Shown here one piece after another: positions 1 through 52,146 of a stretch of 52,146 bases of DNA. Position 1 is the first letter of the stretch, and each line of letters opens with the position of its first letter. Under the pieces are notes generated by a model. It saw only the letters and a list, made by a program, of their open reading frames with translations. It was not told where the DNA came from and searched no databases. The position numbers were made by a program, and so were the translations under genes. The stretch spans positions 1 to 52,146 of the forward strand of contig CANGZT010000003.1 in assembly GCA_947458955.1 (NCBI GenBank). Direction: 5' to 3'. The stretch is from Flavobacteriia bacterium (lineage in GTDB: Bacteria > Bacteroidota > Bacteroidia > Flavobacteriales_D > Crocinitomicaceae).

Positions 1-588
1 ACTATTCCTGACAAGAATTTTTATGCTTTCAACAAAAACATAGAAAATTTATTTCCTATAAAATTATATTTTCACAATGATATTCCCAACCCCAAATCTA
101 TTGATACCTTAACTAAAATAGATTATGGAACAACTTATCATGATTATATAGCTATGATTAATGAATATTTAGAACAAAACAACAAAAAATCACAAGAAGA
201 AATCGATTCGTTTTTTAAAGTTGATATCCCAAAAGGATATCGTGATTTAAACTTACTATTAGAAAACATACAGAATGAATTAAATACTGGTTGGAATTTT
301 AAAATTTTAATTAAAGGATTTGCAAGTCCATTAGCGAGTAATTCTTATAACCTTAAATTAAGCAAGAGAAGAATTAATTCTATAATAAACTATATAAATC
401 TGTATGAAAATGGAGTATTTAAAGAAAAAATAGGAAAACAAATAATGTTAGAATTCTTACCCTATGGAGAAGAAGTTGCTGATAAAAAAGTAAATGACAA
501 TCCTAAAATTAAAAAAAAATCAATTTATTCAATTGATGCAGCTAAAGAGCGAAAAATTGAATTAGTAGGTATAAAAGTAAGTAAATAG
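1..588 (+). CDS. OmpA-family outer-membrane protein, C-terminal part (5' truncated by window edge)
   Basis: Frame 1 is open from base 1 (TIPDKNFYAFNKNIENLFPIKLYFHNDIPNPKS...) into the 154..588 ORF. 'LYFHNDIPNP' followed by an OmpA-like 'IKGFASPLASNSYNLKLSKRRINSIINYI' segment. Confidence 0.7.
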   Translation, partial: TIPDKNFYAFNKNIENLFPIKLYFHNDIPNPKSIDTLTKIDYGTTYHDYIAMINEYLEQNNKKSQEEIDSFFKVDIPKGYRDLNLLLENIQNELNTGWNFKILIKGFASPLASNSYNLKLSKRRINSIINYINLYENGVFKEKIGKQIMLEFLPYGEEVADKKVNDNPKIKKKSIYSIDAAKERKIELVGIKVSK

Positions 589-653
589 AACTATGACACA
601 ACAAACAAAATTTTAATTCACATATATTATATTTTTTTTTTAATTTAGGAAGT

Positions 654-2057
654 ATGGAAAAACCAAAAAGAATATTGTTTTTAGATTTAATGCGAGTTAT
701 TGCATTATTCATGATGATACAAGGTCATACTACATATGATTTTCTGGATTTGTCAATACGTGATGGACATAGTACTGGAATTAAAATATGGACAAGTTTA
801 AGAGGTTATACCGCTCCTTTTTTTATGATGGTCTCAGGTGCTGTATTTACTTTTTTAATGTTATCTCAAGAAAAAAGCGATGGAACGAACCCGAGAGTGA
901 GAGCTGGAATTAATAGAATATTTACTCTATTATTTTGGGGTTATCTACTAAATTTTCCAGTTTACGAATTCAAACAAATTTTTACTCCTGAAGGTTTAAA
1001 TCATTTTTTAAGTGCGAAAGTGGGTGAAACACTATTTACAATTCTTTGGATTTCATTATGTCTTTATTTGTACAAAGCTATTATCAATACAGAAAAAACA
1101 TTTGAAGAAAATGAAATAAAAAATATATTCAGAGAAGATGCATTGAAACATACACAATTTAGAAAATCACTTTTCAACAAAAATTATTTTAAACAAGAAC
1201 ACAGAAAAAAAAGACTTATGTCCTCTGTTTTTTGGGGGGTAATTATAAGTATTCCATTCTTAATTATTTCAAATGTACTTTCAAAAGAGGAATTACAAAG
1301 AGCATTTAGAGTTGACGTACTACATATTATTGCTTTAGGTCTTCTAACTATAATGTTAGTATACTTAATTTCTAATCACAAGAAAGGGCTAATGGCTGTT
1401 TTGTATTTTATACTAATGTTGATTATTATTTCAATGTTCCCACTAATCAATAATGTTGATTTATCAAACCTACCCATTTTTGTTGCTCCATATTTAAATG
1501 ATTACGATACAAAATCTATGTTTCCATTAACCCCTTGGCTAGCATATATTTTTGCTGGAGCTTTGCTTGGTTTATGGTTAAACTATGAAATTAAAAAAGA
1601 TAACTTTGAAAAGAAAATTGGTGTAAAGTTAGCTGTAGTTGGATTAAGCTTTATCTTCTTATCCATTCTAGGAGATAAATTCGAACGATTTTATTTTGGT
1701 AGAAGTTATTTTTGGCATGATAGCCCTAATTTAATTTATCATAGAATAGGAATCGTTATTTCTGTAGGAGCTGTTATGGCATTTTTAAGTTTATATGTAA
1801 AAGATTTACCTAAATTCATGAAACAAATGAGTAGAAATACATTATGGTTATATGTTGGACATTTAATAGTTATTTATCAAATAGTAAAGCCAATAATAGG
1901 TTATCATACTAGATTCAATGTACCTGTAACGATGATTTGTATTTTAATAATGTTTATCTTAATGTACCTTCAAACTAGAATAATAATCTATGTACAGAAT
2001 AATAACGGTTACTTTGAAACTTTAAAAAAATTAAAAGGGAAAAAAAAGACCATTTAA
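654..2057 (+). CDS. DUF1624 / heparan-alpha-glucosaminide N-acetyltransferase-like multi-TM protein
   Basis: 467 aa, 'RILFLDLMRVIALFMMIQGHT...LRGYTAPFFMMVSGAVF' signature and many TM segments. Confidence 0.65.
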   Translation: MEKPKRILFLDLMRVIALFMMIQGHTTYDFLDLSIRDGHSTGIKIWTSLRGYTAPFFMMVSGAVFTFLMLSQEKSDGTNPRVRAGINRIFTLLFWGYLLNFPVYEFKQIFTPEGLNHFLSAKVGETLFTILWISLCLYLYKAIINTEKTFEENEIKNIFREDALKHTQFRKSLFNKNYFKQEHRKKRLMSSVFWGVIISIPFLIISNVLSKEELQRAFRVDVLHIIALGLLTIMLVYLISNHKKGLMAVLYFILMLIIISMFPLINNVDLSNLPIFVAPYLNDYDTKSMFPLTPWLAYIFAGALLGLWLNYEIKKDNFEKKIGVKLAVVGLSFIFLSILGDKFERFYFGRSYFWHDSPNLIYHRIGIVISVGAVMAFLSLYVKDLPKFMKQMSRNTLWLYVGHLIVIYQIVKPIIGYHTRFNVPVTMICILIMFILMYLQTRIIIYVQNNNGYFETLKKLKGKKKTI

Positions 2058-2066
2058 AATGGTCTT
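2046..2066. terminator. Bidirectional intrinsic terminator between convergent genes
   Basis: AAGACCATTT-A-AAATGGTCTT inverted repeat flanked by A-run and T-run; contains the TAA stop of the upstream gene. Confidence 0.75.
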
Positions 2067-2456
2067 TTAAGCGTTCAAAATTTTATTAGCAATAACTTCT
2101 AATTCTGTAGGATTTAATTTTAATTTTTGATTTGAAAAATTCATATCATGAATTGAATTAATTGGAATCAGGTGAATATGCGCATGAGGCACTTCCAAAC
2201 CTATTACCGATAAACCAATCTTTTCACAAGGAAAAACTGATTTAATTTTTCTAGAAACGAATTTAGAAAATAATATTAATTCAGATAAAATATCATCATC
2301 TAAATCAAAAATATAATCAACTTCAATCTTAGGAATAACCAATACATGTCCTTTGACTAATGGATTGATATCTAAAAATGCTAAAAAACGATCGTTTTCA
2401 GCAACTTTATAACATGGAATATCTCCATTTATAATCTTAGAAAATAATGTTGCCAT
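2067..2456 (-). CDS. HIT family protein (histidine triad)
   Basis: 129 aa; 'VPHAHIHLIPI' HxHxH motif and N-terminal 'SKIINGDIPCYKVAEND'. Confidence 0.92.
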   Translation of the reverse strand: MATLFSKIINGDIPCYKVAENDRFLAFLDINPLVKGHVLVIPKIEVDYIFDLDDDILSELILFSKFVSRKIKSVFPCEKIGLSVIGLEVPHAHIHLIPINSIHDMNFSNQKLKLNPTELEVIANKILNA

Positions 2457-2462
2457 AAAATA

Positions 2463-2936
2463 TTATCTGGAAATATCAACGATCTCAAACTTAATAATAC
2501 CATTTGGAGTGGTTACATCTGCTACATCACCAACCTTTTTTCCTAATAGTCCTTTTCCAATCGGAGAATCAATTGATATTTTCTTAGCCTTAAGATCAGC
2601 TTCATTTTCTGCAACAATTGTATATTCCATCTCCATTTTATTTGCAATATTTCTTATTTTGACTTTAGAAAGAATAAAAACTTTAGAAGTATCAATAGTA
2701 GATTCATCAATTATTCTTGCATTAGCAATCACAGCTTCAAGTTTAGCAATTTTCATCTCTAATAAACCCTGAGCTTCTTTAGCAGCATCATATTCAGCAT
2801 TTTCAGACAAATCACCCTTATCCCTTGCTTCAGCTATCTGATCTGAAATTTGAGGACGTAAAACAGTTTTCATTTCATGTAATTCATCCTTTAATTTTTT
2901 TAAACCTTCTTCTGTATAATAAGTAACTTGTGACAT
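2463..2936 (-). CDS. greA: Transcription elongation factor GreA
   Basis: 157 aa; 'YYTEEGLKKLKDEL...ARDKGDLSENAEYDAAKE...SPIGKGLLGKKVGD'. Confidence 0.95.
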   Translation of the reverse strand: MSQVTYYTEEGLKKLKDELHEMKTVLRPQISDQIAEARDKGDLSENAEYDAAKEAQGLLEMKIAKLEAVIANARIIDESTIDTSKVFILSKVKIRNIANKMEMEYTIVAENEADLKAKKISIDSPIGKGLLGKKVGDVADVTTPNGIIKFEIVDISR

Positions 2937-2961
2937 AATAATAAATTTAGATTAAACAAAG

Positions 2962-2983
2962 AAGAGAGCCAAAAGACTCTCTT
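2962..2983 (-). terminator. Putative terminator after the PorV-like gene
   Basis: AAGAGAG-N8-CTCTCTT hairpin between 3010 and 2936, followed on the minus strand by CTTTGTTTAATC. Confidence 0.45.
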
Positions 2984-3009
2984 ATTATAATAAACAAATT
3001 TAGGAAAAA

Positions 3010-4059
3010 TTATTTAATAGCAATAGTGGTTCCAAAAGTGTGAATTAGACCAAAAGGTGTAGATGTTCTAACCCCATATTCTAAACCAATACCTGTATTC
3101 TTTCCTACGTTAAAATCCATTGAGAAACCAGCAGTTAAACCTGTTAATGCAGATGTTCTATTTTCAATACTAGTTAAGTTTTTTTCGTAAACGTAACCAG
3201 CTCTTAGACCGAATGCTAAGCTACTAGCTTTGAAAGAATAATCAGCTCCAAATCTGTATTGATCATTTGAAAATGAGTTAGCAGTGAAAGAAAACATAGT
3301 AGTTAATGTTTGAACAGAATCTTTCAATAAATCATAAGATGCTCCCATATTCAATAGCGATGGAATTTCATATGGTTGAGATCTTTGCTCTAATGTTGCA
3401 TTTTTTTCAGTACTAGCGTATACAATTTGTGTAGCTAAACCATCACCTTTAAATTTCATCTTAGGTCCAAGATTTTTTAAAGTAATACCAATCTTAAGTT
3501 TTTGGTTATCCATTACATACTTGATCCCAGCATCAAATGCAATACCAGTAGCTGATAAATTAGAAATTGACTCCGAAACTAATTTAAAATTTAAACCACC
3601 TGATACATTTCTAGTAAATAGCTTTGCATAACCAAAGTTAATTATACTAGTCTTAGGTGAAAATACACCAATACCACCTTCCGGATTTTCAACCGTTGTA
3701 ATGTTATTATCACCAAAACTCATAGACTGAACAGCAATTGAAATAAAACTTGTGCTATCTAGTTTTTGACCATAACCAACTGAATAAAAACCTATTGAAG
3801 CTGAAGATAACCAGTTAGTGTGATTAACTTTAATCTGTGATTTGGTTATAGAAGTCAAACCAGCAATGTTAATGTAGGAAGATTCAATTCCTGTAACAGA
3901 GGCAACAGAAGCATCCCCTAGAGATAAACTACGAGCCCAGGGATTTATCAACAACTGGCTTGCGCCTGCAGAACCAACTCTATCTTCATTTCCTGCAAAC
4001 AAAAGAGTACAAGAAAACAAAAGAGTATAAAAAAAGATATTTATTTTAAAATAATTCAT
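3010..4059 (-). CDS. PorV/PorQ-family outer-membrane protein
   Basis: 349 aa; signal peptide, 'NPWARSLSLGDASVASVTGIESSYINIAGL' typical of the PorV/UPF0164 family. Confidence 0.75.
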   Translation of the reverse strand: MNYFKINIFFYTLLFSCTLLFAGNEDRVGSAGASQLLINPWARSLSLGDASVASVTGIESSYINIAGLTSITKSQIKVNHTNWLSSASIGFYSVGYGQKLDSTSFISIAVQSMSFGDNNITTVENPEGGIGVFSPKTSIINFGYAKLFTRNVSGGLNFKLVSESISNLSATGIAFDAGIKYVMDNQKLKIGITLKNLGPKMKFKGDGLATQIVYASTEKNATLEQRSQPYEIPSLLNMGASYDLLKDSVQTLTTMFSFTANSFSNDQYRFGADYSFKASSLAFGLRAGYVYEKNLTSIENRTSALTGLTAGFSMDFNVGKNTGIGLEYGVRTSTPFGLIHTFGTTIAIK

Positions 4060-4085
4060 AATTAAACGTTTTAAAATATTTTTAG

Positions 4086-7000
4086 TTAAATATTCTCTAA
4101 ATCAGGTTGACGCATTCCACCAAAAAACTTTAGAATTGTTTCACCTACACCAGGAACTTCAACATGAATTAAATATACTCCACCAGAAATTGGAATCCCT
4201 TGTGAATTTTTCAAATCCCAATCTATAGATGTAACTTGTCTTGGGTTATCATCATAACCTGCAGAGACATCAATTTTAAATGATTTAATTAATTTTCCTG
4301 ATAAATTAAATATTTTAATATTACACTTTCTTGGTAAATTAGTTATTTTGACCCTTGTATCAAACTGAGATCGTTCAATATTTGAAGTAGCCTCATAAGC
4401 TGAATATGCATAATAAGGATTAGGTACAACATTAATTAAAGAAAGAGCTTCTTTTTTAACATCTAGACTAGCTACTTCAGCAGCAATTTTATCCATTGAC
4501 CAACCAAACATCGGTTTAGTATCATTTAAATTTGAAGCTTTAAAGTCTGAATATTCCTTATTTACTCTCACTTTAAGTGTTAAATCTGTAGCTAAAATTG
4601 TTTGATTAGTAGTTAATACAGGATTCAAAATCCATTGTAAACTATGATAAACATCAAAATAAAATTCATAATTAGTAGGAGAGTTATACTTAGCTAACTT
4701 TTCGTATACCCAATTGTTTTTACCATCGTAGTAAGGACAATTTTTAGTATCATCATTTCTATAGCCATGGACATTATAACCAAAGATATAAATAGGATGT
4801 TGTCCACCCATATGAGGCTGATCATTATCATCATAAATAGTTGAAGAAGGATTCCAAATCATATCTCGACCATTATCGATAACTAAACTTGAATTTTCAC
4901 CAAAAGCCATATGTAATCTCATACCAGATTCAAGATCTATAGCATATCCAGGGAACCAACCCATACCAATAGAATCAGCTATTCTCTTACCTGTTTTGTC
5001 AACACTTTTACCTCTTCTGAGGGTTCCTGCTTCTGCTCCACCTTCATTTAATAATTTATTTCTTCCTAATTCAATAACTGGACATCTAGTCCACAAACTA
5101 GTATCAGAGGTGAAAACGATATCAATACTTGAAAGTCTTGATATACTAGAATATTGTCTAGCCTGAGAAAATTGAGATCTATTAAAAAATGACGGATAAG
5201 CTAATGGCATATAATCAGATTGATACCCAACAAGACAATGAGGAGCAATACCACCATTTAAAATTTTAGCATATTTTTTATCAGGATCAACTCCTTTTTC
5301 ATCAGGATAAAGGAATGGATTTTTCCAACCTAATGAAGTATTATTCTCGCTTGTTGTTGGAGTGTAATCACCAGATCTAATCCAGTTTGTAGGTTCATAT
5401 GTATCAACATCATTAATAAAAGACAACCATTTTCTTGTTGAGTCTTTATAAGCAATTGATACATCTGAAACTGTTGGAGCAATTGGATCTGTAAATCTTA
5501 AAAACTCTTGAAAAAAAGCATCTGAAGCAAAATAATATTGACTTTGATAGATATTTAATGAAATACCCCATTTAGGAATAATCTGTTCATTATCTGCATC
5601 AATTGTTTGGTCAGAAGACACACTATCAATTAAGCTACCTCCCTCTTTATCATACTTATAAACAGTCCATGACGCTTTATCAGCATTTATACCATTAAAG
5701 TTTAGATAATTCTTATTTGTATCAACATCATAGCCATTAAATTTACATACATAATAACCCTTTGTAACATTCAATGGATCAATTACTTTAACATTTAAAG
5801 GTCCCTTACCTTCTTTATACTCTACAACATCAGATTTACCATTCTTAATGATATCTTCTCGAGATTTATCTGTTAATTCTAACCAACGATTTCCATTTCC
5901 TTTACCGTCAATTCTCTTAATTGAAGGAGATGAGCCATAACTTGACTTTATAACTTTTTCTTCAACTACAGTCAAATGAGGTACAGCAGAACTTACTTTT
6001 ATAGTACTACCATCGTATGAATTACGCGAACGAATAAATGGTGTTTTTTGTCCATCTAATGAAGTAGGTTCATCAGGCAAATACATTTTATAATTATTAT
6101 AAGCATAAGCAACAGCAACATAATAATATGTTTTATTATTCACCAAAGTTCTAGCCTTAGAGAATTTATCTTCTTTGATAATGAATGAGTGCTTGATTCC
6201 TTGATCTCCAGATTTATCAACTTTTTCTACCGGAGTAGCAAAACCCAATTCTTCATCATACTCAAAATTTACAATTCTGTTAATACCATTTTTTATATCA
6301 CATCTTGCAACTAAAGCAGCTTTATCAGTATTTTCCAATTCATCAACCTTAACATCTTTAGATTTTAATTGATAAACTAAATAACCCTCAAATCTATATT
6401 TTTTATCTGTATATTGAGGATCGATGTTATTATCTTCTTCCTCATATAATTCGTTATAATTATTAGAAGTCTTTGGATTTGATAAAGTTAAAACAAGAGA
6501 TTTATCTAATTCCTGTATATCTAACTTGGGTGCACTCGGCGGTTCAAGAATCTTAAAACAGTTATCAAACAAGTTTTGAGCTTTTGTATCTGCACGTTTT
6601 AAAGCAGCTACAGAACCATCACCCTCACTACTTCTAGCCCATACAATACCTACTGTAATGTTATTTACAGCACCTGGACGTAAGGTAAAAGGCCCAGCAG
6701 ATTGAACGAAACGTCTGTCCCCTGGTGTATTACCACTTGACTTTTCATCCCACTTTTTTGATCCGGGATTAACTCCAGCAGTTGACCAATTTAAAGTATC
6801 AGAATCACCTGGAAACATATGGTCAGAAAAAATATTAGTAGCCCCTTTACTTCCAGGAAATCCGGTTCCACCGTAAACCATATTATCTCCAAATTTCCAT
6901 TTACCGCTCATATAGTTATAATATTGAGGTGCGAAATCTGGGTCAGAGACATTATTTGCAGCACCACCAGTATAATATGTGAAACGCTTCATTCCATATC

Positions 7001-8273
7001 GTTCATTATCAACAATACCATCACCATATCCAATACCTAAACCATTATAAACAATTCCATTATCTTCTATAGCTTGAGCAACAGAAGGTACAGACCATTT
7101 TTTGTTTATAAATTTTGGTCCAATATTATCTTTACCATCAGCATCTTGATATGGACCTTCAAAGAAATCAACACCAACGGCAGGTGGATTTAAACCATAA
7201 CCTTTTTGGTTTCTATAATCTTCATCATTTGCATCTCCATTGTAACAGAAACCCAAACCTCTTGTCACATCACAACCAACAAAATCATCAGGAGCACCAC
7301 CTAAGTCACTGTCAACATATTGAGCGAAATAAGTTTTATATAAAGTCTGTGTACCACGGTTTATCATTTCATAATTATAGAAAGTCATCTTATTTACTTC
7401 ATCTGAAGTAGCAAATGCAAATGCTTGAGCTCGAACCTCCATACCAATTGGTTCACCATTTGTTTCAGTATGTATATTCCCCTTGTCATTGAATACCCAC
7501 CAATGAGTCTCATCACCGAAAAGTGAAATTCTGCGATCAGAACCACATTTAATATCATCTCTACCCATAATATCATCATACCAAGGATAGTCTCCTTTTA
7601 ATGGATCATATTTACCATCATTATCAACATCTTTAAATGGAGCAAGATAATAATCTTGGAAAAGAGAAACATCACCGTGAGCAGGCCATGCATAAATTCT
7701 ATTTAATACTTCATTTGAAGGAGAAACACAATTTGATTCATTTTTTGCTTTACATTCAAACCAAGTTATAAATTGTACAACCTCTGATTTTCGAATTGTA
7801 AAAAATCTATCAAAAGCTTTACATGTTTCTGCTGAAACGTTTCCGTCACCATACCCACGAATTGCTCCATCATCTACAGGCTTAGATGGATCATAATCAC
7901 CTGCAAAACCATCTTTAGTAGAAAGGGGACCTGTCCAAAAATCATTACCTGAATTTCTAAATTTTTGTGCAGCTATTTTTAATTGATTATTTACATCCAC
8001 ACCACCCATCCAAAGCGATGCTGCATAAATTGCGGTAGAACCAGAACCAGCTGGAACCTCATAGCTACTTTTTCCATTTGCTCTATCAAGGAACATCAAA
8101 CCAGCAGGCTCCATAAGTGCAGAAACATCATTGTACTGAAACTGCAACCTCGTATTACTAGGTGCACAACTTGCTTTTAATACTTTATTTTGATTTACAG
8201 TCGGCTTATCGTAACTATACGAGAAACCAAAAACATAAACTAAAAATGTTAAACTCAATAATAAATACTTCAT
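4086..8273 (-). CDS. Very large secreted/surface protein with C-terminal sorting-like domain
   Basis: 1395 aa, N-terminal signal peptide, C-term 'NVVPNPYYAYSAYE...VKITNLPRKCNIKIFNLSGKLIKSF...GGVYLIHVEVPGVGETILKFFGGMRQPDLENI'. Confidence 0.75.
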   Translation of the reverse strand: MKYLLLSLTFLVYVFGFSYSYDKPTVNQNKVLKASCAPSNTRLQFQYNDVSALMEPAGLMFLDRANGKSSYEVPAGSGSTAIYAASLWMGGVDVNNQLKIAAQKFRNSGNDFWTGPLSTKDGFAGDYDPSKPVDDGAIRGYGDGNVSAETCKAFDRFFTIRKSEVVQFITWFECKAKNESNCVSPSNEVLNRIYAWPAHGDVSLFQDYYLAPFKDVDNDGKYDPLKGDYPWYDDIMGRDDIKCGSDRRISLFGDETHWWVFNDKGNIHTETNGEPIGMEVRAQAFAFATSDEVNKMTFYNYEMINRGTQTLYKTYFAQYVDSDLGGAPDDFVGCDVTRGLGFCYNGDANDEDYRNQKGYGLNPPAVGVDFFEGPYQDADGKDNIGPKFINKKWSVPSVAQAIEDNGIVYNGLGIGYGDGIVDNERYGMKRFTYYTGGAANNVSDPDFAPQYYNYMSGKWKFGDNMVYGGTGFPGSKGATNIFSDHMFPGDSDTLNWSTAGVNPGSKKWDEKSSGNTPGDRRFVQSAGPFTLRPGAVNNITVGIVWARSSEGDGSVAALKRADTKAQNLFDNCFKILEPPSAPKLDIQELDKSLVLTLSNPKTSNNYNELYEEEDNNIDPQYTDKKYRFEGYLVYQLKSKDVKVDELENTDKAALVARCDIKNGINRIVNFEYDEELGFATPVEKVDKSGDQGIKHSFIIKEDKFSKARTLVNNKTYYYVAVAYAYNNYKMYLPDEPTSLDGQKTPFIRSRNSYDGSTIKVSSAVPHLTVVEEKVIKSSYGSSPSIKRIDGKGNGNRWLELTDKSREDIIKNGKSDVVEYKEGKGPLNVKVIDPLNVTKGYYVCKFNGYDVDTNKNYLNFNGINADKASWTVYKYDKEGGSLIDSVSSDQTIDADNEQIIPKWGISLNIYQSQYYFASDAFFQEFLRFTDPIAPTVSDVSIAYKDSTRKWLSFINDVDTYEPTNWIRSGDYTPTTSENNTSLGWKNPFLYPDEKGVDPDKKYAKILNGGIAPHCLVGYQSDYMPLAYPSFFNRSQFSQARQYSSISRLSSIDIVFTSDTSLWTRCPVIELGRNKLLNEGGAEAGTLRRGKSVDKTGKRIADSIGMGWFPGYAIDLESGMRLHMAFGENSSLVIDNGRDMIWNPSSTIYDDNDQPHMGGQHPIYIFGYNVHGYRNDDTKNCPYYDGKNNWVYEKLAKYNSPTNYEFYFDVYHSLQWILNPVLTTNQTILATDLTLKVRVNKEYSDFKASNLNDTKPMFGWSMDKIAAEVASLDVKKEALSLINVVPNPYYAYSAYEATSNIERSQFDTRVKITNLPRKCNIKIFNLSGKLIKSFKIDVSAGYDDNPRQVTSIDWDLKNSQGIPISGGVYLIHVEVPGVGETILKFFGGMRQPDLENI

Positions 8274-8295
8274 AACTAACTATTTTGTATATTAT

Positions 8296-11200
8296 TTAAA
8301 AATCAACTCTAATACCAAATCTTAAAGTTCTTGGTGCACTTAAGTTACCAGGGTTTTGTATTGCTAATGTGTAATAATCTATATAAGACTGTACATTCAA
8401 TTGATTCTGAATTGCATTTTGATTTTGTGCAGCTGCTAAGAAACCATCATCTTTCCAGCTACCTGTACCAGGATAAACACCCAATATATTTAATTGATTA
8501 AACAAATTTGTTGCTCTCAAATAAACATTGATATTTAACCTTGTTGGTTCTTCATTCTCAGATTTTTTTATTTCCTTAACAAAATTCCTATCTAATACTA
8601 AATCCAATCTATATGTCCAAGGAAGTCTAGATCCATTCACCGTACCTGTCATACCAACATATTGAGTCGTTGCTGGGCCTCCTTGTGCAGTATATGGTGA
8701 GCCCGAATAAATATTTGTTGTGATATTTAAACCTGTATTTTTTAATAATTCAAATTTACCAATCATTGGTCCTTCATATTTTTTACCCGGCTTAACATCA
8801 TATCTATAGTCAGCAACAATGTTTAATTGATGTCTGATATCATAACTATAAGGGAAAATATATCTAAAGTTATAACCAATACTAGTTACATTTTGTGTGA
8901 TAGCTGAATTAGCACCTGTACCTTCTGCAAACTGTAATGTATAATTTGCTGTCATTCTTAGGTTATTTACTCTCCTTAAATCGTAAGATAAAGTTAAACC
9001 TTTAACAGTTCCAAAGTCAATATTGCCGTAAGTAGAATAAGAACTTGGGTATGCATCTATAATTCTAACTAATTGAATATCGTTTCTTTGTTCTCTATAA
9101 AAACCAGCGATTTTAAGAGCTGAATTTTCAGAAAGCTCTTGTTGAAAACCAACTTCATAATCAATAGTTTGTTTTGGCTTAAGTCCAGGATTACTTATTG
9201 TAGGAGTTGAAGTAGATGATAAAAATTGATAGTCCGTTGGATCAAACCTCGTTATGCTATTATTTGGTCTAATAGTTAAGATGTCATAATGTGCTGTAAA
9301 AGCTGCTTTTTCAGCAATAGGGAATGAAAAAGCCAAACGAGGCATTACATTTACCTGTGGAGTATAATTTTTAAAAGCGTCTGATTTAATATTATTTTTT
9401 TCTTTATCGGTAGGATCTAATAACCAAGGAGTAATACCTCCCGGACCTCTTACTTCACTCGACTTTTCTGTAGGATTTCCATTTGCAGTATACCACTGAG
9501 ATTCAGATCTAAAACCGTTAATCTGAGTAGGATTGTTCAAATCATCTACGTAAACAATTGAATTATCTGAAACAGAATTTGGTACAACTGCCCAAGAATA
9601 AGTTTGAGGATTTTCTTTAATTAAGCTTCTAACTTCACCAGCTGTTCTTGCTTGATATAATAAATAAGGATCTTTTAAAACTGGTTGATTTGCATCAAAA
9701 ACGTCAACACGAACACCAACATTAAAAACTAAATTATTAACTGCAAACTTATCCATGATGTAACCAGCCACATATATTGGTTGATATGCACCAACAAAAC
9801 GCTTGTAGTTATTATTTTTATCAAAAGCAGTGAAATAATCTTGTACAGAAGTATTACCTGAAACTTTATTTCCAGCTATGTCATAACCATAATATGCTAT
9901 ATAAGAGTTACCGTTATTTAACAACTCATCTTGAGAAAACATATCAACTGATAATAATGAAGGATTTAAGCTTAATACATCAACAAATGAACTATTTGCA
10001 CCACCACCAGCAAGATTTAATTTTCTTCTTAAGTTATAATCAAAAAATGATTGTACATCTAAGTTTTTTTCACCACCAAAAACACCATCATTAGCTGCAG
10101 CATAAGAAGCGTTTATGGGTTTGTAAGTAATCTTATTTATTCCATTTGTAACTTCTACACTTTCAATCTCAGTTCCTACAGGGTTAATGTGAGCGTTTGC
10201 TTTAAGTCTAGCAAGTGTCCAAAGTGAAATAGGATTTACAGACCAGCTTCTATCCCATCTTTTTTCATATTCAAAACCAATAGTTAACGCGTGCTCACCA
10301 ATAATTGCATTTCCAGAACCTGTTACTCTAAATTGTTCTAAACCTGTTTTACTCATTGAGGTGTAAGGAGTTCCTAGATTGCCCCACAATCCATAAACAC
10401 CTTGAGGAAGAGTACCGTTGATTAATGCATTACCTTGTTGAATTTGAGTAATATTTTCAAAATGGCCTTGAGGCTGGCCCTTGTACATATCATAATATTG
10501 AATAGTAGTTGCAGCAAGCTCCATGTTATTTGGATTTGGCACAAAGTCAACCGAAACGTCTCTATAACCATTCAGAAAAGCAGTAGAGTTAGACAAATTA
10601 TATGCATATGTAGGTACACGATTAGTAGTAAATGTACCAACATGTCCATAACTAAAAGCATCAAACTTATATCTTCCATCATAAGTTTCACCACCACTAT
10701 TTGAGTAATCAACCATCAAATTATAACCTGCAGATTGAATTAATGGACGCACACTATCTTTAGATTCTTTAGCACTAAAGTATTGAGAAAATCTAGCATA
10801 GGTATTTATAGATCTACTTACATAATCACCGTTATTTGTAAAATTTAAAAGAGAAGAATTTCTCGAATAAGCTTTACCGTATGAATAAGAAAAGTTACCC
10901 CCAAATACTAAGTTCATATTTTTTGGTAGTTTGACAGATATTTTAGCTGTACCAGACAATGCAGCAGATGTAGCATTCATTCTCCATGGGTTTTGTTCAA
11001 AATCATCTTTATTCAAGAAAAATGCGTTGCTGATTGGAACTTGACCATCAGGTCTAACTTGCAAAGGATTTTCTAATAAAAAATCTCTAACTTCTTTTTT
11101 AACTCTGTAAGCACCACCATATGCTATTGGAGAATTGTCTAATTGATGAGTATAATTTGCCGTCAACATGAAACCTAATATAGGTGAAGTTTTTTTACCG

Positions 11201-12045
11201 GTTGAATCTCTTCTCATCCAAAGTGGACCAGAAAGTAACCCTTCAAACAAGTTGTAACCATATTTATCCAATCCAAAAACTTTCCCATCATAACCGTGAG
11301 GGTCTTTCCCTTTAACATAAAAGCCTGAAGTTTGGATTTCAGCACCTCCGAAGTAATAAGCAGTAGGCCCTTTAGTGGTTATAGAGATAACCCCTCCAAC
11401 TGCATCACCATAATTTGCAGGTACACCACCGGTAATTACAGAAATTTCTTGCATCGCACCTTTAGGAAGATTTGGAGTAGCTCTTACTTTAACACCATCC
11501 ATCATGATAAGGTTTCCATCAGTTGAACTACCTTTGATATTAACCCCACTTCCTCCCTCTTGTTTAGTCACTGCGGCAGATTGCGCAACAACATCCTCTG
11601 GATTACGTGTACCCATATTCTCCATATCCTCTGCAGTATATGAAGTAATACTCGGTCCAGAAGGGTTAATTAAAGGCGGTTTCTTTTTGATTACTACTGT
11701 TTGAGTTTTTTTAGGTCCTACTTTAATCTCACCTAAAAAGACAACACCTTCAGATTTGACAACAATATCTGTTAAATTCACTTTAGGGTAAGTTGCATAA
11801 CCAACAATGATTTCATACTTACCTGCTGATAAATTATCAAAACGAAACTGACCTTTATCTTGGGTTTTACGCTTACCTTTTTCGTTACCATTTTGTTTTA
11901 AAACAACAATGGCACCGTATATTGGAGCATTACCTTTTGATTCGTCAACCACCACTCCTTTAATGATACCAGAACCATCTTGTGCGAATGATGCACTTAC
12001 AGTTAGGAAAAATCCTAAAACAATTAAATTAAATTTCTTTAACAT
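8296..12045 (-). CDS. TonB-dependent receptor with N-terminal carboxypeptidase-regulatory-like domain
   Basis: 1249 aa; 'GIIKGVVVDESKGNAPIYGAIVVLK', plug 'VVAQSAAVTKQEGGSGVNIKGSSTDGNLIMMDGVKV', C-terminal beta-barrel ending 'RTLRFGIRVDF'. Confidence 0.88.
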   Translation of the reverse strand: MLKKFNLIVLGFFLTVSASFAQDGSGIIKGVVVDESKGNAPIYGAIVVLKQNGNEKGKRKTQDKGQFRFDNLSAGKYEIIVGYATYPKVNLTDIVVKSEGVVFLGEIKVGPKKTQTVVIKKKPPLINPSGPSITSYTAEDMENMGTRNPEDVVAQSAAVTKQEGGSGVNIKGSSTDGNLIMMDGVKVRATPNLPKGAMQEISVITGGVPANYGDAVGGVISITTKGPTAYYFGGAEIQTSGFYVKGKDPHGYDGKVFGLDKYGYNLFEGLLSGPLWMRRDSTGKKTSPILGFMLTANYTHQLDNSPIAYGGAYRVKKEVRDFLLENPLQVRPDGQVPISNAFFLNKDDFEQNPWRMNATSAALSGTAKISVKLPKNMNLVFGGNFSYSYGKAYSRNSSLLNFTNNGDYVSRSINTYARFSQYFSAKESKDSVRPLIQSAGYNLMVDYSNSGGETYDGRYKFDAFSYGHVGTFTTNRVPTYAYNLSNSTAFLNGYRDVSVDFVPNPNNMELAATTIQYYDMYKGQPQGHFENITQIQQGNALINGTLPQGVYGLWGNLGTPYTSMSKTGLEQFRVTGSGNAIIGEHALTIGFEYEKRWDRSWSVNPISLWTLARLKANAHINPVGTEIESVEVTNGINKITYKPINASYAAANDGVFGGEKNLDVQSFFDYNLRRKLNLAGGGANSSFVDVLSLNPSLLSVDMFSQDELLNNGNSYIAYYGYDIAGNKVSGNTSVQDYFTAFDKNNNYKRFVGAYQPIYVAGYIMDKFAVNNLVFNVGVRVDVFDANQPVLKDPYLLYQARTAGEVRSLIKENPQTYSWAVVPNSVSDNSIVYVDDLNNPTQINGFRSESQWYTANGNPTEKSSEVRGPGGITPWLLDPTDKEKNNIKSDAFKNYTPQVNVMPRLAFSFPIAEKAAFTAHYDILTIRPNNSITRFDPTDYQFLSSTSTPTISNPGLKPKQTIDYEVGFQQELSENSALKIAGFYREQRNDIQLVRIIDAYPSSYSTYGNIDFGTVKGLTLSYDLRRVNNLRMTANYTLQFAEGTGANSAITQNVTSIGYNFRYIFPYSYDIRHQLNIVADYRYDVKPGKKYEGPMIGKFELLKNTGLNITTNIYSGSPYTAQGGPATTQYVGMTGTVNGSRLPWTYRLDLVLDRNFVKEIKKSENEEPTRLNINVYLRATNLFNQLNILGVYPGTGSWKDDGFLAAAQNQNAIQNQLNVQSYIDYYTLAIQNPGNLSAPRTLRFGIRVDF

Positions 12046-12218
12046 AGTATTTAATTATAATTCATTCTAAAGTCTGAACAAGACTATGGAAGTTGGTAAA
12101 ATTATATAATTTTAACTAAATGTTAAAGGATTTTATTAAAAATAGCAAAAAGTAAATTTTTAACCCTCCTAAATATAAACAAAGACAGTAAGTTTGTTAA
12201 ATAATTTTCAAATCATAG

Positions 12219-12830
12219 ATGATTGATTTCTCCAAATATCAAATATTAAGCTCAACTATTCTTCACTCTAGATTAATTGATGAAAATAAAATTAATCTAT
12301 ATATAAATCAATTAAATAATGATGATCTAATTCTATTTAACGATATTAAAAGTATAAAAAGGAAAAAAGAGTTTATAACAATAAGGGTATTATTAAAACA
12401 ATATTTCAATATTGAATCTACTTTATATTATATAAACCAAAAACCTTATTTAAAAAATGATTATTTTATCTCTATTTCGCACAAAGATCAAGAGTTGATT
12501 ATTGGCATAAACCAAAAACATCAAATTGGAATAGATATTGAAAAAATTAATCCAAAAATCAGTAAAATAAAATCAAAGTTTTGCAATCGTAAAGAGTTAG
12601 TAAATCTAGATAAAAATGAAAATATTGAAATACTAACAAAACATTGGTGTGCAAAAGAAGCCACTTTCAAATGCTTAGATTTTCAAGAGAATATTTTTTT
12701 AACAGATATCAACGTAGATCTTTTTTCTGAATATGAAGGCAGAAGTGAAAATAAAAATCTAAAATTCAAGTTAAACTTCAGTATTAGTGATAATGAATAC
12801 GTAATTTGTCATGCTCAAAAAGAAAATTGA
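12219..12830 (+). CDS. 4'-phosphopantetheinyl transferase superfamily protein
   Basis: 203 aa; 'FISISHKDQELIIGINQKHQIGIDIEKI' and 'LTKHWCAKEATFKCLD' (GIDxE and WxxKEA motifs). Confidence 0.85.
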   Translation: MIDFSKYQILSSTILHSRLIDENKINLYINQLNNDDLILFNDIKSIKRKKEFITIRVLLKQYFNIESTLYYINQKPYLKNDYFISISHKDQELIIGINQKHQIGIDIEKINPKISKIKSKFCNRKELVNLDKNENIEILTKHWCAKEATFKCLDFQENIFLTDINVDLFSEYEGRSENKNLKFKLNFSISDNEYVICHAQKEN

Positions 12831-12831
12831 A

Positions 12832-13560
12832 ATGAACATTTTAAACAAGATAAAGTCGAGTGAAGGTGAAATTGCTGTCTTAATTGATCCTGAAAAAATA
12901 GAAAAAAAAAAGAGCGTTGAATTGTTAATTAAAAAAATTAACGAATCGAAAGTCTCATTTATTTTTATAGGCGGTAGTACATTAAAGAAAATAAACTTAA
13001 ATCCACTAATTTTAAAAATTAAAGAATTAAGCTCTTTACCAATTGTTATCTTTCCAGGTAACCACACCCAAACGTCCCCTTTTGCTGATGGTATTTTTTA
13101 TTTAAGCCTACTCACAACCAGAAATCCTCAATTTCTAATAGAAGAACAATTAAAAAGCACAAAGAGTATTGTTAAGTCTAATTTAGAAGTTATTCCGACA
13201 GGTTATATTTTATTAGATGAAACTGGTAAATCTTCAACATCAAAAATCACTCAAAATAGCACAAAAAAAGTCACACAAAATGAATTACTAAATTTATCGT
13301 TTACAGCTAAATTTATGGGAAAAAGTTTACTAATTTTTGACAAAGGAAGTGGCTCTAAAAATTCAATACAAAATATTGATTTTAAAGAAATAAAAGATAA
13401 AACAAAGCTACCAATTATTGTTGGAGGTGGAATAAAATCAACTAAAGAAATAATTAAACTTAAAAAATTAGGTTCAAATATAATTATAGTTGGTAATATT
13501 ATAGAAGAAAACCTAGACTTTCTAGACGAAATAAAGAACATGTATCTTAACATTAATTAA
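12832..13560 (+). CDS. Geranylgeranylglyceryl/heptaprenylglyceryl phosphate synthase family (GGGPS, PcrB-like)
   Basis: 'EGEIAVLIDPEKIEKK', 'FIFIGGSTL', 'LPIVIFPGNHTQTSPFADGIFYLSLLTTRNPQFLIEEQ', 'LPIIVGGGIKS'. ATG at 12832 preferred over ORF-track ATG at 12811, which would overlap the PPTase gene. Confidence 0.9.
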   Translation: MNILNKIKSSEGEIAVLIDPEKIEKKKSVELLIKKINESKVSFIFIGGSTLKKINLNPLILKIKELSSLPIVIFPGNHTQTSPFADGIFYLSLLTTRNPQFLIEEQLKSTKSIVKSNLEVIPTGYILLDETGKSSTSKITQNSTKKVTQNELLNLSFTAKFMGKSLLIFDKGSGSKNSIQNIDFKEIKDKTKLPIIVGGGIKSTKEIIKLKKLGSNIIIVGNIIEENLDFLDEIKNMYLNIN

Positions 13561-13578
13561 ACATAAAATTACCTTCAG

Positions 13579-13614
13579 GTTAAGACTTGTTAATTTAAAT
13601 TAACATAGGTTTAA
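13579..13614 (+). promoter_or_regulatory. Putative regulator binding array: four GTTAA-like repeats at 10-bp period, containing an 18-bp palindrome
   Basis: GTTAA(13579) GTTAA(13589) ATTAA(13599) GTTTAA(13609); TGTTAATTTAAATTAACA palindrome at 13588-13605; upstream of the TonB receptor at 13675. Confidence 0.4.
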
Positions 13615-13674
13615 TATAGAAGTAAGTCACAAAAAATCAAGAATATTAAACTTTGTACCAGATAAAAAACAGGT

Positions 13675-16509
13675 ATGAAAAAAATAATTATTCTTTCGAT
13701 TTTTAACTTGATTTCGATAGTAATTTTCTCACAAAACACAATTAAAGGAATCATCAAAGATTTTGATAACAAAGAAACATTACCAGGAGTAATGATTAAA
13801 CTTGATACTATCAAAAAAGTAGCAAAGACAGATTTAGATGGTAAATTTAGTTTTGACAATATTCCCAATGGTAAATATACATTGATATATAAATACCCAA
13901 TGTATGAATTGAAAAACGATACATTAACCTTAAACAATCAAGATGTTTCACTAGAAGTTTTCCTGGAGAAAAAAGTCATGCAAGGAAGATTAATAGTAAT
14001 TAAGGGAAACGATCCAAATAAAGGTAGTACTGATAAAAGAATGTTATTAGAAAGAAAAAACGCAGTTACTGTTACTGACGGAGTTTCTGCTCAATCAATA
14101 AAGAAAACAGGTGATAGTGATGTATCTGGTGCAGCTAAAAGAATTACGGGGGTAACCATTCAAAATGGCAAATACATCTATGTTAGAGGTTTAGGTGATC
14201 GTTATACACAAACAACTTTAAATGGATTAGTAATACCAGGTTTAGACCCTGATGTTAACGCTATCCCGTTAGACATTTTTCCTACTTCAATCATTGATAA
14301 CTTGAATGTTTACAAAACAATGTCGCCCGATCTATATGGAGATTTCACAGGTGGTTTAGTTGGAATTACAACAAAGAAGTTTCCTTCTAAAAAGACTACT
14401 GAGATAGGTCTTGGCATAGATTACAACCCATCCATGCATTTTAATAAAAACTTTTTAAGTTACTCTCACAGTAAAACTGACTGGTTAGGTTTTGATAACG
14501 GACAGAGAAGCTTACCAAGTGTAGATGGTACTAAAATTTCTAACATGAATATCCCCGATGAAGTACTAGTAGATCCTATTTTAGAGAAAGTGACAAGATC
14601 GTTCAATAGTGAACTAGGAACGAAAAATTCTACAAGTATGCCAAATGGTTCTTTCTCAATAAATCACGGAAACAAATTTTCAAAAAAAGAAAATTTAACT
14701 ACTGGTTACTATACTTCACTAAGTTACTCAAACGACAATATTTATTATGATAAATTTGAAACAAACGAATTTCTAAAAAATGAAAAAAGTGAGGTTAACG
14801 AATTAGAAAAATGGTCTTCAAGATTAGGAAATGTAGGTAAAAACAATGTAAACTGGAACTTATTAGCATCAGGATCGATAGCTTACAAGAAAAATATGTT
14901 TGATCTTACATTATTACACTTACAAAATGGTGAGTCAACCTCAATGAAAAGAAAAAGTCAGGATTATATAAATAACATTTCCTTACTTGAGGAAAATATA
15001 ATAAGTTATGCTAGCAAAAGATTAAGTACTGCCATACTAACAGGAGCTCACGAGATTGGTAAAACAAGTATAACTTGGGGTAATGCCTTCTCGCTTTCAA
15101 ATGTGTATGAACCTGACTTCAGAGAAACTAAGATTTCGATTACAGACGGGGACACAACTTTAAGTACTGGAAATGGAGCAGGGATAGATCGTTTTTGGAG
15201 AGAATTAGATGAAATTACAAACTCAATTAAAACAGATGTTGTACATTCTTTTACAGAAAAAACAAAATTAAAATTTGGTTTAACAGGAACATATAAAAGC
15301 AGAGACTTTTCAGTATTTGCATACAGACATAGACCAAAGAATTTAAATCAAATCGAAATTGACCCAGACTGGTTTTTAAGTGAGAATCAAATTTGGAATG
15401 CTACAACTAGACAAGGTACATATACAATTGGTAATTATGAGCCTACAAATAATTATAAGGCAAATCAAAATACAATAGGTGGTTATATTCAAATGATTCA
15501 TCCGATAAAAGAACGATTAAACTTATCCTATGGTGTTCGAGTAGAAAATTTCCAAATGTATTACACTGGACAAAACAATTCAGGATCAATTGTTTTGAAT
15601 AATCAGAAAACATTAGAGAACTTTAATGTTTTACCATCTATAAATATGAATCTCAAATTAAATGAAAAAATGAACATACGATTAGCTGCAGGAAATTCAG
15701 TTGCTAGACCATCATTTAAAGAAGTATCTATTGCACAAATTTATGACCCAATTACTAAAAGAATTTATAATGGAAATATAGATTTAAAACAAACTAAAAT
15801 TTCAAATTTTGATGCTAGATATGAATTCTACATTGGAGATTTGGAATTGTTTGCAGTTTCTGGATTTTATAAACAGTTTGAGGGTCATATTGAACTTGTA
15901 TCTTTTGCAACAGCACCTAATAATGTTAAGCCAAGAAACTCAGGAAATGCAAGTATATTAGGGACAGAAATTGAATTCAAAAAAGCATTAGCTAAAGCTG
16001 AAAAAAATAAAATATTAAATCGATTCAAATTAAGCGTAAATGCATCTTTTGTTACATCTAGAGTAGATTTAACATCAGTAATCGTCGATGAAACTGGTCA
16101 AAACGAACTTGAATTAAGAAATAAAAATAGAAGAAAAGACCAACCAGAAATTGCTAAATACAGACCTATGGCTGGACAATCGCCATATTCGATTAATGGT
16201 ACTATTAGCTATGAAATCCCTCAAAATGAAACGAACATCTCTTTATCTTATAACATACAAGGGGAACAACTAACTGTAATTTCATCGGGTAGAGTACCAG
16301 ACGTATATACTGATCCTTTTAATAGTTTAAACCTAAATATGTTTAGAAAATTTGGAACGAAACAAAACTCTAAAGTGACAGTTACAGTAAATAATATTTT
16401 ACAAGATAGAATTGCTTTACTATACAGATCATACGGTTCAACTGATGAAATTTATTCATCTTACAACCCTGGAATTCAATTTTCAATAAAATATAACTAC
16501 ACTTTTTAA
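13675..16509 (+). CDS. TonB-dependent receptor with carboxypeptidase-regulatory-like domain
   Basis: 944 aa; 'TIKGIIKDFDNKETLPGVMIKLDT', plug 'DSDVSGAAKRITGVTIQNGKYIYVRGLGDRYTQTTLNGL', C-term beta-barrel 'IQFSIKYNYTF'. Confidence 0.88.
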   Translation: MKKIIILSIFNLISIVIFSQNTIKGIIKDFDNKETLPGVMIKLDTIKKVAKTDLDGKFSFDNIPNGKYTLIYKYPMYELKNDTLTLNNQDVSLEVFLEKKVMQGRLIVIKGNDPNKGSTDKRMLLERKNAVTVTDGVSAQSIKKTGDSDVSGAAKRITGVTIQNGKYIYVRGLGDRYTQTTLNGLVIPGLDPDVNAIPLDIFPTSIIDNLNVYKTMSPDLYGDFTGGLVGITTKKFPSKKTTEIGLGIDYNPSMHFNKNFLSYSHSKTDWLGFDNGQRSLPSVDGTKISNMNIPDEVLVDPILEKVTRSFNSELGTKNSTSMPNGSFSINHGNKFSKKENLTTGYYTSLSYSNDNIYYDKFETNEFLKNEKSEVNELEKWSSRLGNVGKNNVNWNLLASGSIAYKKNMFDLTLLHLQNGESTSMKRKSQDYINNISLLEENIISYASKRLSTAILTGAHEIGKTSITWGNAFSLSNVYEPDFRETKISITDGDTTLSTGNGAGIDRFWRELDEITNSIKTDVVHSFTEKTKLKFGLTGTYKSRDFSVFAYRHRPKNLNQIEIDPDWFLSENQIWNATTRQGTYTIGNYEPTNNYKANQNTIGGYIQMIHPIKERLNLSYGVRVENFQMYYTGQNNSGSIVLNNQKTLENFNVLPSINMNLKLNEKMNIRLAAGNSVARPSFKEVSIAQIYDPITKRIYNGNIDLKQTKISNFDARYEFYIGDLELFAVSGFYKQFEGHIELVSFATAPNNVKPRNSGNASILGTEIEFKKALAKAEKNKILNRFKLSVNASFVTSRVDLTSVIVDETGQNELELRNKNRRKDQPEIAKYRPMAGQSPYSINGTISYEIPQNETNISLSYNIQGEQLTVISSGRVPDVYTDPFNSLNLNMFRKFGTKQNSKVTVTVNNILQDRIALLYRSYGSTDEIYSSYNPGIQFSIKYNYTF

Positions 16510-16538
16510 GTGACAAGTTAACATAATTCAAAAAGTTT

Positions 16539-16567
16539 AAAGCTGTCTAAACAAGGCAGCTTTTTTT
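16539..16567 (+). terminator. Intrinsic terminator
   Basis: AAAGCTG-N11-CAGCTTT followed by T-run. Confidence 0.75.
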
Positions 16568-16761
16568 ATTAACAAACTATCTATAAGTCATTTAAAAAAC
16601 TACTAATGTTTTATTTTAATTGATATAACAGAGAATTAAATTCAACTTTATATTTCGGTAATCTAGCCGCATTTATATTAATCAATTATTAACCTATAAG
16701 TAAATTAATGCTAACATCATCAAATGAAGAAAATCAGAAATTTGACAAAAAAAACAGAAAA

Positions 16762-18036
16762 ATGAAGAAAAAAACTTTTAAACTAATTTTATCAAGTTTA
16801 CTACTTGGTACTGTAGTTGTTTTAACATCTTGTGAAAAAGAAACAACAACTCCAACAACAACTGTTACACCAACTGGATCTAAATCTGTTACTAAAGCAG
16901 GTTTAATTTCAAAAAACGAAACTTGGTCCGCTGATTCAGTATACTACCTAGGAGGAAAAGTTGTTGTACCAGCAGGGGTTACATTGACTATTCAACCAGG
17001 TACTATTATCAAAGGAAAACAAGGTACGGGATCGTTAGCTTCAGCATTAATTATTGCTCAAGGAGGAAAATTAATTGCTGATGGTACTGCTGATAAACCT
17101 ATCATTTTCACTTCGGAATTAGATAACATTAAATCAGGAGAAACATTTGGAACAAACTTACAAAAAACAGACAACCAAAAATGGGGTGGTTTAGTTATTC
17201 TTGGTAATGCTCCAATCAGTGCAGCAACAGGAGATACTAAGGCACAAATTGAAGGAATACCTGCTTCTGAGTCTTATGGAAGTTACGGCGGAGACAAAAT
17301 AGATGATAACTCTGGAAGTTTAAAACATGTTTCTATCAGACATGGTGGTGCATTAATTGGTGAAGGTAACGAAATCAATGCATTAACACTTGGAGGTGTT
17401 GGAAATGGAACAACAATTGAAAATATTGAAGTTTATGCAACATTAGATGATGGGGTTGAATTTTTTGGAGGAACAGTAAATTGTAAAAACATCTTAGTTT
17501 ATTATCAAGGTGATGATGGTATTGATTTAGATCAAAACTATGCTGGAACAGTAGATGGTTTCATGGTAATTCATGGTGATGGAATTGGTACAGATGAAGG
17601 TTTAGAGTTAGATGGCCCTGAGAATGTAACCTACAACACAGGTATGTTTACTTTAAAGAATGGAATTTGTAGAGGTGAAGGTACTGAAGGTACAGGAGCT
17701 GATATCAAGTCAAAAGCTCAAGGTACATTAGAGAATATTACGTTTGAATATGCAAACGGATTAAAGAAACAAGTTAAAGTTTCAGCATCATTCGATGCAA
17801 CAAACTGTTCAAGTAAAACAGATGCTTTTTCTAACTATTTAAATAACAAACTTACATTTACTAATAACAAATACAATACGAATAAAGTAACTGCATACAC
17901 AAGTGCAACGACTTGTACTGATGCGTTAAAATCTGCTCAAACTGAATTAGACAAAATTACAGAAGGTACAGGAACTTCTTTAACTGCAAGTACTTTTGCA
18001 TGGACATGTGCAGGAAAAAGAGGAGAAATTAAATAA
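16762..18036 (+). CDS. Lipoprotein with predicted parallel beta-helix fold
   Basis: Lipobox 'LLLGTVVVLTSCEKE'; repeats such as 'VVVPAGVTLTIQPGTIIKG', 'GKLIADGTADKPIIFTS', 'WGGLVILGNAPI'. ORF track start is 16708; MKKKTFKLIL at 16762 gives a proper signal peptide. Confidence 0.75.
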   Translation: MKKKTFKLILSSLLLGTVVVLTSCEKETTTPTTTVTPTGSKSVTKAGLISKNETWSADSVYYLGGKVVVPAGVTLTIQPGTIIKGKQGTGSLASALIIAQGGKLIADGTADKPIIFTSELDNIKSGETFGTNLQKTDNQKWGGLVILGNAPISAATGDTKAQIEGIPASESYGSYGGDKIDDNSGSLKHVSIRHGGALIGEGNEINALTLGGVGNGTTIENIEVYATLDDGVEFFGGTVNCKNILVYYQGDDGIDLDQNYAGTVDGFMVIHGDGIGTDEGLELDGPENVTYNTGMFTLKNGICRGEGTEGTGADIKSKAQGTLENITFEYANGLKKQVKVSASFDATNCSSKTDAFSNYLNNKLTFTNNKYNTNKVTAYTSATTCTDALKSAQTELDKITEGTGTSLTASTFAWTCAGKRGEIK

Positions 18037-18061
18037 TTCGACAAAGCTTTCAATATCTTTT

Positions 18062-18089
18062 GGGCTACTTTAATCAGTAGCCCTTTTTT
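18062..18089 (+). terminator. Intrinsic terminator
   Basis: GGGCTACT-TTAATC-AGTAGCCC followed by TTTTTT. Confidence 0.85.
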
Positions 18090-18146
18090 ATTTAGGTCAA
18101 AATGTCAGTAAAAAATTGTAGGCATTATTATTGACAAAATCAAAAC

Positions 18147-18866
18147 ATGAAATTGAAATTTTCTATTAATTACGAGATAATTATCATCCCTTTTTTAGTC
18201 GTAGTCCTAATGTGGGTTGTTTTTTGGGGTGAATTTGTATCGTCAATAGATTTAACTAGATTAGGTATTTTACCAAGAACTTTATCAGGGATTTTTGGTA
18301 TTTTATTTTCTCCCCTACTCCATTCAAAAACAGATATTAATCATATAATTAATAACTCTATCCCCATTTTTTTATCACTTGTTACCTTATTCTTTTTTTA
18401 CCCACAGATCGCATACAAAATTTTTATCTTATGTTGGCTTAGTTCGGGTATACTTACTTGGTTGATTGCAGAAAATGAAGGTAGTTTCCATATTGGAATG
18501 AGCAGTGTTATTTATTCCTTAATTGTTTTCTTATTCGTCAGCGGCATCATAAAAAAACAGTTAAAATATCAAGCTATTTCTATGCTTATTGTTCTAACCT
18601 ATGGCAGTTTAGTTTGGGGTGTTTTTCCTGTGGAAGAAAAGATTTCATGGCAAGGTCATCTAGCAGGTGTAATATCTGGTATCCTAATGGCTCTACTTTA
18701 TGTAGATAAAGAAATAGAGCAACATAAAGAAATACAAAGCTTTATTCCTAAAGAAAGCATTGAAACCGAATTAAAGAATTATAATATTGAATTTAAAACC
18801 AATCAACATATATCTAATTCAAATACAAATATCAACTATGAGTATATTAAAAAACAAATTGACTGA
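18147..18866 (+). CDS. Rhomboid family intramembrane serine protease
   Basis: 239 aa multi-TM; 'LLHSKTDINHIINNSIPIFLS', 'HIGMSSVIYSLIVFLF' (Ser in GxSx), 'WQGHLAGVISGILMALL' (catalytic His region). Confidence 0.82.
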   Translation: MKLKFSINYEIIIIPFLVVVLMWVVFWGEFVSSIDLTRLGILPRTLSGIFGILFSPLLHSKTDINHIINNSIPIFLSLVTLFFFYPQIAYKIFILCWLSSGILTWLIAENEGSFHIGMSSVIYSLIVFLFVSGIIKKQLKYQAISMLIVLTYGSLVWGVFPVEEKISWQGHLAGVISGILMALLYVDKEIEQHKEIQSFIPKESIETELKNYNIEFKTNQHISNSNTNINYEYIKKQID

Positions 18867-19305
18867 TAAACCCTGTTTCTGAAGAAATATATTCTGTTGA
18901 TCTAAAATCAAACTTTAATTCTAAAAAATTGGCTGTATTCATTAAAATTCTTTGTCCTGTCAAATAACTAGCTAGTGCTGATATTCCTTCATTGTGCGCT
19001 ACAATACAAACAGAGTCATTTGATTTTAAATCATTTATAAATCCTAACATTTCAGATGATGAGGCGAGGTATAATTCAGGCAAATATCGAACTTTGTTTT
19101 CTTCAAAAAGCAATTCAAACGTTTGTACTGTTCTTTGACTTGAAGAGACGAAAAAATGTACTTCACTCCAATCAAAGTACTTTAATTTACTTCTCAATTC
19201 AACACATTGAGACTTACCAAAATTTGAAAGATTTCGATCGATATCTTTTCCAGTAAATGAATTTAGTTCAGCGTCAGCGTGTCGAATTAAGAAAAGTGAA
19301 ATCAT
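18847..19305 (-). CDS. SixA-like histidine phosphatase family protein
   Basis: 152 aa; 'LFLIRHADAE' RHG-type motif and 'VCIVAHNEGISALASYL'. Confidence 0.88.
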   Translation of the reverse strand: MISLFLIRHADAELNSFTGKDIDRNLSNFGKSQCVELRSKLKYFDWSEVHFFVSSSQRTVQTFELLFEENKVRYLPELYLASSSEMLGFINDLKSNDSVCIVAHNEGISALASYLTGQRILMNTANFLELKFDFRSTEYISSETGFISQFVF

Positions 19306-19306
19306 T

Positions 19307-19939
19307 TTATTTTTTATTTACTAAAACAGTATCATACAATGTTGAAGAAGGATTGAGCAATAGTGCTTTTTTGAATAAGGAAATTGCCTCTTCTTTTTTT
19401 CCTAAATTATATTTAGTCCACCCTGCTAGATTTACACCATCAAAATCAAAAGGATAAAGCGATAAATAAGTTGATAAATACGTTTGAGCAGTATTAAAAT
19501 CAGCTCTATTAAAATACATCATAGATATAAAATATAATGCTTTAGCATTCCCTGGATCGATTTTCAATATCTCTTTGTACTGAGTCAAAACATCTTCCCA
19601 TTTTTCAAGAGCTGCCAAACTGTATACATATCCTAAACGTGCCTCAATACTTTTGGGGGCTGATTCAATGCATTTTTTATATAAAATAGCTGATTGTTGA
19701 TATTTTACATTCACATAATTTAGATATGCTAACCTAATGTTAATCTCATAATTTGATGAACTTGCATATAAAGACAACTCTTCTATTGCTTTTGCATATT
19801 TACCAATGTATTCTGCTTCATAACTTTTTTTAAAAGCATTTCGCAGATCAATATCAGCCTGCGAAACCTGTGCATTCAGACTTGAGAAAGTAAAGGCTAA
19901 AAAACCATAAACTACTGCATTTAAAATTACTTTTTTCAT
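19307..19939 (-). CDS. TPR-repeat protein with signal peptide (paralog A)
   Basis: 210 aa; repeated TPR-like helices, 'ALEKWEDVLTQYKEILKIDPGNAKALYFISMMYF'. Confidence 0.8.
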   Translation of the reverse strand: MKKVILNAVVYGFLAFTFSSLNAQVSQADIDLRNAFKKSYEAEYIGKYAKAIEELSLYASSSNYEINIRLAYLNYVNVKYQQSAILYKKCIESAPKSIEARLGYVYSLAALEKWEDVLTQYKEILKIDPGNAKALYFISMMYFNRADFNTAQTYLSTYLSLYPFDFDGVNLAGWTKYNLGKKEEAISLFKKALLLNPSSTLYDTVLVNKK

Positions 19940-19956
19940 GACTATAATTATTTTTA

Positions 19957-20577
19957 TTATTTGATTCCTAATATTTTATTAAAAGAGGTGTCATAAGGAT
20001 TCACCATCAATGCTTTTTTGAAAAAAACGTAGGCTTCCTCTTTTTTTCCAACATTATATTTAATCCACCCCGCTAAACTATTTCCATCATAATCAAATGG
20101 ATATAAATTAATATATTTTTGTAAATACTTCCAAGCATTTCCATAATCTAAACGATTATAATAAATTAAAGCAAGACGATAATTCGCAGTAGCATGAAAA
20201 GGGTCGATTTTTAATATTGATTTATATTGATTTACAACCTCATCCCATTTTTCTAACGCAGCGAGCGGATAAACAATTCCTAATTTTGCCTCGATGCTAA
20301 TTGGCATTTTCAGAATGGCTTTTTTGTAATAGGAAATTGATTCAACGTATTTATTATTTTTATAATTCAACCAACCTAATCGAAGGTTTAGTTCATAAGA
20401 ACTCGCTTCATAAACAGCTGTTAATTCTTCGATTGCCTTGTTGTATTTTAATTGGTACTCTGCATCATAACTCTTTTTTAAAGCATCTCTAATTGCATTA
20501 TCTGATTGAGAAAAAAGAGAAAAAGAGAAAAGTAAAAAAAAGAAAGTAGAATGCACTTTTTTGATTAAAATTTCCAT
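19957..20577 (-). CDS. TPR-repeat protein with signal peptide (paralog B)
   Basis: 206 aa; aligns along its length with the 19307..19939 product ('ALEKWDEVVNQYKSILKIDPFHATANYRLALIYYNRLDYGNAWKYLQKYINLYPFDYDGNSLAGW'). Confidence 0.8.
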   Translation of the reverse strand: MEILIKKVHSTFFFLLFSFSLFSQSDNAIRDALKKSYDAEYQLKYNKAIEELTAVYEASSYELNLRLGWLNYKNNKYVESISYYKKAILKMPISIEAKLGIVYPLAALEKWDEVVNQYKSILKIDPFHATANYRLALIYYNRLDYGNAWKYLQKYINLYPFDYDGNSLAGWIKYNVGKKEEAYVFFKKALMVNPYDTSFNKILGIK

Positions 20578-21965
20578 ATTAAATTAATTATAAATGAATT
20601 ATTAGAATAATTATCTTCCATTTTAAATTGTGAATTTGATAAATATCTAACATAATTTGATGATCTTCTTAAATAGTCATATCTAAAATTCAAGGTCCAA
20701 TTCGGATTTATATAGTAAGCAAGATTAATTCCAGATTTAGATTTTATAACATCAGAAATATTATAAACTACATATGCATTAGATTCATGAAAATTCTTCA
20801 AATTTCCTTGATAATGGTAGATTTCGAACCACCAATTATCTGTAATTCTTCCTACTACTTTGGCAAAACCAATATTTCGTTTCGTAGTATCGACAGATAG
20901 ATAATAACCTCCTATAAAATTTAAATTGTAGTTCCCTAATGGACTATAGGTTAATTGTCCACCAACTTGATAAATACTTGTTTTATCGATATTAGCATAA
21001 CCAATGCCAATCGATGAATTCAAATTTGAAAATGTTTTTGATAATGAAACAGATGTAACAAAATTATTCAATGAATTAGGATTTATTTGATACTTATAGT
21101 TATAAACTAAAGTATCAGAATTTTGATTTTTAATAGAATCACTTGTTGCCACTAATTTCTGTTGTGAATAGAACATATTTTGAAATCCTACTAGTAGAGC
21201 AAATCTATTAGATAGATTCATCGTTGTTCCTAAATAAACTTGATATTGACTTAAAGTGTAATCTTGAGCAGTATCTTTTAATTTGATTGATTTATTAAAA
21301 ACCGCATTCTGATAATCATATATGTACGAAATATCATTGGAATATATATGTCTTTCCCTGTTATTCTGCACATAAGACATTCCAGTATATAATTTCATTT
21401 TTTTAGAAATAGGAAAGTTTACTCCTATCTGGTAATATTGTAACGATTTCATTCGATCAGATTCAGAATAAACACCGTCGCTACCCATAAATGTATTCGC
21501 CAATTGATTATTCGTATATGATGTTGTTTGATAACCACTTTCAATATTCAACATCTTTTCTTTTCCTAACATTTTAGTATAATAAGATTGTGAGTTCAAG
21601 GGTAATTTTGACAAAATTTGTTTCGCTTCATCCAAATTATTCAAATAAAGATTACAATAAAAGAGATATTCTCTTGTGTAAAAATCACCAGGATAATATT
21701 CTAAAGCAATACTAAAATGTTCAGCCGCTAACAGATATTTTTTTTGATTGAAATAGGAAATCCCTATTCTATAACGTAAATAATAAAAATCAATCCCTGC
21801 ATCAAACGATTTTTTCGCTAAAGAAATCAATTCATTATGATTTCCATTCATTGAATAAACATAAGATAAACTATCTACATCGAATTCTTTTAACAGTTTC
21901 CTGTTTTTTTGAGCAAAAACAGAAAAGCCAAAAACTATAAAGATTACTATTAAACTTACTCGCAT
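20565..21965 (-). CDS. TPR-containing outer-membrane beta-barrel protein (YaiO-like)
   Basis: 466 aa; signal peptide, N-terminal TPR-like helices, then alternating beta-strand region ending in 'NNSFIINLIWKF'. Confidence 0.65.
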   Translation of the reverse strand: MRVSLIVIFIVFGFSVFAQKNRKLLKEFDVDSLSYVYSMNGNHNELISLAKKSFDAGIDFYYLRYRIGISYFNQKKYLLAAEHFSIALEYYPGDFYTREYLFYCNLYLNNLDEAKQILSKLPLNSQSYYTKMLGKEKMLNIESGYQTTSYTNNQLANTFMGSDGVYSESDRMKSLQYYQIGVNFPISKKMKLYTGMSYVQNNRERHIYSNDISYIYDYQNAVFNKSIKLKDTAQDYTLSQYQVYLGTTMNLSNRFALLVGFQNMFYSQQKLVATSDSIKNQNSDTLVYNYKYQINPNSLNNFVTSVSLSKTFSNLNSSIGIGYANIDKTSIYQVGGQLTYSPLGNYNLNFIGGYYLSVDTTKRNIGFAKVVGRITDNWWFEIYHYQGNLKNFHESNAYVVYNISDVIKSKSGINLAYYINPNWTLNFRYDYLRRSSNYVRYLSNSQFKMEDNYSNNSFIINLIWKF

Positions 21966-24169
21966 ATAGCCTCTACTTTCAATTTATTAGTAGTGATTTC
22001 AAATCTTGAAATTTTGTTTTCCGAAAGATGAATTTGATAATTAAATTCTTTCTGTTTTATTCCAGCAATTCTTATTTCTGAAGAAGAAGTAAGTTTGATT
22101 TTATTCGTCAAATTAACATCATCTATTTCTGCATAATTCAAGACAAAAGAAGTTTTCAAAAATTGATAAAAAGGTGCAACAAAATCTTGTAATACAGACA
22201 ATAGTTTAAGTGAAATGGTTGCCATCGGATACTTTTCTTCAATTTGAAGTCCCTTATAAAAACCTAAAACTACCTTATAATTTGCTAAATAAAAATGGTA
22301 AAGTAATCCCTTTTTATTCCCTATATAACTTGTAAATAAAATCATATTTCCATCATTGTAGAAATAAGAAATTTCTTTGGTTTCATGACAGAAAATGTAA
22401 GAGTGATTCAAACTATCTGTAAATACTTCCCAATTTTCGGTATAATCTATTCCATTTTTAGAAAAACTCCATTTCAATTTCTTTCCTGGAATTAAGTCGT
22501 AGGCTGATTTCATCAAGGGATTTACATCAATTGAACTGATTAATTGCCCCTCTTTTGGCTTTTCAAATGTTTTTAATGAAAGCGTGTTGTTTTCTCTTAA
22601 TAAATAATACGCTAAAGGAAAATCCAATGTTATCGCACCAATGGTAGGAATTGTCTGTAATTGAAAATGTAAATGTGGTTCAGGTGATCTTCCAGAACTA
22701 CCACACAATGCAATAATCTCTCCACGTTTTACAAAATCTCCAACTGCATATTTTATAGAACCTTTTTTCAAATGACTAACCTGACTGTATAAACCATCAA
22801 TATGGTAAATAACTATTGTGTTTCCCCAATTTTGAAGCGTATTAACTTCATTCGGGTCATTATCATCAATATTGTCCTGAATAGCAACCACATAACCATC
22901 AGCACAGGCCAATACAGGTTTATTGTAGCAATAAAAATCTTCTGTAGTTAATCCTGGAAGTTGATATGATTTTAATTCGTCATCCAACACGATAAAATCA
23001 AAAGCTTTACTCCATTCCCCTAAATGCGTGATATTTCCATCATGTCCTTGAGAAACCATCCATTCTCCCCAAATTGGTAAATGAATTGGAAAGTAATTGA
23101 ATTGTCTTAATCTGTGGTTTGAATTTAAAAAACCATATAAATTTTGCTCTGGTTGATAGGTTTGATTTAAAACTTTATGAATGCCTTTGATTTTTGTTCG
23201 ATGATTTAAAACATAAAGAAATAATATAGTTATCAATGTAAATGGAAGAGAATATGGTGCTAATCCTATCAGATATAATATTTTATTTAATCCAAATAAA
23301 ACAATAATCAATAAAGGTGTTAATAAGATGCTAGTCAAATAACTCCAAATTGATGGAATTAAGTAAATTCCCCCAATTGCAATTGCTTGAAATATAAAAT
23401 TTAAACCGATAAATTTTTCATAGAAATCAGAAATATCACCACCCAACAAAGGGTAAAAGAAATATGCAGTTACATAACCCAAAATTGACAATGTAAAAGC
23501 AATTCTAGAATAAATTAATAAACCTAAAGCAATTAATAATCCGGATAATACATTCGATTGAAAAAATAAAGAGGAAAGTGATTTAAGATATACGATAATA
23601 ATTTGAGGAAGTGCAAGATATTCTTTTTGAGTATGTTCAATTAATTGAAGCCATTTTATATTTGAAAACCTTTCTGATTTTTGTATTTCATTCAGTTCAT
23701 ACAATAATTCATTGTTTATATGAATGGTATGCATTGATGGAAAAGCACTAAAAACTAACCAAATTGAGATTAAAAAAGGGAAACTTAAAGATGGTAAATG
23801 ATATTTGTGAAGAATTCCATGTACAAAGGATGAAATCAATATGGAAAAAATACCTAAACAAATAATTACTAAAAACAATGTGAAATTAAACTCATAAAAA
23901 TGGGCAATTCCAACTGAAACAAGCATTGCATCGTAGCCGTGATATCCTTTTCGAATAAAATCTGAATTTAACCCTAAAACCGATGCGAAAATATTCGCTG
24001 AAACCAACCCTAACAATCCACATGCTCCTGCTATTGGATCTACAAAAGAGGCCAAAAGCAACAAAATGCCGAAAAAGCGATTATTAGAGAAAAAGACTAC
24101 TGCATAACTATTGATAATAGAATCAATAGTATGCAATAGCCTCTGATTTATATTTTTAAGTTTTAACAT
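21956..24169 (-). CDS. Urea-transporter-like membrane domain fused to M23-type peptidase domain
   Basis: 737 aa; UT-like 'FVDPIAGACGLLGLVSANIFASVLGLN' and 'HLPSLSFPFLISIWLVF'; M23-like 'YSQVSHLKKGSIKYAVGDFVKRGEIIALCGSSGRSPEPHLHFQLQ'. Confidence 0.82.
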   Translation of the reverse strand: MLKLKNINQRLLHTIDSIINSYAVVFFSNNRFFGILLLLASFVDPIAGACGLLGLVSANIFASVLGLNSDFIRKGYHGYDAMLVSVGIAHFYEFNFTLFLVIICLGIFSILISSFVHGILHKYHLPSLSFPFLISIWLVFSAFPSMHTIHINNELLYELNEIQKSERFSNIKWLQLIEHTQKEYLALPQIIIVYLKSLSSLFFQSNVLSGLLIALGLLIYSRIAFTLSILGYVTAYFFYPLLGGDISDFYEKFIGLNFIFQAIAIGGIYLIPSIWSYLTSILLTPLLIIVLFGLNKILYLIGLAPYSLPFTLITILFLYVLNHRTKIKGIHKVLNQTYQPEQNLYGFLNSNHRLRQFNYFPIHLPIWGEWMVSQGHDGNITHLGEWSKAFDFIVLDDELKSYQLPGLTTEDFYCYNKPVLACADGYVVAIQDNIDDNDPNEVNTLQNWGNTIVIYHIDGLYSQVSHLKKGSIKYAVGDFVKRGEIIALCGSSGRSPEPHLHFQLQTIPTIGAITLDFPLAYYLLRENNTLSLKTFEKPKEGQLISSIDVNPLMKSAYDLIPGKKLKWSFSKNGIDYTENWEVFTDSLNHSYIFCHETKEISYFYNDGNMILFTSYIGNKKGLLYHFYLANYKVVLGFYKGLQIEEKYPMATISLKLLSVLQDFVAPFYQFLKTSFVLNYAEIDDVNLTNKIKLTSSSEIRIAGIKQKEFNYQIHLSENKISRFEITTNKLKVEAICE

Positions 24170-24184
24170 TAACCTAAATAAGTT

Positions 24185-25549
24185 TTATAAATTGAAAGCG
24201 CTTAAATGCTCTGGTAAACGTTCCATCTCTTTCAAGGTATCAACTGTTTCATTTTCACGAATCACATGATGATTTCCATTCGTATCAATTAATACCACTT
24301 TTGGTCTCATAGCGATAAACTGCATCCATTGAGTCATATTATACGCCCCTACTTTGTGAACAACTACATGGTCACCTTTATTTAATGCTGGTAGTGTAAC
24401 ACTCTGACGCACTACATCTATATTCATACACAAAGGACCATATAAAACCATATCCTCAGTATGAGTTGAAAACTCTTGAGCTGGAGTGATTTTATGCTCA
24501 TACCAAAAAGCTGTAAATAAAATATTTACTCCAAAATCCATGATGGTTGCTCTTCTACCATCAGAAAGTCGTTTGTTTGCTATTACACTTCCCAATAGAT
24601 ATCCTGCATCATCAATTAAAGCACGACCTGTTTCTAAAATCAAAAGAGGAAGTTCTTCTTTTTTATATCCGTAATTTAAAATTGTAGAAGTAATTATTTC
24701 TGCAAATTCATCAATTGTTGGAATCACATCTGAACCAGGTAAATATGAACCCCTTAATGTATTAGCAGAAGGAAAACCTCCACCTAAATCTAAATATTGT
24801 ATTGCTTTGTTATAAACATACTTAATATTTACTGCTAAATCGGAAAGTTTCGACGCTGCAACACCATAAGCACTTGGAGTCAACATAAAAGTTCCAATAT
24901 GGCAATGTAGTCCAACAAAATCTAAATATTCAGAGGCCATTATTTTATTAATAGCATTCCAAGCCTGTCCTGACTCATAATTAAATCCAAAGCGATCCCA
25001 CATTGGATAGACTCCAGTATCCATGTTCACACGAATGGCAACTTTTGCTGTTTTCTTTAATTCTGTTGTAACTTCAATTAAATCATAAAGTTCATCAAAA
25101 TGATCAATGTGAATATAAGAACCATTTTCAATAGCAACAGTCATATCCGCTTTTGTCTTCTCAGGACCATTGAAAAGAATTTTATTTCCAGGAACACCAT
25201 TTGCAATTGCTTTTGAATATTCGAAAATAGAAACTACTTCTGCCCATGAGCCTTCTTGGTGAAAAACATTACAAACAGCATCTAAATAATTTGTTTTGTA
25301 ACTCCACGCAAATTGCACCTTCGGATAACGTGTTTTAAAGGCTCTCACCGCATTTTGATAAGTACGACGAATAGTTCTTTCAGAAATCACAAAACAAGGA
25401 GAACCGTAGTTCGAAATTAATTCCTTAACTGAAACACCATCAATATGTGTAAAAGGTGCATATTCAGTACGTGTTCCAAATTTATTCATTAATCCTGTAT
25501 TCATTTTTCGAATTGCAGGTCGTTCATATTTTAATTTTTCAGTGCTCAT
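24185..25549 (-). CDS. Fold-III PLP-dependent decarboxylase (DAP/Orn/Arg decarboxylase-like)
   Basis: 'FAWSYKTNYLDAVCNVFHQEGSWAEVVSIFEYSKA', 'VGLHCHIGT', 'YLDLGGGFPS', 'ETGRALIDDAGYLLGSV', 'YGPLCMNIDV'. Start MSTEKLKYERP at 25549 preferred over ORF-track 25582. Confidence 0.85.
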   Translation of the reverse strand: MSTEKLKYERPAIRKMNTGLMNKFGTRTEYAPFTHIDGVSVKELISNYGSPCFVISERTIRRTYQNAVRAFKTRYPKVQFAWSYKTNYLDAVCNVFHQEGSWAEVVSIFEYSKAIANGVPGNKILFNGPEKTKADMTVAIENGSYIHIDHFDELYDLIEVTTELKKTAKVAIRVNMDTGVYPMWDRFGFNYESGQAWNAINKIMASEYLDFVGLHCHIGTFMLTPSAYGVAASKLSDLAVNIKYVYNKAIQYLDLGGGFPSANTLRGSYLPGSDVIPTIDEFAEIITSTILNYGYKKEELPLLILETGRALIDDAGYLLGSVIANKRLSDGRRATIMDFGVNILFTAFWYEHKITPAQEFSTHTEDMVLYGPLCMNIDVVRQSVTLPALNKGDHVVVHKVGAYNMTQWMQFIAMRPKVVLIDTNGNHHVIRENETVDTLKEMERLPEHLSAFNL

Positions 25550-25584
25550 AATTTTAGTTTTTTTAATGTTTAATTTTCTCATTT

Positions 25585-25623
25585 GTCTTCGACGGGCTCA
25601 GACTTACATTGGACTGTCTCAGT
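25585..25623. repeat. Possible dispersed REP-like element (GTCTTCGACGGGCTCAGAC plus adjacent ACTGTCTCAGT)
   Basis: Locally GC-rich, partially dyad-symmetric segment in the only sizeable gap inside the operon; resembles the CTTCGAC-xGGCTCAG repeats found in many Bacteroidota genomes. Confidence 0.4.
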
Positions 25624-25643
25624 ATAAAATGGGGGATTTTTAA

Positions 25644-26702
25644 TTATAACTCTCCGAATGCTGAGATTTTTTGAAATTCAGAAACGTCTGTTATTAAATC
25701 CCAAGCATAACGAATGAAAAGTTTACCAACTTCATACGAAGTGAATGGTTCTACTTTTTGCCCTAATGCCATTTTCACCAAAGATGCCGGCTGATTTTGA
25801 CCTGCACCAACTGTTAAATATATCCATGCTGGAAAACGGGGATTTACCTCCATAATATAAGGTTTTCCATCTTGTGTAAGCATAATCTCAATTTCAAATC
25901 CTCCCCTCCACTTTGTTGCTGAAATGAATTTTTTAGACAAATCAATTAATTTATCTTCTTCGATGGTAATACCTGCCCATGCTTTTCCTTTATCGGTTAT
26001 AAAAAGTTTTCGCATTGGAACAGCACTAATTGTATTGCCTTCACCATCACCAAGAGCTGCAACATTAACTTCAGTTCCAGTAATGAATTCTTGAACAATA
26101 ATAGGCAAACCCCATTTCGCATTTAATTTATGAAACGCTTTTTGTGCTTGCTCCAAAGTATAAGCGATGGTTGCTTCGTAGTATTTCCCTTTAACAACAA
26201 TTGGATAACCAAAATCTTTTGCAACTTGAGGTAATTCAGATAAATCATAAATTGTTTTATCTCTAGGAACTAATAATCCATGTTTTTCACCAAACTTAAA
26301 AAGATTGATTTTATCACGAGCCTCAAACTGTTCTAAAGAGGGTAAAAAAGTACCTATACCCATTGCTTTTAATCGCTCAGAAATCTTAATGAAATTATGT
26401 AATTCAGCATCAAAATTTGGAACAATTACATCAATTTTTTCAATTGCATGAATGTATTCAATTCTTCCAAGAAGAGATTCAGAACCGGCTGCTGGATATG
26501 GAATTTGATACACTTTATCAGCGATACCCTCCATATAAATTCCAGGTTCTAACGATTCGTATGAAAGACCGATTATACGCACATCAAAATCCTGACAGTC
26601 GCGAATTCCACGAATTACAGCAACTCCAGGTCCTGGACTATCAACCGCATTCAATCCTGTTACGGCAACAGTCAATTTTGTTTTTTTAGGTTGATTAGTC
26701 AT
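25644..26702 (-). CDS. ATP-grasp domain ligase (carbamoyl-phosphate-synthase-large-like)
   Basis: 352 aa; 'DFGYPIVVKGKYYEATIAYTLEQA', 'LPIIVQEFITGTEVNVAALGDGEG', 'KPYIMEVNPRFPAWIYLTVGAG'. Confidence 0.88.
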   Translation of the reverse strand: MTNQPKKTKLTVAVTGLNAVDSPGPGVAVIRGIRDCQDFDVRIIGLSYESLEPGIYMEGIADKVYQIPYPAAGSESLLGRIEYIHAIEKIDVIVPNFDAELHNFIKISERLKAMGIGTFLPSLEQFEARDKINLFKFGEKHGLLVPRDKTIYDLSELPQVAKDFGYPIVVKGKYYEATIAYTLEQAQKAFHKLNAKWGLPIIVQEFITGTEVNVAALGDGEGNTISAVPMRKLFITDKGKAWAGITIEEDKLIDLSKKFISATKWRGGFEIEIMLTQDGKPYIMEVNPRFPAWIYLTVGAGQNQPASLVKMALGQKVEPFTSYEVGKLFIRYAWDLITDVSEFQKISAFGEL

Positions 26703-26940
26703 TACTTACTAAATAATAATCTTGTAATTGAGAAACGAAATCATGAAAATCTTTCTCAAAAAGAATTTCATCGACTTCATATTTTTCTACTATTTCTTTT
26801 TTAATTGAATCGAAAGAATTTCCAGCTTTTAAAAGCCTAATAATATCTGAACCAACAGTATTTGTTGAGAAAGAGTCACCATTTGAAGGATTAAAGATAA
26901 ATCCACTGTCACTCACTGCTAAATTTGATTTTATTTTCAT
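26695..26940 (-). CDS. PqqD-like protein (candidate RiPP recognition element domain)
   Basis: 81 aa; 'LAVSDSGFIFNPSNGDSFSTNTVGSDIIRLLKAGNSFDSIKKEIVEKYEVDEILFEKDFHDFVSQLQDYYLV' matches the PqqD layout (SDxGFxFxPxxGxSFxxNxxGxxIxxLLxxG...Y.VD...D...F...L). Confidence 0.8.
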   Translation of the reverse strand: MKIKSNLAVSDSGFIFNPSNGDSFSTNTVGSDIIRLLKAGNSFDSIKKEIVEKYEVDEILFEKDFHDFVSQLQDYYLVSND

Positions 26941-27055
26941 ACTTGTTAGGATTAGTTATATCACAAAACAAAAATGAAAAAAAAGGAAATACCAAATTTT
27001 AAAAAGATACGAATACCGAAAATGTAGAGACGAAAAAGCCTTTTTCTGCGAAAAA

Positions 27056-27784
27056 TTAATTTTCTTCAGGTATATCTAAACCTAATGCTTTGAATAAAGC
27101 ATCTTTATAATTATCTCCTATAAAGATTTCACTCTCATGCACAAATAACCTCGTTTTCTTAATGGAAGTAATTTTACCCATATTCACAATAAAAGATTTG
27201 TGAACCCTCATAAATCCTAATAAGTTCAAACGTTCATCAATCGTTTTCATACTCATACGAGTAACGATTGGTTTTTGCTGTCCTGATAAATATATTTTGA
27301 TATAGTCTTTTAACCCTTCTATATAAGCAATTTCTGGAATAATCACTTTTACAAGACTATAATCAGCATTTACAAATAAATAATCTGGCGGTAATTGTTT
27401 TAAGGTTGTTGGAGTTGAATTATGGATTAAATTGTACGTTTCCTTTACCTTTATTACACTTTTATAAAAGCGATCAAAAGAAAAAGGTTTTACGAGAAAA
27501 TCTATCACATCTAATTCAAACCCTTCGATTGCGTATTTTTTGTAAGCTGTTGAAAAAATTACAAATGGTTTATTTTTCAATGACTGCACAAATTGAACAC
27601 CATTTATTTCTGGCATCTCAACGTCAACAAAAAGTAAATCAATTTGATTAGAATCTAAAACATCGTATGCTTCAAAAGCATTCCTACAAGATGCAACAAG
27701 AGTTAAAAATGGTACTTTATGAATAAAGTCTACCATCATTTCAAGCGCTAATGGCTCATCATCAATACAAATACATCGAATCAT
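27056..27784 (-). CDS. LytTR-family response regulator
   Basis: 242 aa; receiver 'CIDDEPLALEMMVDFI...DLLFVDVEMPEINGVQF...LVKPFSFDRF' and C-terminal LytTR 'YIEGLKDYIKIYL...FMRVHKSFIVN'. Confidence 0.93.
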   Translation of the reverse strand: MIRCICIDDEPLALEMMVDFIHKVPFLTLVASCRNAFEAYDVLDSNQIDLLFVDVEMPEINGVQFVQSLKNKPFVIFSTAYKKYAIEGFELDVIDFLVKPFSFDRFYKSVIKVKETYNLIHNSTPTTLKQLPPDYLFVNADYSLVKVIIPEIAYIEGLKDYIKIYLSGQQKPIVTRMSMKTIDERLNLLGFMRVHKSFIVNMGKITSIKKTRLFVHESEIFIGDNYKDALFKALGLDIPEEN

Positions 27785-28863
27785 TTTCTTAAATCAATAA
27801 ATAAATGTACAATAAAAAAATCATCTATAACCTCAGTATGTAATTGATGACAAGACGGATACAATAATTCAAGTCTTCTTGTAACATTAGACAAACCTAT
27901 ACCATTATTCTTCTGATGATTATAAGTATTTGTTTGTTCAATTTTAAAACGATTTTTTGTTGTTAATAATATTTTACTTTCTTCATTATAAAATTCAATT
28001 TCAATGATTGGTTCTTTTAAAACCAAAGTACCATGTTTAAAAGCATTTTCAATAAAAGGAATTATTAGCATAGATTCTAAAAAATTGTCTTTAAGTGATT
28101 CATCAATAAGTATTTTCTTACTTATTTGAACGGTGTTACCAAATCGTATTATTTGTAAATCAATGTAACTTTCTAAATACTCTAATTCTTCTCTTAAAGT
28201 GATTTTTTCACTATCACTCTCATACAACATATATCGCATTAATGAAGCCAATTTTATTAATGCTTCTTCTGCTTTTTCACTTTGCTTTCTAACAAGTATA
28301 ATACTGCTATTTAAAGCATTAAAAATAAAATGAGGGCTTATTTGTGATCTTAAAAAAGATAATTCTGTTTTTAACTGTTGGTTTTCTTTTTCTTTTTGTT
28401 TCTTTTCATTTTTATATTTCACTATTAATAAACGATATAGCGTACTTACTAACAAAATAAAGAAAAGTGGAAACAATAAAGATATAATTTGATTTATCCT
28501 CAATAATTCTCGATGAGGAAATCTTGGTGGTTTATGACTAGTTAATTTAGGAAATTTAAGATGAGGAAACAGAACATATGATAACCAGGAAATAAATATC
28601 AAGGTAAACATAATGACAATAAAATAAAGAATATATTTTTTATTTAAAAGATACTTTGTAACAAAAAAAGAAGAATTTGCATAAAATAAAAAGATAAAGA
28701 AAAAATAATTTATTAAAATATGTGGATCTAATAAGAATGCAATATTAATATTAGTTATGGAGTGAATTCCGCGAGGATCAATGAATGGAACCAAATAAAA
28801 TGCTAGCCAAAAACCAATGTGAATAAATGAAATGGCTAAAGATGTCGATTTATTAAAAGGCAT
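27781..28863 (-). CDS. LytS/YehU-type sensor histidine kinase
   Basis: 'QLKTELSFLRSQISPHFIFNALNSSIILVRK' H-box, 'IPFIENAFKHG' N-box, 'NNGIGLSNVTRRLELLYP' G-box; start MPFNKSTS at 28863 (ORF-track start lies inside the preceding gene). Confidence 0.9.
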   Translation of the reverse strand: MPFNKSTSLAISFIHIGFWLAFYLVPFIDPRGIHSITNINIAFLLDPHILINYFFFIFLFYANSSFFVTKYLLNKKYILYFIVIMFTLIFISWLSYVLFPHLKFPKLTSHKPPRFPHRELLRINQIISLLFPLFFILLVSTLYRLLIVKYKNEKKQKEKENQQLKTELSFLRSQISPHFIFNALNSSIILVRKQSEKAEEALIKLASLMRYMLYESDSEKITLREELEYLESYIDLQIIRFGNTVQISKKILIDESLKDNFLESMLIIPFIENAFKHGTLVLKEPIIEIEFYNEESKILLTTKNRFKIEQTNTYNHQKNNGIGLSNVTRRLELLYPSCHQLHTEVIDDFFIVHLFIDLRK

Positions 28864-28890
28864 AAAAAAAAGCCGTTTTGACAGACGGCT
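28864..28890 (-). terminator. Intrinsic terminator whose T-run abuts the kinase start codon
   Basis: Minus strand: AGCCGT-CTGTCAAA-ACGGCT followed by TTTTTTT and then ATG at 28863. Confidence 0.7.
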
Positions 28891-28897
28891 AAAACTA

Positions 28898-31051
28898 CTA
28901 ATTATCTTTCTTTTTCTTCTTTTTCTTCTTCTTATCTTTTTTATCCTTTTTGGCTTTAGATAAGTCATCCATAGGTTGAAGTAATCGTTGTTCAGCTAAA
29001 TCTGGATCAAAATCCATACCTCTAACAAACCCCTCCGTTCTTCGATTTAATGCATGTAATTTTTCAAATTTGATTGGATCTTTTTCTTTAAATTGATTGA
29101 TATATTTTTCTGTTAAAAGCACCGATTTACCTCTTTCATCAACCCATTTTACAGGTTCTTTTTCACCTTTTCCAGCAGGTATTAATCTTCTTACATCAAT
29201 TCCTTTTTCTTCAACTAAATATCGAATACATTCTTTTGCTCTATTGTTAGAAAGCATCAAATTCAACTCATCTCCACCTCTTGAGTCCGTATGCGAACTC
29301 AATTCAAGAATCATTTTAGGATATTTCATCAAAACATCATAAACAAAATTCAATGAATCTTTAGAACTAATTGTAGAGTCTTGTAGTAACTCCCATTTTC
29401 CAAATGCATACCTAACCTCTGGAATTCTAATTTTTTCTTCAGGAATGAGCAAAGGAACGTCAATTATAAAATTTTGATCTCTTCTTAAACCACGGGTTGT
29501 AAATTGAGTTTCGCTTTTATTTTTTTCAGAACCTACTTTATATGCAGTAATTAAGTAATCTGTATTTTCTTTGATAATTCTTTCACCATTTGGTTTTAGA
29601 TCAAAAAACACATTTCCTCTTCTGTCTGTTGTACCTTCTATTTTAGAACTGTCTGACCCCGTGATAATTACCCTTATATTGCCCAACTTTTTGTCAACAG
29701 AACCTAGTTTACTAACAATTACCTTTAAATCAAACATATTGGGTGGTAATTGATATTTATACAAATCAGATTTCATATTTCCACCCGTATTTCCTTTACG
29801 TTCAGAGGTGAAATATCCTTCAGCATCGTTAATTTCAATTAAACTAAAATCGTTACCCTCAGAATTTCTTGGTGCGCCAATATTGACAGGAGTTTCCCAT
29901 TGATACTTACCATCTTTTTTTGTCGCTCTAAAAATATCTAATCCACCAAGTCCAGGATGACCATCACTAGCAAAAAATAAATCTTCGTAAGAGTTAAATG
30001 TTGGAAACATTTCATTTCCAGCTGTGTTAATCTCAGGTCCCATATTAATTGGTTGAGACCAAACATCCGCTTTTTTTGAATACGTTGAATACCATAAATC
30101 AAGACCACCTTGACCTCCAGCCATATCCGATACAAAAATAAGTGTGTTACCATCTAAAGTTACACAAGGATGACCAATAGAAATTGAATCGGCTGTTTTA
30201 ACAAGCACCTTAATTGGTTCGCCCCAATCTTTACCTTTTGATTCTGACATCCAAATCTCACAACCTAAGTTTTTATTTTTTTCAAATGGACATCTTGTAA
30301 AAAACATTTTCTTAAACTTTCCATCAAAACATACCGTTCCCTCGTTGTGCTCTGTATTAATCTTCTCTCCTCCAAGCAACTGAGGCTCACCCCAGTTTCC
30401 TTTCTTATCTTGTTGAGAAATCCAAAGATCCATATGACCTACACAAGTTCTAGGATCTGAATCTCCATTGTTTGGACTAGTTCTGTCTGAACTAAATACA
30501 ACAGATGATTTCTTTTTATCACCAAACACTGGAGACATATCAAACCCTTCTTTATTTAGAATGGAAATATTTGATATTAGATGATTTGATTTTGAAGCAG
30601 CAAATTCAGCTGATTTTTTACAAGACTGAATACCTGCATCTGCACGAGTATCTCTAGGAACTAATAATTTATATGCATTGTAATTATCTAAAGCTAATTT
30701 ATGATCTCCCAAGTATCTAATCATTTCAGCAAAATAAAAAAGTACCTCCGGATTAAATTTTTGATAATTTAATAAAATTGCTTTTTGATACCATTCAATT
30801 GCGCCTTTAAAATCCTCCATTTTTCGAAAACACTCTCCTGTTTTAAAGGCCATTTCACCTTTACGCTCAACTGCTTTTCTACTTTTTGGATTGACTTTTT
30901 CAAAAGCTTCAATCGTGTATTTAGAAGCTTCACAATAATTTTCATTATTGTAGTATTTATTTGCTTTTCTAATTTCTTTTGGTTCTTGGGCACTTGCTTT
31001 AAAAAAAACAAAACCTAAGAAAACCAACAATATAGAAATATTTATTTTCAT
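28898..31051 (-). CDS. PorE-like OmpA-family protein (TPR + PD40 propeller + OmpA C-terminal domain)
   Basis: 717 aa; N-term TPRs 'EIRKANKYYNNENYCEASKYTIEAFEK', PD40-type 'GHPCVTLDGNTLIFVSDMAGGQGGLDLWYS', OmpA 'ILELSSHTDSRGGDELNLMLSNNRAKECIRYLVE'. Confidence 0.83.
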   Translation of the reverse strand: MKINISILLVFLGFVFFKASAQEPKEIRKANKYYNNENYCEASKYTIEAFEKVNPKSRKAVERKGEMAFKTGECFRKMEDFKGAIEWYQKAILLNYQKFNPEVLFYFAEMIRYLGDHKLALDNYNAYKLLVPRDTRADAGIQSCKKSAEFAASKSNHLISNISILNKEGFDMSPVFGDKKKSSVVFSSDRTSPNNGDSDPRTCVGHMDLWISQQDKKGNWGEPQLLGGEKINTEHNEGTVCFDGKFKKMFFTRCPFEKNKNLGCEIWMSESKGKDWGEPIKVLVKTADSISIGHPCVTLDGNTLIFVSDMAGGQGGLDLWYSTYSKKADVWSQPINMGPEINTAGNEMFPTFNSYEDLFFASDGHPGLGGLDIFRATKKDGKYQWETPVNIGAPRNSEGNDFSLIEINDAEGYFTSERKGNTGGNMKSDLYKYQLPPNMFDLKVIVSKLGSVDKKLGNIRVIITGSDSSKIEGTTDRRGNVFFDLKPNGERIIKENTDYLITAYKVGSEKNKSETQFTTRGLRRDQNFIIDVPLLIPEEKIRIPEVRYAFGKWELLQDSTISSKDSLNFVYDVLMKYPKMILELSSHTDSRGGDELNLMLSNNRAKECIRYLVEEKGIDVRRLIPAGKGEKEPVKWVDERGKSVLLTEKYINQFKEKDPIKFEKLHALNRRTEGFVRGMDFDPDLAEQRLLQPMDDLSKAKKDKKDKKKKKKKKKDN

Positions 31052-31128
31052 ATTTTACAAATGAATATGTATAAGGGTATGAAGGTAAAAATATTTAAAT
31101 TAAAACACAACAAGCTATCACAATTCTA

Positions 31129-32199
31129 TTAAATAGTGAGGTTATTTTCATTCAAATTTGAAGTGTAATTCACCCACTTTGTTAAAATATCTTGATACCC
31201 TTTTGGTAAATCAGAATCAAAAAACAACCTTTCTCCTGTTTCAGGATGATCAAACCCTAACGTTTTAGCGTGTAACGCTTGCCCTGGAATTAACTGAAAA
31301 CAATTATCTATAAACTGTTTATACTTTGTACTAGTTGTACCTCTAACAATCTGATCACCTCCATATTCTAAGTCATTAAATAAAGGATGACCTAAATACC
31401 TCATATGAGCGCGAATTTGATGCGTTCTACCAGTTTCTAATTTACATTCAACCAAAGTAACTAAACCAAATCTTTGTAAAACAGCATAATGTGTTACTGC
31501 ATGCTTTCCAAAATCACCATCTGGAAAAACAGTCATCATTTTTCTATTTTTTAAAGACCTACCAATGTTCCCGGTAATTGTTCCTGAGTCTTCCTCAATA
31601 TTCCCCCAAACCAAAGCCTGATACCTTCTATCTGTTGTTCGATCATAGAATTGCTTTGCTAAATGTGTAAGAGCAAATTCTGTTTTTGCTACAACCATTA
31701 TACCAGTTGTATGTTTATCTAACCTATGAACTAAACCTGGACGTCCATAAAATTCATCGTTTCTAACAGGTAGATTATCGAAATGATAAACTAACGCATT
31801 CACTAATGTTCCTTTATAATTCCCATACCCAGGATGTACAACCATATTTGAAGGTTTATTAATTACAATTAAGTGTTCATCTTCAAAAACAATATCTAGT
31901 GGAATATCTTGTGGTATTAATTCTATCTCTCTAACAGGATAAGGAAAAACAACTGAAATCTCATCTGCAGGTTTTACTTTGTAATTTGATTTAACCTCTT
32001 TTTTATTGACAAGTATGTTGCCATTTTTCGCAGCAATTTGAATTTTATTTCTGGAAGTATTTGCAATTTTATCCATCAAAAATTTATCGATTCGAACCAT
32101 CTCTTGTCCTTTATCAACTATAAACTTATGATGTTCAAATAATTCTTCTCCTGAATTAAATTCTTCTTCCTCCCAACTTTCCAAATGTGCTTGTTCCAT
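31129..32199 (-). CDS. RluA-family pseudouridine synthase (RluD-like)
   Basis: 356 aa; 'GRPGLVHRLDKHTTGIMVVAK', 'TGRTHQIRAHMRYLGHPLFND', N-terminal S4-like domain. Confidence 0.93.
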   Translation of the reverse strand: MEQAHLESWEEEEFNSGEELFEHHKFIVDKGQEMVRIDKFLMDKIANTSRNKIQIAAKNGNILVNKKEVKSNYKVKPADEISVVFPYPVREIELIPQDIPLDIVFEDEHLIVINKPSNMVVHPGYGNYKGTLVNALVYHFDNLPVRNDEFYGRPGLVHRLDKHTTGIMVVAKTEFALTHLAKQFYDRTTDRRYQALVWGNIEEDSGTITGNIGRSLKNRKMMTVFPDGDFGKHAVTHYAVLQRFGLVTLVECKLETGRTHQIRAHMRYLGHPLFNDLEYGGDQIVRGTTSTKYKQFIDNCFQLIPGQALHAKTLGFDHPETGERLFFDSDLPKGYQDILTKWVNYTSNLNENNLTI

Positions 32200-34439
32200 T
32201 ATTCTATTATTATTTTTTGAGATCGCCCAGACTTAATTGCTGTAACAAAGTAAACCCCTGAGTTTATTGAGGAAACATCTAATCCATTTGAATCATTTAT
32301 AAAAGTAGTTATTTGTCTTCCCTGTATATCCGTAATTACAAACTGCTCTTCAATAGAGGAAATAAAAAGAATACCACTTACTGGATTTGGATAAACTTTA
32401 AAATCAGTCGACTCAACAATCTGATCAACAGATACTTTACTGTTTAGATTTGATAAAAATGCTGGTCTAATCATCAAAGACCCAACTGAATCAACTTGAG
32501 ACCTATTCCAATTTGTTTTGTCTAAAGAATAAAATATTCTAGATATATTTTTAGTATTTCGATCAAAACCAATATTCAGATAATCATTATCTATTTGTCG
32601 TAGACCAATAAAAAAAGAAGTATCTACCCAAAATCGTTTAAAATCCTTAAAATAATATGCCATAAAATGATCTCTTGCGTTTCCATACAAAGGATTGTGA
32701 AGAGAGAAATCATCATCTTCGTAAATTATATCGCCTGGAATTCCGTTATTATCTTTCCAAATGGTGAGTGCAAATTCCTTTTTAGACTTATCATTGACCG
32801 ATGGCGAAAAATAGATATAGGCACCGATCAAAGAATCTGGTATCAAAGTATTTATTTTATATGCAACAGATGCTTGTGCTGATTTCAAACCATAAGCAGC
32901 TTCAGCTGTCCCGTCATCATAAGCATAATAATCTTGAAATTTTTGAATAAATATAGAGGAATCATTCTCGGGTAAGTTAGTAAAAGATGCTTTAATATTC
33001 GCTTTTATTGTGACTGAAGTTGAATCTTCATTGATTGTATATGGAATATTTATTTTATCCATAAAATTATGAAAAGATAAATAATTTGTAAATTTTGAAT
33101 AGTTTACTTGTCCATTTGTTAATTTTTGACCTAGTATTTCAAATTCATTAAACTTAATCCCTTGCTTATAAAGCCTAAGATAATTTGATTGATCGTTGTT
33201 CTCATCAACATTACTACCATTTCTAATAAAATATGCAATCGAATCTGATAGTGATTTCTTGCTAGATTTGTTAAAATGAACCCATGGAACAGAGGTATAC
33301 TTTTTTAAAATTGAATTAACAGGGTAAATAATTGCAAAATCTTTAAAAAGAGTGTCTTGGTAACCTGAATTTTTACGAAATTTCACATAATCTAGATGAA
33401 AATGATCTAGGCTACCAGATAAATCACCATAATTTACAAATCGAAATTGAAAATTATTTTTTAGAAAGGTAGAATCTTTTATTTTAAAATGAACCTTTTT
33501 AAAGTTGACAAACTCTTTATTTTGAATATCTGGAATTTCACTTACTGTTCTAGACCATACTGAAAACCATTTATCATAAGTAGGGTTATAGAACTGTAAA
33601 CACAAGGAGTCGTGCTTTGAAGTTGAACCCACGTTAATATTTTCAGGAGCGTCTCCAAAACCTTTCGGTTGGTATAGAAAGCTGAAATAAAGGGAATCTT
33701 TCAGTTTCAAACCATTTAAATTTATTGGCTTAGAAGTTAAATAATCTCCATACCCTCTAATGCTTGTATTTATAGAATATGGGAAGCCATTCGCTTTTAA
33801 ACCATCAAAAGTCGCAACTCCTATAGTCCATGGGTTTACAGCAAAATGGGTGTTTCTATAAACATTTGAATCAATCCAATAAGCATCTTTATTCGTTACT
33901 TTATTTTCAAAAACCAATACAGAATCTTGAAAAAATTCGAGATTTTTTAACCAAACCGTATCTTCAATATTTCCCTCTTCAAGAGTGTCATATATACTAT
34001 AATTCGGGAAAACCGACTTATCTAAATAATTTATAGGATATGCTGTTAAATCAGCTATTTTAATTTTAGTTGATTTTGTAGCTATATCAACAATTGAATC
34101 TTTCTTTTCTTTAGGCAAATGAATATATTTCTTTGGTGTTGAACTTGAAAATTTATTAATCTCTATAAATTCAAGGTTTTGTCCTGAATATTTGTAATAT
34201 TTTGTTTGTTTAACATTTAAACCAGAAGTTTTACGTTCGTATCTCTGAAAATGATCCTGAGAAAAATCGTCAATTATTGGTAATGTAAGTGTATCCGTAA
34301 CAAACACAAATAAAGTATCATCTGAAACTCTTTTATTTAAGCTTTGATTACCCACTTTTAATAGTGGAGATAAAACTTCTACTTGAGAAAGTAAACTAAA
34401 TGAAAATAATATGAATAAGAATAATATTTTGAATTTCAT
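32199..34439 (-). CDS. T9SS type A sorting-domain secreted protein
   Basis: Signal peptide from MKFKILFLFILFSFSLLSQ at 34439; C-term 'FKVYPNPVSGILFISS...VITDIQGRQITTF...SINSGVYFVTAIKSGRSQKIIIE'. Confidence 0.82.
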   Translation of the reverse strand: MKFKILFLFILFSFSLLSQVEVLSPLLKVGNQSLNKRVSDDTLFVFVTDTLTLPIIDDFSQDHFQRYERKTSGLNVKQTKYYKYSGQNLEFIEINKFSSSTPKKYIHLPKEKKDSIVDIATKSTKIKIADLTAYPINYLDKSVFPNYSIYDTLEEGNIEDTVWLKNLEFFQDSVLVFENKVTNKDAYWIDSNVYRNTHFAVNPWTIGVATFDGLKANGFPYSINTSIRGYGDYLTSKPINLNGLKLKDSLYFSFLYQPKGFGDAPENINVGSTSKHDSLCLQFYNPTYDKWFSVWSRTVSEIPDIQNKEFVNFKKVHFKIKDSTFLKNNFQFRFVNYGDLSGSLDHFHLDYVKFRKNSGYQDTLFKDFAIIYPVNSILKKYTSVPWVHFNKSSKKSLSDSIAYFIRNGSNVDENNDQSNYLRLYKQGIKFNEFEILGQKLTNGQVNYSKFTNYLSFHNFMDKINIPYTINEDSTSVTIKANIKASFTNLPENDSSIFIQKFQDYYAYDDGTAEAAYGLKSAQASVAYKINTLIPDSLIGAYIYFSPSVNDKSKKEFALTIWKDNNGIPGDIIYEDDDFSLHNPLYGNARDHFMAYYFKDFKRFWVDTSFFIGLRQIDNDYLNIGFDRNTKNISRIFYSLDKTNWNRSQVDSVGSLMIRPAFLSNLNSKVSVDQIVESTDFKVYPNPVSGILFISSIEEQFVITDIQGRQITTFINDSNGLDVSSINSGVYFVTAIKSGRSQKIIIE

Positions 34440-34470
34440 GTTTTGAATAAACGAGAAAAATGATCTTTTA

Positions 34471-35301
34471 TTATTCTTCATCCTCAGTTTTAGCTTCACG
34501 GTTATCTTTGAAGTTTTTATCTAAGAAAATAACAATATCAGAACCAGGTGGTCTTGTATTACCTTCAAAATATTCTGGTGTCTGACCTGTAACTCTTGCA
34601 GATAAACTATCTCTTTTTGACTTACAGCCTAAACACTCTCCAATAATTAAACTAACTGATGGTAAGTCAATAGTGGCCGAATCTGCTTGAGCTAAAGTTA
34701 GACCATATAAATCAGGAACCTCAAATGGTTCGTCTTTTGATGCTTTACCGACAATCAGATCTATTACAGAACCATAAGGCACTTTTAATCCCTCTACTGC
34801 TTTACGTCCATTATATCTTTGTGAAACAACTGCATCAATATCATTCGGACTAATTGTATACTTTAATCTAAATTTTAAACCTCTGTTTTTTAATATACTT
34901 TCAGCATACCTTTTTGATTTATGCATCAAATCAGGAATCACAACATAACGAACCTTTTTTGACAAGCTAATTTCTAAAATTCTAGAACTTTTAACAAATA
35001 CTTTAGTTCTAGATGTTGCTTCTGGTATTTGTTTTACTATTGTACCAGCAGGTAATTCAGGTCGATATATCGAATCAATAATAATATATTCTAAACCAGA
35101 ATCATCTAATAATTCTTCAATATTATCAGAGTGCTTACCTATTAAATTAGGTACGGCTATTTTTTCACCGTGATGTGTGCGAATATCAAGATATAAGAGA
35201 GTCCCTCCAACAATTAATAGATAAGTTAAAATAACTAAACCGACTTGTTTGATAAAGTGTTTCGTTTTTATAAACTCTTTTATATTCTTAAATCTACTCA
35301 T
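34471..35301 (-). CDS. PASTA-domain membrane protein
   Basis: N-terminal TM, then three PASTA-like repeats ('VPNLIGKHSDNIEELLDDSGLEY', 'IPDLMHKSKRYAESILKNRGLKF', 'VPDLYGLTLAQADS'); start MSRFKN at 35301. Confidence 0.82.
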   Translation of the reverse strand: MSRFKNIKEFIKTKHFIKQVGLVILTYLLIVGGTLLYLDIRTHHGEKIAVPNLIGKHSDNIEELLDDSGLEYIIIDSIYRPELPAGTIVKQIPEATSRTKVFVKSSRILEISLSKKVRYVVIPDLMHKSKRYAESILKNRGLKFRLKYTISPNDIDAVVSQRYNGRKAVEGLKVPYGSVIDLIVGKASKDEPFEVPDLYGLTLAQADSATIDLPSVSLIIGECLGCKSKRDSLSARVTGQTPEYFEGNTRPPGSDIVIFLDKNFKDNREAKTEDEE

Positions 35302-35432
35302 TCGAAAATAATTAGTGTGAACAAATATAAGAAATCTTAAAATCAATTTTTTTAAAAAAGAAGTGCTTAAAACTTTCAAAAAGAAAAATAGAATAAAACA
35401 TTAGGATAGTTAATTTAGTAAAAAAATAAACT

Positions 35433-36398
35433 ATGAAAAAAATCGGCATTCTTTGTGGTGGGTATTCCTCTGAGTATGAAATATCTGTAAAAAGCGCAAC
35501 AACAATTCTTAATAACTTCCCTACAAATTATGATGCCTTTTTAATTTTAGTCGAAAAAGATAAATGGACAGTAAAATATAATAATGAGGAGTTCGATTTT
35601 AATCCTTGGACTTTATCATTTAAAAATAATAACGCAGAAATAATAATAGATGCTGGAATTATTTATATACATGGAAACCCTGGTGAAAATGGTAAAATTC
35701 AAGCATTATTTGAAATGAAAGGTATTCCATGTATAAATTCAGGATCACTTGCTTCAGCACTTTCATTTGATAAATGGTACTGTAATCAATTTTTGAAAAG
35801 CTTCGGGATATCTGTTGCAAAATCAATTTTGCTAACGAGTCATTCAGAAATAAACGAAGATGAAATTATTGATTCACTCGGCTTACCCTGTTTTGTAAAA
35901 CCTTCTGATTCTGGTTCTTCTTACGGGATCTCTAAAGTAAAGTCAAAAGAAGAACTAAATCCAGCACTTGAAAAAGCATTTAAAGAGGGTAGAACAGTTG
36001 TTATCGAATCTTTTTTAAGCGGAACGGAAGTTACTTGCGGAGCTTATCAATCAAAAAAAGGGATTCATACATTACCTATTACAGAAATTGTAAGTGAAAA
36101 TGATTTCTTTGATTTTGAAGCAAAATACCATGGTAAATCTGAAGAAATAATTCCTGCAAGAATTTCTCAAAATGAGGAAATTAAAATAGAAGCATTAACA
36201 AAAAAGATTTATAATTTATTAGGTTTAAAATCTGTTGCTAGAATCGATTTTATGCTTGTAGAAAGCGAACCATTTGTAATTGAAGTAAATACAACACCAG
36301 GATTTTCGCCAGCAAGTATAGTACCTAGAATGTTGAATCACAAAGGTCAAAGCATTACAGATTTTTGGAATGAAATAGTAGAATTTGAATTACTGTAA
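35433..36398 (+). CDS. ddl: D-alanine--D-alanine ligase
   Basis: 321 aa; 'GILCGGYSSEYEISVKSA', 'HGNPGENGKIQALFEMKGIPC', 'IEVNTTPGFSPASIVPRML'. Confidence 0.93.
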   Translation: MKKIGILCGGYSSEYEISVKSATTILNNFPTNYDAFLILVEKDKWTVKYNNEEFDFNPWTLSFKNNNAEIIIDAGIIYIHGNPGENGKIQALFEMKGIPCINSGSLASALSFDKWYCNQFLKSFGISVAKSILLTSHSEINEDEIIDSLGLPCFVKPSDSGSSYGISKVKSKEELNPALEKAFKEGRTVVIESFLSGTEVTCGAYQSKKGIHTLPITEIVSENDFFDFEAKYHGKSEEIIPARISQNEEIKIEALTKKIYNLLGLKSVARIDFMLVESEPFVIEVNTTPGFSPASIVPRMLNHKGQSITDFWNEIVEFELL

Positions 36399-37841
36399 AT
36401 ACATAGCATTCATTAAAGTCTCCATTTTCTTCATTATTGCTGCATTACTACAATTGTAATTATTTACTATTAAAGCAAAAGTTAATTTTTTGCCACTTGT
36501 AGTAGATACATAACCGGCATATGATTTTACACGTTTCATTGTACCGCTTTTAGCTTGAATTTTACCTTCTGAGCATTGACCTTTACAAAAATAGGTTAAA
36601 GTTCCTGACTGACCAGTTACAGGTAATGTACTCAAAAATGCTTCTTGATTTTTTGAATAATACATATATTTTAAAAGCGAGCAAAAATTTCTTGCTGTAA
36701 CACTATTAGATCTAGACAAACCACTTCCATCAGTTAAATTCATCCCCTCAACATTTATTTTACCTTTCCAGTAGTCTTGAATCGCTTTTACTCCATTTTC
36801 TGTAGTTCCAAGACCTGTTTTTTCATATCCAACCCATGCGTTTAACGTTTCAGCAAAAACATTAATACTTTTCAAATTTGTCCAGTAAGCCACCTCTTTA
36901 ACTGTAGCTCCTAGATGTGTATAAATATTTTTCTTATTAGTATATTCTAATTTGAAAGTATCCGTTAAAGTCCTAGCTCCTATCAAATTACCTTCTAAAA
37001 TAATCCCTCTTTTTGAAAAAGCGTCTTTAATAGCTTGTAAAAATTGCATTTCTGGATCTGGAAGACTTCCTTTTACAATGAATGCCTTATTGTAAGCGCC
37101 TAATGACCCTCTAATAGATCTTTCATACGAATAAGGACCTCCATAAATCCACGAGTTATCTCCTACACCATTAGCAGAATAAAGTGAATTTCTTAGTGTT
37201 AAATTTGGTATCAAAGGAAAGGTAGATAATAGAATCGGTTTTGTTTTTGGTGCTCCTACATAAAACTGAAATTTTAACACGTTATCATAGATAGATAGCC
37301 CAGATGGAAATGCACCATAATAATTACCAAGATCTTCCCAAGCCCAACCATCAGGTGCTCCTTGATAACCAAAAGCACTTCCATCTCCAATCAAATTACC
37401 TCTAATTACTCTAATACCTAGCTTGTAAATAGTATCAGCTACCTTTTCAACATGTTTAAATAAAGAATCGTTCGGAGAAAAATATTGACTAGCAAAAGAA
37501 ATATCTGCCCCACCTTTTATATATAAATCTCCAAATACAACTCCTGAAGTATCGGGTAATTTATCTACGTAAAAATTAGTTTTAGGCTTGTAATCCTTTC
37601 CTAGAATCTCTATTGCAGAAGCAGTTGAAAAAAGTTTAACAGTTGATGCTGAGACAATGGAACTCGAATCATTAAAAGCAAAATAGGTTGAGTCTGTTGT
37701 CAAATCTTTAACAAGAAAACTTATAGATGCGAACTGTAATGATTTATCTTTTTTAAAATCAGAAAATACACTATCAAGTTTTATTTGACTATAAACATTT
37801 GTATAACAAAAAACTACAATAAAAACACTTAAAAATCGCAC
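36390..37841 (-). CDS. dacB: D-alanyl-D-alanine carboxypeptidase / PBP4 family
   Basis: 483 aa; 'SASTVKLFSTASAIEILG' SxxK, 'MNLTDGSGLSRSNSVTARNF' SxN region, 'IQAKSGTMKRVKSYAGYV' KSGT. Confidence 0.92.
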   Translation of the reverse strand: MRFLSVFIVVFCYTNVYSQIKLDSVFSDFKKDKSLQFASISFLVKDLTTDSTYFAFNDSSSIVSASTVKLFSTASAIEILGKDYKPKTNFYVDKLPDTSGVVFGDLYIKGGADISFASQYFSPNDSLFKHVEKVADTIYKLGIRVIRGNLIGDGSAFGYQGAPDGWAWEDLGNYYGAFPSGLSIYDNVLKFQFYVGAPKTKPILLSTFPLIPNLTLRNSLYSANGVGDNSWIYGGPYSYERSIRGSLGAYNKAFIVKGSLPDPEMQFLQAIKDAFSKRGIILEGNLIGARTLTDTFKLEYTNKKNIYTHLGATVKEVAYWTNLKSINVFAETLNAWVGYEKTGLGTTENGVKAIQDYWKGKINVEGMNLTDGSGLSRSNSVTARNFCSLLKYMYYSKNQEAFLSTLPVTGQSGTLTYFCKGQCSEGKIQAKSGTMKRVKSYAGYVSTTSGKKLTFALIVNNYNCSNAAIMKKMETLMNAMYLQ

Positions 37842-37961
37842 CTTTAATACTTTTAAAACACAAAAATCAAATTAAATCCAATTAGAAATTATTGAAAAGT
37901 AATAAGTTGTCAACAAAAAAATAGTTATAAAAGTTAACTAGTTTCTTTCAATTTAAAAAAT

Positions 37962-37969
37962 TAATTTTG
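37962..37969 (+). promoter_or_regulatory. Candidate Bacteroidota -7 box (TAATTTTG) upstream of the EPS operon
   Basis: Matches TAnnTTTG 23 nt before the ATG at 37993; no convincing -33 TTTG at ideal spacing. Confidence 0.35.
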
Positions 37970-37992
37970 TGAATTAGTTTCAACTCGAAATA

Positions 37993-39159
37993 ATGCCAAA
38001 AGTATTACGTATTATCAATAGGTTTAATCTTGGAGGTCCCACCTACAACGCTACTTTCTTAACACGATTTTTGAGTACTGATTTTGAAACTCTTTTGATT
38101 GGCGGATTGCCTGAAGAAGGAGAATCAGACTCTTTTCATATACCGAGAGAATATGGCGTTGAACCTATGTTAATTAAAGAATTAAAAAGAATACCTAATC
38201 TTAATTCTGACAGGCAAGCGTATAAAAAAATCAAAGCAATAATTGAAGAGTTTAAACCAGATATTGTACACACACATGCTTCAAAAGCAGGTGCTTTAGG
38301 AAGAAAAGCAGCATTCGCCTGTAATGTCCCTATTGTTGTACATACGTACCATGGACATGTCTTTCATTCTTATTTTTCTAATTGGGAAACAAAAATCATC
38401 AAATTGATCGAAAGAAAACTAGCAAAAAAAACTACTGCAATCATAACCATTAGTGAAACACAAAGAAAAGAAATATGTCAAATTCATAAAATAGCTGAGC
38501 TAGACAAAACACATGTGATTCCGCTAGGATTTGATCTAATAAAATTCAATACTAACATAGAAGAAAAAAGAATTAATACCCGTAAAAATTTTGACCTTAA
38601 AGAAGATGAAATTGCAATTGCAATTATTGGAAGAGTTACAAAAATCAAAAACCATCATTTTTTTCTAGATGTTATCGAAAAAATACTTTCTGAAACACCT
38701 AACTTAAAAATACGTGTTTTTATAGTCGGTGATGGTGATTTAAAGCAAGAGATAACAACAAGAGCTGAAGTAATAAACCAAAAATTCGGAAATAAAATCA
38801 AAATGACATCTTGGATTTTTGATATAGCATCTTTCAACCCAGGAATGGATATAATTTGTTTGACCTCTGACAATGAAGGAACCCCCGTAAGTTTAATCGA
38901 AGCCCAAGCATCAGGTGTACCCATAGTCACTACTGATGTAGGTGGTATAAGAGATATCGTTTCAGATGGAAAAACAGGGTATATTGTTCCTAAAGATGAT
39001 ATTGAGAAATTTAGTAAAAAATTATTGGAATTAATTACCAATACAGAAAAACGAACAGAATTCTCAAAAAATGGTTGGAATTTCGTTAAAGAAAAATTCC
39101 ATTACACAAGATTAGTGAATGATATTGAAAAATTATATAAGAAATTATTATTAAAATGA
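37993..39159 (+). CDS. Glycosyltransferase family 4
   Basis: 388 aa; 'DIVHTHASKAGALGRKAAF', 'AIIGRVTKIKNHHFFLD', 'TSDNEGTPVSLIEAQASGVPIVTTDVGGI'. Confidence 0.92.
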   Translation: MPKVLRIINRFNLGGPTYNATFLTRFLSTDFETLLIGGLPEEGESDSFHIPREYGVEPMLIKELKRIPNLNSDRQAYKKIKAIIEEFKPDIVHTHASKAGALGRKAAFACNVPIVVHTYHGHVFHSYFSNWETKIIKLIERKLAKKTTAIITISETQRKEICQIHKIAELDKTHVIPLGFDLIKFNTNIEEKRINTRKNFDLKEDEIAIAIIGRVTKIKNHHFFLDVIEKILSETPNLKIRVFIVGDGDLKQEITTRAEVINQKFGNKIKMTSWIFDIASFNPGMDIICLTSDNEGTPVSLIEAQASGVPIVTTDVGGIRDIVSDGKTGYIVPKDDIEKFSKKLLELITNTEKRTEFSKNGWNFVKEKFHYTRLVNDIEKLYKKLLLK

Positions 39160-39908
39160 AATTTATACGTTATCTAATATTCTTTGTGCTGTTTTTATTT
39201 ATGCTAGATTCTTGTTCATTGCAAAGAAATAAACTTTTTAAAATTCCTAAAGGAAGCGATTTTACTTTTGATACTTTACCAGCTGCTCCCTACCCTGATT
39301 ATAAAATTGCGGTAGATGATAAAATAACATTTAGTGTAATGGCTAATAATGGAGAAAAACTATTTCTTGGTAATAGTCAAAATTCATTAGGTACGGGTGA
39401 CTTTACAGTGAGAAAAGATGGAAAAACGTATATACCTCTTTTAGGAGACATCACTTTGTTAGGCTTAACTGTTAAAGAATGTGAAGAGCTATTGACAAAG
39501 GAATTTTCAAAGTACATTAATGACCCTTATATAAAATTAACCATTTCAAATTCAAGGGTTATTGTATTCAAAGGAAATGGAAGTACAGCATCTATCATAC
39601 CACTAAATAATGCTAAAACAACCTTATTAGAAGTAATTGCTCAATCAGGCGGAATACCTGAACGAGGTAGTGCTGACAATATTAGAATTGTTAGAACTGT
39701 TAATAACAAACGAAAAGTATATGTAATAGACTTATCAACGATTGATAAACTTGAACTTGGCGAAATGTTAGTTCAAGCAAATGATTATATTTTCATAGAA
39801 GAAAGAGTTAACATTCCGTTGGAAATCACTAAAGAATATACTCCATACCTTTCACTAATAACAACTGCTATTTCAACATACACCTTCTTTAAAATATTCT
39901 CAAAATGA
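39156..39908 (+). CDS. Polysaccharide biosynthesis/export lipoprotein (Wza-like)
   Basis: 250 aa; lipobox 'FLFMLDSCSLQ', 'YKIAVDDKITFSVM', 'VRKDGKTYIPLLGDITLLGLTVKECEELL'. Confidence 0.88.
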   Translation: MKFIRYLIFFVLFLFMLDSCSLQRNKLFKIPKGSDFTFDTLPAAPYPDYKIAVDDKITFSVMANNGEKLFLGNSQNSLGTGDFTVRKDGKTYIPLLGDITLLGLTVKECEELLTKEFSKYINDPYIKLTISNSRVIVFKGNGSTASIIPLNNAKTTLLEVIAQSGGIPERGSADNIRIVRTVNNKRKVYVIDLSTIDKLELGEMLVQANDYIFIEERVNIPLEITKEYTPYLSLITTAISTYTFFKIFSK

Positions 39909-42352
39909 GTACACCTGCGAAAAGTTTTGTTGTTAATAAAGGATTTTATCCTCATATTATTCGTAATATCATAGTAAGACACTGGTACTTTCCAGTATTG
40001 ACAACGGGCTTATTCTATGTAATTAGTTTTTTTTATTTACGATACACAAAAGCTGTTTATGAATCAAATAGTGTAATACAAATTGTAGATAAAGACCAAA
40101 CCGCAGAGATTATCGGAGTGGCAAATGCAAATGCAAACAATGATATATCTGCTGAAATTCAATTTTTAAGTTCCCCTTTCTTATTTGAAAAAGCATTAGC
40201 CAAGTTGGATTTAAGAGTTAGTTTATACTCTGAGGGAAAAATTTTGACAGAAGATCTTTACAGGAGAAGTTCTTTTAAAGTTTTACCTGAAAAACTTTTA
40301 GACTCTTCACTCTGCAATATACCAATCACAATAAAATTTGAAGAGGGCTCATTAATTTCTCTTAATTATCAATTCAGAGGTAAAAAGTTTGTGAAATTTG
40401 GCAGAATAAACACACCAATTAGTACCGCTCATTTTGAAATAATTATTCAAACGCCTGATTTCAATAAATTCAAAACTACAATAACATCAAACAAAGTTTA
40501 TTTTTTATTCAATAACAGACAAACGTTAGTATCAACTCTAATTCCAAGTCTTGTTGTTGCACCGCTTGATCCTAATGCTAAAACTATCTCCGTAGGTTAT
40601 TCTGGTCACAACCCCATTTTTTGTCATGATATCGTAGAAGCTATCACAAATTCATTTTTTGATTATGACGAAGAAATTCGAACTCAAGGTGCTGATAACA
40701 GTGTTCTATTTATTGACAAACAGTTAGACTCGCTAACTGCAGAAATTAAGAAAGCTGAAGATAGTATTCTATACTATCAGAAAATGAACAAAATGATAAG
40801 TTCAGAAAGTAAAGAATTAGACATACTAAACACATTAGAAAATAGAAGAAAAGATATTAAAAGACTGAAAGAAGACTTAGGCAGTCTGAATGTTCAGATT
40901 TCTATGATAAACAATGAACCGAATAGAGTTGAGCTTTATAAGAAAAAACCAGATTTAAATAGTGAAACATTTAATATTCTAATAGATAAAAACACAGAAC
41001 AACTACAACAATTATTATCAAAAAGAGAAGAATTACTTTACACATTTACAGAACAAACAAGGGAAATTAAACAGATTAATAAAAAGATAAAATCAACATT
41101 AAGTACAATACGAAACTCTTATCGTTTAGTAAAAAATGAACTTTCTGACAGTATAAATATTATTCAGGAAAATGTAAATAAGTTAGAGAGCGAATCAAAT
41201 AATTTCCCGAAAGTTAAAGAAAGATTCAAACGTTTAGAAAGTTTAATAGAGGTAAGTGAAAAATACTATAAAATGTATGAAGAAAAGAAATTCACTTATG
41301 CAATTTCCAATGCTGGTTATGTAAATGAAAACAGGATCTTAAGCGCTCCAACAAATCCAACAGAACCATTTTCTCCTAATAATAGAATTATTTATTTATC
41401 CTTTATAGGTGTTGGTTTAATTATTGGTTTAGCGTACCTAGCATTTAAATATTTAACATTTAATGAAATAAATAACTTAGAAGAGTTAAAATCGCTTTTA
41501 CCTCAAACCATTAATATCCTTGGAGGTGTTCCACTAACAAAACAAAGCATGGAATTCTCTCAGCTTGTAGTTCAAGACGCTCCAAAATCAATGTTAGCAG
41601 AAGCTCTCAGAAATATAAGATCTAACATGGCATTTATAAATAAAGATGCAAAAACAATTGTAATTAGTTCTTCAATCTCTGGGGAGGGAAAAACATTTAT
41701 CGCTTTAAACTTAGCAGGAATTATATCCATGTCAGGAAAACGTACTATAGTACTAGATTTAGATTTACGTAAGCCAAAAGTACATTTAGGTTTTAATTCT
41801 ACAAATGAAAATGGTATGAGTAATTTGATAGTAAATCAAATCTCATTAGAAGATGCTATACAAAAATCTAAATTCAACAACTTAGATTTTATTACTGCTG
41901 GACCAATTCCTCCGAACCCATCAGAATTAATTCTAAGTAAAGAATTTCAAAATATACTTGTAACACTTAAATCTTTATATGACATCATTATCATTGATAA
42001 CCCTCCAGTAGGTCTAGTTTCGGATGGTATTCAATTATTAGCAAATGCGGATATACCTATTTACGTATTTAAAGCACATTATTCAAAAAGAATTTCTGCT
42101 TATAAAGTAGCGGAAATAATAGAAATGCAACATGTTAAGTCTTTAAATATTGTATTGAATGGTATCGATGCTAAACGAAGTGGATATGGTTATGGATACG
42201 GTTATGGGTATGGATACGGATATGGGTACGGTTATGGGTACGGTTATGGGTACGGTTATGGGTACGGTTATGGTTCAGGGTATTACGATGAACAAGAACA
42301 AGTAAACGAAAATTTTTGGCAGAAAATATTAAAAAAGATTAGACGCAAATGA
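39905..42352 (+). CDS. Wzc-like polysaccharide co-polymerase / tyrosine autokinase
   Basis: 815 aa; Wzz domain, long coiled coil, 'VISSSISGEGKTFIALNLAGI' Walker A, 'TIVLDLDLRKPKVH' , C-terminal Tyr-rich (GY)n tail. Confidence 0.92.
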   Translation: MSTPAKSFVVNKGFYPHIIRNIIVRHWYFPVLTTGLFYVISFFYLRYTKAVYESNSVIQIVDKDQTAEIIGVANANANNDISAEIQFLSSPFLFEKALAKLDLRVSLYSEGKILTEDLYRRSSFKVLPEKLLDSSLCNIPITIKFEEGSLISLNYQFRGKKFVKFGRINTPISTAHFEIIIQTPDFNKFKTTITSNKVYFLFNNRQTLVSTLIPSLVVAPLDPNAKTISVGYSGHNPIFCHDIVEAITNSFFDYDEEIRTQGADNSVLFIDKQLDSLTAEIKKAEDSILYYQKMNKMISSESKELDILNTLENRRKDIKRLKEDLGSLNVQISMINNEPNRVELYKKKPDLNSETFNILIDKNTEQLQQLLSKREELLYTFTEQTREIKQINKKIKSTLSTIRNSYRLVKNELSDSINIIQENVNKLESESNNFPKVKERFKRLESLIEVSEKYYKMYEEKKFTYAISNAGYVNENRILSAPTNPTEPFSPNNRIIYLSFIGVGLIIGLAYLAFKYLTFNEINNLEELKSLLPQTINILGGVPLTKQSMEFSQLVVQDAPKSMLAEALRNIRSNMAFINKDAKTIVISSSISGEGKTFIALNLAGIISMSGKRTIVLDLDLRKPKVHLGFNSTNENGMSNLIVNQISLEDAIQKSKFNNLDFITAGPIPPNPSELILSKEFQNILVTLKSLYDIIIIDNPPVGLVSDGIQLLANADIPIYVFKAHYSKRISAYKVAEIIEMQHVKSLNIVLNGIDAKRSGYGYGYGYGYGYGYGYGYGYGYGYGYGYGYGSGYYDEQEQVNENFWQKILKKIRRK
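42182..42271 (+). repeat. In-frame tandem repeat encoding (Gly-Tyr)15
   Basis: Fifteen GGN-TAY codon pairs; 3' half made of near-perfect 12-bp units GGTTATGGGTAC. Confidence 0.95.
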
Positions 42353-42894
42353 GATTTGAATCAACAGAAATTGAAGGATTAGTCATCATTCATACTAAGA
42401 AATTCAATGACGAAAGGGGTTATTTTTTTGAGAGCTTTCACAAAGCAAAATTTGAAGAATTTCTAGGTTTTTCTGTCGATTTTGTTCAAGAAAATGAATC
42501 ACAATCTTTAAAAAATGTAATAAGAGGATTACATTTTCAAAACACTCCTTATGCTCAAGGAAAATTAGTTCGTGTACCTTTCGGAAAAGTGATGGATGTT
42601 GTTGTTGATATTAGAAAAAATTCACCTACATACGGCAAACATTTTTCAATAGAATTATCAGATGAAAACGGTATACAATTGTGGATTCCATCAGGCTTTG
42701 CTCACGGCTTTGTGTCATTAGTGGATAAATCTATTTTGACATATAAATGTACAAATTATTATAACAGAGAATCAGAGGGTGCAATCTTGTGGAATGATCT
42801 TAACCTAGCAATTAATTGGTTGGTTGAAACACCAATTATTTCAGAAAAAGATCAAATTGCAACAGAATTTTCTAAATTTGCCACTCAATTTTAG
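42349..42894 (+). CDS. rfbC: dTDP-4-dehydrorhamnose 3,5-epimerase family
   Basis: 181 aa; 'DERGYFFESFHKAKF', 'QSLKNVIRGLHFQ', 'LWIPSGFAHGFVSL'. Confidence 0.9.
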   Translation: MRFESTEIEGLVIIHTKKFNDERGYFFESFHKAKFEEFLGFSVDFVQENESQSLKNVIRGLHFQNTPYAQGKLVRVPFGKVMDVVVDIRKNSPTYGKHFSIELSDENGIQLWIPSGFAHGFVSLVDKSILTYKCTNYYNRESEGAILWNDLNLAINWLVETPIISEKDQIATEFSKFATQF

Positions 42895-42896
42895 TT

Positions 42897-43952
42897 TTGG
42901 AAAACATTTTAGCATACATAGCATTTTTCATAGGAGGTATATTATTCTCATTATCTGCAAATAAACTTTTATTAACCTTCTCTCAATCATTAGGAATAAG
43001 AAACAAAAATGATGTTGTCGTAAGATGGAGTAATCAATCTAAACCTTCATTGGGTGGCGTTAGTTTTTACATTGTATTTCTTTTTTCATTTATTGTTTAC
43101 AGTTTTGTTTCAGACAAACTATTTCACAATCAAGAATTTATAGGATTACTACTTTCAGGGACGCTAGCATTTGGTATGGGTTTAGCAGATGATGCATATA
43201 ACACCAAACCACTCGCTAAACTTTTCATACAAGTACTTTGTGGTGTCATTTTCGTGTATACAGGTTCAGTTATCGATTTGACGCACAATCATTATTTAGA
43301 CTCAGCTTTAACTATTTCATGGGTAATTGTTTTAATGAATTCATTGAATATGCTTGATAATATGGACGGTATAACGGGAACAGTTTGTTTATTCATTTTA
43401 GGAACTTCTTTAACAGCAAGATTTATGGTTGAAGGTTTTCATTTTGATATCAGTTCAATCTCAATTGTAGCAGTAATTGGAGCATTGTGTGGTTTTCTAT
43501 ACTACAATGTAAACCCTTCAAAATTATTTATGGGTGATGCTGGTAGTCAATTTATCGGTCTTTTTGTAGCTTTTGTAACGACTCATAATTTATGGAATGT
43601 GGGTACAAATGGTGTTGCGCCTTCTTGGACAGGATTTGCAATCTGTTTAGTTGCTTTCACTCCTGCAGCTTCAGACACATTAACAGTAGTAATCAATCGC
43701 CTTAAAAGAGGACAATCACCAATGGTTGGAGGAAAAGATCATACAACACATCATTTGGTTTATGCAGGTTTGAAAGACAAACAAGTTTGGTACTTATTTA
43801 CCGGAATAAGCATTTTAGCATCTGGCATCTCATTACTAATGATTTACCTAACTTTAAACAAAAACTATTTTCCAGTTGCTTTATTTGTAGGATTCTTTTT
43901 ATTGGTTTTTATACCACTATATAGAATAACTCTTAAATACAAACAACCATAA
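42897..43952 (+). CDS. MraY/WecA-like glycosyl-phosphate undecaprenyl transferase
   Basis: 351 aa, TTG start; 'GLADDAYNTKPLAKL', 'NSLNMLDNMDGITG', 'NPSKLFMGDAGSQFIGL', 'HTTHHLVYAGL'. Confidence 0.88.
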   Translation: MENILAYIAFFIGGILFSLSANKLLLTFSQSLGIRNKNDVVVRWSNQSKPSLGGVSFYIVFLFSFIVYSFVSDKLFHNQEFIGLLLSGTLAFGMGLADDAYNTKPLAKLFIQVLCGVIFVYTGSVIDLTHNHYLDSALTISWVIVLMNSLNMLDNMDGITGTVCLFILGTSLTARFMVEGFHFDISSISIVAVIGALCGFLYYNVNPSKLFMGDAGSQFIGLFVAFVTTHNLWNVGTNGVAPSWTGFAICLVAFTPAASDTLTVVINRLKRGQSPMVGGKDHTTHHLVYAGLKDKQVWYLFTGISILASGISLLMIYLTLNKNYFPVALFVGFFLLVFIPLYRITLKYKQP

Positions 43953-43953
43953 C

Positions 43954-44874
43954 ATGTTTCGTGTCAAATTTATTATGACAATGTTTGCATTGTCAGTATT
44001 CTTTAATGCGTGTAATCAAAAAATTGAGAGAAAAATTCAAATAAAAGAAACAAAAACACAAAATAGATTACCATCAATTCCCGAAGAAATGTATTTTGCA
44101 GGGGAAAAGATTATACTTAAAGATTGGGACATACGAGAACGTCTTGACAGAGAAATTTTAGTTAATACCTATTTTCAATCAGCCACAAGTTTAATTATTA
44201 AACGGTCTCATCGGTGGTTTCCAATTTTAGATCAACTTCTTAAAAAATCAAATATACACCCTGATTTTAAATACCTTGCTGTAATTGAAAGTGCACTAGT
44301 AGAACAAGCAACCAGTCATGCAGGTGCTCAAGGATTTTGGCAATTTATGCCTTTTACAGCAAAAGAATTTAACCTTATTATAAATGAAGAAGTTGATGAA
44401 AGATTAGATGTAATCAAAAGTACGAAAGCGGCTTGTTCATATTTGCTAAAAGCAAATCGTACATTAAAGGATTGGATTATGACTGCTGCATCGTACAATA
44501 GAGGAGTACACGGGGTACTTGCAGATAAATCATGGCAAAAAGCAAAAAGTTATTTTGATTTAGAACAGAATGATGAAACCGCTCGATACGTCTTTAGAAT
44601 TTTAGCTATGAAACTCATTCTAGAAAATCCTGAAAAATACGGTTTTAATATACCAAATGAACATCGTTACCCTACATTAAAAGTGAATTCATTATTAATT
44701 AAGCATTCCATCTCTAATTTATCCGAATGGGCATTATCGAAAGGAATCAATTTTAAAATTCTAAGAAAATTAAACCCTTGGCTTAAAACAACTAGACTCA
44801 CCATTAAAAACAAATACTTTACTTTATTGTTACCTTTAAATACAGAAAACTTGAAACCTTACCATAACTACTAA
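43954..44874 (+). CDS. Lytic transglycosylase (MltD/Slt-like) lipoprotein
   Basis: 306 aa; 'FKYLAVIESALVEQATSHAGAQGFWQFMPFTAKEF' SLT motif, 'AASYNRGVHGV'. Confidence 0.87.
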   Translation: MFRVKFIMTMFALSVFFNACNQKIERKIQIKETKTQNRLPSIPEEMYFAGEKIILKDWDIRERLDREILVNTYFQSATSLIIKRSHRWFPILDQLLKKSNIHPDFKYLAVIESALVEQATSHAGAQGFWQFMPFTAKEFNLIINEEVDERLDVIKSTKAACSYLLKANRTLKDWIMTAASYNRGVHGVLADKSWQKAKSYFDLEQNDETARYVFRILAMKLILENPEKYGFNIPNEHRYPTLKVNSLLIKHSISNLSEWALSKGINFKILRKLNPWLKTTRLTIKNKYFTLLLPLNTENLKPYHNY

Positions 44875-44884
44875 ATTTTAACTC

Positions 44885-47689
44885 GTGGAAAACAACATAG
44901 AAATTTTTGGTGCACGTGAACATAATTTAAAAAATATTGATCTCACCATTCCACGAAATAAATTAGTTGTTTTTACTGGCCTTTCCGGTTCTGGAAAATC
45001 ATCTTTAGCATTCGATACTATTTTTGCAGAGGGACAGCGTAGGTACATTGAAACTTTTTCTGCATATGCTAGACAATTTTTAGGGAATTTAGAGCGTCCA
45101 GATGTAGATAAGATAAACGGTTTGAGTCCTGTAATCTCAATAGAACAAAAAACAGTTTCAAAATCACCTCGTTCAACGGTAGGCACCATCACTGAAATTT
45201 ATGACTTTCTAAGGTTATTGTACGCTAGAATTGGCATTGCAATCTCTTACAATACTGGAGAAGCAATGATAAAATATTCGGATGATCAAATCGTTGATTT
45301 AATTTTAGAACAATACAAAAATAAAAAAATAAGTATCCTCGCCCCTAAAATTCGTGGTAGAAAAGGACATTATAGAGAGCTTTTTGAACAGATTTCAAAA
45401 ATGGGATTCTCTAAAGTAATGATTGATGGTCAAGTAGTAGATATAACACCTGGTTTGCAATTAGATAGATATAAAATTCATGATATATCTATTGTTATCG
45501 ATAGACTTTATATTCAAAATATTGACCGAAAAAGAGTTTATGATTCTGTTGTAACAGGAATGAAGCATGGAGACAAAACCATCTCCATACTTGATTTTGA
45601 AACGAATGAATTAAGACATTTTAGTAGACTTTTGATGTGTCCATCGACCGGAATAAGCTACCAAGAAGCTGAACCTAATTTATTTTCTTTCAACTCACCC
45701 TATGGAGCTTGTGAACATTGTAATGGTTTAGGAGAAGTTACTGAAGCTGATATAACCAAAATCATCCCAGATGCCTCAAAAAGTATTAAAAAAGGAGGAA
45801 TAATACCTTTGGGTGAATATAAAAAAACGTGGATTTTTGAAAAACTTCAAACCATATTAAACAGAGAAGATTTAAGTATTGATTCACCCATTGAAAAAAT
45901 TCCTCAAGAGATTCTACAAATCATTCTATACGGAAACGAAGGTATTGAATATCAAAAAAAATACGAAAAAATATCTTTTGAGGGAATCATAAATTTTATA
46001 ACTAGACATTCAGACGAAGGAAATACAAGCATACAACGTTGGGCTCAAACCTTTATGAATAAAGTGACTTGTCCTTCTTGTAACGGAGCTAGATTAAAAA
46101 AAGAAGCCTTATATTTTGTTCTTGATAATAAAAACATTGGCGATTTAGCTAAAATGGATATCGAAGAACTTTTTACATGGTTTGAAAAATTAGAAGAAAC
46201 ATTAACTCCAGCTCAGAAAACAATTGCAACTGAAATACTGAAAGAAATCAATTCACGTTTGAGTTTTATATTACAAGTCGGATTAAATTATCTTGCTTTA
46301 AACAGACCTGCTGGAAGTTTATCTGGTGGTGAAGCTCAACGAATACGTTTAGCAACACAGATAGGGGCAGAATTAATGAATGTGCTCTATGTTCTTGACG
46401 AACCAAGTATTGGACTTCATCAACGAGATAATACAAAATTGATACAATCCTTACAAAATCTTCGTGACCGAGGAAACTCTGTGATTGTAGTTGAACATGA
46501 TCAAGAAATGATTGAAGCTGCTGACTTTTTAGTTGATATAGGCCCAGGTGCCGGTGTTCATGGTGGTCAAATATTAAACGCTTGTAACTTCAAAGATTTA
46601 AAAACTTCCAATTCATTAACTACAGATTACTTACTAGGAAAAAAAGAAATTGAAATTCCAAAAACTCGTCGAACTGGAAATGGTCACTATTTATCACTCA
46701 AAGGTGTTACGGGAAATAATTTAAAAAACGTATCTATTTCAATTCCTTTAGGAACATTGACTTGCATAACTGGTGTTTCTGGAAGTGGAAAATCAACACT
46801 AATTAATCAAACACTTTACCCTATTTTAAATGCACATTTTTTCAAAGGTGTAAAAAAACCTATGCCCTACGAAAAAATCGAAGGTTTAGAACATTTAGAT
46901 AAAGTAATCGAAATTGATCAAAGTCCTATAGGACGTACACCAAGATCAAATCCAGCTACTTACACCAATTTATTTACAGAAATCAGAACTTTATTTGCAG
47001 CAGCACCGGAATCTCAAATTAGAGGTTATAAACCTGGAAGATTTTCTTTTAATGTTGCAGGTGGCCGCTGTGAAACATGTGGTGGGGGTGGTGTAAAAGT
47101 CATAGAAATGAACTTTTTACCAGACGTATACGTAAATTGCGATGTGTGTAATGGGAAAAGATACAATCGAGAGACTTTAGAAGTACGTTTCAAAGGAAAA
47201 TCAATAAGTGATGTACTTGAAATGACAATTGAGGAAGCTACTGCTTTTTTTGATAAAGTTCCTAAAATTTACCGCATTTTGGAAACCTTACTTTCTGTTG
47301 GTTTAGGTTATGTCAAATTAGGTCAGGCATCTACTACTCTGTCTGGTGGAGAGGCGCAAAGGATTAAATTAGCAACAGAACTTTCTAAACGAGGCACTGG
47401 AAAAACAATCTATATTTTAGATGAACCTTCAACAGGCTTGCATTTTGAAGATATACGTATGCTTTTAATTGTGCTTCAAAAATTAGTTGATGAAGGAAAC
47501 ACAGTATTAGTAATTGAACATAACCTAGATATCATAAAAGTGGCTGATTATCTTATCGATTTAGGACCAGAAGGCGGAAAAAAAGGTGGTGAAATACTTT
47601 TTTGCGGTACTCCAGAAGAAATGGCAAAACTTAAAAACACACGTTCTGAAACAGCTCCTTATATTAAGTCACTCTTAAAAAAATCATAA
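44885..47689 (+). CDS. uvrA: Excinuclease ABC subunit A
   Basis: 934 aa, GTG start; 'GAREHNLKNIDLTIPRNKLVVFTGLSGSGKSSLAFDT', Zn-finger CxxC pairs, 'SGGEAQRIRLA' twice. Confidence 0.97.
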   Translation: MENNIEIFGAREHNLKNIDLTIPRNKLVVFTGLSGSGKSSLAFDTIFAEGQRRYIETFSAYARQFLGNLERPDVDKINGLSPVISIEQKTVSKSPRSTVGTITEIYDFLRLLYARIGIAISYNTGEAMIKYSDDQIVDLILEQYKNKKISILAPKIRGRKGHYRELFEQISKMGFSKVMIDGQVVDITPGLQLDRYKIHDISIVIDRLYIQNIDRKRVYDSVVTGMKHGDKTISILDFETNELRHFSRLLMCPSTGISYQEAEPNLFSFNSPYGACEHCNGLGEVTEADITKIIPDASKSIKKGGIIPLGEYKKTWIFEKLQTILNREDLSIDSPIEKIPQEILQIILYGNEGIEYQKKYEKISFEGIINFITRHSDEGNTSIQRWAQTFMNKVTCPSCNGARLKKEALYFVLDNKNIGDLAKMDIEELFTWFEKLEETLTPAQKTIATEILKEINSRLSFILQVGLNYLALNRPAGSLSGGEAQRIRLATQIGAELMNVLYVLDEPSIGLHQRDNTKLIQSLQNLRDRGNSVIVVEHDQEMIEAADFLVDIGPGAGVHGGQILNACNFKDLKTSNSLTTDYLLGKKEIEIPKTRRTGNGHYLSLKGVTGNNLKNVSISIPLGTLTCITGVSGSGKSTLINQTLYPILNAHFFKGVKKPMPYEKIEGLEHLDKVIEIDQSPIGRTPRSNPATYTNLFTEIRTLFAAAPESQIRGYKPGRFSFNVAGGRCETCGGGGVKVIEMNFLPDVYVNCDVCNGKRYNRETLEVRFKGKSISDVLEMTIEEATAFFDKVPKIYRILETLLSVGLGYVKLGQASTTLSGGEAQRIKLATELSKRGTGKTIYILDEPSTGLHFEDIRMLLIVLQKLVDEGNTVLVIEHNLDIIKVADYLIDLGPEGGKKGGEILFCGTPEEMAKLKNTRSETAPYIKSLLKKS

Positions 47690-47778
47690 AAGATAATTTA
47701 ATACTCGAAACAAATTCTTAAATTACTTCGTTATACAACTAAGATGCAATTTCTGCGTCTTGTATTAAAAATACGATC

Positions 47779-48462
47779 ATGAACAGAACGAGAAAAGACT
47801 GGACAGATATTAAGACAAATGATAGCTGGGCCATATTTAAGATAATGTCAGAATTTGTGGAAGGGTATGAACGCATGTCAAAAATTGGACCTTGCATCTC
47901 TATTTTTGGTTCAGCACGAACTAAACCTGAAAACAAATACTATCAATTAGGGGTTGAAGTTGCCCAAAAACTTGCTCTAGCAGGTTATGGTATCATTACA
48001 GGAGGTGGTCCCGGTATCATGGAAGCTGGGAATAAAGGAGCTCAAGAAGGAAAAGGTAGATCCGTAGGACTAAATATAGATTTGCCTTTTGAACAGAATC
48101 ATAATCCGTATATAGACCAAGAGCATAATTTAGAATTTGATTACTTTTTTGTTCGTAAAGTGATTTTTGTAAAATATGCACAAGGCTTTGTTATTTTACC
48201 TGGAGGGTTAGGAACCTTAGATGAATTATTTGAAGCGTTAACTTTAATTCAAACAAAGAAAATCAACAAACGCCCAGTTGTTTTAATCGGTCACAGTTAC
48301 TGGGATGGTTTAATCGAATGGATTAAGGAACAAATGCTTGAACAAGAAGCAAATGTTTCACCCGAGGATATGAACCTATTCAAGATTGTTGACACAGCCG
48401 ACGAAGCAGTAAAATACATCGAAGACTTCTATAAAAGCCACGATTTATCGCCTAACTTTTAG
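47779..48462 (+). CDS. LOG family (TIGR00730-type) Rossmann-fold protein
   Basis: 227 aa; 'ISIFGSARTKP', 'GYGIITGGGPGIMEAGNKGA', 'VILPGGLGTLDELFEALTLIQT'. Confidence 0.92.
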   Translation: MNRTRKDWTDIKTNDSWAIFKIMSEFVEGYERMSKIGPCISIFGSARTKPENKYYQLGVEVAQKLALAGYGIITGGGPGIMEAGNKGAQEGKGRSVGLNIDLPFEQNHNPYIDQEHNLEFDYFFVRKVIFVKYAQGFVILPGGLGTLDELFEALTLIQTKKINKRPVVLIGHSYWDGLIEWIKEQMLEQEANVSPEDMNLFKIVDTADEAVKYIEDFYKSHDLSPNF

Positions 48463-48482
48463 GAATAACATTCATACAATGA

Positions 48483-48506
48483 AAAGGCTACCTCTCGGTA
48501 GCCTTT
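48483..48506. terminator. Bidirectional intrinsic terminator
   Basis: Perfect 10-bp stem AAAGGCTACC-TCTC-GGTAGCCTTT between convergent genes. Confidence 0.85.
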
Positions 48507-48507
48507 G

Positions 48508-49185
48508 TTATTTATAATCTTTAAAACTCTCCGAAAAGAAAACCTTATCTCGATCAACTTTTTCTTCGAGTTTAGCGACAAATGATTGTCTATTTTCTGG
48601 TTTGATACACTGTGTAGGAAAAGACAATTGTAATTCTTTGATATAATCAAAAAAGATACTTTGTTGATGTACAGAAACCTTTCTTAATCCAGAAAAATAC
48701 AACACTTTAAAATCTCGATCGGCCACAACAACCGCTTTATTAGTGATTCCAACACGCCATAGTTTTTTTAGGTTCCCAATGATACAGAAAATCAAGTGAT
48801 CTAATCCTAGTGCAAAAAAAACACAGGATATCCAGATAGATTTTGGGGTTAGAATCAAAAACACCAATGAAACCATAAAATGAATCACAGCCTCGATAAT
48901 CAAGTATAAGTTAACTTGCGATACTCGTTGCCTATCGACTGGTTCATTCCATTGAAACTTGGCAATTTGATTCACCATGCGAATTCCTGACCAACGTTTT
49001 GAGGTTCTTCTAATCCCCATTAAGAAAAACAAAGCAGCAAAAGAAGCGAAAATCGTCTTCTGAAAAGGAATGAACTTCCCGCTGGTTCTTAAAAATTCAA
49101 TGGAAATATCAAAACCTACTACTATCGAAAAAGCAATGGCAGGAATTATAAATAAAACCAAGAAAATATTAATAGACTTATTCAT
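48508..49185 (-). CDS. Hypothetical multi-TM membrane protein
   Basis: 225 aa, four predicted TM segments; 8-nt overlap with upstream DUF349 gene. Confidence 0.6.
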   Translation of the reverse strand: MNKSINIFLVLFIIPAIAFSIVVGFDISIEFLRTSGKFIPFQKTIFASFAALFFLMGIRRTSKRWSGIRMVNQIAKFQWNEPVDRQRVSQVNLYLIIEAVIHFMVSLVFLILTPKSIWISCVFFALGLDHLIFCIIGNLKKLWRVGITNKAVVVADRDFKVLYFSGLRKVSVHQQSIFFDYIKELQLSFPTQCIKPENRQSFVAKLEEKVDRDKVFFSESFKDYK

Positions 49186-50890
49186 TTATAGTCAATAACT
49201 TAATTTTATTTTTCATATCCTTGATTCTGTTTTTCGCAATTGAAATTTTGTGTTCGACATCTTTTCGTAATGAATCACCTGCTTTCGAACGAGATACAAA
49301 TCCAAGGTTGTTTTCCAATTGAGTGATCTCTTGTTGTTGTTTTGTAATTTGCTGCTCTAAATCACGACGCTCTTTTTCAATCAATTTAGAGGCATTTGGA
49401 TTTGCTTTCAAAGTATCAAGATGTGCTTCGAACATCACTTTCGCTTTCTCCTCACCTTCTAATTTGATTTTTGTATAATGAGCATCTATTGCTTTTTTAT
49501 ATGATTGATATATAGCATCTTTTTCTTTAAAGGGTACTTTACCAATTGCATTGAAACGATTTGCAAATTCTTTCAAATCTTGAATCACTTGTTGTTTATC
49601 TTCACTTACTTCATAAGTTTCAATTTCAGCAACCAACGCTTTTTTCAATTCTAAATTTTCAGTATTTGCTTTATCCTCATTTTCAAAATGCTTCTTTTTA
49701 TTATCAAAAAAAGCATCACACAAACTTCTAAATTCTCTCCAAAGTTTTTGTTCGTTACGCTGACCAGCACTTCCTAATTTTTTCCAATCTTCCTGTAAAC
49801 GCAATACTTTATCAGTAGTAACTTTCCAATCAGTACTGTCTTTCAAAACAATCATTTTATCAATAATCACTTGTTTCTTATCAGCAACCACATCAAATTT
49901 TTCTCTAATCACTTGATAAAAAGCCCTTTTCTTTTCAAAGAAAGCATCACAAGCACCTCTGAATGATACCCAAATTTCTTCGTTTTCCTTTTTTGGTCCT
50001 ATACCAACAGTTTTCCAAGTTTCTTGTAAACCTAGAAGTGTTTGTGTTGCATTTTCCCAATCTTTAGTCGTTTGAAATGTATCTACTTGTTGAGTAAGTA
50101 ATTCAACTCCGGCAACTAATGCTTGTTTTTTCTCAATATTAACACGTTGCGCTTCTTTTTTAGATTCGTAGAATTCACTGATTTTTTTATAAACCGCTTT
50201 AACTGCTGTCCAATACTGTTCCTTAATCTCTTCCCAAAGTTCTCTTGCTACCGGACCAACCTCATCAAATTCATTTTGATATAATTTGATTTGCGCTTCT
50301 AATTCTTTGATATTTTCAGAGTGAAACAAAGCCTCTACTTTCTGAATAATTTCTTTTTTTAATTGTAAATTTCGCTTGAAGTCGTGATCTTTTAATTCTT
50401 TGTAAATCTTTAAATTAAAAAAGAATGATTCTAACAGCTTAGAGTATTCAGAATGAATATCTTGGCGTTTATCGCGTGGAATCTCTCCTACCTCTTTCCA
50501 AGATTCGTGAATCTCTTTATAAGTACTTACAGCAGCACCAATATTTTCTTCGTTTGCAATTAACTCTTTCAATCTTTCGATTAAATGTTTTTTCTTACGA
50601 AGGTTCGTCTCCTGCTCTAGCTTTTGTTCAGAAACTATTTTATTTCTTTTTTCCTTGTACTCAGTATAAATCGCATAAAATTCTTCTTTTATCGCATCTG
50701 GCTCATTTACAAATTCTACTTGTTCGCCATTTGCTTGGGCTTCAAGTAAAGCAACTTGTGTTTTACGTTCTTCTTCTAAACAAAAATCTTCAAATTGTGA
50801 ACGTAATTCATTGACATCGCGTGAAACTGATAATACGTCTTCTGTTGAAGTTAATGCTTGTAATTTTACTACGAAATCTTTCTTTTCCAT
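49178..50890 (-). CDS. DUF349 domain-containing coiled-coil protein
   Basis: Repeated ~70-aa units 'W..VG..PR......LW..F....D.FF..K'; start MEKKDFVVK at 50890 (ORF-track start overlaps the PfkB gene). Confidence 0.85.
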   Translation of the reverse strand: MEKKDFVVKLQALTSTEDVLSVSRDVNELRSQFEDFCLEEERKTQVALLEAQANGEQVEFVNEPDAIKEEFYAIYTEYKEKRNKIVSEQKLEQETNLRKKKHLIERLKELIANEENIGAAVSTYKEIHESWKEVGEIPRDKRQDIHSEYSKLLESFFFNLKIYKELKDHDFKRNLQLKKEIIQKVEALFHSENIKELEAQIKLYQNEFDEVGPVARELWEEIKEQYWTAVKAVYKKISEFYESKKEAQRVNIEKKQALVAGVELLTQQVDTFQTTKDWENATQTLLGLQETWKTVGIGPKKENEEIWVSFRGACDAFFEKKRAFYQVIREKFDVVADKKQVIIDKMIVLKDSTDWKVTTDKVLRLQEDWKKLGSAGQRNEQKLWREFRSLCDAFFDNKKKHFENEDKANTENLELKKALVAEIETYEVSEDKQQVIQDLKEFANRFNAIGKVPFKEKDAIYQSYKKAIDAHYTKIKLEGEEKAKVMFEAHLDTLKANPNASKLIEKERRDLEQQITKQQQEITQLENNLGFVSRSKAGDSLRKDVEHKISIAKNRIKDMKNKIKLLTINE

Positions 50891-50939
50891 AATTGATTTA
50901 GTTAGAGTAGTGAGAGGTCGACCTCCTAGAATAAAAATA

Positions 50940-51869
50940 TTAATTTGCTTGATATACCATTTCAAAATTTGATAACGCAACAAATTCTTGTATACGATTA
51001 TCTAAGTCTTGTTGGTTAATTTCTTCTAAACGTTGTGTTCCAAATTTTTCAACACAAAAAGATGCTAATGCAGAACCAGCAATGATAGCACGTTTCATAT
51101 TTTCAAAAGAAATATCATCTGTACTAGCAAGAAAGCCCATAAACCCACCAGCAAATGTATCTCCCGCTCCTGTTGGATCAAATACCTCTTCCAATGGTAA
51201 AGCTGGTGCAAAGAAAACTTTTTCTTCATGAAACAATAACGCACCGTGTTCTCCTTTTTTGATAATCAAATATTTCGGTCCAAAAGCACGAATCACTTTT
51301 GATGCTTTTACCAATGAACTTTCACCAGACAATTGTCTTGCTTCCTCATCATTGATAATTAACACATCCACCAGTGCCATCGTTTTTTTCAATTCATCTA
51401 ATGCGATATCCATCCAGAAATTCATGGTATCCATAGCGATTAACTTTGGTCTTTCTGTCAAACGCTCAATTACTGCACGTTGTACTTGCGGACTTAAATT
51501 CCCTAACATTAAATACTCTGCACCTTGGTATTCAGCAGGAATAATTGGATCGAAATTTTCTAATACGTTCAATTCTGTAATCAAAGTATCGCGTGTATTC
51601 ATATCATTGTGGTACTTACCTGACCAAAAAAACGTTTTCTCGTCTTTTTTGATTTGTAAACCATTTAAATCAACTCCTTTGCTTGACAACAAGTCTAACA
51701 TTTCTTGAGGAAAATCACCGCCTACAACTGAAACTATGTTTTGATTTTTCTTGAAAAATGAAGATGATAATGCAATGTATGTTCCTGCTCCACCTATAAT
51801 TTTATCTGTTTTACCGAAAGGTGTTTCGATTGCGTCAAAGGCAACGCTTCCTACTGTTAATAAACTCAT
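50940..51869 (-). CDS. PfkB-family carbohydrate kinase
   Basis: 309 aa; 'IIGGAGTYIALSSSFF', 'FDPTGAGDTFAGGFMGFLA'. Confidence 0.92.
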   Translation of the reverse strand: MSLLTVGSVAFDAIETPFGKTDKIIGGAGTYIALSSSFFKKNQNIVSVVGGDFPQEMLDLLSSKGVDLNGLQIKKDEKTFFWSGKYHNDMNTRDTLITELNVLENFDPIIPAEYQGAEYLMLGNLSPQVQRAVIERLTERPKLIAMDTMNFWMDIALDELKKTMALVDVLIINDEEARQLSGESSLVKASKVIRAFGPKYLIIKKGEHGALLFHEEKVFFAPALPLEEVFDPTGAGDTFAGGFMGFLASTDDISFENMKRAIIAGSALASFCVEKFGTQRLEEINQQDLDNRIQEFVALSNFEMVYQAN

Positions 51870-51974
51870 GTTGTGTTTTCTAAAAAATTTAAACCAAATT
51901 TACGACTTTACTCACTAATTTCAACAAATAAAATACGATTTAAGTTCATCTATTTAGGCTTTTATTTGCACTGA

Positions 51975-52005
51975 TTTCGAGACGGATTATTTTTATTTAT
52001 CTTTG
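51975..52005 (+). promoter_or_regulatory. Candidate Bacteroidota promoter (TTTC-N19-TATCTTTG)
   Basis: One mismatch to the TTTG-N19-TAnnTTTG consensus, 17 nt before the ATG at 52022. Confidence 0.5.
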
Positions 52006-52021
52006 AACGGACTGCCGTGCT

Positions 52022-52146
52022 ATGAATCTGTACTCAAAAAAACAACGTTGGAAAATTGGATTATTATCAATCGCATTGATTTTGATAGCATTATCTCTAT
52101 ATTTTTCAAATACAATCGTTCAAAAAGTAAGTACGCGAGAACGGTA
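52022..52146 (+). CDS. N-terminal fragment of a membrane protein, possibly a sensor histidine kinase (3' truncated)
   Basis: MNLYSKKQRWKIGLLSIALILIALSLYFSNTIVQKVSTRER...: one TM helix then charged juxtamembrane region, running off the window. Confidence 0.5.
   Translation, partial: MNLYSKKQRWKIGLLSIALILIALSLYFSNTIVQKVSTRER

Follow-up and report, generated by a model that had tools for sequence, protein, structure and literature searches.

Several described systems share components with the locus analysed here. In Francisella rhizoferrin synthesis, FigA and FigC (FslA and FslC) follow the order amide formation then decarboxylation, which is also the order proposed below; there the first enzyme is a NIS synthetase, whereas here it is an ATP-grasp ligase, and the FigA/FigC system lacks the N-terminal tag, RRE, UT-M23 protein and barrel. 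In butirosin synthesis, the ATP-grasp enzyme BtrJ, the partner of BtrK, loads a carrier, and the carrier-bound Glu is then decarboxylated. The pairing of an ATP-grasp enzyme with a LysA-fold decarboxylase is the same, but the acyl carrier protein gene is absent from the cluster, and no such protein occurs among its conserved neighbours.

Other likenesses lie with peptide pathways. Discrete RREs bind a [Y/W]xxPx[LVIFA] motif, and the leader contacts of LppB are N33, D70, F74, M78 and L83 (PMC13381572). The lasso and LPP RREs (TbiB1, TfuB1, LppB) and the PqqD-like protein described here have in common the PqqD fold family, the contact spacing and a YxxPx[IL] partner motif. Here, however, the motif sits on a metabolic enzyme, with no precursor, lasso cyclase or leader peptidase B2; by clustering and Pfam, neither an Asn-synthetase-like cyclase nor a transglutaminase-like peptidase is found among the conserved neighbours. 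Graspetides (ATP-grasp RiPPs) also combine an ATP-grasp ligase with a leader-like sequence, but their ligase belongs to another family (PRK12767/CPSase-like here) and the precursor has no counterpart. Finally, the urea transporter dvUT and the M23 endopeptidases, which cleave Lys/DAP side-chain amides in the cell wall, correspond to parts of a single protein, in a fusion confined to this cluster in the genomes surveyed.

Gene organization

The window, the whole stretch of DNA analysed, comprises 52,146 nucleotides from a Flavobacteriia bacterium. Eight ORFs were checked in 18847-26940, all present and all on the minus strand, with a regulatory pair just upstream. The features are as follows.

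27781-28968, minus strand: LytS-type sensor kinase, partner of the LytTR regulator (ORF list and neighbour comparison)
27056-27784, minus strand: LytTR response regulator, upstream of pqqD (PF00072 + PF04397)
26695-26940, minus strand: PqqD-like discrete RRE, 81 aa (PF05402, E=1e-8)
25644-26702, minus strand: ATP-grasp amide ligase, 352 aa (PF15632/PF02655; PRK12767-type)
24185-25549, minus strand: FigC/FslC-like PLP decarboxylase of fold type III, bearing the leader-like tag at its N-terminus; 454 aa when counted from the conserved start
25475-25537, minus strand: leader-like tag KLKYERPAIRKMNTGLMNKFG, decarboxylase residues 5-25
21956-24169, minus strand: urea-transporter channel, M23 metallopeptidase and C-terminal beta domain (UT-M23), 737 aa (PF03253 + PF01551)
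20565-21965, minus strand: putative outer-membrane beta-barrel with TPR-like N-terminal part (signal peptide, beta-rich C-terminal part)
19957-20577, minus strand: secreted TPR protein, core member (TPR domain match; in nearly all sufficiently long loci)
19307-19939, minus strand: second TPR, a paralogue 56% identical to the first, in near relatives only
18847-19305, minus strand: SixA/histidine-phosphatase-like protein, peripheral (PF00300; window and L011 only)

Overlaps join pqqD to the ATP-grasp gene (8 nt, 26695-26702), UT-M23 to the barrel gene (10 nt, 21956-21965) and the barrel gene to the first TPR gene (13 nt, 20565-20577), with gaps of 17 nt between the TPR genes and 1 nt between the second TPR and the SixA-like gene. 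These five junctions and the run of eight consecutive genes are as given in the preliminary description, whose domain assignments (PqqD, ATP-grasp, decarboxylase, UT plus M23, TPRs, histidine phosphatase) are confirmed by Pfam. The decarboxylase and UT-M23 genes lie 15 nt apart, and the gap between the ATP-grasp and decarboxylase genes is 94 nt with the conserved start at 25549 or 61 nt with an upstream ATG at 25582. Internal promoters or terminators had been named as what would mark a divided operon. The region contains 62 promoter-like sites against 62.9 expected by chance, and 3 terminator-like sites against 3.1; at these chance levels, such sites neither split nor join the operon.

The barrel protein has no Pfam match except weak TPRs in its N-terminal part, and its assignment to the outer membrane is a prediction from the signal peptide and beta-rich C-terminal part. 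In most loci UT-M23 is followed by a homologue of it or by a separate barrel-like protein of ~280 aa. The SixA-like protein matches PF00300, and the SixA model only below its cut-off.

Conservation and distribution

The preliminary description had allowed that these genes might rarely occur together in related genomes. Linkage is instead complete: UT-M23, ATP-grasp and the PLP decarboxylase are found side by side in an identical set of 27 of 297 Bacteroidota genomes, which rules out chance clustering. Pairwise distances among the five core proteins correlate with r=0.81-0.95 (0/500 permutations). The core order is pqqD, ATP-grasp, decarboxylase, UT-M23, outer-membrane barrel (of varying position) and TPR. 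Where a longer antisense ORF took precedence, as in loci L023 and L028, the ORF caller lost some pqqD genes, most of which an all-frame profile search regained.

The eight-ORF region thus holds one conserved gene system. Of the eight-gene operon first proposed, a six-gene core stands. The second TPR is not a member, and the SixA-like gene, common to the window and its nearest relative L011 only, was rejected as one. The LytTR kinase/regulator pair (27056-28968) had been overlooked; in 32 of 83 loci it is retained alongside the cluster, and its response regulator likely controls the cluster in many lineages.

The cluster has apparently moved as a unit between lineages, across many Bacteroidota families. 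Relatives of the ATP-grasp enzyme, which has no close characterised relative, are encoded at 515 genome loci, and a plasmid search returned a single match, to a Streptomyces ATP-grasp (29%) in an unrelated setting. The gene system is undescribed within the open literature searched, in line with the initial impression that no system of this composition was known; subscription papers, such as older ATP-grasp amidoligase surveys, lie outside that literature.

The PqqD-like protein and the decarboxylase tag

PDB matches of the PqqD-like protein are confined to two lasso RREs, TbiB1 (5v1u/5v1v) and TfuB1 (6jx3), and it belongs to the discrete RRE (PqqD/lasso) fold family with the leader-binding residues present. 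In the window these are N27, D64, F68, L72 and L77, spaced as the LppB contacts are and 93-100% conserved, counting L/I at 77.

What does this RRE recognise? In 140/140 loci the decarboxylase carries an N-terminal extension, [YF]xxPx[IL]…GxxxK[FY]G, whose first part fits YxxPx[LIV], the motif by which lasso-type RREs bind leaders. Among 84 distinct 20-mers, P4 and K16 are invariant, Y/F1 is present in 84/84 and G18 in 83/84; a looser motif occurs in 36/1104 other ORFs, mostly in membrane segments. The tag is as conserved as the catalytic domain (entropy 1.08 and 1.12, against 2.19 for the linker) and is disordered in the AF2 model (pLDDT 42-54, compared with about 94-98 where the catalytic domain begins). 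The alignment of solved LysA/FslC homologues begins only at residue ~30, and the tag escapes the NCBIfam models.

Most likely, the PqqD-like protein docks on the decarboxylase through this tag, since the tag matches the lasso-RRE leader motif, the PqqD contact residues are kept and no separate precursor was found. In 111 distinct loci a Tyr in the tag accompanies Asp64 in PqqD; in 7 the tag has Phe and PqqD a residue other than Asp; mixed cases do not occur. On the ATP-grasp tree, however, the switch from Tyr/Asp to Phe/non-Asp is one event (support 99/95) rather than many independent ones, so that the covariation is statistically one coincidence and is given supporting weight only.

The decarboxylase

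Pfam places the enzyme among the Orn/DAP/Arg decarboxylases (PF02784 + PF00278), and it is a fold-III PLP decarboxylase with K85, H215, C374 and D378 in 49/49 sequences. Its best fold match is FigC (7kh2; TM 0.81, 9.6e-69), of which the CM motif, Y383, R290 and other residues are kept; BtrK is also among the structural matches. Although closest to FigC/FslC, the enzyme is without the citrate ligands: the FigC contacts H357 and R387 are replaced by I377 and Q407, both invariant, and the N-citrylornithine decarboxylase (FslC) model scores 231 bits against a cut-off of 500.

The UT-M23 fusion

Both parts of UT-M23 are recognised by Pfam (UT PF03253, 8.5e-57, 193 bits; M23 PF01551, 9e-16), and the AF2 model is confident (pLDDT 90.6). 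The channel has the urea-transporter fold, with TM 0.84 by target length to the dvUT structures 3k3f/3k3g. Its pore residues are partly changed, the equivalent of dvUT Thr130 being Ser in 45/47 proteins. The Zn and catalytic residues of the M23 domain (H382, D391, H466, H499, H501) are invariant in 47/47.

With ten transmembrane helices, the M23 domain and the N-terminus come to lie on one side of the membrane, and the loops on this side of the termini are richer in K+R in 47/47 proteins (0.121 vs 0.025). The prediction from loop charge statistics and helix number is that the M23 domain faces the cytoplasm, an unusual location for an M23 enzyme. The soluble part contains nearly five Cys on average, one of them invariant.

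Proposed mechanism and alternatives

These features suggest a scheme that we hold to be about evenly balanced between right and wrong, in which the RRE scaffolds the ligase and the decarboxylase, these produce a small N-acyl amine, and UT-M23 and the outer-membrane barrel handle it. The PqqD-like RRE would bind the decarboxylase tag and hold the enzyme beside the ATP-grasp ligase. The ligase would join an acid, other than citrate, to an amino acid by an amide bond, and the decarboxylase would then strip off a carboxyl group, yielding a small N-acyl (aminoacyl) amine. UT-M23 would lie in the inner membrane, its peptidase turned towards the cytoplasm, and may act there on the product or its carrier, by processing or by release; the urea-type channel and the outer-membrane barrel and TPR proteins would pass a small polar product in what is presumably the outward direction. 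Urea channels let very small solutes through, and an N-acyl amine may exceed that size. An amide-forming and decarboxylating cytoplasmic pair tied to inner-membrane UT-M23 and an outer-membrane barrel had already been envisaged in the preliminary description; that linkage is conserved, while the docking, the reactions, the product, and export with its direction are what we infer.

The second conserved element of the tag, GxxxKFG, exceeds the needs of a docking motif, which argues against docking as its only role. It is possible, if unlikely, that the tag is itself the covalent work-piece, the RRE presenting it while the ligase attaches an amino acid to the invariant Lys23, the decarboxylase acts on this bound amino acid and the cytoplasmic M23 domain cuts the isopeptide-type bond, setting the product free. 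The leader motif is followed by the invariant GxxxK[FY]G, with the Lys present in 84/84 within a disordered stretch; the structural match BtrK has a partner, BtrJ, that loads a carrier; and the RRE, ligase, decarboxylase and M23 domain are predicted in one compartment. Lys23 could instead serve to fix the tag on the enzyme or on the ligase, and to our knowledge an enzyme bearing its own arm is unprecedented in this decarboxylase family. The full form of this idea, in which the RRE reads a leader built into the enzyme, the Lys serves as covalent arm and the UT-fused M23 domain frees the product for export, is rather doubtful; if true, it would be RiPP logic with the enzyme as a reusable precursor.

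Alternatively, the product could be a metal-related, metallophore-like small molecule, as FigC in rhizoferrin synthesis would suggest. The nearest decarboxylase is indeed FigC/FslC, and single lineages have a neighbouring multicopper oxidase, DUF2202, or Metal_resist with an ECF sigma factor; one neighbouring AraC regulator has an N-terminal half that we read as HMA-like (Pfam matches the HTH only). Such neighbours vary by lineage, however, and most loci have none; a metal role considered from them was not adopted. With the citrate ligands lost and no TonB receptor in the core, a metallophore is distinctly unlikely.

Remodelling of cell-wall peptides by a periplasmic M23 domain, also raised at the outset, would agree with the invariant catalytic residues and with the presence of enzymes resembling DAP decarboxylase and D-Ala ligase. 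It is nevertheless improbable, given the predicted cytoplasmic position of the M23 domain, which the helix number puts on the N-terminal side, K/R-rich in 47/47 proteins, and the cysteines of the soluble part also speak against it.

Similarly improbable is a RiPP pathway with its precursor elsewhere in the genome or missed, the tag being a fused precursor remnant. An RRE, an ATP-grasp enzyme and a peptidase do form a RiPP-like tool set, and a peptide- or amino-acid-modifying pathway had been suspected from the start. A motif search of all loci found no recurrent small ORF carrying the tag motif near the cluster, however, and a DNA-pattern search of 15 genomes matched the decarboxylase in most and otherwise scattered single sites only. 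Instead of a precursor with leader and core, the leader-like sequence is on the decarboxylase, where it had been overlooked. That the decarboxylase is a plain lysine-pathway LysA with unrelated neighbours is extremely improbable, the distant similarity to TIGR01048 (216.1 bits) falling under the cut-off (297.9), the LysA CE motif being CM here and linkage with the other genes being complete.

Biological significance

Under the scaffold reading, the RRE/leader recognition of peptide natural products would be used for assembling metabolic enzymes, the first such case known to us, and the M23 domain, attached to a channel, would be the first such peptidase we know of to act intracellularly. The built-in tag of the decarboxylase matches the one that bacteria usually place on peptide antibiotics, and so hints at a small-molecule assembly and export route not yet described. 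As a widespread Bacteroidota system with putative small-molecule assembly and export, the cluster is a target for finding a new metabolite.

Gene organization and distribution

In the window, the candidate system lies next to a putative regulatory pair:
18847-26940, minus strand: pqqD, ATP-grasp, PLP decarboxylase, UT-M23 (a urea-transporter channel fused to an M23 metallopeptidase), outer-membrane barrel and TPR genes, followed by a second TPR gene and SixA
27056-28968: LytS/LytTR pair

The preliminary description had proposed a single eight-gene operon, and ORF checking and domain searches agree with its eight minus-strand ORFs, their overlaps and their domain assignments. Its membership is narrower at one end, as only the nearest relative shares SixA with the window, and the second TPR gene represents a local duplication. 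In 32 of 83 loci the LytS/LytTR pair precedes pqqD, and it is therefore counted as part of the picture. For the decarboxylase, 25549 (MSTEKL) is the most probable start, near the start positions of its homologues, which leaves a gap of 94 nt to the ATP-grasp gene. Promoter and terminator scans gave counts no better than chance.

Alignment of the ATP-grasp protein against the genome collection yielded 515 related stretches, of which 80 were kept, all from Bacteroidota; nearly all of these that are long enough carry pqqD, ATP-grasp, decarboxylase, UT-M23, barrel and TPR in this order and in one orientation. One branch differs in having the barrel gene after the TPR gene, or a barrel-like protein of ~280 aa encoded elsewhere; some loci contain extra secreted genes, mainly before pqqD or between it and ATP-grasp. 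The proposed grouping also held in a neighbourhood survey of 297 genomes of the phylum, where UT-M23, ATP-grasp and decarboxylase each occur in the identical 27 genomes (22 genera) and are adjacent in all of them, counting for UT-M23 only matches that cover the UT part (weaker matches are M23 domains alone). Among 119 genomes of the order, the fusion is present in four others, three with neighbours as in the window and one in which the contig ends upstream of UT-M23. One genome (listed as both L066 and L147 among the homologous loci from the ATP-grasp search) has a close ATP-grasp homologue alone, with no pqqD, decarboxylase or UT-M23 nearby. Pairwise distances of the five core proteins are strongly correlated (r=0.81-0.95) and the ATP-grasp tree is at odds with taxonomy, where, for instance, the window and L007, a relative from the same family, stand in different parts, which points to transfer of the cluster between lineages as a unit.

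The surroundings vary. Within the cluster or shortly before it, genes for T9SS-sorted (Por_Secre_tail-like) proteins are over-represented (29/160 same-strand genes at -1 to -3 versus 16/498 distant ones, the loci being related and not independent), as in L030, L034, L035, L039 (266-267 aa), L008:5358-7061, L100, L101, L103, L107-L110, L115 and others, and may encode clients or co-regulated surface proteins. Outside the cluster, the window encodes a PorV-like T9SS protein (3010-4059) and, at 32199-34499, another protein that bears a T9SS sorting tail. A GNAT acetyltransferase of ~167 aa adjoins pqqD upstream in 19 of the first 83 loci, these being of Chitinophagaceae type (L055, L058, L061-L065, L069, L072, L073, L076, L077, L081, L083, L085, L087, L088, L090, L093). 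Lineage-specific, metal-flavoured neighbours (L008, L010, L022, L056, L035) comprise a multicopper oxidase, an AraC regulator with an HMA-like N-terminal half, Metal_resist with an ECF sigma factor, and DUF2202.

A leader-like tag on the decarboxylase

The alignment of the decarboxylase with solved LysA and FslC structures begins only after about 25 residues. They hold a leader-like tag (residues 5-25), [YF]-x-x-P-x-[ILV]...G-x-x-x-K-[FY]-G, in 140/140 loci (84 distinct 20-mers), and its P and K never vary; among 1104 other ORFs, 36 have a looser form of the motif in their first residues, mostly in membrane segments. Conservation of the tag equals that of the catalytic domain, and a variable linker follows it. 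AlphaFold2 modelled the enzyme with a mean pLDDT of 90, with scores of 42-54 for residues 1-30 and 94-98 for those that come next. Conserved and predicted to be disordered, the tag has the character expected of a short binding motif. A motif search of the loci found no other recurrent leader-like ORF near the cluster.

What would bind it? Discrete lasso-type RREs have a published partner motif, [Y/W]xxPx[L/V/I/F/A] (PMC13381572; also PMC12710340), and a PDB search with the window PqqD, a small RRE-type protein, returned the lasso RREs TbiB1 and TfuB1 only. LppB makes its contacts through N33, D70 (to Tyr), F74, M78 and L83 (PMC13381572); PqqD has N27, D64, F68, L72 and L77, 93-100% conserved (L or I at 77), with identical spacing (37, 4, 4 and 5). 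Across 118 distinct loci, a tag Tyr accompanies Asp at PqqD residue 64 in 111 and a tag Phe accompanies another residue (Tyr, His or Ser) in 7, with no mixed case. This pairing supports contact between tag and PqqD, though the change is a single switch on the ATP-grasp tree (support 99/95). A bolder reading takes the invariant Lys23 of the tag as a covalent arm.

Enzymes and membrane protein

The decarboxylase is nearest to FigC/FslC (9.6e-69 by sequence, TM 0.81 by fold), and it scores under both the FslC-family and the LysA cut-offs of curated models. The PLP lysine K85, C374, H215 and others are invariant. By sequence alignment, M375, Y403, R309, T346 and Y350 align with FigC M355, Y383, R290, T327 and Y331, whereas the FigC citrate contacts H357 and R387 are replaced by invariant I377 and Q407. 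Since FigC-like residues are kept and citrate contacts replaced, an N-acyl amino acid bearing a non-citrate acid is a reasonable guess for the substrate. The ATP-grasp protein is assigned to the PRK12767/CPSase-like group; ligases of this general fold form amide-type bonds.

UT-M23 is modelled confidently (AlphaFold2, pLDDT 90.6), its UT part adopting the UT fold (TM 0.84 to dvUT by target length) and its M23 domain retaining five active-site residues, all invariant in 47 sequences. The C-terminal beta domain has no named match; its ~215 residues (21956-22610) are confidently modelled and beta-rich, and match nothing in Pfam and nothing clearly in the PDB. When the helices are ordered against the known UT fold, ten cross the membrane and two are re-entrant, which places the M23 domain on the side of the N-terminus, an assignment made by helix counting and the inverted repeat. 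Loops on this side are richer in K+R in 47/47 sequences (0.121 vs 0.025), and in mammalian UT-A both termini are inside (PMC12649947). The M23 domain is therefore predicted to be cytoplasmic, sharing a compartment with the RRE, ligase and decarboxylase.

Relation to known systems and proposed mechanism

All the parts are members of known families. For a RiPP pathway, the defining precursor was not found; for rhizoferrin synthesis, the core has no NIS synthetase and the citrate ligands are lost; for a butirosin-type system, there is no carrier protein; and a wall hydrolase is at odds with an M23 domain that is not periplasmic by prediction. No description of the combination was found in the open literature searched, where absence is not proof of absence. 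Because the comparison with each known system broke down on one of its defining features, and no account of the combination was found there, we rate the system, with caution, as categorically new, its function being putative.

The most likely reading is that the RRE docks the decarboxylase beside the ligase, that an N-acyl amino acid would be formed and then decarboxylated, and that the small product would pass via the UT channel and the barrel. We favour export of this product over import, given that the cytoplasmic members appear to be biosynthetic.
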